From Owenia fusiformis (Eukaryota; Annelida; Polychaeta; Sabellida; Oweniidae): 64,000 nt of DNA. Made by a program: the position numbers and the translations under genes. Below the pieces are notes generated by a model that ran no database searches, was not told where the DNA came from, and was given only the letters and a program-made list of their open reading frames with translations. Shown here piece by piece: positions 1 to 64,000 of this stretch (position 1 is its first letter; each line of letters begins with the position of its first letter). The stretch is taken from assembly GCA_903813345.2 (NCBI GenBank), contig CAIIXF020000007.1:28073564-28137563 (forward strand), written 5' to 3'.

Positions 1-27
1 GTAAAATACATTACAATGAAAACTTAC

Positions 28-42
28 CTCTGATCTGCCTAT
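28..42 (-). CDS. Possible KIF23 microexon (tentative)
   Basis: A 15-base minus-strand segment lies between a good acceptor (attttag) and a strong donor (gtaagt) and encodes IGRSE in phase 0. It is the next splice-flanked segment I see downstream of KIF23 exon 3 on that strand. It is too short to be identified by similarity, and the window edge cuts off any confirmation, so it may be chance. Confidence 0.22.
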
Positions 43-346
43 CTAAAATATTTCATCCAATGATTCAATAAAATGCATGCATGTTATTGAATATCATATA
101 AATTTTATAAATATATGACTAAAACCAAACAGAACAAAACTGGACAATTCTCATGATTTCTACACCTTAACAAATATTATCATAAATAAAATAAATACAG
201 TTACTTATATAGATATTGTATATATGGGCCATATTACCACTAGCACAAGGTTCTAAACAGCTCCAAGCAAATTCGACTTTTTATGATTTCATAACGTTCA
301 CAAGGACTAATAACAGTATCAAGGTACACTGGAATATTCGGAGAGA

Positions 347-1153
347 ATGGGTAAACCAAAACCAGCAAGAAAACCTAAACTGGATAATCAGCAACAGAGT
401 ATGAAAACTTTGACAGGAACGAAATCAAAAATTGAAAAATCCAATATGGCTGACAACATTGAAAAATTATTTGGATATAGTACAAAGGGACCTCAAATGG
501 ACGCAAACACGTCGGCCTCTATAATGACACTGGGATCTTCTATCCAAACGTTGCAGGGGCAAATGACTAGAATATTGGATCACAATAGCGGACTCATTAA
601 ACAGATGGAACAACAACGAAATGAACTGGTAAGTTATTTTGACACAAAAATTGAACAGCAGAGAAATGTGATGTTACAACATGTAAATACAGTTTGTGAA
701 AAAATCAAGGACTTGCAAGACCGTGTTGACGTTTTGGAAAACTCAATGTGTAAACATGCAGACAAAAGTAGTAATGAAACAGAACCGATTATTGTCATCA
801 AGAATTTGCCAGAAACATCAGCTAAAGAGGATTCAGATATGGTTAGTGATGTATTTTCTGAAATTGTTTGTGATGATCCGATTCGAGTGTCCCCAAATGA
901 AGTTAAAAGACTGCCAAAAAGGAATGCCAATGCAGGTATTGTGCTCGTAACACTGAAGTCTGACAAAGACAAATCCCGCATTTTGAGGTCCAAAATAAAG
1001 TTGAAGCAATCTAAGGAATACAGTAATGTTTATATCGAAACTAAGAAGACCAGGGAACAATTGGAAACGGAGTATGTTTTAAGGAATATGCACAAAATCT
1101 ACAAACATGGACCACTGCACTACAACTTGAACCAGGGTGCCGGTGTTACATAA
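347..1153 (+). CDS. ORF1-type protein of a non-LTR retrotransposon
   Basis: An intact 268-codon frame antisense to KIF23 and inside its third intron. The N-terminus is basic. About residues 55-135 form a heptad-like coiled coil rich in Q, E, L and K. About residues 145-230 resemble an RRM-like nucleic-acid-binding fold, beginning with IIVIKNLPE and containing GIVLVTLKS. This coiled-coil plus RRM layout is that of LINE ORF1 proteins, which bind the element's RNA. No reverse transcriptase frame follows. About 450 bp downstream comes a LINE-like 3' end with a short tandem tail. It is either an internally deleted LINE or an ORF1-only element that would depend on another copy for its enzymes. A domesticated gene is less likely. 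The family assignment is from domain pattern only. Confidence 0.6.
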   Translation: MGKPKPARKPKLDNQQQSMKTLTGTKSKIEKSNMADNIEKLFGYSTKGPQMDANTSASIMTLGSSIQTLQGQMTRILDHNSGLIKQMEQQRNELVSYFDTKIEQQRNVMLQHVNTVCEKIKDLQDRVDVLENSMCKHADKSSNETEPIIVIKNLPETSAKEDSDMVSDVFSEIVCDDPIRVSPNEVKRLPKRNANAGIVLVTLKSDKDKSRILRSKIKLKQSKEYSNVYIETKKTREQLETEYVLRNMHKIYKHGPLHYNLNQGAGVT

Positions 1154-1640
1154 TGTGATTTTATGGGCCATCATACAACTACCTGTTGCTCACTTTATTC
1201 ATGTTTTGGACTACAGTTTATACGCAATGCATAAACAGCATGAAACAATCATTTCTAATTGTAGATTAGATTTGTATACATCTCTTTGTGAAACTGAGTG
1301 TTATGTTCAATATGTGAAAATATCATGGACTTAAATTGTACTTATATTTATAACTTGACCACATTTGCATATGATCAACAACTGACTGAGTGATCGAGTT
1401 CATCAATCAATGTTCGTAATAGAGGTCATGAACTTTTGCTTTATTCATAATCATATTTCTGCAACTGACTCAAATAAGGCATCTTATTATGTATATGATT
1501 TATTTTGATTATTAATAGTGTCTCATAAGCCATTGCTGGCTTGAGGCTTTTTGGATGATTGTATAGATATTTATGTATGAAATTAAGCCTGTGACACTTT
1601 AATAAAAACAATACAATACAATACAATACAATACTTAGGT
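1154..1640 (+). mobile_element. 3' untranslated end and ATACA-repeat tail of the LINE
   Basis: Non-coding sequence after the ORF1 stop, ending in aataaaaac followed by repeats of the 5-base unit ATACA (about 1607-1634). Short tandem tails of this type mark the 3' end of several LINE clades in place of poly(A). No reverse transcriptase is encoded between ORF1 and the tail. Confidence 0.5.
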
Positions 1641-1671
1641 GAGTGAATGCTTAACATAGGGATATACTGAC

Positions 1672-1764
1672 CTCTGTGGGACAGAGCTGCACAACATTTG
1701 TGCTGAGTGCCTTGACGCAGACCTCTTCATTATCATTGCTCAAGGGTCTTATTCTGCAATACAC
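1672..1764 (-). CDS. KIF23: KIF23 coding exon 3, start of kinesin motor domain
   Basis: 31 codons, phase 0 at both ends, with acceptor ttgttgtag and donor gtcagt. It encodes VYCRIRPL, the first beta strand of a kinesin motor domain, followed by a segment ending VVQLCPTE. Vertebrate KIF23 has the same VYCRVRPL start followed by an NTTVQL-type segment. The nucleotide-binding P-loop would be encoded further left, outside the window. Confidence 0.8.
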
Positions 1765-3466
1765 CTACAACAAAATCACATTCCACTATATACTGTTTAC
1801 ACTATACATGTTTGGTCATAGAACCATTGACCCTCACAGGAAAATGAGTGATACAATACAACTCTTAAGGATCAAAACTCTGCCTTCCCAACATGTCAAA
1901 AACATGTATAATTAATGTGATGTATGTCATTTTAAGGGCAAACGTATGTTATTTTATGATGAAATTCATCAATGATCATTATGTGTCACGTTTGTACATT
2001 CTTTTTATCATCTAATATCCTGCAGCAGAGTGTGCTGACATTACATATCAAGGATTTCACTAGAATTTCTCACAACAGGCTAAATAAATGAAAACGGGCA
2101 AAATTAATGGAAATCATAAATTATCATGGAAAAGTTGAAAAGTCCCTCAAAACAACAGGCGATTTTATGAAAACAACTGGTGAAAATCACCTGTTGCCTG
2201 CTGCTAATGAACCAACCAGGGAGTTTCCTTTCAATTTTAAAATCAGTTGTAAACCATAGATCTATCTTTTTAAATGTTAGGTTTATATTGTGTTATATTC
2301 AAATTCTATCCCTGTTAAACTGTATATCTGCTTTAAATGGGCGTGTTGGCCTTTTGCAGATTATTGATGTAGATGTAGAAACTCCTGCATGTTATCCCGT
2401 GCCAGGACTATAGTCCTGCATCGAGCGCAATCTTTTGCCTGTACGATTACAACTTGGGAGAATTATCTACGCCCCTTATACTTAAGATACCTACTTCAAT
2501 AGATTCCTGGGTATTTTAGCATTCTTTTCGTGTAGTTGAATCCAAAATTGTCTGCAGAACGGGAACATTTTTCTTTTTCATCGAGAGATATATTCCATCA
2601 CTTTCCAAGATGGCAGTTGGATTTAAGAGGGGATTCCCCGTTTGACTGACCCAGAAGTGGCCCGGAAGTACCAAAATGGAGAATTTGACGGTTGAATAAG
2701 TTTAACATTACACGCAAATATTGCGACCAAAAACGAAATTTTTTTTGTTCTGCCGATAAACCCAGACAATTGTGGATTCAACTACACGAACACAGGGAAC
2801 TACAAGGAATCTATTGAAATAGGTATCTTTAGTGTAAGAAGCGTAGAAAATTCTCCTATGTTGTAATCGTGCAGGCAAAAGAATTAGACGTTCACAGGAC
2901 TATAGTCCTGCCACGGGATAACCTGCATGTACATTGTTCAATTGTACTTACCTCAACAGGGTCAGTCTGAGATGGTCTTTTATTTGTCTTACGAGGTGTT
3001 TTACCTCTCCTGAAAATAGAGTTCCGTTTGTTAGTTTATCCAGAATGTGTAGTACCATCTAGAAAATGTCAACTCAAGGATAAAGATAAGTTGATCTTGA
3101 TCGACACGTCACACAGAAGCAGCTAACAGATTTTTGTGGATCGGAGTATGGAGTTGTAGGGACATTTGGCCTTGATCAGAGTGACGATGGTATGATATGA
3201 CCCTTCATATTTCACGAGAATCTTCATTTTAAGATTTATGTCTATACTCCATTTGTTTTTCATGGAATGAACTGAAGTGCATACAATGTTACTAGGGCCT
3301 GACTCAGGACTGATTTTTCTTTAAAAATGATATGATCTTCAGCTTGTTTTTCAAAATACAAAAATCTGTGTTTGAACTCCATTAAATTCAGTCATAATTT
3401 GACATACTATTCAAAAGAGCTCCTTGCACAAGTAGGATAAGAATTTTGTACTTACTGTCTGCTCAT
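1672..3466 (-). CDS. KIF23: KIF23 / MKLP1 kinesin-6, first three coding exons (partial)
   Basis: KIF23 is the kinesin-6 motor of centralspindlin. It bundles antiparallel microtubules at the midzone and is needed for cytokinesis. Three minus-strand exons join in frame: 3456-3466 (start codon and 11 bases), 2952-3009 and 1672-1764. The joined product is 54 codons: a basic N-terminal extension with KTPRK, then SQTDPVE, then the motor-domain start VYCRIRPL. The order and motifs match the N-terminus of vertebrate KIF23, where a KTPRK segment and SQTNLKDPV precede VYCRVRPL. The rest of the motor, neck and tail lie beyond the left edge. The gene is head to head with ADAM10, with start codons 513 bp apart. 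Introns 2 and 3 carry a hAT-like MITE and a LINE. Identification rests on a short but distinctive stretch. Confidence 0.82.
2047..2225 (+). repeat. Interspersed repeat, copy 1 of 3 (AACAGGCTAAATAAA family)
   Basis: About 180 bp starting near gatttcactagaatttctc and ending near aaaatcacctgttgcctg. Closely similar copies in the same orientation lie at 8565-8725 and 57415-57585, one of them outside ADAM10 in HELQ. No protein is encoded. Class unknown. Confidence 0.6.
2384..2929. mobile_element. hAT-like MITE with 8-bp target duplication
   Basis: A 530-bp element (2392-2921) flanked by the 8-bp direct repeat CCTGCATG (2384-2391 and 2922-2929). Its termini are inverted copies beginning TTATCCCGTG and containing the palindrome AGGACTATAGTCCT. 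The arms stay similar for about 150 bp. An 8-bp duplication is typical of hAT transposons. It lies in KIF23 intron 2, and the right duplication ends 22 bp before the KIF23 exon 2 boundary. Confidence 0.8.
2952..3009 (-). CDS. KIF23: KIF23 coding exon 2
   Basis: 58 bases, acceptor tattttcag and donor gtaagt. One base completes the codon split from exon 1; 19 codons follow, containing GKTPRKTNKRPSQTDPVE. This is the basic, proline-flanked N-terminal extension that precedes the motor domain in KIF23 proteins. Confidence 0.8.
3456..3466 (-). CDS. KIF23: KIF23 coding exon 1 with start codon
   Basis: An 11-base coding part, ATG AGC AGA CA, then the donor gtaagt. Its two leftover bases join exon 2 to read MSRQRGKTPRK. 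The start is chosen because it is the only ATG that splices in phase to exon 2 and because the N-terminal length matches the family. Confidence 0.75.
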
Positions 3467-3979
3467 ATTGCCTGTATTTTGTGATTTTATATCGATATTT
3501 TCACTTCCTCTGTTGTTTCAAATTTTGGAGCCTGTTCAACGTCGACCAATCAAATTCAAGAGCGTAAACCTAGCGGTGAAAAATAAAACTAAATTCCCTT
3601 ACTTTATGTCTTTCCGAGTCATTGCAGGTCCAATATTTGGCTGTTTGACAAGTTTTGCACGCTGAATTTTCTGTGGATACATATTCACATGGTCTTTTTT
3701 CAATACTCTGAGCAACAAAACACTAATATTTCAACGCTAAAATGGAGTAAAATCACTATTTGTGTGACGTCTCTTCTGCGTTTTGCTCATCCGGACTCAA
3801 TCCGGAAGTTGACAAATTTTGCTGCGCATGCGTAAAAGTTGTTTTTAGGTGTGTCTATAAAAATTCTTGGAAGAAAACTATGTCGAAAATACAGTGCTTT
3901 TAGTAACAAAATCGCATTATATACTTTATATTTATACATTCAAAGATAGAACTGATACTTGTATTTATCACAAACAATT
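3467..3979. promoter_or_regulatory. Bidirectional KIF23/ADAM10 promoter
   Basis: 513 bp between two divergent start codons. On the ADAM10 side: a CRE-like GTGACGTC (3764-3771), an ETS-type CCGGAAGT (3802-3809), an NRF1-type TGCGCATGCG (3823-3832) and a TATA-like TATAAAAA (3856-3863). On the KIF23 side, reading minus: an inverted CCAAT box (3546-3550) followed by TTTGAA (3517-3522). That is the CCAAT plus CHR arrangement known from G2/M cell-cycle promoters. Motifs are seen by eye; function is inferred from family knowledge. Confidence 0.6.
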
Positions 3980-4043
3980 ATGAGATCGCTAGGACCTGTA
4001 TTAGGCCTTATACTTGCAGTGTTTATATTAGGCATAAAATCAG
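3980..4043 (+). CDS. ADAM10: ADAM10 exon 1, signal peptide
   Basis: 64 coding bases encoding [20 protein letters not shown] plus one residue and one base, then donor gtgagt. It is a short N-terminus with a long hydrophobic core, as expected for a signal peptide. The next base in frame comes from exon 2, which starts EKKRLNDYI. Confidence 0.85.
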
Positions 4044-7000
4044 GTGAGTCATTTTTCAGATTTTATTTACTGAATTAGAATCTGATCATTTGAATTTCTC
4101 TAGCAAATTCTGCTCATTACATGGTGCTCTCTGGATGTTCCTGATGTCATGATAAAGTTTTACATTGTATTGTTCAAATAAAATCACGTATACCTTGGGC
4201 TTTAGAATCCTTTAGACCTGGGAGAGTACCGGAGCTTTGCAACTGAAGATGTCTGAGTAAAACTCAGAAGCTTCCTGCTACTGTTATCTCGCTCCTTCTT
4301 CCGTTGCGGTCTAAAATAGTTACCTGTTTAGATGTGATGATTGTTGAATAATTCATAAACAATCCCATAAAATCATGTATGGATATTAGATGTGAGATTT
4401 TGAAAGAATAGTAACAGATGATATTACGTGTAACATTTTACTAACGGAGTGGCTCCAGGACCGACAATTGTCGGTACTGGAGACTGGCCAGGGGTATTTG
4501 CTGGGGTACCGACAATTGTCGGCACCCTATCGTCACCTAGTAGTGCCAGATAGAGAACCGACAATTGTCGGTACGCAAGTGGCTGCTACGTGTTTTTGCT
4601 AGAGAGCCGACAATTTCATAAATAAATCCACTACTTTTACTTTTGAAATAACCTCATCACTGGTAGCCTAGTGGTTAGGGAGCAGGACTCGAACACACTC
4701 AAACCCGAGTTCGAATCCCGGCAGGTCCTACTTTTTCCTTTTGAGGGGGGGGGCATAGTGCTTCTTTTGCAGTATGGAATCGTACAGGCATTAACTTGTA
4801 GTTAAATTGATTCAACTTCCATCAAAATTGTCCTACAAGCTTCAATTAAAAAACATTTTAAAGCTCTTTTCTTATTCTATCTAATGGTCGATATATACAG
4901 TTAGGGGAGGGGATGCTTTCGCCCCCGTCGCTCTCTACCCTTACTACGCCATGGCACAGGAGAAATATCTAATTTAGAATATATCACTGTTTACTTTGCG
5001 TTTGGTAGCTCTCTCATGCGAGATGGAATCGTGGCCATTAACTAAGGGAGCCAAATGCAACTTCCATCAAAAATTGTGCTATAAGGTATGAGTACCGTAA
5101 TCCAACACCAAATTCGAAAATTCATAACAATACTTTGCACATATGGCGTTCGTGACCAACTATGAAACGCTTACCCCCCATAGTGTTATATATCAAAATG
5201 CACCTGTCCATATAGGGGTTCGATTGACCTACATCAAATTATAGGGAGTCAGGTTACTTTTTGAGATATCAGCGTCCGTTTATTGTAACTTGCGTTTGCT
5301 ACCACTTCCTTAATTCTGATATGACGGGCAAACGCGTAGTAAACATGCTCACGTTCGGAACTATTTTCACCTACATCGCTATTTTCGTAATTCAAATGAA
5401 AGTTGAACTCCTCTTTATTTTGATACCAAATAGTGGCATACTAGGTACCCTAGAAGCCAACTATGGGTTATTTAGAATGATACCAAAGGTTTTTAAATGG
5501 ACTATATAGGGGTCATACCTTTTGGCGGATGGATATGGAACCTCATACCATAAGCTTCAAATAAAAACATTCTTGCTATTTTCTTCTATCTAATGGGTAG
5601 CAAACGCCCCTTTCTATGCCTGATCGGCTCAGGAGAAATATCCTGTCTGTTTAGAATATATATAGCCATTTACTCTGCATTAATAGCTCTCTAACGTCTT
5701 ACTTGTTCATGTTTTTTATTGGGTTTTCAACGTTTACTACCATTCCCCGTTCCCGGGCTACCATTTTTTGACTGGGTTTGGTAATCCCCGGGTTTTGCAC
5801 TTGTTCCCGAAATATCCGTATGATATCTGAAATATCCCCCCGCGCATTGCGCATGCGCCAGAAAATTCGAAAATCAATATTTGTCGGTCCTCTAGCGTGT
5901 AAACACAGCATATCTCCCGTACCGACAATTTATTTGTCGGTCCTCTAGCGTGCCACCACATCAGAGTCTAGAGTACCGACAATTGTCGGTACTCTAGCCT
6001 TTACGTTTTACTAAAGGCCATAGGTCAGAGCTGATATCAGGATAAAATCTTGCCTTTGATGGAGGGCTCGATAAGTCAAGATATGAAATAATAAATAAAT
6101 AAAGTAAAGTAAAGTAAAGTAAAGTATCGTAATCGATGATTTTATCAATCAAAAAGTATTTTTTACCAGTTTGTCCGATAACTGCTTAAATATGGTATGT
6201 ATTACTTGTGTTGATTGTTAAAATACAAAATAGGTAGGGTAAAGAATATGTCAAAGTCGTTTGATCTCGTCCGGGAAGCAATATTTTGTCATTTATGACG
6301 CCAAGAGAACCTTTAAGTTTTGTATATTTTACATTTTGTATACTCTCATCCACTGATATATAGCCTCTTGAAAATTCTCTTCTTTTTAACATGGGGAAAT
6401 CCTCACTTCGGCAAATCCAGGTGTCATTTATTTATGGTGAGCACTGTAATTACTAGTTTTACAATATACTGTAGTGTAGTTACCACTAGTTAATGTTGGA
6501 TACTTACCCTTTCCAGTGATCAAGTTACATATTAACACATTCAAATTCAAAGGTTACATGTAAGATATATTTCTATTAATCAGGGGATCATTAACAGGAA
6601 CTTCATAAAGTTAACGGATTTGAAAATCAATTGTTGTAACCATGGATATAGTTACGTCACAGTTAGGGAACAATACTTTATCAATTCTTAACTTTACAAA
6701 GTTTCTGTTAATGACCCCCAGTTTATTGGTATAATTCCTGGAAATAAAGCAGGATTAGTATATTCTAGTTTGATGTAAAAAGTCTTGTTTTAGGCATTGT
6801 CCAATTCTTTTCAGCACAAACTTAAAATTATTAGCTCTACTTAATTCCTTATGTTGGCAATTAAATCAGATTTAACACTTAAATGATCGCTGTCATATCA
6901 AGATATGTGTACAGGTATGACATCTCCCTTAAGTTAACATAAGGTACAAGTAAAAGAGGGTCTTAAAATACTAGAAATATATGTAAGGGCAAGAACAAAA

Positions 7001-10000
7001 CTTGGTACTCAATGATTTTGAAGTGAAAGCTAGGTTGAAATATACTCTTCTATATATTACATATTGGCATAAACACTTTACTTGACATCCTAGTTCATTT
7101 TTCCCCATGTTATTGACATACAGTGGTTCTTGATGGTGTTCAAAGGTAAATTTGATAAAGGTTCTTATTTTAGTCTCTTTAAAGGTCTGTATTATACTGG
7201 GTATTGTTCTAGTATATTTCCTGGTTGGTCAGTTCCTAGAAAGTGTAATCTCTAAGGTGATATAGATGGATCATGTTGTGGCCGTTGAATCACCACTTAA
7301 TGAGTATTAGCTTAGTGGGGCTCCCAAGGGGTATGTGATAAGGCGACCTGGCCTCTAAAAATGTGACTTAATGGGACTTTGGGGTACTTAAAAACAAACA
7401 AATGTGACAAATCAATCCTTGCAAGTGACAATTTTGCACATTTATCGGACTGACAAGTGTTTTGAGAGTGACAAAAATAGATAATTTGTTCTGAATGTTA
7501 ATTGATGCTAGTTAAGATGACTTATTCTAACCAGCAATCAAACAATGGAACATAACAGACTATTTAGTGCATTAAATACTTTGACTGACTAAAAAGGAAC
7601 GAATCTGACAAAATATAACAAGTAAATTTTAAATGTGACAAAGTGAGAATTTTGAAATCTTAAAAGTGACAAAAGCGACCTCACTGCACCTTCTTGGGGT
7701 GCCCTCTTAGTTGCCGTATCAATATCGTGACTCTGTTATATTGTACTATGGTTGGGCCACGATTTGTCACAATTCTGTTTAACAGTAACGTATATGATGA
7801 AGATATTTCTTTTGAGTAAAATAATAAACTTATCTAATTCTTGAGTCTTGTATTAAGACCCTGTTAGTTCCCTCTCTGTCATAGGAGACCTGTGATAAAA
7901 AGGAAAGTGATGTAAATGGGATGGAGGAAGTATGTGTACTCTTGATGTCAGACTGCTTATTGAAAAGTATACAGGGTGTCAAATAAGTCCCGTCCCCCCT
8001 CTACAGCCTAAACCAAGATATATGATACCAAGTGTGATATATCATCGGAAAGGTCTTCCAAAGTTACGTTGATTGGCATATATCTGACATATGTCAATCA
8101 ATCTCACAAATTTTTACATTGTATCAATTGAGGTGACCATAAGCCTAGAAACATGGCAATTTGGCATATTTTGCAGGATTTTAAGAATGAATTTAACCAA
8201 TTTCTGGATAGGGTTAGATGTGTAGAAAATAGAGGTGCTAGGAAAAATTATGAAACCCTTTTTGTAACAAGTGGAATGCGAAAAAGATTAAGTTTTTATG
8301 TATTTCTGAGGTCATATCCTTCTCATTTTGATGCAATAAAAGCTGCTTAAGGAGGGTACACTTACTATAAAGGACATCATGAAAATATAGGTGAATTTCA
8401 TCCAAAATACTTGAGAGTTAGTGAGTTAACATAACTTTGGAGGATCTTTCCAATGGTATATTACACTAGGTACCATCTATTAAGGTTTTAGCTGTAGCAG
8501 GGGGGACGGGACTTATTTGACACCCTGTAATATAATTTAGTTTTTATTTCTACATTGAGTGCCAAGTCAGGGGTTTTACTTACATTTCTCACAACAGGCT
8601 AAATAAACGAAAACAACAGGCAAAATTAATGGAAATCATAAATTTGACATGGAAAACTTGAAAAGTCCCCAAAAACAACAGGCGATTTTGTGAAACAACT
8701 GGTGAAAATCACCTGTTGGGATACAATACCAGTCCAATAAGAAGGTGTGGAAAGGGTAAAACAGTCAGAATCTTGAGGGATAAAATAAATCCAAAGTTTT
8801 GACTAACTCCAATGTTGTTAGTGGGAGTGAAACATTATTTTTTGTAAAACAATAGAATGAAGAAGTTTGATTTAAATTGTGAATGTTTCAAGTGATATAT
8901 ACACAATTACTGATGTTTGTGCTATGACGTTGCACTATCAGACGAGCTAGGCTAGTCTTAAGTATATCTATGTTCTGAAGTGGTATTTGTGTTTCGTGAC
9001 GACCATTTTTGGTGAAACATAAGTATGGATATAGAACAATGCAGTTTTATGCAATATGGGGAGGTCTAACTCTTAATCTTCATTAAGACCGTGTGACCCC
9101 CACCCCCTTACATATATATATACCCACATGTAGATTATGTAGTTATGTAGTTAGGAAGAGGGGCTCTAGAGACTATGGATGTCATGGGGCAAAGATTCAT
9201 ATTTAGCGTGAATTTAGGTAGTTTTATGGCTTGTATCATCTTGCTTCATCGAGCTTCAGACATGTCCTCGATAGAACGTGGTGATTGAGTGTGGGAACTG
9301 ACAATGCGCATGCATAATGTTTAGGGTATCTTTAACATTGACTGAAATCTTTGATCCAACCTCAAATACATTATGTACAGGCTTTAATCTGAACTCAATT
9401 GACTTCTAAAAACCTATATTTGAACAATGGTCGAAAACATGAATACCTAAATATTAGCATGCAAGCTGTTGGCGATGAATCATGATAGAAACATAGGGCA
9501 TTATTGTTGAAATCAGTTGCATATATCCATTCAATTTTATTTCAATTTACTTATCAGCCTTTGTCTAATGATTGGTTACAGGGTTCTCACCAGGAAATTT
9601 TTAGACCCCGGATTCTTCGCGGTATCGCTACTACTCTTCCTTCATGTGAGATCAGAGATATCCCAGGCCCGTAGCCAGGGGGGTTCGCAGTTTTTCACCA
9701 TTTTGAGCACTTCTCAAGTGATTTTAGCCATATTTGGGCCAAAATTGTCAAATGTGAACCCCCCCTGAAAATTGTTGACCCCCCCTTGGCAAATCCTGGC
9801 TACGGGCCTGTATCCTATTAGTATACTTTCAAAATACTAGTTGAAGATTATCTTTCCATTTTAATCACAATATACATTTCTAAAAGGTTTCTGACTTATT
9901 ATTCCTTGTTTGTATCCAATTTTATGTATCTAAAGAGTTTACCATAAATAATGTGACAAAAAATGTAAAATTAGACTCCGAAAAACACACTTTAGACTCC

Positions 10001-13000
10001 GGAAAAGCTATTAGACTCTGGAGCAAGAGGGTCTAAAGACATTTGACTCTGGAGATTCTCCGAACTCTAAAAGCCAAGTGAGAACCCTGGGTTACTTATT
10101 TGGGGCTAGTTGGATGGATAAAATATACATTAACAATAGCTTCCTAGCCTCAAAACAATTTACAAAATTTGATTTCTCATATTTTAAAGTATTAATGCGT
10201 TCTCCCCCAGGATTTTTCTCAAATGGTTATAAAACACACATTTTCGCATTTCTGACCAAAATTGGTAAAAATGCCTTTCTTCACAATTTTTTCATTGCCA
10301 AGTTGTTGCAATTGATTTCTAGGTTAACACAAACCTCTTTTCAAAACTTCAAGAATGAATGCCATCCTCGGATCACAGGGCTTCAAAATCCAGAATACTT
10401 CTTTCCTTTTCCACCCTGCTATAAGCAGTTGGAATTTCCCCGATTAAGAACTCACAATTTGTTCGTTGTCACAACACTACGACAGCAATCATGTATACGT
10501 TATCGGTGCATAATTAGATTACATGACTCAGTTTAATCGGGCGCTTCCAAATTGGTTATAGCAGGGGGAAGAAGCAGGTACGGATTCTGGACACCTGATT
10601 ACTAGGAGGATGGTGGAATCCCCACGCACCATATGCTTTCATGTTTGGGCAAGCATTAATGTAAATATTTTGAATACAAGGGAAAACTTGCTTCCTGATA
10701 TTATTTAGACCTTTACATCGAAAAAGGGATTTTTTCATACTAGTGCATTATGAATTATTTAACCTTGGTATTGGATTTTTATTTTAACATGCAAATATTT
10801 TTTATGAAAAAACTGTTGTGTAATTCAATTATTTTGTAAATTGTAAATTCAGCTACAGTATTTTCATTTGATACCAAGGACCTGGATTGCATGCTTTGAA
10901 ATAATTTTATTTCTGTTCATGCTTTGTACAGCAATTGCAGTAATTGGAAAATGATGTGAGAACTTACCCAATGATAGTGTAATCATTTTCTTAAGAGCTC
11001 ATACTCGAATTATTGAACATTGTACATGTTGGAAAACATTCACTTTTGTATTTTCTGTTTTATGTCAAAATGTGATAATGGGCACTACAAACAAGAAATA
11101 CAAAAGGAAATATTTGTAGGTCGATCAGAATTGTGCAATTTTGAATTCTTGATCCTTAATGCAAACATGTTGAATGTTCATTCTCGAGTGATCTTGAGCT
11201 AAGTTGCTTACACGAGGGTGTTGAAGCCTTGGCGATAACTATGAGGTGTTCAATCTACATTTTCTCATCAATTAGCATTCTGGTCTTTCAGACACTCTCT
11301 CAAATACAAAGCATCTCGTGAAAGAATAGGAACTGTATATGTACTGTAAATACCACAATGATTAAATAGGCAAAAAGTTTTTAATTCAGCAATCCTAAAT
11401 ACTTGCACCTTGTTATAAACTTAGAATACTTGGAGCGCACTATACTCCAAATTATTTTTTTTTTTCACCTTTCGAACCACATCATGTTTCATAGTTTTTT
11501 CATAAACAAGGATTGAGCAATGGCCAGCTCTGATTGGTTCATTGTGTTCAGAAGTTCATTTGTAGAGTATTTTGGCAGAGTGAGTTACTCTTGTAAAGGG
11601 TTAAATCTAAACAGTCTTGTTAAATCTTAGGGTCTCTTCAGAGTGAGTTACTCTTGTAGAGGGTTAAATCTAATCAGTCTTGTTAAATCTTAGGGTCTCT
11701 TGAGAGTGAGTTACTCTTGTAAAGGGTTAAATCTAAACAGTCTTGTGTTAAATCTTAGGGTCTCTTGAGAGTGAGTTACTCTTGTAGAGGGTTAAATCTA
11801 AACAGTCTTGTTAAATCTTAGGGTCTCTTGAGAGTGAGTTACTCTTGTAGAGGGTTAAATCTAAACAGTCTTGTTAAATCTTAGGGTCTCTTGAGAGTGA
11901 GTTACTCTTGTAGAGGGTTAAATCTAAACAGTCTTGTTAAATCTTAGGGTCTCTTGACCTTTGACCTTTTTGACAATTATTGGTATTTTATTTTTTGGAA
12001 CCAGGTGCCATTTAAGTTTAAATAAATTATTTGATATTCCATATGGGACATATTAGACGTGATAAGGAACAAGTTGCCCTCATAAGTTTCGTTGTGCATT
12101 CTTTGAATATATATGTGGTTCTATGAAATACAAAGATATTTGATATTTTATGAAATTCATATTTTGAATAGTATACGATCTTTATCAATTTCAAAACACT
12201 ACTGAATCATTGCACTCTCAGATAGTAATTTACATTGAGTTAAATCATGGAACACAGCCATGTAACATTTGTATCCTTTGTAAAACAGTACAGCAGTTTT
12301 TCTCATCTTCAAAAGTGTTATCTATGTACTGTAGTTGTAATTATTACTAGGCTCTGTGTCCCAGGGGTCCATTTATGAACTATCATAACTTACGTAATCC
12401 TCGCAAGCGATTGTTCTTCATAAAATAGGCTCTGGTTTTCTTGGAATCGTAAACTAGAAACATACCAAAAACGAATCCCAAGGTAATTATATCACATACA
12501 GACAGGTGAATTGTTTGTGTGTTTGCACCCCCCCCCCCCACTACTATATCTTGACTTGTGGTTTCATTTTGCTTCTCTCAGAAATTGAGATATCTGAACA
12601 TACCAGAATTATTATTTCATGTAATGGATCTGTTTGTTTATATGCTACTTTCATTCCAAGTTGACTTAGTCAGTATCTATCTCCTCGCCCAACATTACCC
12701 GCTCAGAACTCTTGTATTTTGTCTGCATTTTATTGTTGTGTTATGCCTGGGTCACATTTGCTCCAATTCATCGGCGACATCCAGCCGATAGAGTATTCTG
12801 TTTACAATTGTATTTAGTTTTGAACAGAATACTCAATGAATCGGAGCAAATGTGACCAAGGCATTAAGCAGATTTTATAACATATCTGTCTGTTATGGAT
12901 ATATACATATTTACATGTACCTTTTCTTATAGTTTGATCAGCTATTTCCAAGGGGGTTCACTTTTAAAAATTCCAAGGGGTTCAGATTTGACAACTTGGG

Positions 13001-16000
13001 TCCAAAACCACTTGAAAAGTGCTCAGAATACTGCATGATTTTGAAGAATTTTGGGCCAATAGACCCCCCCCTGAACCCCTCTCCCTTGGCTATTAGCATG
13101 TCCATCTACACTGTACAATCCTAATTGATACCCTCTGACACTCAGTGTAATACTGTAATACAATTTCATGATATATTTCATGTCGTTTGCTGAATATACT
13201 GACTGTAAGCATTTCAAAATAATTGATTAGCGTCATGATTAAATCATGCAATCTCATGACGGCTTAATGGAGACACCAGAGGGGGGCTGTCATTACAAAT
13301 AAGTCCAACTAGAAATACATGCAATAAGTGACCATGTTTTATCGCCACTAGAAGTGGTGGCATATTGTTTTATTCTCCAACTTTTTGTGTACAGTGGTTG
13401 GTGTTTGGCGGTGGGTATCTGTAACAAATGGGAGGTGGTGATATTTTGCATGTTAATGCCTTGTTGTCAAATGATATGAGATGCCTTCAAAATATATGAA
13501 AGCTATATAAGAATTAGAAATGGGAACTTCAAATAGACCATAGTTAGAATAATTTTATGTCAGCACTAAGAAGTGAAGCTACCATATCACAACCACAAGT
13601 GATGATATATCGTTATGGTTTTCAATGGTTTTTGATGTCGGCGGTTGGTGTTCGTTGTCAGTAACAAATAGTAGGTGGTGATATTTTGCATGTTAATGCC
13701 TTGTTTACCAGTTTTCTAAACTAAACAATTGGTATTGATGGTCAGTATCTGTAACATGTAGTTACAGTTTTGTTACCATTGGCAATAGCTTATCAGGTAG
13801 AACAATTTTGTCATGTTTAGTTGCCTAGCTGAACTAGTACATGATTTCAGGTTATATACAAGCTAGCCTATCATGATAACCCATGGCACCATTTCTTCTC
13901 AGCCTTGTTTTCGTGAAACAGAAAGATTTGATTGAATACAGAATGAAGCTGGTCTAGCTCATTAAAAATGTCCAAGATAAAACCATAATTAGCTTCATCG
14001 TTTTGTTATCCTAGTTGGCAGACCTCTGCACCTTGTATGCCATAGTGGCCATATATCATACACCCAGGCATCCCTAATTAGTCAGAAACGGCCTAATTGC
14101 CAACAAGATTAATGCAGTTGTATCAATTACTAGTGTACTCCTAAACCTATTCAACACTCACCTTTACTTGGTTGTTCCTAACTCAAGTACATTTAATGAG
14201 GGGGAGGTAAAATAACACATAGTTTTGTTTTAGAAAATGTGGGCCTTTTTAACAAAATTTATTTGGAAAAACTGGGCCTTTCTTTTGCCTATTTTGGGGT
14301 AAGGGCAGGGCTCGGCCCCAGTCTTCCATTATCATATGGACTACAGTAAGGGGCTTAATTATATAACTGATATGTTTAGTAATTTACTTGACTTATTATT
14401 TTCATTTAGGGATGAGTGAAGGGCTCACTTTCATTAAGCTCTAATCAATCTTTGAATTACCTTCACATTCACAAATGAACATTAATGTTTCATCCATAAT
14501 ATGGGATGAGGGTTTATTTCTAAAACCGACTTTCCTGGAAAGATACTGAAAATCCATTATCAATGACGAACATGATCGATGATGTCATATTTAGACAACT
14601 TAAACTGAGGGAACAAGAACTTTTTTGTGATAATCCTAAATATTTCAAGCTTGATGTTTTCTTATAGATGAAAAAAACAATTATGTTTATACTTATTATT
14701 ACCCCCTTGGCGGGCCTGTTCTTGGGGTAATAGTACTAGAATTGAAGGTGTTTATTTTACTATATTGACCTGAGTAATATGTGACGTCATAGTGGCGGGC
14801 CAATAATGATATTTCAGCCCAGCAATGTTTCCCGGGAAATGAGATATCGTTCAGTGCGTATAATTTCGCTTAAGTGGTCAGTCAGTTTTACCATTTCAGC
14901 TTGGTAATAAATGGTGGTAATAATAAGTAAAAGTGAAATATTGCCCTTTGAAATGACGTTATTGTACTATTATTCTATGAGGCACCATCCTTGTTAAATT
15001 ACATCTTTTGTATAAAGCGTTGTTTTTATTTAATGAACTACAGTGTATAGTGAAAAATCCAAAGTATAATGCCATAGAGATGCATTATAGTTAATGAAAT
15101 CAAAGAATGAAATCCTGTGCCAAGGGCTTATATTAACAATTTGATAAAAATGGTAACCATATTGATGATGTTATTTTTCAGAAAAGAAGCGTTTGAATGA
15201 TTACATATCCCATTTTGAGGGATTAACATATAGTACCAATGATCTCCACCGTGACCACCAGAGGGCTCGGCGCTCAACCACAGAACCTCATCTTCATCTT
15301 AAATTCAAATCACACGGCAGGTGAGTCAGCAACCTTTTCAATAATTTGATTTATCCACACTCTTTGAATTCGAGATAATTCTTTGATCAAATCAAATAAA
15401 AAAAGCCCATTCAAACTGTAAATGTAGTCATAGAAATGTATGTTCACAAGTAACTGTCATTTCAAAGTCTCGTGAAAGGCCATGACAACCTCTTGGGTTG
15501 ATGAAAAACTTATCCGTATCAAATCTATGTACAGGGTGACCGGAAAAAAAGGAGACCATTGAAGTAATCAATTTCTCCTAAACTAGACAAGTGCCATCAA
15601 TGAAATTTTGCATACACTGGAACAGTTATATGGAAATTTGTTACTGAATGTTTCAATACAAGCATTCAACTGGTTCAGGAGCTATGATCATTTACATAAC
15701 ATGCTCCAAATAGGCACAATTGAGACCAACGCAGAGTTGGATTCATATGGCAAACTACCCTTACATGTTCCGCCCTCTATGGCATTATTATGGCATTTCA
15801 TATAGCAGTGATTGCCTTCTTTAGGTCAACAATAGTCTGAGGATTGTTTTGGTATAGATTGTCTTTCAAATATCCATACAAAAAGAAATCAGCAGGATTC
15901 AAGTCTAGGCTGTAATGGCAATGAAGGGTTATCTGACATGTGGTTCATCATCCTGTTGCCAAAGTGCTGATTTACCCAATCTTAAGAGTCACTTTAGGTA

Positions 16001-19000
16001 TTGGGCATAGTGCCATGTTACTAAAACCACTATATGGCACAATTAAATCCCATATGGAAACCAAGGGCTGCCCAAAACCTCCTTAGGATGATACTGTAAC
16101 TGAGTGGGACCACTGAGTCAGAAGCCATAGGTCAGATAAGCTTCGTCTCCATACACCTCAAATTTGAATCCACCTGATTTCTTTTTGTGGGGCAATTTGA
16201 AAGACAATGTGTACCAAAAAATCCTGAGACAATTGCTGACCTAAAGGTGGCAATAAATGCTAAATGTAATGCCATAACAAGGTCGGAATATGTAAGGGTA
16301 TTTGCCAAATGTATCCAGCTCTGCGTTGGTCTCAATTGCGCCTATTTGGAGCATGTTATGTAAATGATCATAGCTCCTGAACCAGTTGACTGCTTGTATT
16401 GACACTTTCAGGAACAAATTTCCATAGAACTGTCCTGATGTATGCAAAATTTCATTGATGTCACTAGTCTATTTTAGGAGATATTGCCTATTTCAATGGT
16501 CTCCTTTTTTTCCGGTCACCCTGTACTTAAATCCTATGCAGTGAGAATATTATATTTACAACTGGTAATTGGGCTTTGGGTTAGTGAGGCAGTCATAATA
16601 GTTAAGATGTGAAATGAGTGTCAGACCCAAGTATTCTTGTATCAAGTCTCTCACACACATGTACAATGTAGATGTACATTCTAATTTTTATGTGTCTACT
16701 TCAAGTGGTGACATATACTCCAACTTTTTTGTGGACTGTGTTCAGCATCTGTAACAAATGGTGTCTGTAACAAATGGTGTGTGGTGATATTTTGCATGTT
16801 AATGCCTTGTTTTTTTCTGTGTGCATGTTACATGCTTGAAGGTCATTTTAGCTTAGATTAAGTCTCTGTTAACGCCCTGTACCAATAATGAATAAATAAG
16901 GGAATTCCTTTAATAAAGAAATAAAAAATATTGATTTTGCCTTCTTAATTGAAAATGGTGGAAACAGAAATTTAAATTACAGTTTTCATTTCTAAAAAGT
17001 CACGGTTTTAATACTGTTTCATTGAGGATGTAAAAATAAATATAAGGTAAATGTTGAAATATAAGGAAGCAGTGTGAGCTCTTTTAACAAAATAATACAG
17101 TGTGTATGTATTTCATTTCATCAAGTTTTATTAGATTGTGTCACATGCTTTAACTAATAGACATGTAGATTGAAGCGTTTCTATTTTACTCTATAATTTA
17201 TTATAACCAAGATTGAAGTCATCGTGGTTATAGTTATAGTAGAAATTGCCATCCAGGGCATATCTATTTGAATCTAGATATTCACTTCATCTCATTAAAA
17301 ATATTGATCTGTTATATTATCTCATCTGATTGTCAAAGCCACTTGGATTGTCTTGTCTTGCAAAGATGGGAAACTGATAGATGATCATGATGTCATTTAA
17401 TTATCCCAACGAACGAAGTTCGTTAGGGATATAGTGAAGCCCTCCGTCCGTCAGTCCGTCTGTCCGTCAGTCCGTCCGTCTGTCCGGAAGATAACTCAAA
17501 TACTAGTTGACAGATTTTCTTCATATTTAGTGGAAAGATGTATATTGGTGAATAATTTTACGCAAAAAAAAAATTTTTCAAGATGGCCGCCGCTTTAAAA
17601 ATGACGGGACTTTTTCGCAAAAATCATAAATTTTTCATTCTAAACCAAAGTAATTAATATTATTGTTTGAAATTTTGGTAGTGTATTCACAACATTTATA
17701 TATTTCACATATATTCCGTGTTTTTCATCCTGACCCCCAGGGGCCATGTATGGGGGGACAGGAAAACAGAAAATTTCGCTAATTTTTAGATCTTTCTGAA
17801 GTATAGCTTTATTATACTCAAATGAAAGGCAATTAAGAGAAGATTGCAAATATTGTATCTTTTTTCTGATTCGAGCCTCGTAAAATTCAAAATGGCCGTC
17901 TAATGTACGATTTTGCAATAATTTTTTGATCCCTTCAAAGTATGGCTATATTATACTCAAATTGAAGGAATTTTGGAGTAGATCACAATTATGGTATTAT
18001 TTTTCAGATTTGTACCTCAGAAAATTCAAAATGGCTGCTTTGCAGGAATTCGCAATTCTAAAATCTAATTTTTTCATTTTCAACCAAAGTAATGAGTATA
18101 ATTGATTGGAATTCGGTAATTGATATTTTGTTCGTTGGGATTTGCTACTCTGCGGAGTTGCCGTTATCTAGTTCTCTTTCCCTCCATAGTACGACTAGAA
18201 CAGTAAATAAAATGACTTGTAGATCTTAATTGTCTCAGAGAGGCTCATAAGAAACTCACATTCAACATGATTGCGAAGTTTATAAACAGATTCAATGAAG
18301 CATGGAATCATTTCAAATACAGGCCCAGGAGCTAGGGGGCTCTGGGTCCCCCCCCTCCTTGCAGTTTTTCACCATTCTGAACACTTTTCAAATGATTTTG
18401 GCTATTTTTGGCCAAGGTTGTAAAAGGTGAACTCCTCTGGAATTTTTAGAAAGTGAACCCTCAGCAAAAGATGGCTATTGGCCTGAAATGTTATCGTTTT
18501 GAGGCATCGATTTGTCCTCAAATGAGAAATACATCTGAATTGAATGAAGGCACTGTACCCCATGGCACATTTTACTCCATTGATCATCATATTACAATGA
18601 CATAATGATCAGGAACAAGATAACTCAAAAGGAACAATTCCATAAAACCGCCCTACCACTCTAATGGAGCAATTTTCAAAGGGACCACATTGACTCCCAT
18701 GTTAATGAATTCTCTCTGTCTAGCATGGAGTATTTACCATAACTGTATGGATGACAAACCTATTATTTTGTACTTTTACAAAATTACAGATTAATTGTAT
18801 TGCAGTGTTTAGGTCAACATAACTGAAAGAGAGAAAAAAGCTTATGCTATTAAAGTTGTTACTGAGTTAATAGGATATGCAATCGATGGGTTTCGATTCA
18901 ACGACATTTTGTCTAGGGTCATGATTAACAAATAACATTTTGCACCCAGGGGCGATGTTGGAAATCAAGGGGCCCCAAAAATTAGCTCAAAATTGAAAAA

Positions 19001-22000
19001 AGAATAATGCACAGTAGAGTTGATTAGCCTAGATAATAAGTATTTCTTCTTTTGCCCAGTTTATATGGGGAAGTGCAAATTCTGAGCCCCATACCCCAAT
19101 GTCTGCCACTGGTATTTAAGTATATATCTTTTGTTTCATACATCAGTTTGCATCAAGGGGTAGAGTGAGAATTTTATTTTATGGGGTATGTATATTATTA
19201 AATGTAGAATGTAGAAAGTCATTAATATACTTCTACCTTTGGTATTCAGGTATTCAGATTTAATATCTATTACTGCTGTTGCTAGGAAGAGGCTGATGAA
19301 GCAGTGAACTCTTCACTTTTATGGATACCTAGCTAATAGATAGATATATATTCAAAATATTTCATTTCTTGAGACACTCACAATGCTCATTCACCTCAAT
19401 TTGTTATAAAGTTACATAACGGCTCAGTTTTGTTTATGTACAAGGTGTTAATTTTGTTTATAAATCTAGTGATTCACAGTTTCTGGTATATGCAATAGTA
19501 GAGGAAATTATCAGTAACGGGAGAATTACATTGGATACTAGATACATTCAGGACCTCCCTTGCATAGATTGTATTTGTACAGAAATAGGTTGTACAGCCA
19601 AATAAATCACCTCTGCATGATCAATTGAATCAGTTGACTCTGATTTATTTCTTCACCAAAAATAGTTTTATATATTCATTCTAATTTGATCCTTAAAAAG
19701 AATTCTTGACAATTTGCACAATTTACTGGCATGGCGGCAGTTATAGGGTTCTTCTTGAGATATTTATGTATGAATTCTGCCACATTGTTCCGCTTTTATG
19801 TTTATTTTATCAATTTTAATGTTTCAGGAATTTTAACCTGCGTTTGAGGAAAGATACTACTACATTTAGCAAAGGCTTCAAGTTGGAAAACTCAGATGGG
19901 ACATTAGACGATTATGACACCTCCCATATATACGAGGGTGAACTTTGGGGTAAGTTTTGATAGAATATATATATATAGTTTCATTATTATTTAACGTAGC
20001 AAATTTAAAACTGCTCTATTCTCTTACCTGGAACAGTTTTAGCCATGGCTCCAAGTGGAGCATTCAAATGGGACATTAGACGATTATGACACCTCACATA
20101 TATACGAGGGTGAACTTTGGGGTAAGTTTTGATAGAATATGTATATAGTCTCATTATTATTTAACGTAGCAAATTCAAAACTGCTCTATTCTCTTACCTG
20201 GAACAGTTTTAGCCATGGCTCCAAGCGGAGCATTCAAATGGGACATTAGAGGATTATGACACATCCCATATATACGAGGGTGAACTTTGGGGTAAGTTTT
20301 GATAGACTATGTATATAGTCTCATTATTATTTAACGTAGCAAATTCAAAACTGCTCTATTCTCTTACCTGGAACTGTTTTAGCCATGGCTCCAAGTGGAG
20401 CATTCAAATGGGACATTAGACGATTATGACACCTCACATATGAGGGCGAACTTTGGGGTAAGTTGATTGAATACGCATTTTCAGTAAAACCTGTGTTCAG
20501 TAAACACCTATGGAGAGTAAGTGAGTCAGGGTAAGTTGATAAAATGTGATACCAGAGTAAACTTTTGAGTTCAGTTGATATGATATGATACTTCATGCAT
20601 GGACCAAGGTGAACTTTTGGATGATGCTGAAGATATTGACACTTCATATCTAAGGTGAACATTGTGGTAAGTTGATAGAATATGCAAATAATATTTTCAT
20701 CCTGAGCGCAGAGCTAAGCTAAAATTAAGTAAGTAAGATGGAGCTCTCTTAAAAGGAGCTAAGTCAAACGAATGTTAGAGAAATGGAACAGTTTTTTATT
20801 TGTAGGAATTTGTACTTTACTCTGTATATTGGAGAATATAATTTTCGACTATTGATCATTAAGAATACTTTGCCAATGTTCAAAACATGGTTGCCAAACT
20901 TGACAGGCTGCTGGCAATCTGACTATTGTGTTAATAGCACCAAGATTTTAAATACGCTCTATTGCTTTTTGTTAAAAGTGATTATCATTTCAATCAGGTA
21001 ACTGAGTTTTAAACCCTGGCTAGCCTTACCAAATGGTAGTTATTGTTAGTAGCCTCTGAGCTTCATAGTACTTCATATGTACATTTATTCATCCTTTAAC
21101 TCACCTCTATAAAATGCTGTCACTGTCTATGAGAGTTGTCCAAAAGTCAATAAAATTTACAATATATGATCATTGGAGATCTTTTGATTATTCTATTAAG
21201 TTTCCTTACGGTTAGCAATATTATGTTCATGTAAGATGAATATAATCATGTCAGTGAGTTTGAATATGGTGGGGCAGATTTTTATCATGTCATTATAGAT
21301 TGAAGTAGAAAATTGAATATATGAAATAATTTATCCACAAACACCATTTCATGTAATTCGATAACTAGATTAATACTTTTAATATTTGACTTATAATTCT
21401 AGGTGAGACAAACACCAAGGTTCATGGTTCCATAATCAATGGTGTCTTCCAAGGCTGGATCAAGACTCCCAGAGAGAAGTTCTATGTTGAATCAGCCAGA
21501 CGTTTCTATGACGATCCACAAGAATTCCACTCGGTCATCTATGCAGATAGCGATGTTGATCCTGATCCTTACAGGTTTGTGAATTTTGAAATATTTAAAA
21601 TAAATCTCCATTTGGTCATTTTTTCAATTCACCAAGAAGATGTGCATGGCGTATTGTTATCGTTATATTGTCACCTGTCACAAATTGTTACCATTTTGTT
21701 ATGTCGCCTACTGCTATGTTTACTACAGAGAGGAGATGTCACCTACTGCTATGTTTAGTATTGCTATGGAGATTTTATACAGGAGTTATGAAAATGTGTC
21801 TTGAAGTAGTGTTCACTAAATACAGGTGTTAACTAGAGAGAGGTGTTCACTAAGACAGGTTTTACTGTACTATCTAAAATACGTACTGAAATCACAAATG
21901 CCTTGAAATTTGCAGACACAAGAGATCTGCAGAGACAGGGACATGTGGCAATGATTATGTGCGAGACTGGATGGCAGATGTACAAAATTCTGCAACAGGC

Positions 22001-25000
22001 AATGTCCTCAGAGATCCTGTTGTAAGTACAGACATTCTTCAAAATAGTTATTTTAGTGTCTCTGGTTTGCACAAGATTTTTTGAATCATATTTTTATTGC
22101 TAAATAACTTTTGGCTAGATATTTTATATTTTGTAAGCATATCTAATATGGCAGAAAAAGTTCTGTTGAAAATGACATCTGATGTTTCCCCTTTGTCCCC
22201 TTTATCCCCTTTGCTGCTCTCCTTCCTTGTTTTATATTATCATTGGGTGCATGTGATATCATCACTTTCATCATTGATACTCCGTTCAATTGACAATTTG
22301 CGATCACCAGATGGATTTTATCTTGTAGTGACGTCACAATTAGGCCACGCTGCTGTAGCTGTTTGATTTGGAGAGATTATCTTCTGTTTTTCATACAATA
22401 TTGATTTATTTTTCACAAAAAGTATGATATTTGACGAGAACAACATTCTTAGCCCATGCCGAGTCTAATATCTTACTAACATGATTAAGATAGCAGTTGG
22501 GTGCCATATGAAACTTGTGTCCTTGTGTTAAGAGAGATGGGATAGTTGAATGAGCAATGCAAGGGCATGATGCAAGACTTATGTAGATTGTACTCGACAA
22601 TATTCTAAAATATGAGATAAGACACAATCATAATTGGTAAAACAAATAAGGGTATTTAGAGGTTTCATCCTGTATCTCACTGAATTGGCTATTGATACTG
22701 TAACATTTATGATTTCCAAATCAACAACTGTTTTATTTTCCAGTTTTTGTGGTGACATTGTTGTAGTCAACAATTTTTTGGGCTGGTGTTCAGCATTTGT
22801 AACATCGGTCGGCATCTGTACCAAATGACCGTCAGCATCGAACAAATGGCAGGTAGTAACATTTCGTATGTTAAAGCCTTGTTTAATTTTATTATCAATT
22901 TTTATTTGCCTTTCAATGGTTTTAGATTGAGAAGCGAGAAGTACCTAGAGACTACAACATTTACTCCGAGGAAGCCAATGCATATTTTGAACCACAAGAG
23001 AAAGTTCAAAGTAGAAAAAAGCGTCAATCTATAACAACCCCTGAAAGAAACACATGTAACATGTTCCTTCAAACAGACCAAGAACTGTGGGAGTATTATT
23101 TAGATCAATCAAACAATGATGCAAGCGTAAGTATTACCATCTCCCGTTTTGAGATCTCTGTGTCCATATAAATACCCACAAAAAAACATAAAAACCCTCA
23201 AATATTTGTTTTAGTACATCAAGGAAACTAGGATATATTGGTTAGATTGATGGTGTCATAGGTTGCAGGTAGCAATGTTTTTGACGTACCCATATCCATA
23301 TAAATACCCACAAAGCTATTCCTTTTTGAAAATTATACAATTTTAAATGACCATATCTTTTTGTTCAGTATTAATCCCATCATCACTCCAAATAAAAACA
23401 CAATACATAGACCTTTCCAATTTTCATTTTGGTGCATCAAAGAAACTGAAATATATTGGCTAAATTGATGATGTCATAGGTTGCAGGTAGCAATCTCTCA
23501 AAGTAAAAACTAGGTTTAACTTATTTTTATTGACTTGAACTTTATCGATTGATATTCCCTCAAGTTAATTCTGTTTTTATTTCCAGGTCGCAAAGGAAGA
23601 AATCACTGCATTTCTGGCCTCTCATATTACTGGTATAAAGGATATTTATTCCGAAACAATATTTTCGAAGTATGACAAGAGCGTTCAGTATAGTAGCATC
23701 TCCTTCACTGTACAACGGCTAAAGGTATGTATTAATACTACGATTGGGGGGGGGGTACCAAATTGGATTATTGTGTGAATTTCAGGACCATATCACTTTT
23801 TTTAGATACGTCATCAATTTTTAAATATACTTGTTCATTTGAGAGCTAGTTGGTGTTTTATATGAATTTAATATGTTTCAGGGAATTATGCCTGTGTTTT
23901 ATATTGGTTCAATTCTGTTTACTTTTACTGATGTTGTGATTCATACCACTAAATTAATAGATAGGGGATTAGTTTTGTTTGGATTTTTATGGTGTTATTT
24001 TCCTCCTTTCATGAAATACAGTAAAACCTGGCTAATCCGAACGCTGTTGGAACTGGCCAAAAGTGTTCAAATTAGCAGGTGTTCACATTGTAAGGTTTTA
24101 TAAACATGTCAGTCAATGGGATCAATTTGGGATCAAGAAAAAGTGTTCACTTTGAGAGGTGTTCAGATTAGAGAGGTCTTCAGATTTACAGGTTTCACTG
24201 TAATATATTGAACACTGTCTGTCATTGTTTGTTGGTTCCATGGAATTCGACATCGTGGATGGCTCTGCAGATATCCCTGTCTAGTCTTGATTTCTCAATT
24301 CACAAAAAGTGTAATTTTGAATTCATTTCACGATTTTGCACACGTTGCAAGTTTATATCGCTCCCCGGTTTCCTCCATTCAATCAACAGAAACTTTAATT
24401 GAATGTTAAGCTCATTGTGTGCATTTTCAATTAATTTTAACTTTTCTTCGTCTGATTAGCATGGTGATCGAACACCACCAGATATTCCTTGACATGTGAC
24501 CCGGTTTTGACCAATCATACCATTGCTAGCTAGCTAGATATAATAATTCAACTTATCAGTTGAAAGGAATCAAATGCATTTAAAAACAGTTTGAAATTGT
24601 CGCCATAAAGTCCTAATAATTTCATTGGTTATAGAACAGTGTTGTCATCACCAGAGTGTTTATAAATGAATTATTTAGTTTAGAGCAGTCAGGGTCAAAT
24701 CATCAAGCAATTTCATTATCACAATCGCTCATTATTATTGATTAATTAGTATCATATACTACTCCTTGTAGATCAACACCACAGATGATTGCACTGGGAC
24801 CAAAGCAAATGGCAACCCATACTGTAACAGAAACATTGATGTCAGCAACTTTCTCAACCTTAACTCCTTGAAAAACCACAATGAATTCTGTCTGGCCTAT
24901 ATCTTCACCTATAGAGACTTTACCGGGGGTACCCTGGGTCTCGCTTGGGTGGGGTCATCAACAAGTAAGTTGCAGAGTTCTTATGATATCCACATTTTGT

Positions 25001-28000
25001 ATTTGAATATTCATTCCAATGCTGTGTGTTTTCATCATTAACCTCTTGACTACCCAGAGTAACGAGATAATCCATCACTAAATTTTTCACTAGAATTGCT
25101 CTTATTTGAACAATTTTCATCCAATTTAGACAAAAATATTTTTAAAATGTGTAGAAATGATCTCTGCCGTCTAATTTTAATAAAATGAGTATCACCTGTT
25201 GTATATGTAATAAATGTAGTAAATGTCTAAAGCTGGCAAAAATGAAAAATTTTCTTGTTTCAACCAATTTTAGAGCATGGGATTCAAGGGGTTAATAACT
25301 ATGAGAGATTCGTCTTGATTGAGTCTTGTTTCAAACTGAAATTATTGTAGAAAGAGGAATCAGCAACTGAGAAATCAATTAGCTGTGGAATACAACAATA
25401 TTTAGTTCACTACAAATTTTTGTATAGAAATGCCTGAAATATTTTCAAGTATCAAGTTTTTATGTCACCACCAGAAGTGGTGACATAAGTTATGGTCTCC
25501 AACTTTTTTGTGGATGGTGTTCGGTGATTGGTGTTTGGCATTTGACATTTGGTGGTTGGTGTTCAGTGTCTGTAATTAATGGCAGGTGGTGACATTTTGC
25601 ATGTTAATTCCTTGTCTCATTTTGTGGTTGGATAATTAGTGTCATGTGATATCATTTTTACCAGTCCTGTAACATGGAAAAATCATCCTTTAGTAATTTC
25701 ATGTGTTTTGATACCTGACATTAATGTTACAATGAGGAAAAAATTAATCATGTAGTGTGTGTTTGGGGTATTAATTTTCTTTGGATTGCAGAAAAAGATA
25801 GAAATGGACAAATTCAAGGTAAAAGGGATGGTTTCAAGCTAGAATGAAACCAATAATGTAGTCTAGATAGTTCATAGTTACAAACTCTTACTATTTGAGA
25901 ATTTCAATACCATTGAAGCCATATTGATCACATCTTTTATATTGCAGGCCTGCAGGGTCATTGTTTTTAAATTCCCCATTCAATTGTCCTATACAATATT
26001 CCTTTAATTGGATGAAAATGATCAACTTCAAAAGTCCCAGAAAGATTCAAAAGTAAAACAAGTCAAGTGGTACACCTCTATGAGTGCATCACTCTACAAT
26101 TCTGTCCCATGCGTGCAGTCTAGTTTTAAACTACCCTCTGCTTAGTGTAGAGTATATTACAGTTTAGCTGTTGCCTGTGACAGTCAAGGTTATAAATCAC
26201 TTCAAATCTACCGCTCTGCCTTTTCTCAACCAATCAGTGAACTGGAAGGAACACATGATAATGTGAGAGGAAATGACTATGTATGGAAAGTCATCCGCAT
26301 TTCGACGACAAACTCTGATTGGCTCAGTTCAGTTCAGAGATTTATTGTAAACTGAAAGAGTGAAGACGAAGCTCACGTTTAAGAAGCAAACTTGAGCAAA
26401 TGCACAAAGGGTACAGTACTCTCACTGATTTACTTGATTTAACTGGAAATCACCCCAAGTAGAACACCAAGGGTGTTCTGCTTAACAGGCTTTATTGTAC
26501 ATTATGTTTTGTCAAACAACATGGCTTGAATAGTTCTAGTAGGGTTTGGTTAAAAACATAACTTTCTGTTTATTAGCCAGCTATAGTGGTTCAAACAAAG
26601 GAGGTAGGTCAAGACCAAGAGATGTAGGGTATTGTCAAATTGAGGCATTCTTGTTGTACTGTATTTGCTAGTTAAACTCATTGAATGAGGTTGCCTGTTG
26701 AGGTTTGTGATTCATTGTACTATCATTGGCTCACATGGTGGAATTGCCCACTCATTCATCTCTCCATGAATAGTTTTCTCAAAGAGCCTTCCATTTAAAC
26801 TTATGCTCATATCACTTACTTGTAATGTCCATTATTGGTCCCAGCTCCTCCTATTTTTGCCTTATCAAAATCACCATGTGAGTCTACCAAATAGTACTGT
26901 TTCATTATAATAAGTTTTGAAGTATAAGCATGGTTAGAATAATGGAGATTTATTTATTGTTCTAAGTTCGTTTTAGTTTTAAGATGAATGAACCATTTGT
27001 CTTTTCAACACTGAAAGACTGCTAAATTATTTACCTTTCTGACATCACATTATAGGTTTTTATCAGATGTACTGAGCTTTTCTCGTCATTGTGAAATATA
27101 GTTGCCACAAATTGTTTGAAATCTTAGCTTTTCCTTTCATTGTGCAATATTGCCACCACAAATTATTTTATATCTGAGCTTTTCTTGTCATTCTGAAATA
27201 TAGCCACCACAAGTTATTTTAAATCTGAGCTTTTTTGTCATTGTGAAAAATAGCCACCACAAATTATTTTCAACCTGAGCTTCTTGTCATTCTGAAATGT
27301 AGACACAACATTGTCATTGTGCAATACGTACACCACAAATTGTGAAATATAGTCACCACAAATTATTTTAAATCTTAGCTTTTCATGTCATTGTTCAAGA
27401 TATCCACCACAAATTGTGAAATATAATCACCACAAATAATTTTAAATCTTAGCTTGTCATGTTGTTGTGAAATATAGCCACCACAAATTATTTTATATCT
27501 GAGCTTTTCTTGTCATTGTGAAATATAGTCACCACAAATAATTTTAAATCTGAGCTTTTCTTGTCATTGTAAAATATAGTCACCACACAAGTTATTAAAT
27601 ATAGCCACCACAAATAATTTTAAACCTGAAATCTGAGCTTTTCTTAGCATTATGATGAAGTCAACACATAAGGTTTTAATTACTATAATATTTTCCTGTT
27701 AATTGACTCTATCTTGTCATTGTGACCAAGTCACCACATATTATCATTTTATTTTATGTGACCGTTCCTCGTCATTGTGATCAAGTCCCTGTATATTATT
27801 TTACTTTAGCTTTTTGTGTTATTGTGAAAGGATGCCACATATTGTCTTAAATATGAGATTTCCGTTTTTTGTCATCATGGATAAAGGCACTGCTTATACG
27901 TTTAAACGTTTTTTTTTCTTTGAGATTAAGTCACCACATGATTTTAAATCTTAGTTGTTCTTGTCGTTGTGATAAAACATCATATATTATAACTGAGATT

Positions 28001-31000
28001 TTTTATGTCACCTCAAATTAGTTCTTGGGGCCAATTTTCATGACTATCTCTAACAAATGTACACATCCATTATTTATGCTTGTGGTGACATTTTGTCACG
28101 TTATTGCGATACATATACAGTATAGTCACCACATATAATTTGGTATAGATCAGAACTGTGTATGTATTTGCTTTTACTACCTTAGATTCTTGTATGTACA
28201 CTTCTTTTAGGAATGCAAATATTTGTGAAATTCACATTAAACATTACAATCTTCGCGCTTCTTTAACTCCCTGGCTTTTGCAAAATGGACTAACTGTATG
28301 CTTTCTGATAAGAGTTGCAGAATGTTGCAACGGTGCAAGATATAAATGGCTTAATAACATTAAATATCTCATACTCATATGTTTGCTTCATTAACTATGA
28401 TGCTTTTATAAAATGATTCTGGTTGATAAATGATAAATTTGCAGGAAATTACCGCCTCAACAAAAGCTTTGAATATTTGACTGCATGTTTTATACAGTTA
28501 GAAAAGGGGCCTGGCCTAGTTTAGTTGGTGTAACTAACTTTATAAAAATTATTGATGTCATTGTGTTTACTTCAGAGATTATCAAATTATTTTCTGATTT
28601 GTCATGACATATCTAATCTTTGATTCTGAAATCAAGAAATAATATTTAAAGCATGCATACTGCCGCATATGAAATGATTATCAAATAAAAGGAATGATTT
28701 GGTTTTAAGTTTGATTCCCGTGCTTTTATCACCCAAGCTTTGCATATATGTTTAAATAAAACATAACGTTGCTTTATGTTTGTTTGTGTTTTTGTCAAGA
28801 TCTGTTTTGAACATGCGAATGATTTTGACACATGTGTCTAAACATAGAATGTTAAATACACGGGGAGGGAGGGGGTTAGGGTTACGGGGGTTCACTTCTC
28901 ATATCTAGTGACACCTTCTCTCTCTCCCCCCATTTAGGAATTGAACTGGAGAACTTTAGTATGTCTTAATATTTTTAGGTGCTCGTGGAGGTGTTTGTGA
29001 AAAATATGCTGAGTACAGAGAAACTGGAGGCATTAAAATTTGGAAGTCTCTCAACACAGGCATTGTTACAATCATCAATTACGGAAGGAGGGTCCCTCTT
29101 AAAGTGTCAACACTCACCTTTGCTCATGAAGTTGGACACAACTTTGGATCTCCAGTAAGAAGTGGTATTCTCTTTAAAATTAGGCCATATTTTGAGTGTA
29201 ATTATGCATAGAATGGAGTTTATTCTTTCACAGAAACTTTTTATTATTCAGTGTATTATGTGCCTATATTTCAGCATCATATCAGTACATCATGTCTGTC
29301 TCTATATTTCAGCATTGCTTTGGCTCAGCCTGTACACCCTATACCAGCAGTCAGAACCAAGCTGGCAGCTATATCATGTCTGTCTCTATATTTCAATATG
29401 GGTCAGCCTGTACACCCTATACCAGCAGTCAGAACCAGGCTGGCAACTATATCATGTTTGTCTCTATATTTCAGCATGACTCTGGGTCAGCCTGTATACC
29501 CTATACCAGCAGTCAGAACCAGGCTGGCAGCTATATCATGTTTGCCTCTATATTTCAGCATGACTCTGGGTCAGCCTGTACACCCTATACCAGCAGTCAG
29601 AACCAGGCTGGCAACTGCATTATGTTTGTCTCTATATTTCAGCATGACTCTGGGTCAGCCTGTACACCCTATACCAGCAGTCAGAACCAGGCTGGCAACT
29701 ACATCATGTTTGTCTCTATATTTCTGCATGACTCTGGGTCAGCCTGTACAGCCTATAGCAGCAGTCAGAACCAGGCTGGCAGCTATATCATGTTTGTCTC
29801 TATATTTCAGCATGACTCTGGGTCAGCCTGTACACCCTATACCAGCAGTCAGAACCAAGCTGGCAGCTATATCATGTTTGCCTCTATATTTCAGCATGAC
29901 TCTGGGTCAGCCTGTACACCCTATACCAGCAGTCAGAACCAAGCTGACAGCTATATCATGTTTGCCTCTATATTTCAGCATGACTCTGGGTCAGCCTGTA
30001 CACCCTATACCAGCAGTCAGAACCAGGCTGGCAACTATATCATGTTTGTCTCTATATTTCAATATGGGTCAGCCTGTACACCCTATACCAGCAGTCAGAA
30101 CCAGGCTGGCAACTATATCATGTTTGTCTCTATATTTCTGCATGACTCTGGGTCAGCCTGTACACCCCCAGTAGTCAGAACCAGGCTGGCAGCTATATCA
30201 TGTCTGTCTCTATATTTCAATATGGGTCAGCCTGTACACCCTATACCAGCTGTCAGAACCAGGCTGGCAACTATATCATGTTTGTCTCTATATTTCAATA
30301 TGGGTCAGCCTGTACACCCTATACCAGCAGTCAGAACCAGGCTGGCAACTATATCATGTTTGTCTCTATATTTCTGCATGACTCTGGGTCAGCCTGTACA
30401 CCCCCAGTAGTCAGAACCAGGCTGGCAGCTATATAATGTTTGTCTCTATATTTCAGCATGACTCTGGGTCAGCCTGTACACCCTATACCAGCAGTCAGAA
30501 CCAAGTTGGCAACTACATTATGTTTGCCTCAGCCACTTCGGGAGACAGAGTGAACAACAACCAGTTCTCAGCATGTAGCAAGGACAACATCACTTCTGTA
30601 TTAGAAGCAGTATTTACAGGAAAAAGCTCGAAAATTAACTGTTTTGAAGGTTCGTTCCTCATAATAATTTTCACATTGAAGTTCCTTAAAATCATTTTTG
30701 CATTTTTCTCAAAATTTAAAATGAAGCATGCTGCTCAATGTTATTTAATCCGAGAGAGGGAATAAAGAATTAATTCCAAGGGACAATGTGATATTGTTCA
30801 CATTAGGTGTCCTTTTGATATTTTCTTACTTCATGTGGCATTAGTTGACCATTGACCAATAAGAAAAGAGCATTTTAGGGTTATGTATTTCCTGTTGTAG
30901 AATCACAAGCAGCCTTCTGTGGCAACTATATTGTTGAAGATGGAGAACAATGTGATTGTGGCTATGCCCAAGACTGTGAAGATAAATGTTGCATTGGGCG

Positions 31001-34000
31001 CGGCACTGATGGCTCCGGCTGCACACGCAAACCTAATGTAGTTTGCAGGTAAGAACTGATTAAATAAGTGTCTGTGGAACATTTTCATTGACCGGTTTTT
31101 ATGTCACCAACAGAAATGGTGACATTGTTATGGTCTCAAACTTTTTTTGTGTACGGTGTTCGGTGGTTGACTTCCAGCATACAACAATCAGCATCTGTAA
31201 CAAATGACAGGTGGTGAAATTCTGCATGTTAATTCCTTGTTCAAAATTGAAAGAAATCCTAAAATATTCAAAATGTAAAGATTAATGTTTCATTAAGGAC
31301 ACAATTATATACTTGCTATTTTCATTTTTTTTATTGTCACCATTAGAAGTGGTGACATATTGTTATAGTCTCCAACCTTTCTTGTGGATGGTGTTCGGCA
31401 ATTGGGGTCAGTAACAAATGGTGACTGTAACAATTGTCATGTAGTGATATTTGGCTTATTAAAGCCTTGTTTATCTATTTGGTTTTGATATAATTTAGTA
31501 TGTTTATGTAACATTGCCTGAGGTATCTTACAACATTTAAGAAAGAGGGAGCAGGGGGATGTTGTAGTAGATAGGCAAGCAGCTATAACGATTTGGCATT
31601 ATTCAGTTCTTGTGTTTCAGTCCATCTGAGGGCCCATGCTGCAATACAGACTGTGAATATAAAGAAGCATCCACCGATTCTGTCTGCAAATCTTCATCTG
31701 ACTGTGCGCAGGAGGCAAAGTGCGAATATCCTTTAGTGCTTTAGATAAACAAACATTTTCAGTGGAGTAAAATGTTCCATGGGGAGCATTGATTAACGTG
31801 GTGACATTAAGCAAAAAAAAAATATCTTCATTGAAGCAAGCTAGACTGTCCATGAGCTTTGTTACCTTGATAAAATCATGTATGTTTTAATCTATTTCTG
31901 GTTGATGCTATTGTTAAAATGACATAGAGTTTAAATTGTTAAGAGCAATCTTTTTAAAAGCATCCTATGGCTCTCTTAGAATCCTAATATCATTTTCTGA
32001 AAAACAGAATTGTCATGTTGTATTCGAGCAAATGTAGAAATTATTGATACAGAAATGTCCATATTTATAAAAATTGAAAAAGTGGAGCCTATTTTTCTAT
32101 TCTTTGCCAGATAACACTAAATATCAACCGATTATCCTCAAATGATGTCAGGATTGTTTAAGTTGATAATTAGGAAGACACAGAATAATTGTAAAGTTGT
32201 GAATCTTAGCTCACGCTCATCTTGAGTCTTTGTTACCCCTTTAAGAACAGACAGATTTTATATTATTATTGATTACTTGTGACATTGTTCCTTGACCTTT
32301 GTACTGGTCAGCAGGCCGCATGTCCGACCCCAGCTCCCAGGGCTAACTTGACATCGTGTAACAAAAATTCACAGGTTTGCGTCATGGGGGTAAGTACGTT
32401 GTAATTATATACCTTATGAAAAATCTACAGCTTTCTTAAATTATGTAACATTATGGTCTTATGATATTGGACCATTTTATAGTAAACAGTTGAGCTGGAG
32501 ACCCACCTGTGCCGAGAGCTTTTGAAATATTCAATGAACTATAAATCCATCACTTCCAAGAAGTTTTTTTAATAAACTAATATTACTAATGATATTATTC
32601 AAAAATAGTAAAAACTTTCATCTTTTTAATATGATTTTTTCCATTCCAGTAAAAAATTTCCCTGTAGAAATATAATTTACCTGATTTTTAAGTTTATCGC
32701 ATGTACCTTTAATTTATATGTACAGTCTAAGGCAGATATCACAATATTTGTTAACAAGATTCTTTTATTCTATATCATTGGCCTTATACCATGCATTCTT
32801 ATTCAGTCTGTAGCACAGCTCCAGGAAATAGCTCAAATCAAAGCAATGCTCTAATTTAATTGATACATGGGGAATCTGGGAAAAATATTTTCTTGGGATT
32901 TGTGCAGGACTGTACTTACATGTGATTCAATTATATTCAGTTGTACAACTATAAGCTATTTCATCTTGCTCAGGAATGTAAAGGCTCAATATGTGATAAA
33001 ATTGGATGGGAACTATGTTATCTTACCAGCCAAGATATCGATGAGACCCTGTCAACAAGTGAAAGGACTCAGCAACTTTGCTATGTTTCTTGCAAAAATC
33101 CAGGTGTGTATCCGGGAGGTATCTACGCACACACGTACATGGATGTTGTATTATGTTAAAGCATGTTTTAGTTGTAGTTGATTAGGTGATTGGCTGCAGT
33201 TAGGTTCTATTGGTTAACTCTTTCCTGAGTCCGCCATTGAGTATACAGTCAAACCTGTCTAAGTGGAACACCTTTGGTACTTCTAAAATGTGTTCCACCT
33301 TGAGACTCTGAAAAGTGTTCCACTGACAGAGGTGTTCCACTGCTAGAGGTCCAAAATCCGAACACCTCCCAATTTGAATACTTTTTCTCAGTCAAAAATT
33401 CTGTTATTTCCATTAGAATCACATATGTTAAAAAAACTTGATATGTGAACACCTGCTTATCCAAACACTTTTTTGCTGGTCCCAGAGGCGTTCATATTAG
33501 ACAGGTTTAACTGTACTCTCAAAATAATGCTGATCAAAGAGTCACATGATTAGATTCAGTAAAATGGCAAAGACTGCAGAGTTAAAGTTTTCGATGAAAC
33601 AGTGGCAAGTTAGTATAAAAACTGATTATTTTAATTTCAACAATCATACTTTTCATTTTCTAAAATGAATTTTTGTTTGTATTACTATTGGAGTATGTGT
33701 ATTTTTGAATCCAAATTTTTATTTTGCCACTGGTTCATTCTTAATGCTTCAGAAGATCAGATCAAGAAGTTCTTGAACTTAATGACTTGTTCTTTGTAAT
33801 TCTAACATGTTCAATTGCACATTAAAATTTACTAAAGCAATCATTCGGTAATTTATTGTTTATATTTATATTACAGTTCAAGCATGTTTCTCGCATTTTA
33901 GTTATAGTTAGTTAGTGCATATCCTCAAGAACATGAAAAATTATTGCAGAGGCTGTTTGTTATTTTTGAGGCTGTGTGTTAGACTGTACCGTAATCCAGC

Positions 34001-37000
34001 ACGGAAATAATTTGCTTTTTTCAACAGATGTCATAAAAGTTATAATAATTATGCGTTTCTTTTGAACATTTGAAACATCACGTATGCAGTTATGCAACTC
34101 ATCATAAGGAGTTACTTGAACTTCACAAGTAAGCCGTAATATGAAAGACTTCTTGGAAAATTAAAATTGAAAAATTGGAAAACTAAGATTTGATTTCAGT
34201 TATGACATCTGTGTATCTTTATGTAGACTCTATTGCATGTTATATGTTTTTTATTTATTTATATTCTGGTACCAGTGTTCTCCCCAGGATTTTATTTCAA
34301 GCGCTTTAATGCTGGGGAGACCACCGGGTATTATATATGGCTATTGTGTAAATAACCTGTGGCCATGCTTCTACTCTTAATACCAAAGAAATATGTTTTA
34401 AAAGCACACAATTCATTTTCTCAGTTTTAATTAAGATTTAACTCTTGCCAAAATTTTGCAATAAGGAGCTCACCTTCCCCATAACAAAAAACAAGGGACA
34501 TTTTAGGCCTTGTTTTAGTTGAAATATGGCTATAGGCTAAGTATCTCCAATAGTACAATAAAATCAAATGTTGTTATGAAAATCTTTGTTAATGGCAGTC
34601 TATTGCAGAACCCCTAAAAATGACTCGGTCACCATTGTCCGATTAATCTACAATGAATAATTAAATCGGGTGCCTGCTATAGACTGGTGTTATACACTCA
34701 ATAATAGCATGCCATGTCAGTAGAAATGCAACTTCAGATTATAAGTGATGAGATGTTATGAACAGAATATAAAAATCATATGTTTGTAATCTGAGTTTGT
34801 GTTAGAATCTCGGGCTTAATTTATTAATTTAGGTGTAGTGGTTAAGAACATTTAATGCCCTTACAGAAAGCGTAACAATTATGGTATAATTAAAAAAAAT
34901 CATTCCTTTTTTAATCACATTAACAATACAGCAACAAGTGGATATGATCCTTTGCTATGACAGCACAGTTGAAACAATCTTGTTCATTTTCGTTTAAATA
35001 TTTTTGTGACTATGGTTTTACGCTATCTGTAAGGGTATTCACTAACCAAGGCACGATATAGCTGGCTAGGTACTAGGTAGGCTGTAATCTGAAGATAGAC
35101 AAGGTGAAACTAAGCTGAGATCTAACTTGGGTTTGGGGTAAATGTTGCTTTTCTAACGGGGTAGACTTGCACACGTGTTTTCTAGGAGTGCACTGGGTCT
35201 ATGTGTGATAGGATAAACTGGGAGCAATGTTTCACTAAAGCTCAAGATGCAGATGCCTTAGGCACCTTATCAACAACACAAAAGTATTCGTTTCTATGCA
35301 ACGTTGCATGTAAAGATCCAAGCGCAGGTTGGTGGTTGATAACAATACGTGAACAACATAGATTAGTATTTAATAGATCTAAGCTTACGTTTTGTAACAT
35401 AAAGTGCTTATGTAATTTTCTGCATGTTTTTCTGAACAGTAGATGTGCTAATTATATTTAATATTTGAATGTTATTGGGCTCTGTGAAATATCAGTTTTT
35501 AGCTCACATGGTGAGCTTTTGCAATCACTCACTTGTCCGTCTGTCTGTCCGTCCTTGCATCCGCCCGTCAACAATAGTGGCATGTTTTAAAACCTCTGTC
35601 GATAGGATTCCCGTTTTTCTTCAACATCAATACAGAAAACTCCCATATGACTCCTCGCCTATTTTCAAGATGGCCACCATTTTTGTCTCGTGAAATTCAC
35701 TTTTGACCCATTCCCTAGCTTTACAAATAATGTCAGGTGTCCTGCATTGATAAAATCCATGTCAATGTGAAGAGTAGTTGTATGAAATAATTTTGTTACA
35801 AAATATCGTCAAAAAATTATATCAGTTTTTTTTATTCTCAGCCATTTTAGTTAACATTGATTTGTCCATCTGTCTTGTGAAATCCTCTTTTGGACCATTT
35901 GACTTAAAGCCTCTGTCGATAGGATTCCAGTTATAAGTTATTTTTGTTCAACATCAATACAAAAAACTCCCCTATGACTCCGTTCAAAAGCTTGCCTATT
36001 TTTAAAATGGTCGCCATTTTGTTTCGCGAAATTCACTTTTGGCCCATTTCCTAGCTTTACAAATAATTTCAGGTGTCCTGCATTGTAAAAAGCCATGTCT
36101 TTGTAAAGAGTAGTTGTATGAAATAATTTTGTTACAAAAACTTTTTATTTGTTGTCATTTTAGCCATCATTCTCTTTTGAGCAACACCATGTGAGCCCAG
36201 TACCCACTGTACTATTTTTATTTCTTTTCCTGCACAACAAAATACAAATTCTATTAAGTGTAATTCCTGATAAATATTGAGTATTATGTAAAAAATGATG
36301 AACAAAAAACATGATTTGTTTCAATTTATGTACATCATATAGATGTACATCCACTAACTATTGCCCATAGAGCATGGGTTCTCAACTTCTCAAGGTCTCT
36401 CAAAACAAATTCAAATACTCGGTTGAATTTGTATGCATAGTTTAAAGTACGTTTATGCTCCATTTTTATAACAAATCTCTACTTTTCAAATACTCAATTG
36501 AATTTATATGCATAGTTTAAAGTACAAATGTTTTATAACAAACCTCTACTTTTTAGGTAACAGCTCGAAGTGTGTGAGTACAAGTGAGTTCAATAAGGCG
36601 GAACTTGACAAGGCTGAGAACAAACCATTGAGAGATTTACTCTCAGAATTGGATAAACCATCAGGCATCATGATGCCACCAGGTAAATATACCCCCTTGA
36701 CTTACATGTACCACTCACACTGACACACTGTTTATTTAATGAAGTAAAGCGTGCACTGGGATTTGCTTGTTTCATTGAGGTATTTTCAATTTCACTGATG
36801 TATTTTCACTTTCACAGAGGTATTTTCAATTTCACTGAGGTCTTTTCAACTCACTGAGGTATTTTCAGTTCACTTGGGTATTTTCAATTCACTGAGGTAA
36901 TTTCAATTTCACTGAGGTATTTTTCAATTTCACTGATGTAATTTCAAATTCATTGAGGTAATTTCAATTTCACAGATGTAATTTCAATTTCACTGAGGTA

Positions 37001-40000
37001 ATATCAATTTTGATGAGGTAATTTCAATTTCACTGAGATATTTTCAATTTGGAATTTTTGTGAACTTTCATAATATATGTAATATGTTAGGATGCAAGAA
37101 TTGAAGATTGTGCTTAATTTTAATTATTTCTTATTTTCCAGGTGCTGCATGCGATAACTTCATAGGCTATTGTGATGTGTTCAGTAAATGCCGAGGGGTA
37201 GATGCTGAGGGCCCCTTAGCAAGACTTAAAAACTTACTCTTCAATCCAGAGACATTCCAGACAATAAAAGACTGGATAATAGTAAGTTTGGTGAACACTT
37301 CATTCAAACTTTTCAATAAATAATTAACCTTCGAGGCAGTCATATGGTTGTCATTCTGAGAGAGGGTCTGCCATTTTCATTCCAAAAGGAATGCAATTTT
37401 GTTGAAAATACTTTCATAAATTACGAGTGCTAAAACTAAATCTTTCACTTGGTTGTGGTTTTTCATTGAAATATTTATGTTTAACTCAGGTAACACAAAT
37501 ACTAACATTTGAGTTGAAATTCCGACATGTGCTTTCACGATGATCATTATTATTTGCAGACAAATTGGTGGGCTGTCCTGTTGATGGCCGTTGGGCTCGT
37601 AGTATTCATGGGCCTATTTATAAAAGTATGCTCCGTTCATACACCAAGCAGTAATCCAAAGAAAAAGAAACACAGGAAAATTAGCCTTAAACCTAACCCT
37701 AGACACAGGGTAAGTGATTAACAGATGCGTCACTTTTCATGACGATTATGTGTTACAATTGCATGAATTAATACTTGTATTAATAGTATTCACCAGTAGT
37801 ATCTAAAAGATAATCACACTTGCTATGCTATAGTCTTCATATGGTGGGGTCCAATATTATGTGGACTTATGTATGCAACAGTATTAAGCACATGGCACAC
37901 ATATGGGAATAAATCCCTCAGGGACTTCCAATGTTATGCATGGGTGTAGCTAGCTATCCCTCAGGCAGGTGAGACAGTTATTTTAGAGAAAGAACCTGTT
38001 GATCTATGTCCCTTAGAAGTATGATATTCTCTTTGGTAGAACTTTTGCCTCACCTATTTCTAATTGCCCCACTTTTCCACTCAATTTGCCTCACATTTTT
38101 ATTCAAATTGCCTCACCTATTTTTTGGATTCTAGCTATGTCCTTGGTATTGGTAATTGGTAATTGGTATGTTTAGTTTGCTGTTCTTCTATCATAGTGCC
38201 AGAATAGATTAGATGTACAAACATTATTAACAAACATTTCTTTTCATTTAACCACACTAAAGGGAGATTGTCAAAATATTAATGTAAATGATTGTCAAAA
38301 ACATAATTTATCGCTTTTTGGGAATAGTAAAAAAGGCATCTTTATTAGTTTTTCTCATGCCTCTGTTTGCATACCGTGTGACAGCTCCAGAATTATGGGT
38401 AATGCTGGCTAGCCATTGGTAGCTCAAGAATTATGGGTAGTGCTGGCTAGCCATGGGCAGCTCAAGAATTATGGGTAGTGCTGGCTAGCCATGGGCAGCT
38501 CAAGAATTATGGGTAGTGCTGGCTAGCCATGGGCAGCTCAAGAATGATGGGAAATGCTGGCTAGCCATGGGCAGCTCAAGAATTATGGGTAGTGCTGGCT
38601 AGCCACGGGCAGCTCAAGAATGATGGGAAATGCTGGCTAGCCATGGGCAGCTCAAGAATTATGGGAAATGCTGTCTAGCCATGGAGCAGCTCAAGAATTA
38701 TGGGGAATGTTGGCTATTTTGGTCTTGAATTGTGAAATTGATTATTTTGGGACTTGTTTCTTTCTCACACACATTTTAAATGCCTGTAGCAACATTGTCA
38801 CTTTAACCTGCATGACACATAGGATATTGATATTGTTGTAGGATACATCAATGTAAAGATGGTATGTAAATCATGTCAAACTTGCACAAATGTCTGTCTT
38901 TTTGCCTGTAGGCTTAATAGGTATATTCTCAGAGCATGCTTATACCGAACAATAGATATGTGGCACCAATGATTCACCAATTTAATGTGATTGTAAAGAA
39001 TCTAACAACTTAGAAGGATGAAAGATGATAATTCTCCATGTAATAATTTTTCCGATTAATTCCAATCACTCCCTATCATTGGTATAATATCAGATTCTAC
39101 TGTCTTCAAATATGGTTGATTGATGATGTAATCCCGAACTCCCGTGCAGTGATAATATCACTGCGGCGGGCAGGTATCTCACCGTAAGCATGGTAACTTC
39201 ATGATAAACAACTGACGTGATTGGTTCTAGTCCCATGCTCAGGTCGCGTGATTGTAAAATTTAGACAATTTCATTGGTTGAATTGCGCGTATTAACTAAT
39301 AAACAACACGTGCGGTAAACTATTATCAACAAAACTTTTACTCAGAATTCCTTCCGCGGTGATTTCTTCTCATATTTCAATGATTTTGAAATATTTTGAC
39401 AAAATAATGATTGGTGAACATAAAAGAACATATATTTTATAAGTTGTATGAAAATCAAGTACATCTGTGACAAAAAGGGGGACTATCTTCCCCAAATTTT
39501 GGGGATTCCATAATCTGCCCGCCGCAGTGTCTATACCGAGACACTGCATTGGAGTTCGATGTAATCCATGTATTAAAACTAATTAAATGTGATGAAAATA
39601 TAAATGGATATTATCCTACACGAGGTTCAGGATATTGGGATTATCTGAGTCCAATATAATATATCTGCCCGAGGGCCATAGGTCCAAAGGGTAGATATAT
39701 TATATTGGACAAGGGATAATTCCAATTTCCTGAACGACTATAGACTACTCACATCTGTGTACTAGTACTTTCCCCTCAATTCTACATGTACTGGTATATA
39801 TATATATAGGATTATTTACAATTATAAACTATATGTACTTCTCCCTGTGTGTCTGTTTTCCCATACCAAATCCAAATCTTTTTCAAACTGCTAGGATAAG
39901 TCAGACATGCTGTATCAAACTTGGGGAAGGGGTTTGTCATGATAAGGTACAAGTCCCCAAACAAGGTTACCACTCCCAAAACGTAATATATAAGAATTGT

Positions 40001-43000
40001 AACACCTTATATTTTCATAAGGTTTAAGAAATTCTCACCTGCAAACAAAAAATTATTGCGTTTGCTAAATATTGCTTCAAGGATGTGCATGATTCTCCCA
40101 CAAAAATGAATAAACAAATTATTGAAGTATTATTTTATTTTCAACATACCAATACTAGACTTTATCTTATCTGGTATATGTATTCATTAATTCAATTGCT
40201 GATTTTATGTGGATTTATATTTTTTTTTATTTATTGATAGACTGTGATTGAGTTTCATTTATTTCTTTACAGGAGGATTTCAGTAACATTCGTCAGGTAG
40301 ATTTCTTTTGAATGAATTGTGTTGTTGTTGATTTAATGTTTCATGTTGTTTGAGCTCATTCTGACTTAAACTACTTCTTGTTAACTAAAAACTAGGCATT
40401 TTCTACTAAAAAGGAGGAGGGTAAGTATCGCAACAGATTTTGGACAGTCATGTGTTGGATTTTGGCTATTTTCTGAGGATTTAAACAGATGCATACGTTA
40501 GGCCAATGCATTCCCCCGGGAAAAGCACTCATAGAGATGATAAAATAATTCCGACTTTGAGACAGGGAAGATGCAAACAACCCATCCACATGTTTATTCT
40601 GAAATGTTTTCCTGATTTTCAACCCCTTCTAGCCCTGCTTTTTATTAAATTTTTCTTGCATCAATATGTTGTGTTTTGACACACAGTTAACCCCTTTAAA
40701 GGAATTTGTGATTCCTTCGGGGGTTCTAAACTCTAAAGATATCCATTATGGGTGACCAAAATTAGCTGAAAGCAATCGATCGCAGGAGTTTTCCCTATGG
40801 GAAAATAACATGGGCAATATTGTTTTCCACTTAATCTAAAAGGAATCACAACATATTAAAAAATTAAAAAAGCAGTGGTGGAAGAGGTTGAAAATCAGGA
40901 AAACATTTCAGAAAAAACATGTGGATGGGTTGTTAGCAATTTCCCTGTCTCAAAGTCGAAATTATTTTATCATCTCTAGGAGTGCTTTTCCTGGAGGTAA
41001 TACATTGATGTAACATATGCACCTGTTTAAATCCTCAGAAAATAGCCAAAATCCAACATATGACTGTCCGAAATATGTTGCGATACTTTCCCTCCTCCTT
41101 TGGATATTTTCTCTGATAATTGCGTTTTGAGTTGTTATTTTAACCACTCTAAGGTTTAGGAATTTTCTTTTGATGTTGTAGAATTATTAATGTTTTGTTT
41201 TGTCTTTATATATAATCTGAATATATTGTGTGATCTTTTAGTTCTTCATTTTTTTTCTTTTCTTAATTGAAAGCTAATAAAATAACATTTTAATGGCAAC
41301 ATTTTATTATTTATAGAGTAGTTATAATGTTTCTCCGAAAAAGCTCACCACAAATTCTGATGTCGTCGTGCCGAGGGTAATATGTTTTATGCAGTAGAGA
41401 TTTCAAAGGACAGAGCTTGGGGTCTAAGACTACTAACTTTGCAGTTCTAATATAGATTTTATAATGTAGCGGCAGAGTCTGTATTTTTCTAATTTTAATA
41501 TGTACATAATATATGTACATAAAATTATTTTACAGGGCAGTTGAAATGAAGCTAAAGGTTATGGCTCTTGAATTAAAATTAGAATTCATTTTTGCAATCT
41601 TAATTTTAAATTTTTGGATCTGAAAATCATTCTGTCTGTAGTATTCAAGTAATGTTTGCAATGACAATTATGTACGATTCTACTGACATCTCATAAAAAT
41701 GCTGACAATGCCTCTTAAATATAGATATTCTATAATAGAGTTTATTGATTAAATGTGATTAACTTTTAAATATTGATTAACATAATAGTGCTCACATCGT
41801 CATAGCAACCATTAAACATATCACCCTCCAATGATATATTAAACATTCCTCTCATGAAAGGCTACAACAAGACATTTGTTTTATTAAAATCAACAAAATA
41901 TATACATATTACAGTGAGAGTTTATATGTTTCAAGAATCAAAAAATGGAATCAGCTAAATAGTAAATACTAATATTGTTCTGTTTACCAACAGCAATGCA
42001 ATTTTAAGTTGGATAATTTTCTTAGAGGCAACCTTGGACATATAATATAAATTTACTCGATGTGAGAGAATATATTAGTTGTCCAATCAGAATTATCAGT
42101 TAATAGACCTTTCCAATAAATCCTGACCCCTATTTGTGAACCAAGGAAACTATGGTATATTGGCTAGATTTATGATGTCATACTTTACAGGCAGCAATGT
42201 TTGTAAACAAAATTGAAAGAAGTTTTTGAAAATTAGCAATATTTTAATCCTATTTCGGCACTGAAATTGTAAGAATGCCATCATAACCAATATATGGCAT
42301 GTTTTACCGGATTGGTCTATTGTTTACAATCAATAAGATTCTGGGATAAAAAATTCACACATTTTGAGTGATATAATACATGTACATGTGTTGGGATGTC
42401 ATTCATTGATTGTTTCTTGCTTTGCAATTTAATTATCCTCATCCTAGTCTACCAAATATTACACAATAAAACTGCGTATATTCGTTTTTGATTGCTAGAC
42501 TGAAGATTCATGCTTTTGGTGAAATTATTTATTTGATAAAACTAGAGGGATCTGCATATGGAGTTACATGTTAATGCTTTTGAGGGAATTCTAGTTGCAT
42601 TAAAAGAAAATTCAAACCAGTAAGATTTTGGACAAACATTGCTACTAGTTCCAATGTAACATGCATAGCTGCTTTAAGATAATGAATTCAGATTATTGAT
42701 TTAAGCATATTTTTAAAATGTCCATTTTCAGTTAATTTGTGGAGCAAATGCAGCAGTACATACAAGGGTGTAGCCAGCAATTGTCAAGGGGGTGCATTTT
42801 TTGGGGTGTGCGTTTCAACTTCAAATATCCAAACAAATGATAAGCTTTGCTACTTTATTTTGAAGTGTAATGCTTGCTTGTAAATGTGCCAATGTTTAAC
42901 TCAGTGTGCTTTATGATGCTTAATTTCAAAGCAATGGTATATGACGTCAAACTTATAACATTCCTCAATGTTACATCAACCATGTCAACGCAGTTAGTAT

Positions 43001-43504
43001 CTTCCCACTGAAATTTAAATGCAGTTGTTAAATACTACACAATAATTTTTTATTTCTGTTATTTGAACTTTTTATGTACTCATAGAACATTTTTCTTATT
43101 CTACATCGAGGGACACTCCACTGATTACTTGGTTCCTTATGTGTGATTTGTACATTGACAATAAAATCGGTTGATAAAAATGTCAACCCCTTAGCTAATA
43201 TGCTACGGAGATAATTATTGAATTGAATAAACAATAACATGCTATGCTATTCCCTGTATATATTTATTTATTTATTCTCCATTTGTTCATTCGGAAAATG
43301 CTATTCAAAATGATATCCTAATCATCATTTTTATTGTTGTATTTCCAGGGGTCAGGCCCTCCACCCCCTTATACCACGGGTCAAGGTAATCCAGGGGGTC
43401 CTTCCAGAGGTCACGGTAAAGGTCACAATATAGATAACAGAGGTCGCGGAGGAGGTCAGCCAAGAAACCCACAACAATATGAGATGAAACATGCGCGTGT
43501 ATGA
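3980..43504 (+). CDS. ADAM10: ADAM10 (Kuzbanian-type) membrane metalloprotease, complete gene model
   Basis: ADAM10 is a zinc protease of the cell surface and secretory pathway. It sheds ectodomains of Notch, cadherins, ephrins and others. Twenty exons join in consistent phase to about 875 codons plus stop (human protein: 748): 3980-4043, 15182-15320, 19828-19949, 21403-21574, 21916-22021, 22926-23126, 23587-23724, 24772-24964, 28979-29154, 30457-30649, 30901-31048, 31621-31725, 32305-32389, 32974-33103, 36557-36682, 37142-37281, 37560-37709, 40273-40296, 41317-41376, 43349-43504. Residues 1-20: signal peptide. Prodomain to the furin site RKKR (231-234), with a possible cysteine switch at C176. 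Catalytic [11 protein letters not shown] with zinc histidines 428, 432 and 438. Disintegrin about 508-595, cysteine-rich about 596-710, transmembrane about 749-767, then a basic proline- and glycine-rich tail ending near YEMKHARV. The [13 protein letters not shown] juxtamembrane motif is diagnostic. The splice model has no transcript support; tail exons are least certain. Confidence 0.93.
4436..6014. mobile_element. Palindrome-rich element with 9-bp flanking direct repeats
   Basis: About 1.56 kb between two copies of TTTTACTAA (4436-4444 and 6006-6014). Near both ends it carries the 16-base palindrome ACCGACAATTGTCGGT: perfect at 4460-4475, 4557-4572 and 5975-5990, one mismatch at 4508-4523. 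Split or half copies lie near 4607, 5880 and 5921-5941. The flanking repeats could be a target-site duplication. No transposase is visible. A tRNA-like segment lies inside at 4657-4729. Confidence 0.6.
4657..4729 (+). repeat. tRNA-like sequence, probably SINE head or tRNA relic
   Basis: It contains an A-box-like TAGCCTAGTGG and a B-box-like GAGTTCGAATCC at the spacing of a tRNA gene, and a T-arm with one mismatch. The acceptor stem pairs poorly (tcactgg with caggtcc), so a functional tRNA is unlikely. Confidence 0.5.
7970..8529. mobile_element. Tc1/mariner-type MITE
   Basis: Element 7972-8527, flanked by TA on both sides. Termini are CAGGGTGTCAAATAAGTCCC and its inverted copy, followed by long imperfect inverted arms of about 120 bp. 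A 65-codon frame inside (8153-8350) resembles no family I know and is probably not a gene. Confidence 0.75.
8565..8725 (+). repeat. Interspersed repeat, copy 2 of 3 (AACAGGCTAAATAAA family)
   Basis: Closely matches 2047-2225 and 57415-57585, from ctcacaacaggctaaataaa to aaaatcacctgttg. It lies immediately after the TA-flanked MITE. Confidence 0.6.
9574..10094. mobile_element. Inverted-repeat element with a second MITE nested inside
   Basis: Outer element 9579-10089 has termini CAGGGTTCTCACC and its near inverted copy, flanked by GGTTA on each side. Inside it, 9666-9809 is another MITE with inverted ends around GGCCCGTAGCCAGG and G/C-rich edges. The inner family recurs in degenerate form at 12950-13100, 18320-18485 and 53230-53340. 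Confidence 0.65.
11578..11955 (+). repeat. 63-bp minisatellite, 6 copies
   Basis: Six nearly identical units beginning GAGTGAGTTACTCTTGTA and ending TTAGGGTCTCTTGA, at 11578, 11641, 11704, 11769, 11832 and 11895. One unit is 65 bp. Intronic, with no coding potential kept across the array. Confidence 0.9.
12741..12867. mobile_element. Short Harbinger-like MITE
   Basis: About 120 bp with termini TGCCTGGGTCACATTTGCTC and an inverted near-copy, flanked by TTA on both sides. A 3-bp TWA target suggests PIF/Harbinger. A second member with the same ends lies at 48690-48890. Confidence 0.6.
13342..13465 (+). repeat. Hairpin-ended repeat family, copy 1
   Basis: Starts with a hairpin of the form GCCACTAGAAGTGGTGGC, continues through a TTGGTGTTTGG-type segment, and ends near GCATGTTAATGCCTTGTT. 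It shares this layout with 11 other copies in the window. No coding capacity. Confidence 0.7.
13586..13706 (+). repeat. Hairpin-ended repeat family, copy 2
   Basis: Degenerate hairpin start, then GTAGGTGGTGATATTTTGC and the GTTAATGCCTTGTT end, in the same orientation as copy 1. Confidence 0.65.
15182..15320 (+). CDS. ADAM10: ADAM10 exon 2, prodomain start
   Basis: Acceptor ttatttttcag, donor gtgagt. Encodes residues 22-67, beginning [18 protein letters not shown] and ending LHLKFKSHG. This matches the start of the ADAM10 prodomain, where YIRHYEGLSY and a LDFHAHGR segment occupy the same places. Confidence 0.92.
15530..16525. mobile_element. Palindromic mariner-like relic with two inverted 3' ends
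   Basis: Element 15532-16523, flanked by TA, with termini CAGGGTGACCGGAAAAAAAG and its inverted copy. The arms are inverted for several hundred bp. Both arms carry the same decayed transposase C-terminal stretch. The right arm (plus, about 16160-16245) reads [18 protein letters not shown]; the left arm (minus, about 15835-15920) reads [18 protein letters not shown]. The DFFLWGYLKD motif is typical of mariner-family transposases. No intact transposase remains. Confidence 0.75.
16690..16812 (+). repeat. Hairpin-ended repeat family, copy 3
   Basis: Starts TGTGTCTACTTCAAGTGGTG, ends GCATGTTAATGCCTTGTT. An internal TGGTGTCTGTAACAAA segment is duplicated. Confidence 0.65.
17404..18140. repeat. Inverted-repeat element with GTCC/GTCT-rich start
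   Basis: Ends are an 11-bp inverted pair, TCCCAACGAAC and GTTCGTTGGGA. A run of CCGT/CAGT/CTGT units lies near 17446-17485. Internally it repeats a segment around AAAATTCAAAATGGC. No coding frame is recognisable. Confidence 0.55.
18320..18485. repeat. Degenerate copy of the GTAGCCAGG MITE family
   Basis: Shares GCAGTTTTTCACCATT and ACACTTTTCAAATGATTTTG with the copy at 9666-9809. The ends are worn. Confidence 0.5.
19828..19949 (+). CDS. ADAM10: ADAM10 exon 3, prodomain
   Basis: Acceptor tttcag, donor gtaagt, phase 2 to phase 1. Encodes residues 68-108, including [17 protein letters not shown] and [16 protein letters not shown] (last G split). Human ADAM10 has the same [11 protein letters not shown] segment. 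The 3' half of this exon and its donor are repeated tandemly in the following intron. Confidence 0.92.
19950..20672 (+). repeat. Tandem array of exon 3 edge plus donor
   Basis: About 170-bp units, each holding the last roughly 75 bases of exon 3, the donor gtaagt and about 95 bases of intron. After the true donor (19950), copies carry donors at 20122, 20292 and 20458. Degenerate ones lie at 20531 and 20667. The conserved core is GGACATTAGACGATTATGAC. Joining a copied exon edge in frame with the gene meets stop codons. Confidence 0.85.
21403..21574 (+). CDS. ADAM10: ADAM10 exon 4, prodomain
   Basis: Acceptor ataattctag, donor gtttgt. Residues 109-165, including [16 protein letters not shown] and [16 protein letters not shown]. 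These align with HGSVIDGRFEGFIQT and FHSVIYHEDD of human ADAM10. Confidence 0.93.
21916..22021 (+). CDS. ADAM10: ADAM10 exon 5, prodomain with possible cysteine switch
   Basis: Acceptor atttgcag, donor gtaagt, phase 0 at the 3' end. Residues 166-201, including [13 protein letters not shown]176 is at the place of the cysteine that in ADAM proteases can hold the active-site zinc in the latent form. Confidence 0.88.
22748..22884 (+). repeat. Hairpin-ended repeat family, copy 4 (degenerate)
   Basis: Keeps GTGGTGACATTG, a GTAACATCGG/ACAAATGGCAGG segment and the GTTAAAGCCTTGTTT end. The first hairpin arm is largely lost. Confidence 0.5.
22926..23126 (+). CDS. ADAM10: ADAM10 exon 6, prodomain end, furin site and protease start
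   Basis: Acceptor ggttttag, donor gtaagt, both ends phase 0. Residues 202-268. The furin-type cleavage site RKKR (231-234) separates prodomain from mature enzyme, as in human ADAM10 (RKKR). The protease domain then begins with [15 protein letters not shown]. Confidence 0.93.
23587..23724 (+). CDS. ADAM10: ADAM10 exon 7, metalloprotease domain
   Basis: Acceptor tttccag, donor gtatgt, phase 0-0. Residues 269-314, containing [15 protein letters not shown] and ISFTVQRLK, matching the VKAIDTIYQTTDF and ISFMVKRI segments of ADAM10. Confidence 0.92.
24019..24200. mobile_element. TA-flanked MITE (CAGTAAAACCTG family)
   Basis: Ends CAGTAAAACCTG and CAGGTTTCACTG are inverted and flanked by TA. The interior repeats GTGTTCA-type segments. 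A second member lies at 33246-33513. The ends fit the Tc1/mariner/pogo superfamily. Confidence 0.7.
24772..24964 (+). CDS. ADAM10: ADAM10 exon 8, metalloprotease domain
   Basis: Acceptor ccttgtag, donor gtaagt, ends phase 1. Residues 315-378, with [20 protein letters not shown] then GLAWVG. Human ADAM10 has the equivalent DDYCLAYVFTDRDF and GLAWVG. Confidence 0.94.
25038..25295. mobile_element. TTAA-flanked MITE, copy 1
   Basis: Element 25042-25291, flanked by TTAA, with ends CCTCTTGACTACCC and an inverted near-copy (GGGATTCAAGGGG). The same family occurs at 53525-53824. A TTAA target is the piggyBac hallmark. Confidence 0.65.
25461..25615 (+). repeat. Hairpin-ended repeat family, copy 5 (best copy)
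   Basis: Intact hairpin TATGTCACCACCAGAAGTGG continuing TGACATA, then TGGTCTCCAACTTTTTTGTG and the end GCATGTTAATTCCTTGT. This is the clearest member of the family. Confidence 0.75.
27055..28140 (+). repeat. Degenerate ~55-60-bp satellite
   Basis: Many diverged units of the form CTTTTCTTGTCATTGTGAAA, TATAGCCACCACAAATTATT, TTAAATCTGAG, from about 27055 to 28140. They are best preserved at 27120-27620 and decay toward the right. Confidence 0.75.
28979..29154 (+). CDS. ADAM10: ADAM10 exon 9, zinc-binding motif
   Basis: Acceptor atttttag, donor gtaaga, phase 1 to 0. Residues 379-437, with [25 protein letters not shown] and [13 protein letters not shown]. It supplies zinc ligands H428 and H432 and the catalytic E429. 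The third histidine is the first codon of exon 10. Confidence 0.95.
29262..30456 (+). repeat. Tandem array of exon 10 edge plus acceptor (14 extra copies)
   Basis: Units of 84 bp (some 78 or 80), each made of an acceptor tail (TCTATATTTCAG) and the first roughly 70 bases of exon 10. Unit starts: 29313, 29394, 29475, 29559, 29643, 29727, 29811, 29895, 29979, 30063, 30141, 30221, 30299, 30377, then the genuine exon at 30457. A shortened relic precedes them near 29266. AG is kept at 29313, 29475, 29559, 29643, 29811, 29895 and 29979. It is lost (CAA or CTG) in the others. The 84-bp period is 28 codons, so the exon frame stays open until a 4-base deletion near 30168. Confidence 0.93.
30457..30649 (+). 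CDS. ADAM10: ADAM10 exon 10, third zinc ligand and protease end
   Basis: Acceptor tatatttcag, donor gttcgt (unusually weak), phase 0 to 1. Residues 438-501: [28 protein letters not shown], then [14 protein letters not shown] and a final INCFE. Human ADAM10 has HDSGTECTPG, GNYIMYARATSGD and NNNKFSLCS at the same places. H438 completes HExxHxxxxxH. It is taken as the real exon because only this copy continues into the conserved downstream sequence. Confidence 0.93.
30901..31048 (+). CDS. ADAM10: ADAM10 exon 11, disintegrin domain start
   Basis: Acceptor ctgttgtag, donor gtaaga. Residues 502-550, with [20 protein letters not shown] and [12 protein letters not shown]. It matches the [20 protein letters not shown] opening of the ADAM10 disintegrin domain. 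Confidence 0.94.
31101..31240 (+). repeat. Hairpin-ended repeat family, copy 6
   Basis: Hairpin start ATGTCACCAACAGAAATGGT, end GCATGTTAATTCCTTGTT. In intron 11, 95 bp before copy 7. Confidence 0.7.
31335..31470 (+). repeat. Hairpin-ended repeat family, copy 7
   Basis: Hairpin start TGTCACCATTAGAAGTGGTG, end near TTAAAGCCTTGTTT. Confidence 0.7.
31621..31725 (+). CDS. ADAM10: ADAM10 exon 12, disintegrin domain
   Basis: Acceptor gtgtttcag. Residues 551-585, with [13 protein letters not shown] and SDCAQEAKC, matching SQGPCCTAQCAFK and SDCAREGIC in human. The exon ends at TGCGA and is followed by ATATCCTTT, a U12-type donor, not GT. Confidence 0.92.
31726..32304 (+). other. U12-type AT-AC intron of ADAM10
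   Basis: A 579-bp intron with donor ATATCCTTT, which matches the minor-spliceosome consensus. Branch-site-like TTCCTTGAC lies at 32288-32296, and the intron ends in AC at 32304. Splicing here joins TGC GA to T GGT and reads CDGQQAACP, aligning with CNGFTALCP in human ADAM10. A GT-AG reading leaves the conserved frame or drops the DGQQ residues. The gap between branch point and acceptor is short, as expected for this class. Confidence 0.88.
32305..32389 (+). CDS. ADAM10: ADAM10 exon 13, end of disintegrin / start of cysteine-rich domain
   Basis: Begins after an AC acceptor; donor gtaagt, phase 2 to 0. Residues 586-614, with [19 protein letters not shown] then KNSQVCVMG. Human has ALCPASDPKPNFTDCN and THQVCING-type sequence at this point. 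Confidence 0.9.
32974..33103 (+). CDS. ADAM10: ADAM10 exon 14a, cysteine-rich domain (alternative)
   Basis: Acceptor cttgctcag, donor gtgtgt, phase 0 to 1, 130 bases. Encodes [17 protein letters not shown], a variable acidic loop, then [11 protein letters not shown]. Human ADAM10 has QCAGSICEKYGLEECTC and ELCHVCC here. A homologous exon with the same phases lies at 35186-35327. Including both in tandem would shift the frame and reach a stop within about eight codons. Confidence 0.9.
33246..33513. mobile_element. TA-flanked MITE (CAGTCAAACCTG family)
   Basis: Ends CAGTCAAACCTGTCT and AGACAGGTTTAACTG are inverted and flanked by TA. Same family as 24019-24200. Lies between the two alternative exons 14a and 14b. 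Confidence 0.7.
33514..35185 (+). other. Spacer between ADAM10 exons 14a and 14b
   Basis: Mostly AT-rich. Near 34270-34330 there is a short inverted segment around CTCCCCAGG and CTGGGGAG. I saw no further copy of the duplicated exon here. Confidence 0.55.
35186..35327 (+). CDS. ADAM10: ADAM10 exon 14b, cysteine-rich domain (alternative)
   Basis: Acceptor gttttctag, donor gttggt, phase 0 to 1, 142 bases. Encodes [16 protein letters not shown], a loop four residues longer than in 14a, then [12 protein letters not shown]. All cysteines of 14a are kept in place, with roughly half the residues identical. It is phase-compatible with exons 13 and 15 and gives a protein of about 879 residues in place of 875. 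The intact frame and splice sites argue it is used, most likely as a mutually exclusive partner of 14a. Confidence 0.85.
35511..36196. repeat. Inverted-ended element with internal duplication
   Basis: Ends GCTCACATGGTGAGC and CACCATGTGAGC. The start has GTCC/GTCT-rich repeats. The interior holds two copies of a roughly 230-bp segment (about 35600-35820 and 35900-36140) around CCTCTGTCGATAGGATTCC. Non-coding. Confidence 0.6.
36557..36682 (+). CDS. ADAM10: ADAM10 exon 15, cysteine-rich domain
   Basis: Acceptor ctttttag, donor gtaaat, phase 1-1. Residues 658-699, containing [16 protein letters not shown] and [11 protein letters not shown]. It corresponds to the variable DPSTCASTGSV...LQPG part of ADAM10. 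Confidence 0.88.
36773..37052 (+). repeat. ~21-bp degenerate tandem repeat
   Basis: About 13 units related to TTTCAATTTCACTGAGGTAA between exons 15 and 16. Length and sequence vary. Confidence 0.85.
37142..37281 (+). CDS. ADAM10: ADAM10 exon 16, end of cysteine-rich domain and stalk
   Basis: Acceptor attttccag, donor gtaagt, phase 1-0. Residues 700-746: [41 protein letters not shown]. Human ADAM10 has PCNDFRGYCDVFMRCR and DGPLARLKKAIFSPE. One of the strongest family matches. Confidence 0.95.
37560..37709 (+). CDS. ADAM10: ADAM10 exon 17, transmembrane segment and juxtamembrane tail
   Basis: Acceptor tatttgcag, donor gtaagt, phase 0-0. Residues 747-796. [19 protein letters not shown] is the membrane span, followed by [19 protein letters not shown]. 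The [11 protein letters not shown] motif directly after the membrane is the same in human ADAM10. Confidence 0.95.
38382..38716 (+). repeat. 38-bp minisatellite, about 9 units
   Basis: Units of AGCTCAAGAATTATGGGTAG then TGCTGGCTAGCCATGGGC, highly similar across the array and flanked by single-copy AT-rich sequence. Confidence 0.9.
39126..39567. mobile_element. Foldback element with subterminal hairpins
   Basis: The ends are inverted copies containing GAACTCC, then a small hairpin TGCAGTG...CACTGC, then GGCGGGCAG. The interior is unrelated. Probably a MITE; target duplication not clear. Confidence 0.6.
39625..39735. repeat. Small palindromic element
   Basis: Arms of about 50 bp, from GTTCAGGATATTGGGATTAT to an inverted copy ending TTCCTGAAC, around a short GCCC/GGGT loop. 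Confidence 0.65.
40273..40296 (+). CDS. ADAM10: ADAM10 exon 18, 24-base microexon of the tail
   Basis: Acceptor tttctttacag, donor gtagat, phase 0-0. Encodes EDFSNIRQ, residues 797-804. Accepted because it has a good acceptor, keeps the frame and lies in the expected order, but eight residues cannot be verified by family similarity. Confidence 0.55.
40410..41101. mobile_element. Long-armed inverted-repeat element
   Basis: About 690 bp with termini AAAGGAGGAGGG and an inverted copy, and arms of roughly 240 bp that stay closely similar. The two mirrored minus-strand frames inside are readings of the arms, not genes. Confidence 0.75.
41317..41376 (+). CDS. ADAM10: ADAM10 exon 19, cytoplasmic tail
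   Basis: Acceptor ttatttatag, donor gtaata, phase 0-0. Encodes [20 protein letters not shown], residues 805-824. The tail of ADAM10 is poorly conserved, so support is the open phase-0 frame and splice sites. Confidence 0.6.
43349..43504 (+). CDS. ADAM10: ADAM10 last exon, proline/glycine-rich tail and stop
   Basis: Acceptor tatttccag, phase 0. Residues 825-875, starting [13 protein letters not shown], then glycine/arginine-rich repeats and a final [11 protein letters not shown] before TGA. The end resembles the RESYQMGHMRR end of human ADAM10. The PPPPY motif could bind SH3 or WW domains (inference). Confidence 0.85.
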   Translation, partial: GSGPPPPYTTGQGNPGGPSRGHGKGHNIDNRGRGGGQPRNPQQYEMKHARV

Positions 43505-45000
43505 TGAAAACAAAGCCATAATCCCATTAGGATCATTGCATTTTAATCCAGCTTCATTAAAGTCAATAAGAATTGATCACATTGACAAATTAACTTTCTT
43601 TCGACTGACCTTTATATCGACATTTCAATGGAAATATACATGAACACTCATCCAATCAAAAAGAAAATATTTGTAACAAGAGAATCGTTTAATTGAAGTG
43701 ACAGGTTTTAGTGTCTTCCATGTTTCCATTCCAATGACTATAAATCATAGAGGAGTTATAATACAATGCAGTGAGCTCCCCAAAATTGGTGCCAACTGGA
43801 TCTGCACCCTTCTTGCGCCCATTTACCCCCAATTGAGAAATCGTGAAAAATAAGGATATTTTGAGAGATTTTCAACATTTATGTGCTTGAAAAAAAAAAT
43901 CCTGGGGAGGACAGTTTTACGGCATTAATCTCTGAGCTTCTATCCAACATGTGGTTGTAAAATATAAAACAAGTTTGAACTGTGCAGTAGATAACGAAGT
44001 TGATGTGACAATCTTTGATTTTAAAACTACATGTAGTCTTTCCTATATGTTAGTCGGAGTGAATCTATTGCACCTGATGTAAGCGTAGCTCCTTAACTCT
44101 ATTAAAGTCTTTCTAAATCCAAATGTACAAGGAAAGATGAATTCCAATAATCTTTTAAAATGCCAGTGAATATAGATATGAAGACTTTTTGACTGCTCCT
44201 CGTACATATATTTTAAACATCATTTTCAAACAGAAAGATGATTATGGATAAGGGGAAAGCTACATTTAATTACATTGTGTCCAATAAATAACTCCAAACA
44301 TATAATGCAGTATATTCCGGGACAACGATCAAGAAAATCTGAGAATTAGGGTTTGAGAATATTTAATTGGGGAAAGCAGTGACCAAAACTACCTACAATC
44401 CTTAGGCGATTGGTAGTAGCTGATTTGTAATATTGACAATGAAAGGAAAATAAACTTTGTTAAAAAAAATTGGGGAAAGCACAGTAAGTGATTATAATCC
44501 ACATATTATCCATGCCTGAAATAATGATATGTAAAAGAATTCCTCGTGCAAATATTTGTGTTGTAAAAATATATCATTCAATTCACTGTAGATGTGATAA
44601 TGTGTGACCTCAACCTATAACTGTAACACTGTTTTTGTATGTTTAATGAAAATGTCACAGTTAGACACCAGTATCAAAATATTAAAAGCTAGGTCACTTT
44701 TTGAGAGTCTTGAACAATGATATTATGTAAATAATAATTAAAAATGGCCATTTAGTGTTTTCACTTAACTTAAAATATAATAAGGACATCGTGAGACTTT
44801 CGGTTAAACTTCAAATATGAGTAGTCCAATTTTTGAACTTGTACAAATAAACCATTGATATGTTAGGCTAATCAATTCAATAATCAACTGAATTATGAGG
44901 TAAAGATCTGTCTCCAGTGATCCAAGTTACTTCCTATTTCTTAGATTGATTTGTATGTGCTGCAAATAATAATGTAACCAGAGGTAGCTTTGTAATTCAG

Positions 45001-45981
45001 AGCATAGCCAGGCATGAAGTAGGTGAGGCAAGCATGAAGTAGGTGAGGCAAATATGAGGCAGGTGAAGCAAATATGAGGCAGGTGAAGCAAATATGAGGC
45101 ACTGAGGCAAACATGAGGCACTGAGGCAAACATGAGGCACTGAGGCAAACATGATGCACTTAGGCAAACATGAGGCACTGAGGCAAACATGAGGCACTGA
45201 GGCAAACATGAGACACTGAGGCACTTAGGCAAACATGAGGCAAACATGAGGCACTGAGGCAAACATGAGGCACTGAGGCAAACATGAGACACTGAGGCAA
45301 ACATGAGGCACTGAGGCAAACATGAGGCACTGAGGCAAAAATGAGGCACTGAGGCAAACATGAGGCACTGAGGCTAACATGAGGCACTGAGGCAAACATG
45401 AGGCACTGAGGCAAACATGATGCACTTAGGCAAACATGAGGCACTGAGGCAAACATGAGGCACTGAGGCAAACATGAGACACTGAGGCAAACATGAGGCA
45501 CTTAGGCAAACATGAGGCAAACATGAGGCACTGAGGCAAACATGAGGCACTGAGGCAAACATGAGGCACTGAGGCAAACATGAGACACTGAGGCAAACAT
45601 GAGGCACTGAGGCAAACATGAGGCACTGAGGCAAAAATGAGGCACTGAGGCAAACATGAGGCACTGAGGCTAACATGAGGCACTGAGGCAAACATGAGGC
45701 ACTGAGGCAACTGCCTCACCAATATTGTACAGAAATATAAACATTCATTCCAATGTTATTTCAAATAAACAGAAAATTAAGTCCAATTTGGTTTTTTATC
45801 CTATTTTAGTTCAAATTGGCCTCACCAATTTGCTAAGTTTGCCTCACCAATTCGCTAAGTTTGCCTCACCAATTCGCTAAGTTTACCTCACCAATTTGCT
45901 AAGTTTGCCTCACCAATTCGCTAAGTTTGCCTCACCAATTCGCTAAGTTTGCCTCTCAAATTTTCAGTCCTGGCTATGCCT
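45001..45981 (+). repeat. 18-bp minisatellite plus 22-bp repeat within inverted ends
   Basis: About 35-40 units of CATGAGGCACTGAGGCAAA type between 45021 and 45716, with block-wise duplication. Then about six units of GCCTCACCAATTCGCTAAGT type (45828-45960). The whole is bounded by the inverted pair AGCATAGCCAGGC (45001) and CCTGGCTATGCCT (45969). The long open frames on the minus strand here are only the minisatellite read through. Confidence 0.9.
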
Positions 45982-46771
45982 CTTGTGTTACTATGTAAAT
46001 ATTATATAAAAGAAAAAATATTTTTTGTATACTACTATCATGTACCGTGTCCATACATCCAATATATATAGAACTAAGCACATTGAATACTCAATGGGGA
46101 CAGAATTGAGTTCTTAAAAGGACTCCTCCTGGAGACATTCATTCTAGATGAGCTAGGACTATTTCTTTGTAGATATATAAGACAAAATAGTATTGTTCAG
46201 GGACTAATAAAGAATAATCTCTTTAAAATACATTCTATATATCACCAAGTCAATACTTTTATAATGTGTAATAGTATTATTTATATGGGGTTTATGCTAC
46301 TGGTACAGATATTGAAGCCATGATTAAACTGCCTTTTACTCTTTAAGTTTTTATTGTCATTTTTGGTATTTTTTTTTATTGTTGTCATCGAACCAGCTCG
46401 AACATTTATTATAAATCGTGTGTCATTAGTCAGTCAGTTCAGGTGGAAGTTGCACAAGTAGAGCTCTTTAGATTTATCAATTTTGTAGTTAGAAACTTTG
46501 TGTTATCTGTGAAGAAATTGCAGGTAAAATTGCAGGAGGACAATGTTGAAAATTGTTGAAAATTACATGTATGACTTAAAAGTTACAATTAGTTAATTCA
46601 AATGCATATATCATGTAATATTTTATTGAAATGCTTTAAGACTTGATTTGACATTATGCAAGTATCAATTTTGTAGTTAGAAACTTTGTGTTATCTGTGA
46701 AGAAATTGCAGGAGGACAATGTTGAACATTACTTGTATGACTTAAAAGTTACAATAGTTAATTCAAATACA

Positions 46772-47892
46772 TAGTAGCCCGGACAGAATTGTTCAATGGT
46801 CACTTTTTCTTTAATAACTTTTTTAATTATCAGTATTATCAAAATCTGATTACATATTTGAAAACTAGAGTAAAATTCTGACATACAAAAAAAATATTTA
46901 AGGAACATCTCTTAATTTATTGATATTATAGGCGTTCATAGTATGAGTGACGCAAATACATAGTTCACCATTTTGTCTCATATTTGTCAAAAATGGCGGC
47001 ATGTTTTGTGGTTTGAATGTTCAGTTGAAAGTTAATATTTAAGATGTGTCATAGGCCTACGACATCATGTAGACTGCTGCCTTGGTATGAGGTTATGACT
47101 GCATTTATAACATTTTGTTTTAAATTGACTTGTATGTGTACCAGTACTTAAAAAGGTTTGTACATTGTATGTACAGTGTATTGGTAAGGTCGCAGGACTT
47201 AACGTTTTTTGGCCACTCCATTGCTACTCGTAGTGGATTAGCAACCCTAGTTCGTTTAGTGCAACTATAGGGTCATACTGCCACAGTTTGTAATGTCTTT
47301 TCCAGTCACTCGCCTTTTAACCCATCCTTGGCATGCATGTGAATTGTTCTTCAGCTTTTCAATAGTCTCTGAGATGGCTGTTTGGAGATGGCTATTTGGC
47401 TGTATATCTTGAAAAGATTGAGGACCTACTCTCATCACACCCCGCACATTGGGGCGCCACCTTTTCACAACCTCTTGAACACAACCCCGAACATTTCATT
47501 AGAGTTGATTTCATATACCCTTGGAGGGAGTTGACTTCTTGTATTTGATGATTGGTCAGTTGCTGCATTACATCAGAATTGTAATGGTGGCAGCATGGCC
47601 CTATAGTCCTATGACAATCTTTAAATATCAACTTTCAACTGAACATTCAAATTTACAAAATATGCCACCATTTTGAACAAATATGAGGCAAAATGATGAA
47701 TTATGTATTTGCGTCAGTCATACTATGAACGGCTATAATATCAATAAATTAAGAGATGTTCCTTCAATATCTATTTTGCATGTCAGAATTTTACCCTAGT
47801 TTTCAAATATGTGATCAGACAATGATATTACTGAAAATTAAAAAAGTTATTAAAGAAAAAGTGACCATTGAACAATTCTGTCCGGGCTACTA
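46772..47892. mobile_element. TA-flanked transposon with long inverted arms
   Basis: Element 46774-47890, flanked by TA, with termini GTAGCCCGGACAGAATTG and the inverted copy. Arms of about 280 bp remain similar. The centre has two short overlapping minus frames (47265-47631) that I cannot assign and that may be decayed transposase or chance. Confidence 0.75.
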
Positions 47893-48689
47893 TATCATGT
47901 AATATTTTATTGAAATGCTTAAAAACATGATTTGACATTATGCAAGTTTCTTGGTTTTTCAAATGATGCTTTTTCTTGAATATTAAAGGACTTAATTGAA
48001 TTATTGAACATGTACAATCATGTAATATTTAACATCAGTAAATCTGTTATTATGCCTAGTACATTGTCAGCAATGCTTAAGTGTATTTTTCATGAGATCA
48101 TAGAAATGTAAATTTGTAAATAAATGTACATTTTGTGCATTAGGCTTTTAGCTTGTAAACTGCTCGCAAAGATGTTATAAAAGAATACCAGTAACAAAAG
48201 AATACATGTGATTGTGACAATAAGTTTATTTTAGTTCTTAAAAATTGAAAATCTCATTGAAAACGGATACTCTGTCGATCAGGAACAAACCAACATCGAC
48301 AAATCAACATCGACAAACCAAAGGATGGAGAATTTTCTAAAGGTAGAATGAAAATTGTAGTGTTTTTCAATCAATTAAACTCATTCATATTAAATGTAAC
48401 AATACTGTACTTTCTGAAAAAGAAACTTAATATCAAAACCAGGGTTGTGTATGAACAATTTATTAAGAAGTGAAGACTCATTCTCAGATATTTTTTGTTA
48501 TGTAAATAGACGTCTATGTCCATGTCCCAATGCGTTGTATATATTGCTCTTTTACACAAGATTCGTGAACAGATTATTATATGTATACATAACAATACTA
48601 GACCACTGTATATTCAAGGGTGTATTTTGATCAATAAAGATTTTTATGAAGAAAACCACGAGCAGTTTGTTATTTGTGTTTTAATAATA

Positions 48690-48890
48690 CTTCATTTATG
48701 CCTAGGTCACATTTGCTCTGATTCATCGGCTGGCGCCAAGCCGATTGAGTAGTTTGTTCAAAATTGAAGGTCAAATCTAAAATTTGAGGTCAGATGTGAA
48801 CTCCTGAGAACTTGTACATGATCTAAAAAAAAAATGCAATTGGCCGGGCGCCGGTGGATGAATTGGAGCAAATGTGACCTAGCCAGTAGC
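48690..48890. mobile_element. Harbinger-like MITE, second copy
   Basis: Termini TGCCTAGGTCACATTTGCTC and the inverted near-copy; the interior has ATTCATCGGC and a GGCGCC-rich part. Same family as 12741-12867. Confidence 0.6.
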
Positions 48891-49680
48891 CATCATTAAT
48901 TAATAATAAAAAGGTTATTACAAGTTTACATGAGACTACCCTTTGAAATAGTTTGATTCTGTTTCTACAAGATTTTCATTTACACTCTGAGTCTGAGATA
49001 ATCCTTCTAGCCTATCCCAATTAGTATTATGTGGCAGGATAACATGGCAACGTTGAATATTGAATGGAATATGAGGCTGGTGTTATCCAATATCAGAATA
49101 GGACCAAGCATTTAAATAATATTATTTTAACAGTTGGATAAATAATATGGATTTAAGGGATAACTTTGAACCAATCTAATTCTCTTGAAAGTTAGTCCTA
49201 CTATGTCCTATTGAATAACACCAACCTCGTATTCCATTCACATTTCAATAGTTCTCTTGTAGACCATGGTTTAATACTTAAATTAGAAAGACGTACAAAC
49301 CGATCTACTGAATTTAATTCTTATACAAACTTTTTGTATAATGGCCTATCCGTAATGTTGTCTGAATACAGTCTGATGGTGAAACTGGTGACTAGGTACT
49401 GGTACCTAGTAACTCCATTGCTCTTTCACCCCTAGATTCAATATCTTAAGTGTCTAAAACATCTTAAGTCACAAAACGTCAAGTAATCTTGAATAAATTA
49501 TATTTATCGTATGTTCCATATCCATAAGTGTACAAATAATCATTTAAGAACCCTACTTGACTGCTTTGACGCCCAATATAATGCCTCTCATGGCTGTAGC
49601 TAGGTGAGGCCTCATCAAATACAGAAAAACTTACTTTCAAGAATCTGAATCGAAAATTATGTCCGATAGAGGTATAATAC

Positions 49681-49806
49681 AAAGCATTAAGATGCGAAAT
49701 CTCACCACCTGACATTTGTTACAGACGCTGACTACTGGACGCTGACTGCCATCCACAAAAAAAGCTGGAGACGAACAATATGTCACCATTTTTGGTGGTG
49801 ACATAA
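49681..49806 (-). repeat. Hairpin-ended repeat family, copy 8
   Basis: Minus orientation: hairpin TATGTCACCACCAAAAATGG near 49805, end near 49681. It lies 3' of the HELQ stop and in the sense of HELQ. Confidence 0.65.
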
Positions 49807-50267
49807 TAATATCGTCTTTGTCTTTTTTGCCTCACCATTTAAATGTCTTGCCTATTTTTGGATCTTGGCTACACCTCTGCTCTTTATTCTCTCACTGTTA
49901 TAACTTGGCATAAACAAGGCTCCTAATGCTATCCATAATAACAATTACTGGATTCAGTTCATCTGAGCATCAGGATTGAAGATGTCATCATGATTTGAGA
50001 TGGGATTATGTGTCAATATGGCATTATATTTCAAGAGGCCTTCATATTGACTGTTGTGCCTACCCCTGCGGTCTGTATTCGTCGATATAACACCTGCTCT
50101 TTGGTATATTTCTTATATGACTGTTTTCATCTAAATATCAGGATGCTGTCATGTGTCATGACTATTACATGTGTCAATATGGCATTATACTCCAAAACAG
50201 TATTACACTGTACTGGCTGATCCTCAAAGACAGGTGACTGCACATTATGGCAGCCATCTATTGCAAC

Positions 50268-50519
50268 TCATTCAACAGGAAATAGTAAATTTTGACTACT
50301 TGCATAAGGCAAACTGGCTTCGCTTGCCTGACTGCTACCATACGATAGCTGGGATTGGCTTAATTGAGTACTTGTATATGGTAAATGTATATTATCACTT
50401 GTTTCATTGAGGATTGCTTTATTGTCTTCGCCTATTTGAGCATTATTGACATCTGTTGGCATGGTGACCAAGAAATCGGCCTCTGCACGGAGATTCTCCA
50501 CTTGTTCATTTAGCAGCAT
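50268..50519 (-). CDS. HELQ: HELQ last exon with stop
   Basis: Acceptor atcttgcag, phase 0. Encodes [20 protein letters not shown], continuing [10 protein letters not shown], then a serine/glutamine-rich low-complexity tail ending LLFPVE and TGA. Human HELQ has the MLLHEKAEALQEE segment at the same place. The tail beyond it is longer and not conserved. Confidence 0.88.
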   Translation of the reverse strand: MLLNEQVENLRAEADFLVTMPTDVNNAQIGEDNKAILNETSDNIHLPYTSTQLSQSQLSYGSSQASEASLPYASSQNLLFPVE

Positions 50520-53500
50520 CTGCAAGATGTAACAGTAATCAGCTATTGCAGTTTTATAACAAGGCATAAACAGGCAAAATTTCACTACCTGCCATTTGTT
50601 ACAGATGCCGAACAGCAACAACTGTCCATGTTTGAGACTACCCTTGCGGTGGTGACATAAAAGTAAAATTCAGGTGATTAAGAACTCATATGTGTGTATG
50701 TACTGAAATCTTGGTATCTTTCAGAATCTGAAAAACGTAGACTCTGATCTTACCTTAGCTGATGTAATAATCTGGTTGGCAGCTTTATTGGAGAGATTCT
50801 CAATATTCTTCACAAGTGTTTCAGTTTCAGCATTAGCCACCAGGGCCAGTGTTTTGAATCCGGCATTGAACAGCTGCCTAGCCCTTCCCTATAATTCAAC
50901 CACACATTTATTATTCAATATAGGAGAGATTTTCTATGTTCTAAACGAGTGTTTCTGTTTCTGAATTAGCCACCAGGGCCAGTGTTTTGAATCCAGCATT
51001 GAACAGCTGCCTAGCCCTTCCCTATAATTCAACCACACATTTATGATTCAATATATGAGATTCTCAATATTCTTCACAAGTGTTTCAGTTTCTGAATTAG
51101 CCACCAGGGCCAGTGTTTTGAATCCGGCATTGAACAGCTGCCTAGCCCTTCCCTATAATTCAACCACACATTTATGATTCAATATATGAGATTCTCAATA
51201 TTCTTCACAAGTGTTTCAGTTTCTGAATTAGCCACCAGGGCCAGTGTTTTGAATCCAGCATTGAACAGCTGCCTAGCCCTTCCCTATAATTCAACCACAC
51301 ATTTATGATTCAATATATGAGATTCTCAATATTCTTCACAAGTGTTTCAGTTTCTGAATTAGCCACCAGGGCCAGTGTTTTGAATCCAGCATTGAACAGC
51401 TGCCTAGCCCTTCCCTATAATTCAACCACACATTTATGATTCAATATATGAGATTCTCAATATTCTTCACAAGTGTTTCAGTTTCTGAATTAGCCACCAG
51501 GGCCAGTGTTTTGAATCCAGCATTGAACAGCTGCCTAGCCCTTCCCTATAATTCAACCACACATTTATGATTCAATATATGAGATTCTCAATATTCTTCA
51601 CAAGTGTTTCAGTTTCTGAATTAGCCACCAGGGCCAGTGTTTTGAATCCAGCATTGAACAGCTGCCTAACCCTTCCCTATAATTCAACCACACATTTATG
51701 ATTCAATATATGAGATTCTCAATATTCTTCACACGTGTTTCTGTTTCTGAATTAGCCACCAGGGCCAGTGTTTTGAATACAGCATTAAACAGCTGCCTAG
51801 CCCTTAGTAATCCAAAATTTACCGCTTGAGGTTCAAATTTAGATTATATTTGATGGCTTCTATTTTTGCAGAAATAATTGTTCTGAGCCATATTTATATA
51901 ACATATTAAACAATACTAGGTAAGAATATGTGTGCAGTATTAATATTATGTATGATAATATTCATGTTTATCCTTTTTGTGGAAAATTTTCCAAAGACTT
52001 TCCATTGCCTTAGATACATGGAACAACACATCAGCCCTACAGCATAAATAATGCAAACTGCTTACATTTATTTTATTGTTTACCTGTTTAACTCCTGGAA
52101 TCTCCATGAGAGGAATCAGCTCCATGGTAACACAGTATGACAACTTCCTCACAAAAGTCTCAAGGAGTTCTTGATATGCCCAGAATTCTTCCAATTCCTA
52201 AAAATATAATTCCAGAATAAACTCTGAGTGGTGGGCTAAGACAGTAGCACCTATTGAGATAACATGTATGTTTAAACTTCTGATCTCAAATTAAAACAAG
52301 GGATTAACATGGAAAATGTCACCACCTGGCATTTTTTACAGATGCTGAATGCTGAAATCTGAACACCAACCACTGACAGCCCAAACATGGTGATATAAAA
52401 ATATTTTTACAATAACATCTATTCTTCCTTAAGTCAAAAAATATATATTTGTAAAACACATAAACTCTTGTTCAAATTCAAAAAATCAAATGATATGGCA
52501 ATTTAAAGGATAAGTCAGAGAATGAATCTAGATATCAACTTCGGAAATATTGAATATTGAAAAATTGTAATGTCTGAAAAACCAACTCAATCACACGTAT
52601 TATTAAACCTTGATATCCCATCCTTCTTCTGAGAGTCAAAAAATCCTATTTGTATCACGATTGATGAAGAATGTTGGCATCAAAGTTGCATATCAGTTCA
52701 TAATTATACATTATTTACTGTATATACTCCAACAATATATGAATGGGATTCGTTCAATCGTATTTGATTAATTCAGCAAAATGTATGGCACCTGGACAGA
52801 CCTGGTGATACATTTTGTTGATATAATAAAGTATATTCTTATAATAGCAGTATTACCTCACAGAAGTGAAAGACACATGATGCAAATGATACAGCTCCAT
52901 TAAGAATGTTCTGTATCAAACCCCTGTCTAGTTTAAACTTCAGGGAGACTTCCCACATTGTTTTCTCCTTCCAGAGATCATAGAGCACCAATGTTAAAAA
53001 GAACCTCCTCATAGGGAGCTCATTTACTTCTTGCTGGAATAAAAATGAAAACAATATATACATGGTATCATTGAGTGTTTAAGAACAGGCAGCTTATCAA
53101 GTACTTATTGTAATAATACATTGGATACAACATAATGGGGATGAAGAGGACCCGAAATTCTGAAAATAAATACATGTCCTAAACTCAAAATTATTAACTA
53201 TACTGTATATGTTGCAGAATTTCCTCGCCAAATATTCGTTCAAAATCATGCAGTTTTTCACCATTCTGAACACTTTTCAAGTTGTTAAATGTGAATTTTT
53301 GGGAAAAGTGAACCATCTTGGCAAAAGCTGGCTAAGTGGCACTGCCAATGTTGTATATAATAAACTGTTCAATGGTTGTATCAGTGTCCTCACTACTCCT
53401 TCCAACCGACTGACAATCATGACTCAAACCAATTTGTCTTCAAAGAATCTACCAATGGCTATTTTTGAGATGAATCAACTGATATCATCATTGGGGATTC

Positions 53501-56500
53501 CAAAATGATGTGGCAACTGGTCTTTTAACCTCTTGAATCCCAGGCTCTAAAATCGGTTGAAACCGGAGAATTTTTCCTTTTTTGCTACCTTTTGACCTTT
53601 TACTACATACCTTTACGACTTTAGATGCTCAACTTAGTAAAATTAGATGGCAGAAATCATTTCTACACATTTTAAAACATTTTTTGTGTATATTGGATGA
53701 AAATTGTTCAAATAAAAGCAATTTTAGCGAAAAATTTTGTTACGTATTTTCTTGTCAATCTGGGTTTCAAGGTCATTTCTGAGGTGACGAGAAACCTTGT
53801 CACTCCAGGTAGTCAAGAGGTTAATGACATTTGACTTAGTAGCTTTTCTAAGATCTGCTTCCCCACTTTTATATGTAATAAAAGTAATTAAATGTGTTTC
53901 AGTTAGAATAAGTACTTACAGATTTTCTGACTTGACCCGAGGCTTTCCTACAGATGTAACCCTCTGATATTCCCATTATTTCAGCTACTTTCATCTCTTC
54001 AGGGCTCAACAATGAAAACTGAAAAATATTGTTACTGTAAACAAAATATCATAAACCAACAGGTACATAAACATAGCCTTGAATGAAAAATTAAAACTCA
54101 TCTAAACCTTTAAAATTCTTGCAAGCAAATTCTCTGCTGAGAAATCGTCAATACTAGTTATCATTTACAAATGGTACAATTAAATTTATCCTTGTCTGTA
54201 TTAAAATTTTGGACTTGGAGACATCAGGATGTTACTAGCTATAGTATATGGATGATGACAGAATTAAATATGAATTCTGTATTACAACACTTAAACCATC
54301 ATGTAAAATACACAGTTTATAATACCCTGAAGCATGTGACAACTACTGCACTGCAATTTGCTTAACACTGAAGTAACAAGGAATTATCATATAAAATGTT
54401 ACAAGCTGTCATTTGTTACAGATGCCGAGCGCTGACCCCCTCCCATCAACCGGCGAACTCCATCCATAAAAGGTTGGAGACCATAACAAAATGCCATCAC
54501 TTGTGATGGTGACATAAAAATAAAAAAAAACACTGGAAAGTCTGTCAATAATATCTAGTAAGGTACAACCCATTGAATTATTTTCTTTCTCTTTTTATAT
54601 TATATATTTATTTATTCATTTATATGATATAGACAGTACAATATAGTGCTGCGGCTAGGCTTAAAAGCATTATTAGCCACATCTAGAATACTTATATAAG
54701 GGGTAAACATAAAAATTGTAAGCCTAAATGGTAAAAGGCTTAAACTTAAAATTATTTTCTTTCAAAGTGTACCTGGTTAAAATATAGCATCCAGTCAATG
54801 TTGACCTGATCTATAGTCATAAGGGGTAGCAAGGTAGAGTAAGTGAAGATGGTTACTGACTACAAGTGACTTCTGTGCTTTGCATAGATCAGTAAATAAT
54901 GTGGGAGCCCTCTGTATATCAACACTGCCTACAAATGATAACAAACAGTTACATTTGACAAGGCATTAACATGCAAAGCATTACCCTGCCATTTGATACA
55001 GACACTGAACATCAAACACCAAACACCATCCACAAAGTATCACATATCTGGAGTTACATATTTCCTAGAGGTTTTAATCTAATTCTAATTTCATAATGTC
55101 AATTTGGAGAAAAAGAGTTATGCACCTTTAATAAGTGATATTGAGAAATTGAGAATATTGAAATAAAGGTTCAATATCAATTAATCAAATCGGAGGTGAT
55201 TTCTAGCAACTTTATTAGTGCATCTGGCAATTGTGGATCATAGTATTTACTAAGAAGTGACTCTAAAAGCATAATGATACAACAACACAACTTCACTGTT
55301 CGGCAATAAAAGTACCCACATTGTACTACTGATGGTTAAGGATAGAAAACTTTAAAAATATTCATGGTTTCACAATATATATTAACTTGTTTGCTGTTGT
55401 CCATGTAAAACATTATAAGGAGGGATTGGTTACCTTTAAAAGTAGCCTTCCCTAGCCGGGTGACTTCAATATGTGTAATAATGGGACTTTGTGATGTAAT
55501 CTGACTCAGGGGATCATCAGAGCCATCTATCCTTGTTCTAGTTTGCTTGACCATACCTAAAATACATACGAATACTTTGATATTTTGTCTAACACTGAAT
55601 ATTACATTTTGTTTAGAGATGGGTTGAAGAATGTGTGCCAAAGAATGGGTTGAAGAATGGGTTGTAAGTACAACCTAAGAGTGTTAGTAACTTGCACTTA
55701 ATCAATTTAAAATCAAAAAATTCAATTAATTTAAAAACTCAAATGATTTTCCCCTTTCTGTATGGGGCTAACATGCTAATTTGCCTTGTTGTAAATTGCT
55801 GTAATTATGTTACTGTGTTTACAAGGTAAAGAATACATTCTGGACAAGAGGAATTTAGCTGAAAGAACTCATGTTTGGGGTAGATTCAACATGTTATAAT
55901 TTAGTTCAATTTTCCTGAGGTTGCACCTCTGGTAACCAGTCATAATCATGATCTGAAAAATTCGGCCCAATGTGAACAAAAGTGACACGTTTTCTGCCTA
56001 TTTTGGATGACAGATGAATTGCAATATTTGAGAGATTTTGCACAAAGTTTTTTGACCTAACATTTCCATGCAATTTTCAGGAATAAAATGTGCACTATTT
56101 TCCATCAATATGGATCTATTTCAGTGATCTCCCTAGCATTAAAGCAAGTGGGCACAGCACCCACCTGAGATTTTGAAAATAGGCTTACACCCACCTGAAA
56201 ATCCATTTGCACCCACTTGAAAATGAGTTTATTGATTGAATAAAATAATACATGTAGAACTTCACAAATGTTTTTTATTACCCAGGTCAATAAGTGACTG
56301 CAGTGCATCCTTGGTTATATCAGGTATGTCCAATCCCAATGTTGAAGATTGAATGTCTAGTAAGGTACGTCTCATCAGCTCTATCACAGATTCTATAGTA
56401 GGTGTAAGCTGGAGTAACAAATGTAAAATGTCCGCAACCAATATTGTAGATTGAAACTAGCCCACTGAGTAGCACAGGCTATAATATTTATATCATAATC

Positions 56501-59500
56501 AGTCAACTGGAATTATAAATTGGTATATAAATAGGGTCAACTGGTAATATTAGCTGATGACAAAAACTTCATTTGATAAATACAGAATATCACATCATTT
56601 TGAGTGATATCTTTTTTATCGCCGAGTTGATATCAAATATCAACACGAGTGAGCGAAGCGAGTGAGTGTTGATATTTGATATCTACGAGGCGATAAAATG
56701 ATATCACGAGAAATTATGTGATATTGGGTTTATCCCATGATTACGATCACCTTGTGATATAGTTCGTCATAAATACAATTTTTTAATCGTTATTTAGCAG
56801 CCTTCTAATCAAATTATATACACAATCGTAATTTAATACACCAATGAAACTTAAAGAGAATAAATTAACGGACCTATTTTCTCAAAAGAGAATAAATTAT
56901 CTGACGTAATTTCCAACAATATTGTGGTACGAAATGCAAATGTGATATCACACGGATATGCGTGAGATAAACGATATCACACGCATATGAGTTTGATAAA
57001 CGATTTTGTGGAAAATATCACACGAATTTCAATGATATCAGAAATATCAATAGCTGTTATTGTACAGATAACACATTAATCGTGGGATAATAACAATTAT
57101 GTTGTTTGGTTGAAATATTATTCCATTACTTCACAAAAGTATACAAACAATTAATTGCCAAAGTAAAAATGATGGACTTTTTTATTTTTTTGTGCCAACC
57201 TCAACTAGGACACTATGTCTATTATCTATGCTATTGATTGTAATAAGAATTGTGTAACATAGAGATGTTTTACCTTCAGGCCTATTGTTGTCAGGAGTAA
57301 TGACCTAACTCCCTTGGCAGAGTCATACATAAGGCTACTCATACAGCTATCATATGGGCCGCTGATTAGATCTAGTAGCTGAAATAAATAAACGCTGTGT
57401 TCAGGGGTTTCATTAGAATTTCTTACAACAGGCTAAATAAATGAAAACAAGGAAACAACAGGCAAGGTTAATGGAAATCATCAATCTAACATGGAAAAGT
57501 TGAAAAGTCTCTTAAAACAACAGGAGATTTTGTGAAAACAACCGGTGAAAATCACTTGTTGCCTGCGCTGCTAATGGAACCCCTCGTGTTTCACATAATA
57601 GCAAATAAGTGGAGTTAGAGTGCGACCAGTCGCTTCCAGATTAACATTTTCCAAATTCCCGGGGAAATTACTTAGTTTATTGATTTTATGTTTTAATTTC
57701 GTAAAAGCAGTCCCATAACAATGGATAAGAGATGAATTTATTTTGAACAGATAAAACATGAAAAAAGAATGGGTCCGACAGATTGAAAAAATCTCTTAAG
57801 AATTACCAGTATTAACCCTTAAACGGTTAGGGGGGCAGTTCTGCACCCCCCTCCCTAACCGTTTAAGGAATGTTTTGATAAATCATGATTTGTCTTTCGC
57901 TCCTAAACTTTCTGGCTTTTAAAATTGAATTAGGCAGGTGTTTGCGAAAAAAATTATGACCCCACAGTACATGTAATTTTGACTTGAAACGATGTTCTTA
58001 GAATATGAATTTCATAAATAATGGCTCAATATAGTTTTAAGTAAGCTCACAAAATACTGAAAATTGAATAAGCTTTCCAATGATGCCCAACACACCCTCC
58101 AATGATTGGTCATTTTTGAGATCATAGGGGGGGGGGCAGATCCACCCCTCTATCGGTTGGTGTAATTCTATAAAGCCTCACCGTTTAAGGGTTAAATAAT
58201 CCCTCTGAATATCATGGCTTCTTACGGTGTATCATGTTGTATTTTTGAAAGAATTTTTATCAGTCAATATTAAAATAAAAAACCAAATGCATAATGACTG
58301 AACACACTATAGAGTGGGAGCAAAAGTCCAAATAAGAGGTTCCGTGTCCTTTTTAGAGGCGAGCTAAACGACATATGTTTTCATGAACTAGAAATGATAC
58401 TGATCAAGAAAAATAATGTTGGCAATTCTGAATCCGCGACGGCGTTGCTATGGTAACCAAGTAAATATGCCACGCCCACTTTTAGGGGCTCTTTTCAGTG
58501 TATGGCCCCTATCTCTGTCATTATTGCTCAGATTTAGATGAAATTCACACCAAATGGAAGATAATGGATAATGCAATCAGGAAATATTAAGTTGGCAATT
58601 CTGAATCCGATATGGCGTTGCTATGGTAGCAAAGTAAATATCCCACACCAACTTTTAGAGTCTCTTTTCAGTGTTTGGTCCCTATCTTCGTCAATATTGC
58701 CCAGAATTAGGTGACATTTGTACCAAATGAAAGGTCATGGAAATAGCAATCAAACGGTTTAAAAAATATGCAAATAAGGTGATTTACATATTAATTATGA
58801 TGTCATAACCGTTTGTTCTTGCATATTTAATTTTAATCATGATGTATAAATCTGGGAAATTATTGTCTTTAAAATGGTCAGTAATGCTCCTAAGTAGTTA
58901 ATTAGTTCATTTCTTTTCGATGAGTTTATTAGTTTATTTCATTCATACATGTATGGTCATAAAAATTGAAAAAATGTAATGAAAATATCCAATTCAAGCT
59001 GTTGCTATGGTAACAGTATGTTGCAAAACTATCTGCTGTGAAAACAATTCTTTGGGAAATGTTACATTTTGACTAGTTGACTGACATGTATTCCTTTTAA
59101 AATTTGATGGCTGTCAGAAAATAACCTAATAACGATAGAAAATTATATTATTTGGATTGTGTTATATTATGATGTCATAATGGCAATTATTAATCAGGGG
59201 CGCAACCAGACTTGAATTTTACAAAAATTCCTTCAAAATTGAGCTAGAAGCTTCAAGTCAAAAGCATTTTTAAAGTTCTTCTGCCGAAAGAACAATGGAA
59301 ATGACGTCTTGGATCTCCTGCTCTAATGGTTCTATTTTTATTGCTAAATTGGGGGGGGGGTTGGCCCAATCACACCACCTGGCTATCCCTATTTAAGCTG
59401 TTGTATTCAAGTGATTATGCCATCCCCACTTTTCAGGTATTTTCCAAAGTCTTGATTCTATCAGTTGTCATGATGATAGCTCTGGTGTATATGCACTTTT

Positions 59501-62500
59501 CATCAAATGGAAACTAAAGAATCAGACGATGCATGGGGAATGTAGATTGACAGACTGATATACCTGTTATGGTATGACTACCATAGCTGTTTTCGAAATT
59601 ATTTTCTTGAAATAAGGTAAAATTGCTCAAGATGATTCCAAATTGGTATCTAGTCCTTTTACATTCACCATAAAAGTAGGTCAAAGCTGAAAACAATGAT
59701 TGATTGACATTATATTTCTTTACACGTATAAAGTATGATCAAGAAATATTATGGGCAATTCTGAATTTGCGATGCCGTTGCTATGGTAACCAAGTAAATA
59801 TGCCACGCCCATTTTTTAGGGGCTCTTTTCAGTGTTTGGCCCCCATCTCCACCATTATTGCTCAGATTTTGATGAAGTTCAGACCAAATTGAAAGTAATA
59901 GATAATGCAATCAGGATATATTAAGTTGACAATTCTGAATAAACGATGGCGTTGCTATGGTAACAAAGTAAATATGCCCCACCCACTTTTAGGGGCTCTT
60001 TTCAGTATTTGGCCCTTATTTTCTTCATTATTGATCAGATTTAGATGAAATTTGCACCAAATCAAAGGTAATAGATAGAGCAATCAGACAGTTAGTAAAC
60101 TATGCAAATAGGATGATTTGCATATTGATTATGACGTCATAAATGTTTGTTCTTGCATATTTTATCTTAATCATGATGTATTAATCTGTGATATTATTGT
60201 CTTTAAAATAGTCAGTAATGCTTTTAACTAATTAATTAGTTTATTTCTTTAAGTTGAGTTTATAATTTTATTTCATTCATACTTGCATGGTTATAAAAAC
60301 TGATGGAATCAAAAATGTAATGAAAGTGTCCAATTTATGCTGTTGCTATGGTAACAGCACGTAGCAAAACTATCTGATGTAAAAAAAATTCTTTGGGAAA
60401 TTTTACATTTTGACTAGCTGACTGACACATGTATTCTTTTTAAAATATGATGACAGAAAATAATCTTATAACTATAGAAAATTATTCAATTTGGATTGTG
60501 TTATGTTATGATGTCATAATGGCAATTATTAATCAGGGGTGCAGCCAGCGTTCAGTCAGGAGAGGGGGATTGCGCTTGTGGCATAAGCAAACCAAAAATG
60601 TTTTTAAGATTTGTTTTGAATTTTACAAAATTGATGCACCTTCCTTCAAACTGAGCTAGAAGCTTCAGGTCAAAATGATTTTAAAGCTCTTCTTCTATTT
60701 AATGGTTCTATTTTTTTTTGTTTATGGGGGCGCACCCATCGCACCCCCTGGTAATGCCTATGTTAATCCAATATGATGTTGCTATGGTAACAAGGTGAAT
60801 ATGCCATCCCCTGTTCAGGGCTTTTTCAAAGTTTCGCTTCTATCTTTGTCATGATTACAGCTTGAGTGTGTATGAAATATTCACCAAATTGAAGCTAAAG
60901 AATCAGACAGTGCATGGATTATGTATATTGACTGACTGGCATACCCATCGTGGCATTAATAGCTGCTAATGGTTTTGAAATCCGAAAAATATGTTCAACG
61001 TCAATTAACATAAAAAATAATATCATTTTATGGTATAGGTCAATACTTTTGCCTATTTCATCTTTTTAGGTCATGTAGACATAACTGTACCAATTCTGAA
61101 CCGAATGGTTGGATATCGGATTTCAAAACCAAAAGCATATCTTAAATCAGGGGCTTCCATACTCCATACTTGTAAAGAAATGGAATCAATCATAGTTTTC
61201 AGCTTTGACCTCATTTTATGGTGAATGTGTCATGTGTGAAAATAAATGATATTTATAAACTCAATGTTCTTATCTTTACTTACAAATGCATCAAACGTCC
61301 ATACAATTTTCCGAATGACTTATTTTGCAATTATTTTCAAGCAAATCAGCAGGTACACGACCACAATACAAGACAGACTGACAATCTTCATATTTCCAAA
61401 TTAAGAACCAACTATGGCAAACGAAGTATTAAAACTCAAGGGGGAATAATCTGGAATTCAACTCCAGATGTTATCAAAAATTCAAAAACCATTTTTATTT
61501 TTAAGCGAGCCTTCAAAAGACATGTAATTAGTCTCTATGATTAGTACCCTGTACAAATTTTTAACAGATGCACCTTTTTCCATTTAGCTATTCTACATCA
61601 TTAAAATGTTTTATTACATCTTTTATAATGTACATCATTTTTATTTTTATTTGTTTCCCAGTTTGGCTTACATAATTTATACTTTGAGACACTTTGTAAC
61701 ATCAATAATAAATGTAACTAACAATATGCCATTTTTAAATATTTTAGCTTGTGATAAGACATACACCCATTAGGGTGTCATTATCACTTATATGTATATA
61801 TGTTTATATGATTTTAATAAATAAAAAAAAAAAAAAAAAAAAAAAGGACAAGGTTCCAATTTGGAATCATTTTGAGCAATTTTACCTTATTTCAAGAGAT
61901 AATCACAAAAAGCAGCTATGATACCATAACAGGTACTGTACTCCTGGTATGTTTCGCCTGCGATTTAGTTTCATGCTTGATAAAAAAGCAAAAACTAATC
62001 TTTGTGAAATTGTCGTGGGGATTTCTGAAATTTAGTATTACAATTTGTGTTTTGTAAAATGTTTGTCAAGTGTTTTAGGCGATTAATGGGATAGTTAGTA
62101 CCAATGTCTGTTACAGAGGAATCATTTTGAGCAATTTTACCTTATTTCAATAAAATAATCACAAAAATCAGCTATGATACCATGACAGGTACTTAGTTTG
62201 TCAGTCAGCCAATCTACATTATTCATGTATCGTCTAATTCACCTAGCATATTCACCTAATGGTTACCATAGCAACATCAAGTTGGATTAACATAGGCAGT
62301 GCTTAGGGGGGGGGGGGTGCGCTGGGTTCACCTATCCCCTCATATCCGATAAAAAATAAAACCATTAGATAAAAGAAGGCTTTCGACTTGAAGCTTTTTG
62401 CTAAATTTTGAAGGAAGTTGGATCAATTTTTGTAAAATGCAAAACCTATCTTATAAATACTTTTTGGTTGCCTGTGCCACGATCGCTGGCCCCCTTCTGA

Positions 62501-63984
62501 CTGAAAGCTGGCTGCGCCCCTAATTAAAAATTGCCATTATGATATCATAATATAACAAAATCCAAATTTAATAACTATGGTTATTAGATTATTTTCGGTC
62601 ATCAAATTTTAAAAAGAATACATGTTAGTCAACTGGTCAAAATGTAACATTTCCTAAAGAATTCTTGTTTACAGCAGGAGGTTTTGTTGCATGCTGTCAC
62701 CAAAGCAACAGTGTGAATTGAACACTTCCATACTATTTATTCAATTATTATGATCATACTCATACATGTGTGAATGGAATAAACTAATAAACTCAACTAA
62801 AAGAAACAAACAAGACTAGTTAAAAACATTATACGGACCATTTTAAAGACAATAATTTACCAGATCTATACATTATGATTAAAATAAAATATGCAAGAAC
62901 AAAGAGTTATGACGTCATAATTGATATGCAAATCACCATATTTGCATATATTAAAAACTGTCTGATTGCTCTATCTATTACCTTTCATTTGGTGCAAATT
63001 TCATCTTAATCTGAGCAATAATGACTAAGTTATGGGCCAAACACTGAAAATAGCTCCGAAAAATGGGTGTGGCATATTTACTTTGTTACCATAGCAACGC
63101 CATATCGGATCCAGAATTGCCAACTTAATATTTCCTGATTGCATTATCCATTAGCTTCCATTTGGTGTGAATTTCATCTAAATCTAAACAAAAATGACAG
63201 AGATAGGGGCCATACACTGAAAATAGCCCCTAAAAGTGGGCGTGGCATATTGACTTGGTTACCATAGCAACGCCGTCGCGGATTCAGAATTGCCAACATC
63301 ATTTTTCTTGGTAAGTATCACGTATAGTTCATGAAAATATATGTCGCTTAGCTCGCCTCTAAAAAGGAAACGGAATGACCTTTGCTCCCATACTACTACC
63401 TTTTCCTTGTCCTTCTTCTTGACTATAACAATGCTTTCTCCTGAGGTGTCAATGCCAGCTCTACCAGCTCTTCCCACCATCTGTTTGTACTGGCTGCGTT
63501 GGAGGAAGTTCATGCCAACATACGGTGCCCTTAGTATTACACTGAGAGGAGAAACATGTACGAAATTCACAAAGGGGACAACATTTGAAACATTGGATCA
63601 TTTAGCCATTTAGGCAATATAAGAAGTATTCTGTGTCGCGTTCAATGTTATTAGTTTACTAGAAATAATTTATAGAAAATAAATGACTCTGGTGTGTCTG
63701 AGCATTAACATCAGCTGCCTCTAGTCAAATTGACTAACAAAACAACCTTTCTGGGGTTGTCGAGTTGGTCGAGAGGGCTTGAGCGCCGGAACATTCAGGC
63801 TAGGCGATTGGGCGCCGTAACCACGAGGTTGTGAGTTCGAGACGCGTGTGCTCCTTGTGTTTATTAATTTTACCGTTTAGCTGGCAGATTTACCCCAGCA
63901 GCCAGTGTAGATGTACATGTGAGAAGACACAGAGTTCCCTCCGAGTAAGCCTCCTCTATTAGCTTCCTTTCATCCATTGTCAAC
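50268..63984 (-). CDS. HELQ: HELQ (Hel308-type) DNA helicase, C-terminal half
   Basis: HELQ is a superfamily 2 3'-5' DNA helicase acting at stalled forks and in homologous recombination and crosslink repair. Eleven minus-strand exons join: 63984-63874, 63541-63400, 57378-57274, 56408-56282, 55556-55434, 54928-54773, 54018-53920, 53033-52857, 52197-52084, 50888-50754, 50519-50268, about 512 codons to the stop. Visible parts: motif V ([14 protein letters not shown]), VILRAPYVG, motif VI ([12 protein letters not shown]), winged-helix and ratchet regions, LHFCE-type [16 protein letters not shown], and a helix-hairpin-helix stretch [11 protein letters not shown]. Order and motifs fit HELQ, not [12 protein letters not shown] and the C-terminal ELIPLME...GRA segment are HELQ features. 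Motifs I-IV lie right of the window. One exon has an apparent one-base frameshift. The gene is convergent with ADAM10. Confidence 0.9.
50559..50660 (-). repeat. Hairpin-ended repeat family, copy 9
   Basis: Minus orientation, in the last HELQ intron. Keeps GGTGGTGACATAA at one end and ACAAGGCATAAACAGGC at the other. Confidence 0.6.
50754..50888 (-). CDS. HELQ: HELQ penultimate exon, helix-hairpin-helix region
   Basis: Acceptor attatag, donor gtaaga, phase 0-0, 45 codons. [20 protein letters not shown], then [23 protein letters not shown]. It corresponds to GRAKQLYSAGYKSLMHLANA in human HELQ. Its 5' part is repeated seven more times upstream. Confidence 0.92.
50889..51830 (-). repeat. Tandem array of HELQ exon edge plus acceptor (7 extra copies)
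   Basis: Units of 131 bp, first step 133. The common core GCCACCAGGGCCAGTG occurs at 50836 (true exon) and at 50969, 51100, 51231, 51362, 51493, 51624 and 51755. Each unit has the acceptor (minus: TTGAATTATAG) and about 96 bases of exon, then an intron part with no donor. The most upstream copy has a changed acceptor. 131 is not a multiple of three, and reading from a copied acceptor soon reaches TGA. Confidence 0.93.
52084..52197 (-). CDS. HELQ: HELQ exon, ELIPLME segment
   Basis: Acceptor attttttag-like, donor gtaaac, phase 0-0, 38 codons: [38 protein letters not shown]. Human has ELEEFWVYRALLVELTKKL and YCVKAELIPLMEVTGV. Confidence 0.94.
52295..52398 (-). repeat. Hairpin-ended repeat family, copy 10
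   Basis: Minus orientation in a HELQ intron; hairpin partly worn. Confidence 0.55.
52857..53033 (-). CDS. HELQ: HELQ exon, ratchet domain
   Basis: Acceptor tattccag, donor gtaata, phase 0-0, 59 codons, containing [40 protein letters not shown] and FHFCE. Human has LSFVLYTLLKETNIWTVS and GYIQNLLTGTASFSSCV. Confidence 0.94.
53230..53340 (+). repeat. Degenerate copy of the GTAGCCAGG MITE family
   Basis: Shares GCAGTTTTTCACCATTCTGA and ACACTTTTCAAG with 18320-18485. The ends are worn. Confidence 0.45.
53525..53824. mobile_element. TTAA-flanked MITE, copy 2
   Basis: Element 53529-53820 between TTAA sites, ends CCTCTTGAATCCCAGG and an inverted near-copy. Same family as 25038-25295; probably piggyBac-derived. 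Confidence 0.65.
53920..54018 (-). CDS. HELQ: HELQ exon, SPEE/KASGQ segment
   Basis: Acceptor atttttcag, donor gtaagt, phase 0-0, 33 codons: [33 protein letters not shown]. Human: FSQLSPAEQNVAAILGVS and FIGKKASGQ. Confidence 0.93.
54375..54518 (-). repeat. Hairpin-ended repeat family, copy 11
   Basis: Minus orientation; hairpin TATGTCACCATCACAAGTGA near 54517. Confidence 0.65.
54773..54928 (-). CDS. HELQ: HELQ exon with apparent one-base frameshift
   Basis: Acceptor catttgtag, donor gtacac. The first part reads [11 protein letters not shown] (human LLHLIYLTTPYD); the last part, in a frame shifted by one base, reads [13 protein letters not shown] (human CNPDWMIYFRQ). The exon is 156 bases where the flanking phases need one fewer (or two more). 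The shift lies between about 54806 and 54818. Without it, translation stops within a few codons. The flanking exons are intact, so a sequencing or assembly error is the simplest cause. Confidence 0.8.
54958..55038 (-). repeat. Hairpin-ended repeat family, copy 12 (truncated)
   Basis: Minus orientation; retains ACAAGGCATTAACATGCAAA and the ACACCAAACACCATCCACAA segment, but lacks the hairpin. Confidence 0.55.
55434..55556 (-). CDS. HELQ: HELQ exon, RLGKATFKG segment
   Basis: Acceptor gtattttag, donor gtaacc. Phase 1 start and 1 end. Contains [19 protein letters not shown] and [12 protein letters not shown], matching ITKLGRASFKG in human HELQ. Confidence 0.92.
56282..56408 (-). CDS. HELQ: HELQ exon, helical region after motif VI
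   Basis: Acceptor ttactccag, donor gtaata, phase 0 to 1. Encodes [20 protein letters not shown], then [13 protein letters not shown], the weakly conserved winged-helix part. It fits between the neighbouring exons in phase and alignment. Confidence 0.85.
56588..57110. repeat. Palindromic repeat with GAGCGAAGCGAG core
   Basis: A hairpin around TATCAACACGAGTGAGCGAA and its inverted half near 56640-56700, followed by repeated GATATCACACG-type segments to about 57080. Intronic and non-coding. Confidence 0.5.
57274..57378 (-). CDS. HELQ: HELQ exon following motif VI
   Basis: Acceptor tatttcag, donor gtaaaa, phase 0-0, 35 codons: [35 protein letters not shown]. Human has VLELITKPLENCYSHLV and FLSLIGLK. 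Confidence 0.93.
57415..57585 (+). repeat. Interspersed repeat, copy 3 of 3 (AACAGGCTAAATAAA family)
   Basis: Starts with CAGGGGTTTCATTAGAATTT (about 57401) and ends AATCACTTGTTGCCTGC. In antisense to HELQ. Confidence 0.6.
57812..58195. mobile_element. piggyBac-like MITE with TTAA target
   Basis: Element 57816-58191 has ends CCCTTAAACGGT and ACCGTTTAAGGG, flanked by TTAA on each side. Just inside the left end there is a perfect hairpin with a G-rich arm and a C-rich loop. The TTAA and CCCTT start are piggyBac features. Confidence 0.75.
58312..63393. repeat. Large direct/inverted repeat complex
   Basis: A unit of about 1.4 kb occurs directly at about 58312-59700 and 59730-61225, and inverted at about 61846-63393. 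Markers: GGCAATTCTGAATCCGCGAC, GCGTTGCTATGGTAACCAAG, and a G-run near 59349 mirrored near 62307. The two outer ends (GGGAGCAAA(A/G)GTC) are inverted copies. The right end lies within about 10 bp of the donor of the HELQ motif VI exon. Confidence 0.75.
61225..61845 (+). mobile_element. 5'-truncated LINE with poly(A) tail, nested insertion
   Basis: Encodes the end of a non-LTR reverse transcriptase protein (about 61218-61544): [39 protein letters not shown] and a KRAFKRHV end. This is the conserved C-terminus of many LINE ORF2 proteins. It is followed by a 3' UTR, AATAAA and an A-run of about 22 bases ending at 61845. It interrupts the surrounding repeat between a copy of GGTGAATGT and of CCAATTTGGAATCAT. 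Confidence 0.8.
63400..63541 (-). CDS. HELQ: HELQ exon with helicase motif VI
   Basis: Acceptor ctcctctcag, donor gtagta. One base completes R from the previous exon; 47 codons follow: [47 protein letters not shown]. Motif VI (QMVGRAGR) holds the arginine fingers for ATP hydrolysis. Confidence 0.97.
63755..63855 (+). repeat. tRNA-like (Ser/Leu-type) sequence, probably SINE
   Basis: A-box-like TGGTCGAGAGGGC and B-box-like GTGAGTTCGAGAC, about 65 bp apart as in long-variable-arm tRNAs. A GGCGC/GCGCC stem lies between them. It sits 19 bp from the donor of the adjacent HELQ exon, in antisense. The acceptor stem is not convincing, so a SINE head or tRNA relic is preferred to an active tRNA gene. 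Confidence 0.45.
63874..63984 (-). CDS. HELQ: HELQ exon with helicase motif V (first in window)
   Basis: Acceptor tgatattgtag, donor gtaaaa, phases 1 and 2. Reads [37 protein letters not shown]. Human HELQ has LTSDERKLLEEAYSTGVLCL and [16 protein letters not shown]. Motif V contacts DNA and couples it to ATP use. Confidence 0.96.
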
Positions 63985-64000
63985 CTACAATATCAAAAAT

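Follow-up and report, generated by a model that had tools for sequence, protein, structure and literature searches.

A minisatellite of near-identical splice acceptors at an exon edge of ADAM10 in Owenia fusiformis

We analyzed a 64-kb stretch of Owenia fusiformis DNA (hereafter the window; G+C = 34.9%), which contains an ADAM10 ortholog on its forward strand and, as a neighbour on the minus strand, a helicase gene of the POLQ/HELQ/Hel308 kind, which we take to be HELQ. Two joined exons of the former (28979-29154 and 30457-30649) matched PDB ADAM10 chains with an E-value of 5e-36, compared with 7e-19 at best for ADAM17 chains with the same query, and the gene gave Pfam matches to Reprolysin models, Disintegrin and ADAM10_Cys-rich, in agreement with the identity proposed in a first-pass annotation of this DNA. 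From position 19828 on, 17 ADAM10 exons were mapped, including two alternative versions of one exon. With either version, the resulting 16 exons form a single open frame from the exon at 19828 to a stop at 43504, and we therefore do not regard the mapped part of the gene as a pseudogene. A further upstream exon was placed at 15182-15319; the number 10 that the first-pass annotation gave to the exon studied here fits if one more exon lies upstream of that position.

Two other parts of the gene deserve mention. The cysteine-rich exon exists in two diverged versions (32974-33103 and 35186-35327), each 1 mod 3 long, of which either alone keeps the frame open while both together break it; judged by frame, they would form a mutually exclusive exon pair. 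The ADAM10 region with either version matches PDB ADAM10 chains, and a literature search on ADAM10 with mutually exclusive exons returned no title on ADAM10's own exons. In addition, the intron at 31726-32304, between the exons 31621-31725 and 32305-32389, starts with ATATCCTTT, contains TTCCTTGAC near its end and ends in AC, and by consensus we take it to be a U12-type AT-AC intron.

The region around exon 10 is composed of the following features, all on the forward strand (a slash marks the exon-intron boundary):

28979-29154, +: ADAM10 exon 9, with donor CCA/gtaagaag
29155-30456, +: ADAM10 intron 9, 1302 nt
29241-29274, +: degraded 5' array boundary, with ttattattcag (AG ending at 29251), a possible remnant ATTATG-TGCC and the first tatatttcag acceptor (AG ending at 29274)
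29275-29312, +: unit 1, internally deleted, 38 bp
29313-30456, +: units 2-15, of 84, 80 or 78 bp each, directly preceded by the decoy AG ending at 29312
30167-30168, +: first 4-base deletion, in unit 12
about 30403/30404, +: the same 4-base change in unit 15, with a premature stop (30408-30410) next to it
30457-30649, +: functional ADAM10 exon 10, 193 nt, consisting of unit 16 and the remainder of the exon, with the weak donor AAG/gttcgt

Most of intron 9, which would measure only ~97-120 nt without the array (29155 to 29251 or 29274), is occupied by a minisatellite that Tandem Repeats Finder (TRF) reports at 29289-30530 with a period of 84, 15.2 copies, 91% matches and a score of 1980. Its 84-bp unit comprises the last 12 nt of intron 9 and the first 72 nt of exon 10, so that each unit reads ATCATGTTTGTCTCTATATTTCAG followed by the first exon codons, CATGACTCTGGG..., which bears out the earlier description of the unit as the exon's 5' edge plus its acceptor. 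Going by its motifs, the copied edge carries the third zinc-binding histidine, as that description also held, and the Met-turn. A 35-base stretch of the unit had no exact match in viral_contigs, and Rfam gave no match at gathering score.

Between 29265 and 30456 we counted 16 instances of the core TATATTTC with AG, TG or AA directly after it. Fifteen of these copies precede the functional acceptor, eight with AG (ending at 29274 in a truncated copy, and at 29312, 29474, 29558, 29642, 29810, 29894 and 29978), three with TG and four with AA. Fourteen upstream copies had been counted previously, which is right from 29312 to 30376; the truncated AG copy ending at 29274 brings the total to 15. Within that interval a copy-by-copy listing confirmed the even split of seven copies with AG and seven without. 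The AG was lost as CTG at 29726, 30140 and 30376, and as CAA at 29396, 30062, 30220 and 30298. These two classes had been recognized correctly, but the CAA form, then described as a 6-base deletion, appears by eye to be a replacement of 9 bases by 3 (net -6). At the 5' boundary, the possible unit remnant is weak, since its score was reached by 84 of 5000 shuffles against the functional unit and by 745 of 5000 against the consensus.

A pairwise comparison of the units shows that units 3, 11 and 14 are identical and that units 12 and 15 differ at two positions; units 14-15 are thus a second occurrence of the block formed by units 11-12. Judging from this matrix, one block duplication is visible in the array, as the first-pass annotation had proposed from the recurrence of the CAA/CTG pair at 30063/30141 in 30299/30377. 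Among the 84-bp units, the one that diverges most is unit 2 at the 5' edge (6-10 differences from the others, compared with 1-7 among units 4-10). The functional unit 16, at the 3' edge, shows 4-9 differences from units 4-10 and lies no further out than unit 7. An escape of edge units from homogenization would fit unit 2 and is not borne out by this matrix for the functional unit.

A tandem unit spanning an exon-intron boundary is also found in two other arrays of the window, with unit lengths of 170 bp and 131 bp:

19828-19949, +: ADAM10 prodomain exon, source of the donor-side array
19865-20464, +: donor-side array, 170 bp x 3.5 (TRF), in which the 3' edge and donor of the prodomain exon are copied three more times downstream
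50793-51805, -: acceptor-side array of the HELQ-like gene, 131 bp x 7.7 (TRF)

In the donor-side array, the exon ends lie at 19949 (functional), 20121, 20291 and 20457; only the first leaves the frame open, and three cassette readings also run into stops. The HELQ-like array has six AG-intact decoys, with exon starts at 51676, 51545, 51414, 51283, 51152 and 51021, and its functional exon, which is followed by one more coding exon, starts at 50888. Between -15 and +6 none of the six complete decoys differs from the functional site, and each meets a stop inside the first unit. In each of the three arrays the copies lead away from the exon, and only the exon-proximal site, among those modelled, preserves the frame. 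The working site also gives the shortest exon in each case: 193 nt vs 671-1375 nt for ADAM10 exon 10, 135 vs 268-923 nt for the HELQ-like exon and 122 vs 294-630 nt for the prodomain exon. The exon-10 array, earlier presented as a single oddity, is thus real, but it has two companions in the same window and belongs to a kind that already has a name, mirage.

An assembly artefact might be considered as the source of such a structure, and one amphioxus mirage was indeed said to be aberrantly assembled in the draft genome (PMC3087553). Here, however, the units carry private differences and come in several lengths, unlike a stuttered assembly, and the two other arrays repeat the same design with different units, so we regard an artefact as very improbable.

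We next consider the reading frame. When exon 9 was joined in silico to each of the eight upstream AG copies, every model ran into a premature stop, at 30172-30174 for the first AG copy and at 30408-30410 for the other seven; joining exon 9 to the further AG ending at 29251 gave a stop at 29477-29479. Among the acceptors modelled, only the one ending at 30456 keeps the frame and reads through exon 11, and the earlier claim that full-length protein comes only from the last acceptor holds to that extent. It is the two 4-base deletions that end the array frame, as had been noted, although after the first of them the HDSGS register shifts with no stop until 30408-30410. The stops of the eight decoy copies lie 239 or 475 nt before the exon-10 donor. 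Premature stops far upstream of a junction generally lead to mRNA decay, and with stops at least 239 nt before the exon-10 donor, decay of decoy mRNAs would therefore be expected.

Most AG units start at the histidine codon of HDSG, and a decoy-spliced product would therefore keep the zinc-binding motif for a while. Could the array then code for a longer ADAM10 isoform in which a 28-residue unit recurs? In favour of this, 84 bp make 28 codons, no stop interrupts the frame between a point ahead of the first full unit and 30407, and splicing to the AG units from 29475 onward would place HDSG after exon 9. Against it, the frame is broken by the two deletions in this haplotype, and every modelled upstream AG acceptor ends in a stop. 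Synonymous changes are not in excess either: the upstream units show 12 nonsynonymous and 6 synonymous changes at an expected synonymous share of 0.26 (P = 0.32 for an excess), in a test of low power given the few changes, which weighted transitions fourfold and excluded gaps, the functional unit and the columns of the CAA replacement. By this low-power test, the upstream units appear to carry no sign of coding constraint, and we consider a coding role of the array extremely improbable.

Splice-site strength was estimated with a matrix built from 21 further acceptors in the two genes of the window, a small set used without cross-validation. It assigned 8.6 to the functional acceptor and 9.0, 9.0, 9.0, 8.6, 8.6, 8.6, 7.5 and 5.6 to the decoys. 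Six of the eight AG decoys thus score no lower than the functional site, while among the other AG sites (93 examined) the best were 29251 at 3.9 and a site at 0.3. When the 45 nt preceding the functional acceptor are compared with the same stretch of the decoy ending at 29810, a single base differs, at 30435 (A; C in the decoy). This base lies in the likely branch point, which reads ATAATG at the functional acceptor, ATCATG in six of the eight decoys and ATTATG in two. The same position distinguishes functional ATAAT from decoy ATCAT in both acceptor arrays, apart from the two ADAM10 decoys with ATTAT: in the HELQ-like gene the functional site has AATAAT and all six decoys AATCAT, with identical sequence nearer the exon and more differences further upstream. 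The C/A difference at 30435 may represent a possible branch-point upgrade, and we treat it as a weak lead. The first-pass annotation had called the acceptors equivalent. This is not fully so, since the functional acceptor has a different base at the likely branch point and gives a much shorter exon.

On the donor side, exon 10 scores 3.6, compared with a minimum of 5.7 among 20 other donors. The best donor-like site of the units, CAT/gtttgt, occurs in seven of them, 19 nt before the next acceptor, and at 4.6 ranks above the exon-10 donor and below the 20 true donors. Micro-exons or whole-exon copies made through these weak unit donors are possible on these scores, since exon 10's own donor scores only 3.6. 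The five acceptor copies nearest exon 10 (30062-30376) all lack AG, which has a probability of 0.010 if losses are independent. Selection rather than drift could have produced this run; the units there are, by their sequences, block duplicates. The proposal that AG loss near the exon is a need is weakened by the block duplication and by the HELQ-like array, in which all six complete decoys retain AG.

Splice sites multiplied in a working gene have reportedly been described before. A minisatellite in an interferon-induced gene, which we take to be 6-16/IFI6, is said to bring multiple splice donors into the transcript and is cited as interfering with splicing, in work attributed to Turri et al. 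1995; it resembles the present case in the multiplied splice site and differs in that donors are affected there and acceptors here. A potato study is said to have found intron gain by tandem duplication. The closest known counterparts come from amphioxus, where globin and Adh3 genes carry tandem repeats across exon-intron boundaries; these were named mirages (PMC3087553), and TnC and PGBD5 were added to them (PMC3902484). According to the first of these reports, AG/GT is kept in many, not all, mirage units, the repeats show length instability, and RT-PCR suggests that regular splicing is undisturbed, with cryptic use thought possible (PMC3087553). As in Adh3, BflGb6, BflGb9, TnC and PGBD5, the repeats described here are minisatellite-like and sit at acceptor or donor edges (PMC3087553, PMC3902484); AG is kept in 8 of 15 upstream copies here and AG/GT in many units there, where the host gene is reported as expressed. 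Unlike the amphioxus cases as reported, the ADAM10 array has ~15 copies (3 and 6 in two BflGb6 haplotypes), and three arrays lie within 64 kb and two genes, known here from the genomic sequence of a single haplotype. In human segmental duplications, variable internal tandem repeats at exon-intron boundaries are reported to alter splicing (PMC2812944). These are likewise minisatellites at such boundaries; they differ from the present arrays, as far as that report describes them, in their units of 30 bp on average, in belonging to recent primate paralogs and in the alternative transcripts and new introns reported for them. Because mirages are already known from amphioxus, the ADAM10 array is a striking further example of them and not a new kind.

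Taking together the architecture, the frame consequences, the near-equal acceptor scores and the two sister arrays, all of which are observed directly, we consider it very likely that the array is a mirage-type minisatellite without coding constraint, whose last copy is the working site and whose decoys would mostly be skipped through exon definition. The published mirages, which share this architecture and are reported to splice normally (PMC3087553, PMC3902484), favour this reading over the truncated products that the first-pass annotation allowed for. The array would have originated in a tandem duplication with one breakpoint 12 nt into intron 9 and the other 72 nt into exon 10, followed by amplification, presumably by unequal exchange or slippage, to ~15 copies that stretch from the exon into the intron. 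The last copy, joined to the remaining exon, would serve as the working splice site and leave the upstream copies as intronic decoys. If the acceptor is paired with the donor across the exon, the site giving the shortest exon would be taken, perhaps assisted by a better branch point. Cross-exon pairing would be a single rule that keeps both genes working. The scores are not ideal for exon definition, as the exon-10 donor is weak (3.6) and seven donor-like sites in the units reach 4.6. The human boundary repeats (PMC2812944) and the interferon-induced minisatellite, reported to change or interfere with splicing, also weigh against the favoured reading. Decoys might be used at some rate, and occasional use would produce premature-stop mRNAs destined for degradation.

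A different weight could be given to that decay. The row of decoys might act as a regulator: some transcripts would use upstream acceptors and be removed by nonsense-mediated decay, with the level of ADAM10 output set by copy number or AG content; eight AG decoys, six of them scoring like the real site and all leading to a stop far upstream of the next junction, would suit such a role. However, the units show no sign of constraint, an array of similar kind is found in the helicase gene, which is unrelated to ADAM10, and amphioxus mirages are reported without disturbed splicing (PMC3087553, PMC3902484), which makes regulation decidedly unlikely. We also consider it unlikely that the single branch-point base at 30435 (ATCAT to ATAAT), with exon length, picks the working site among nine near-identical acceptors. 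On that unlikely reading, since the same C-to-A difference sets apart the working acceptor of the helicase array, mirages might stay harmless because their branch points diverge, and alleles with different copy numbers might adjust the output of ADAM10 by way of decoy use and mRNA decay.

The locus offers a clean, ready-made test of how, in a conserved gene, the spliceosome settles on one of many nearly identical acceptors, and the donor-side and acceptor-side sister arrays within these 64 kb provide internal replicates. Minisatellites that bear splice sites can evidently grow inside conserved genes without disrupting their frames, a point relevant to how introns grow and are gained.

Finally, we examined whether exon edges attract arrays, an idea that we dropped because whole-array and direct tests show no enrichment. 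Random placement of single seed units gave P = 0.005 for three of six arrays at exon edges, and random placement of whole arrays gave P = 0.22, for six arrays chosen after the fact (period at least 30, at least 3 copies) and with rough edges for the exon at 15182-15319. Copies spanning an edge within 3 kb were found at 3 of 50 exon edges vs 152 of 1000 random positions across the whole window, arrays included, and hence are not enriched at edges; for the HELQ-like exon near 63538 these edge tests used a 5' edge placed by eye, and they left out the helicase exon at 63992-63873. The window holds further minisatellites at 11577-11957 (63 bp), 27072-27624 (51 bp), 36770-37050 (20 bp), 38382-38716 (38 bp) and 45024-45962 (19/22 bp), none of which overlaps a mapped exon. 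Two-copy 173-bp repeats at 58403-58753, 59756-60087 and 62962-63297 look alike by eye, one of them in opposite orientation, and are perhaps one dispersed element.
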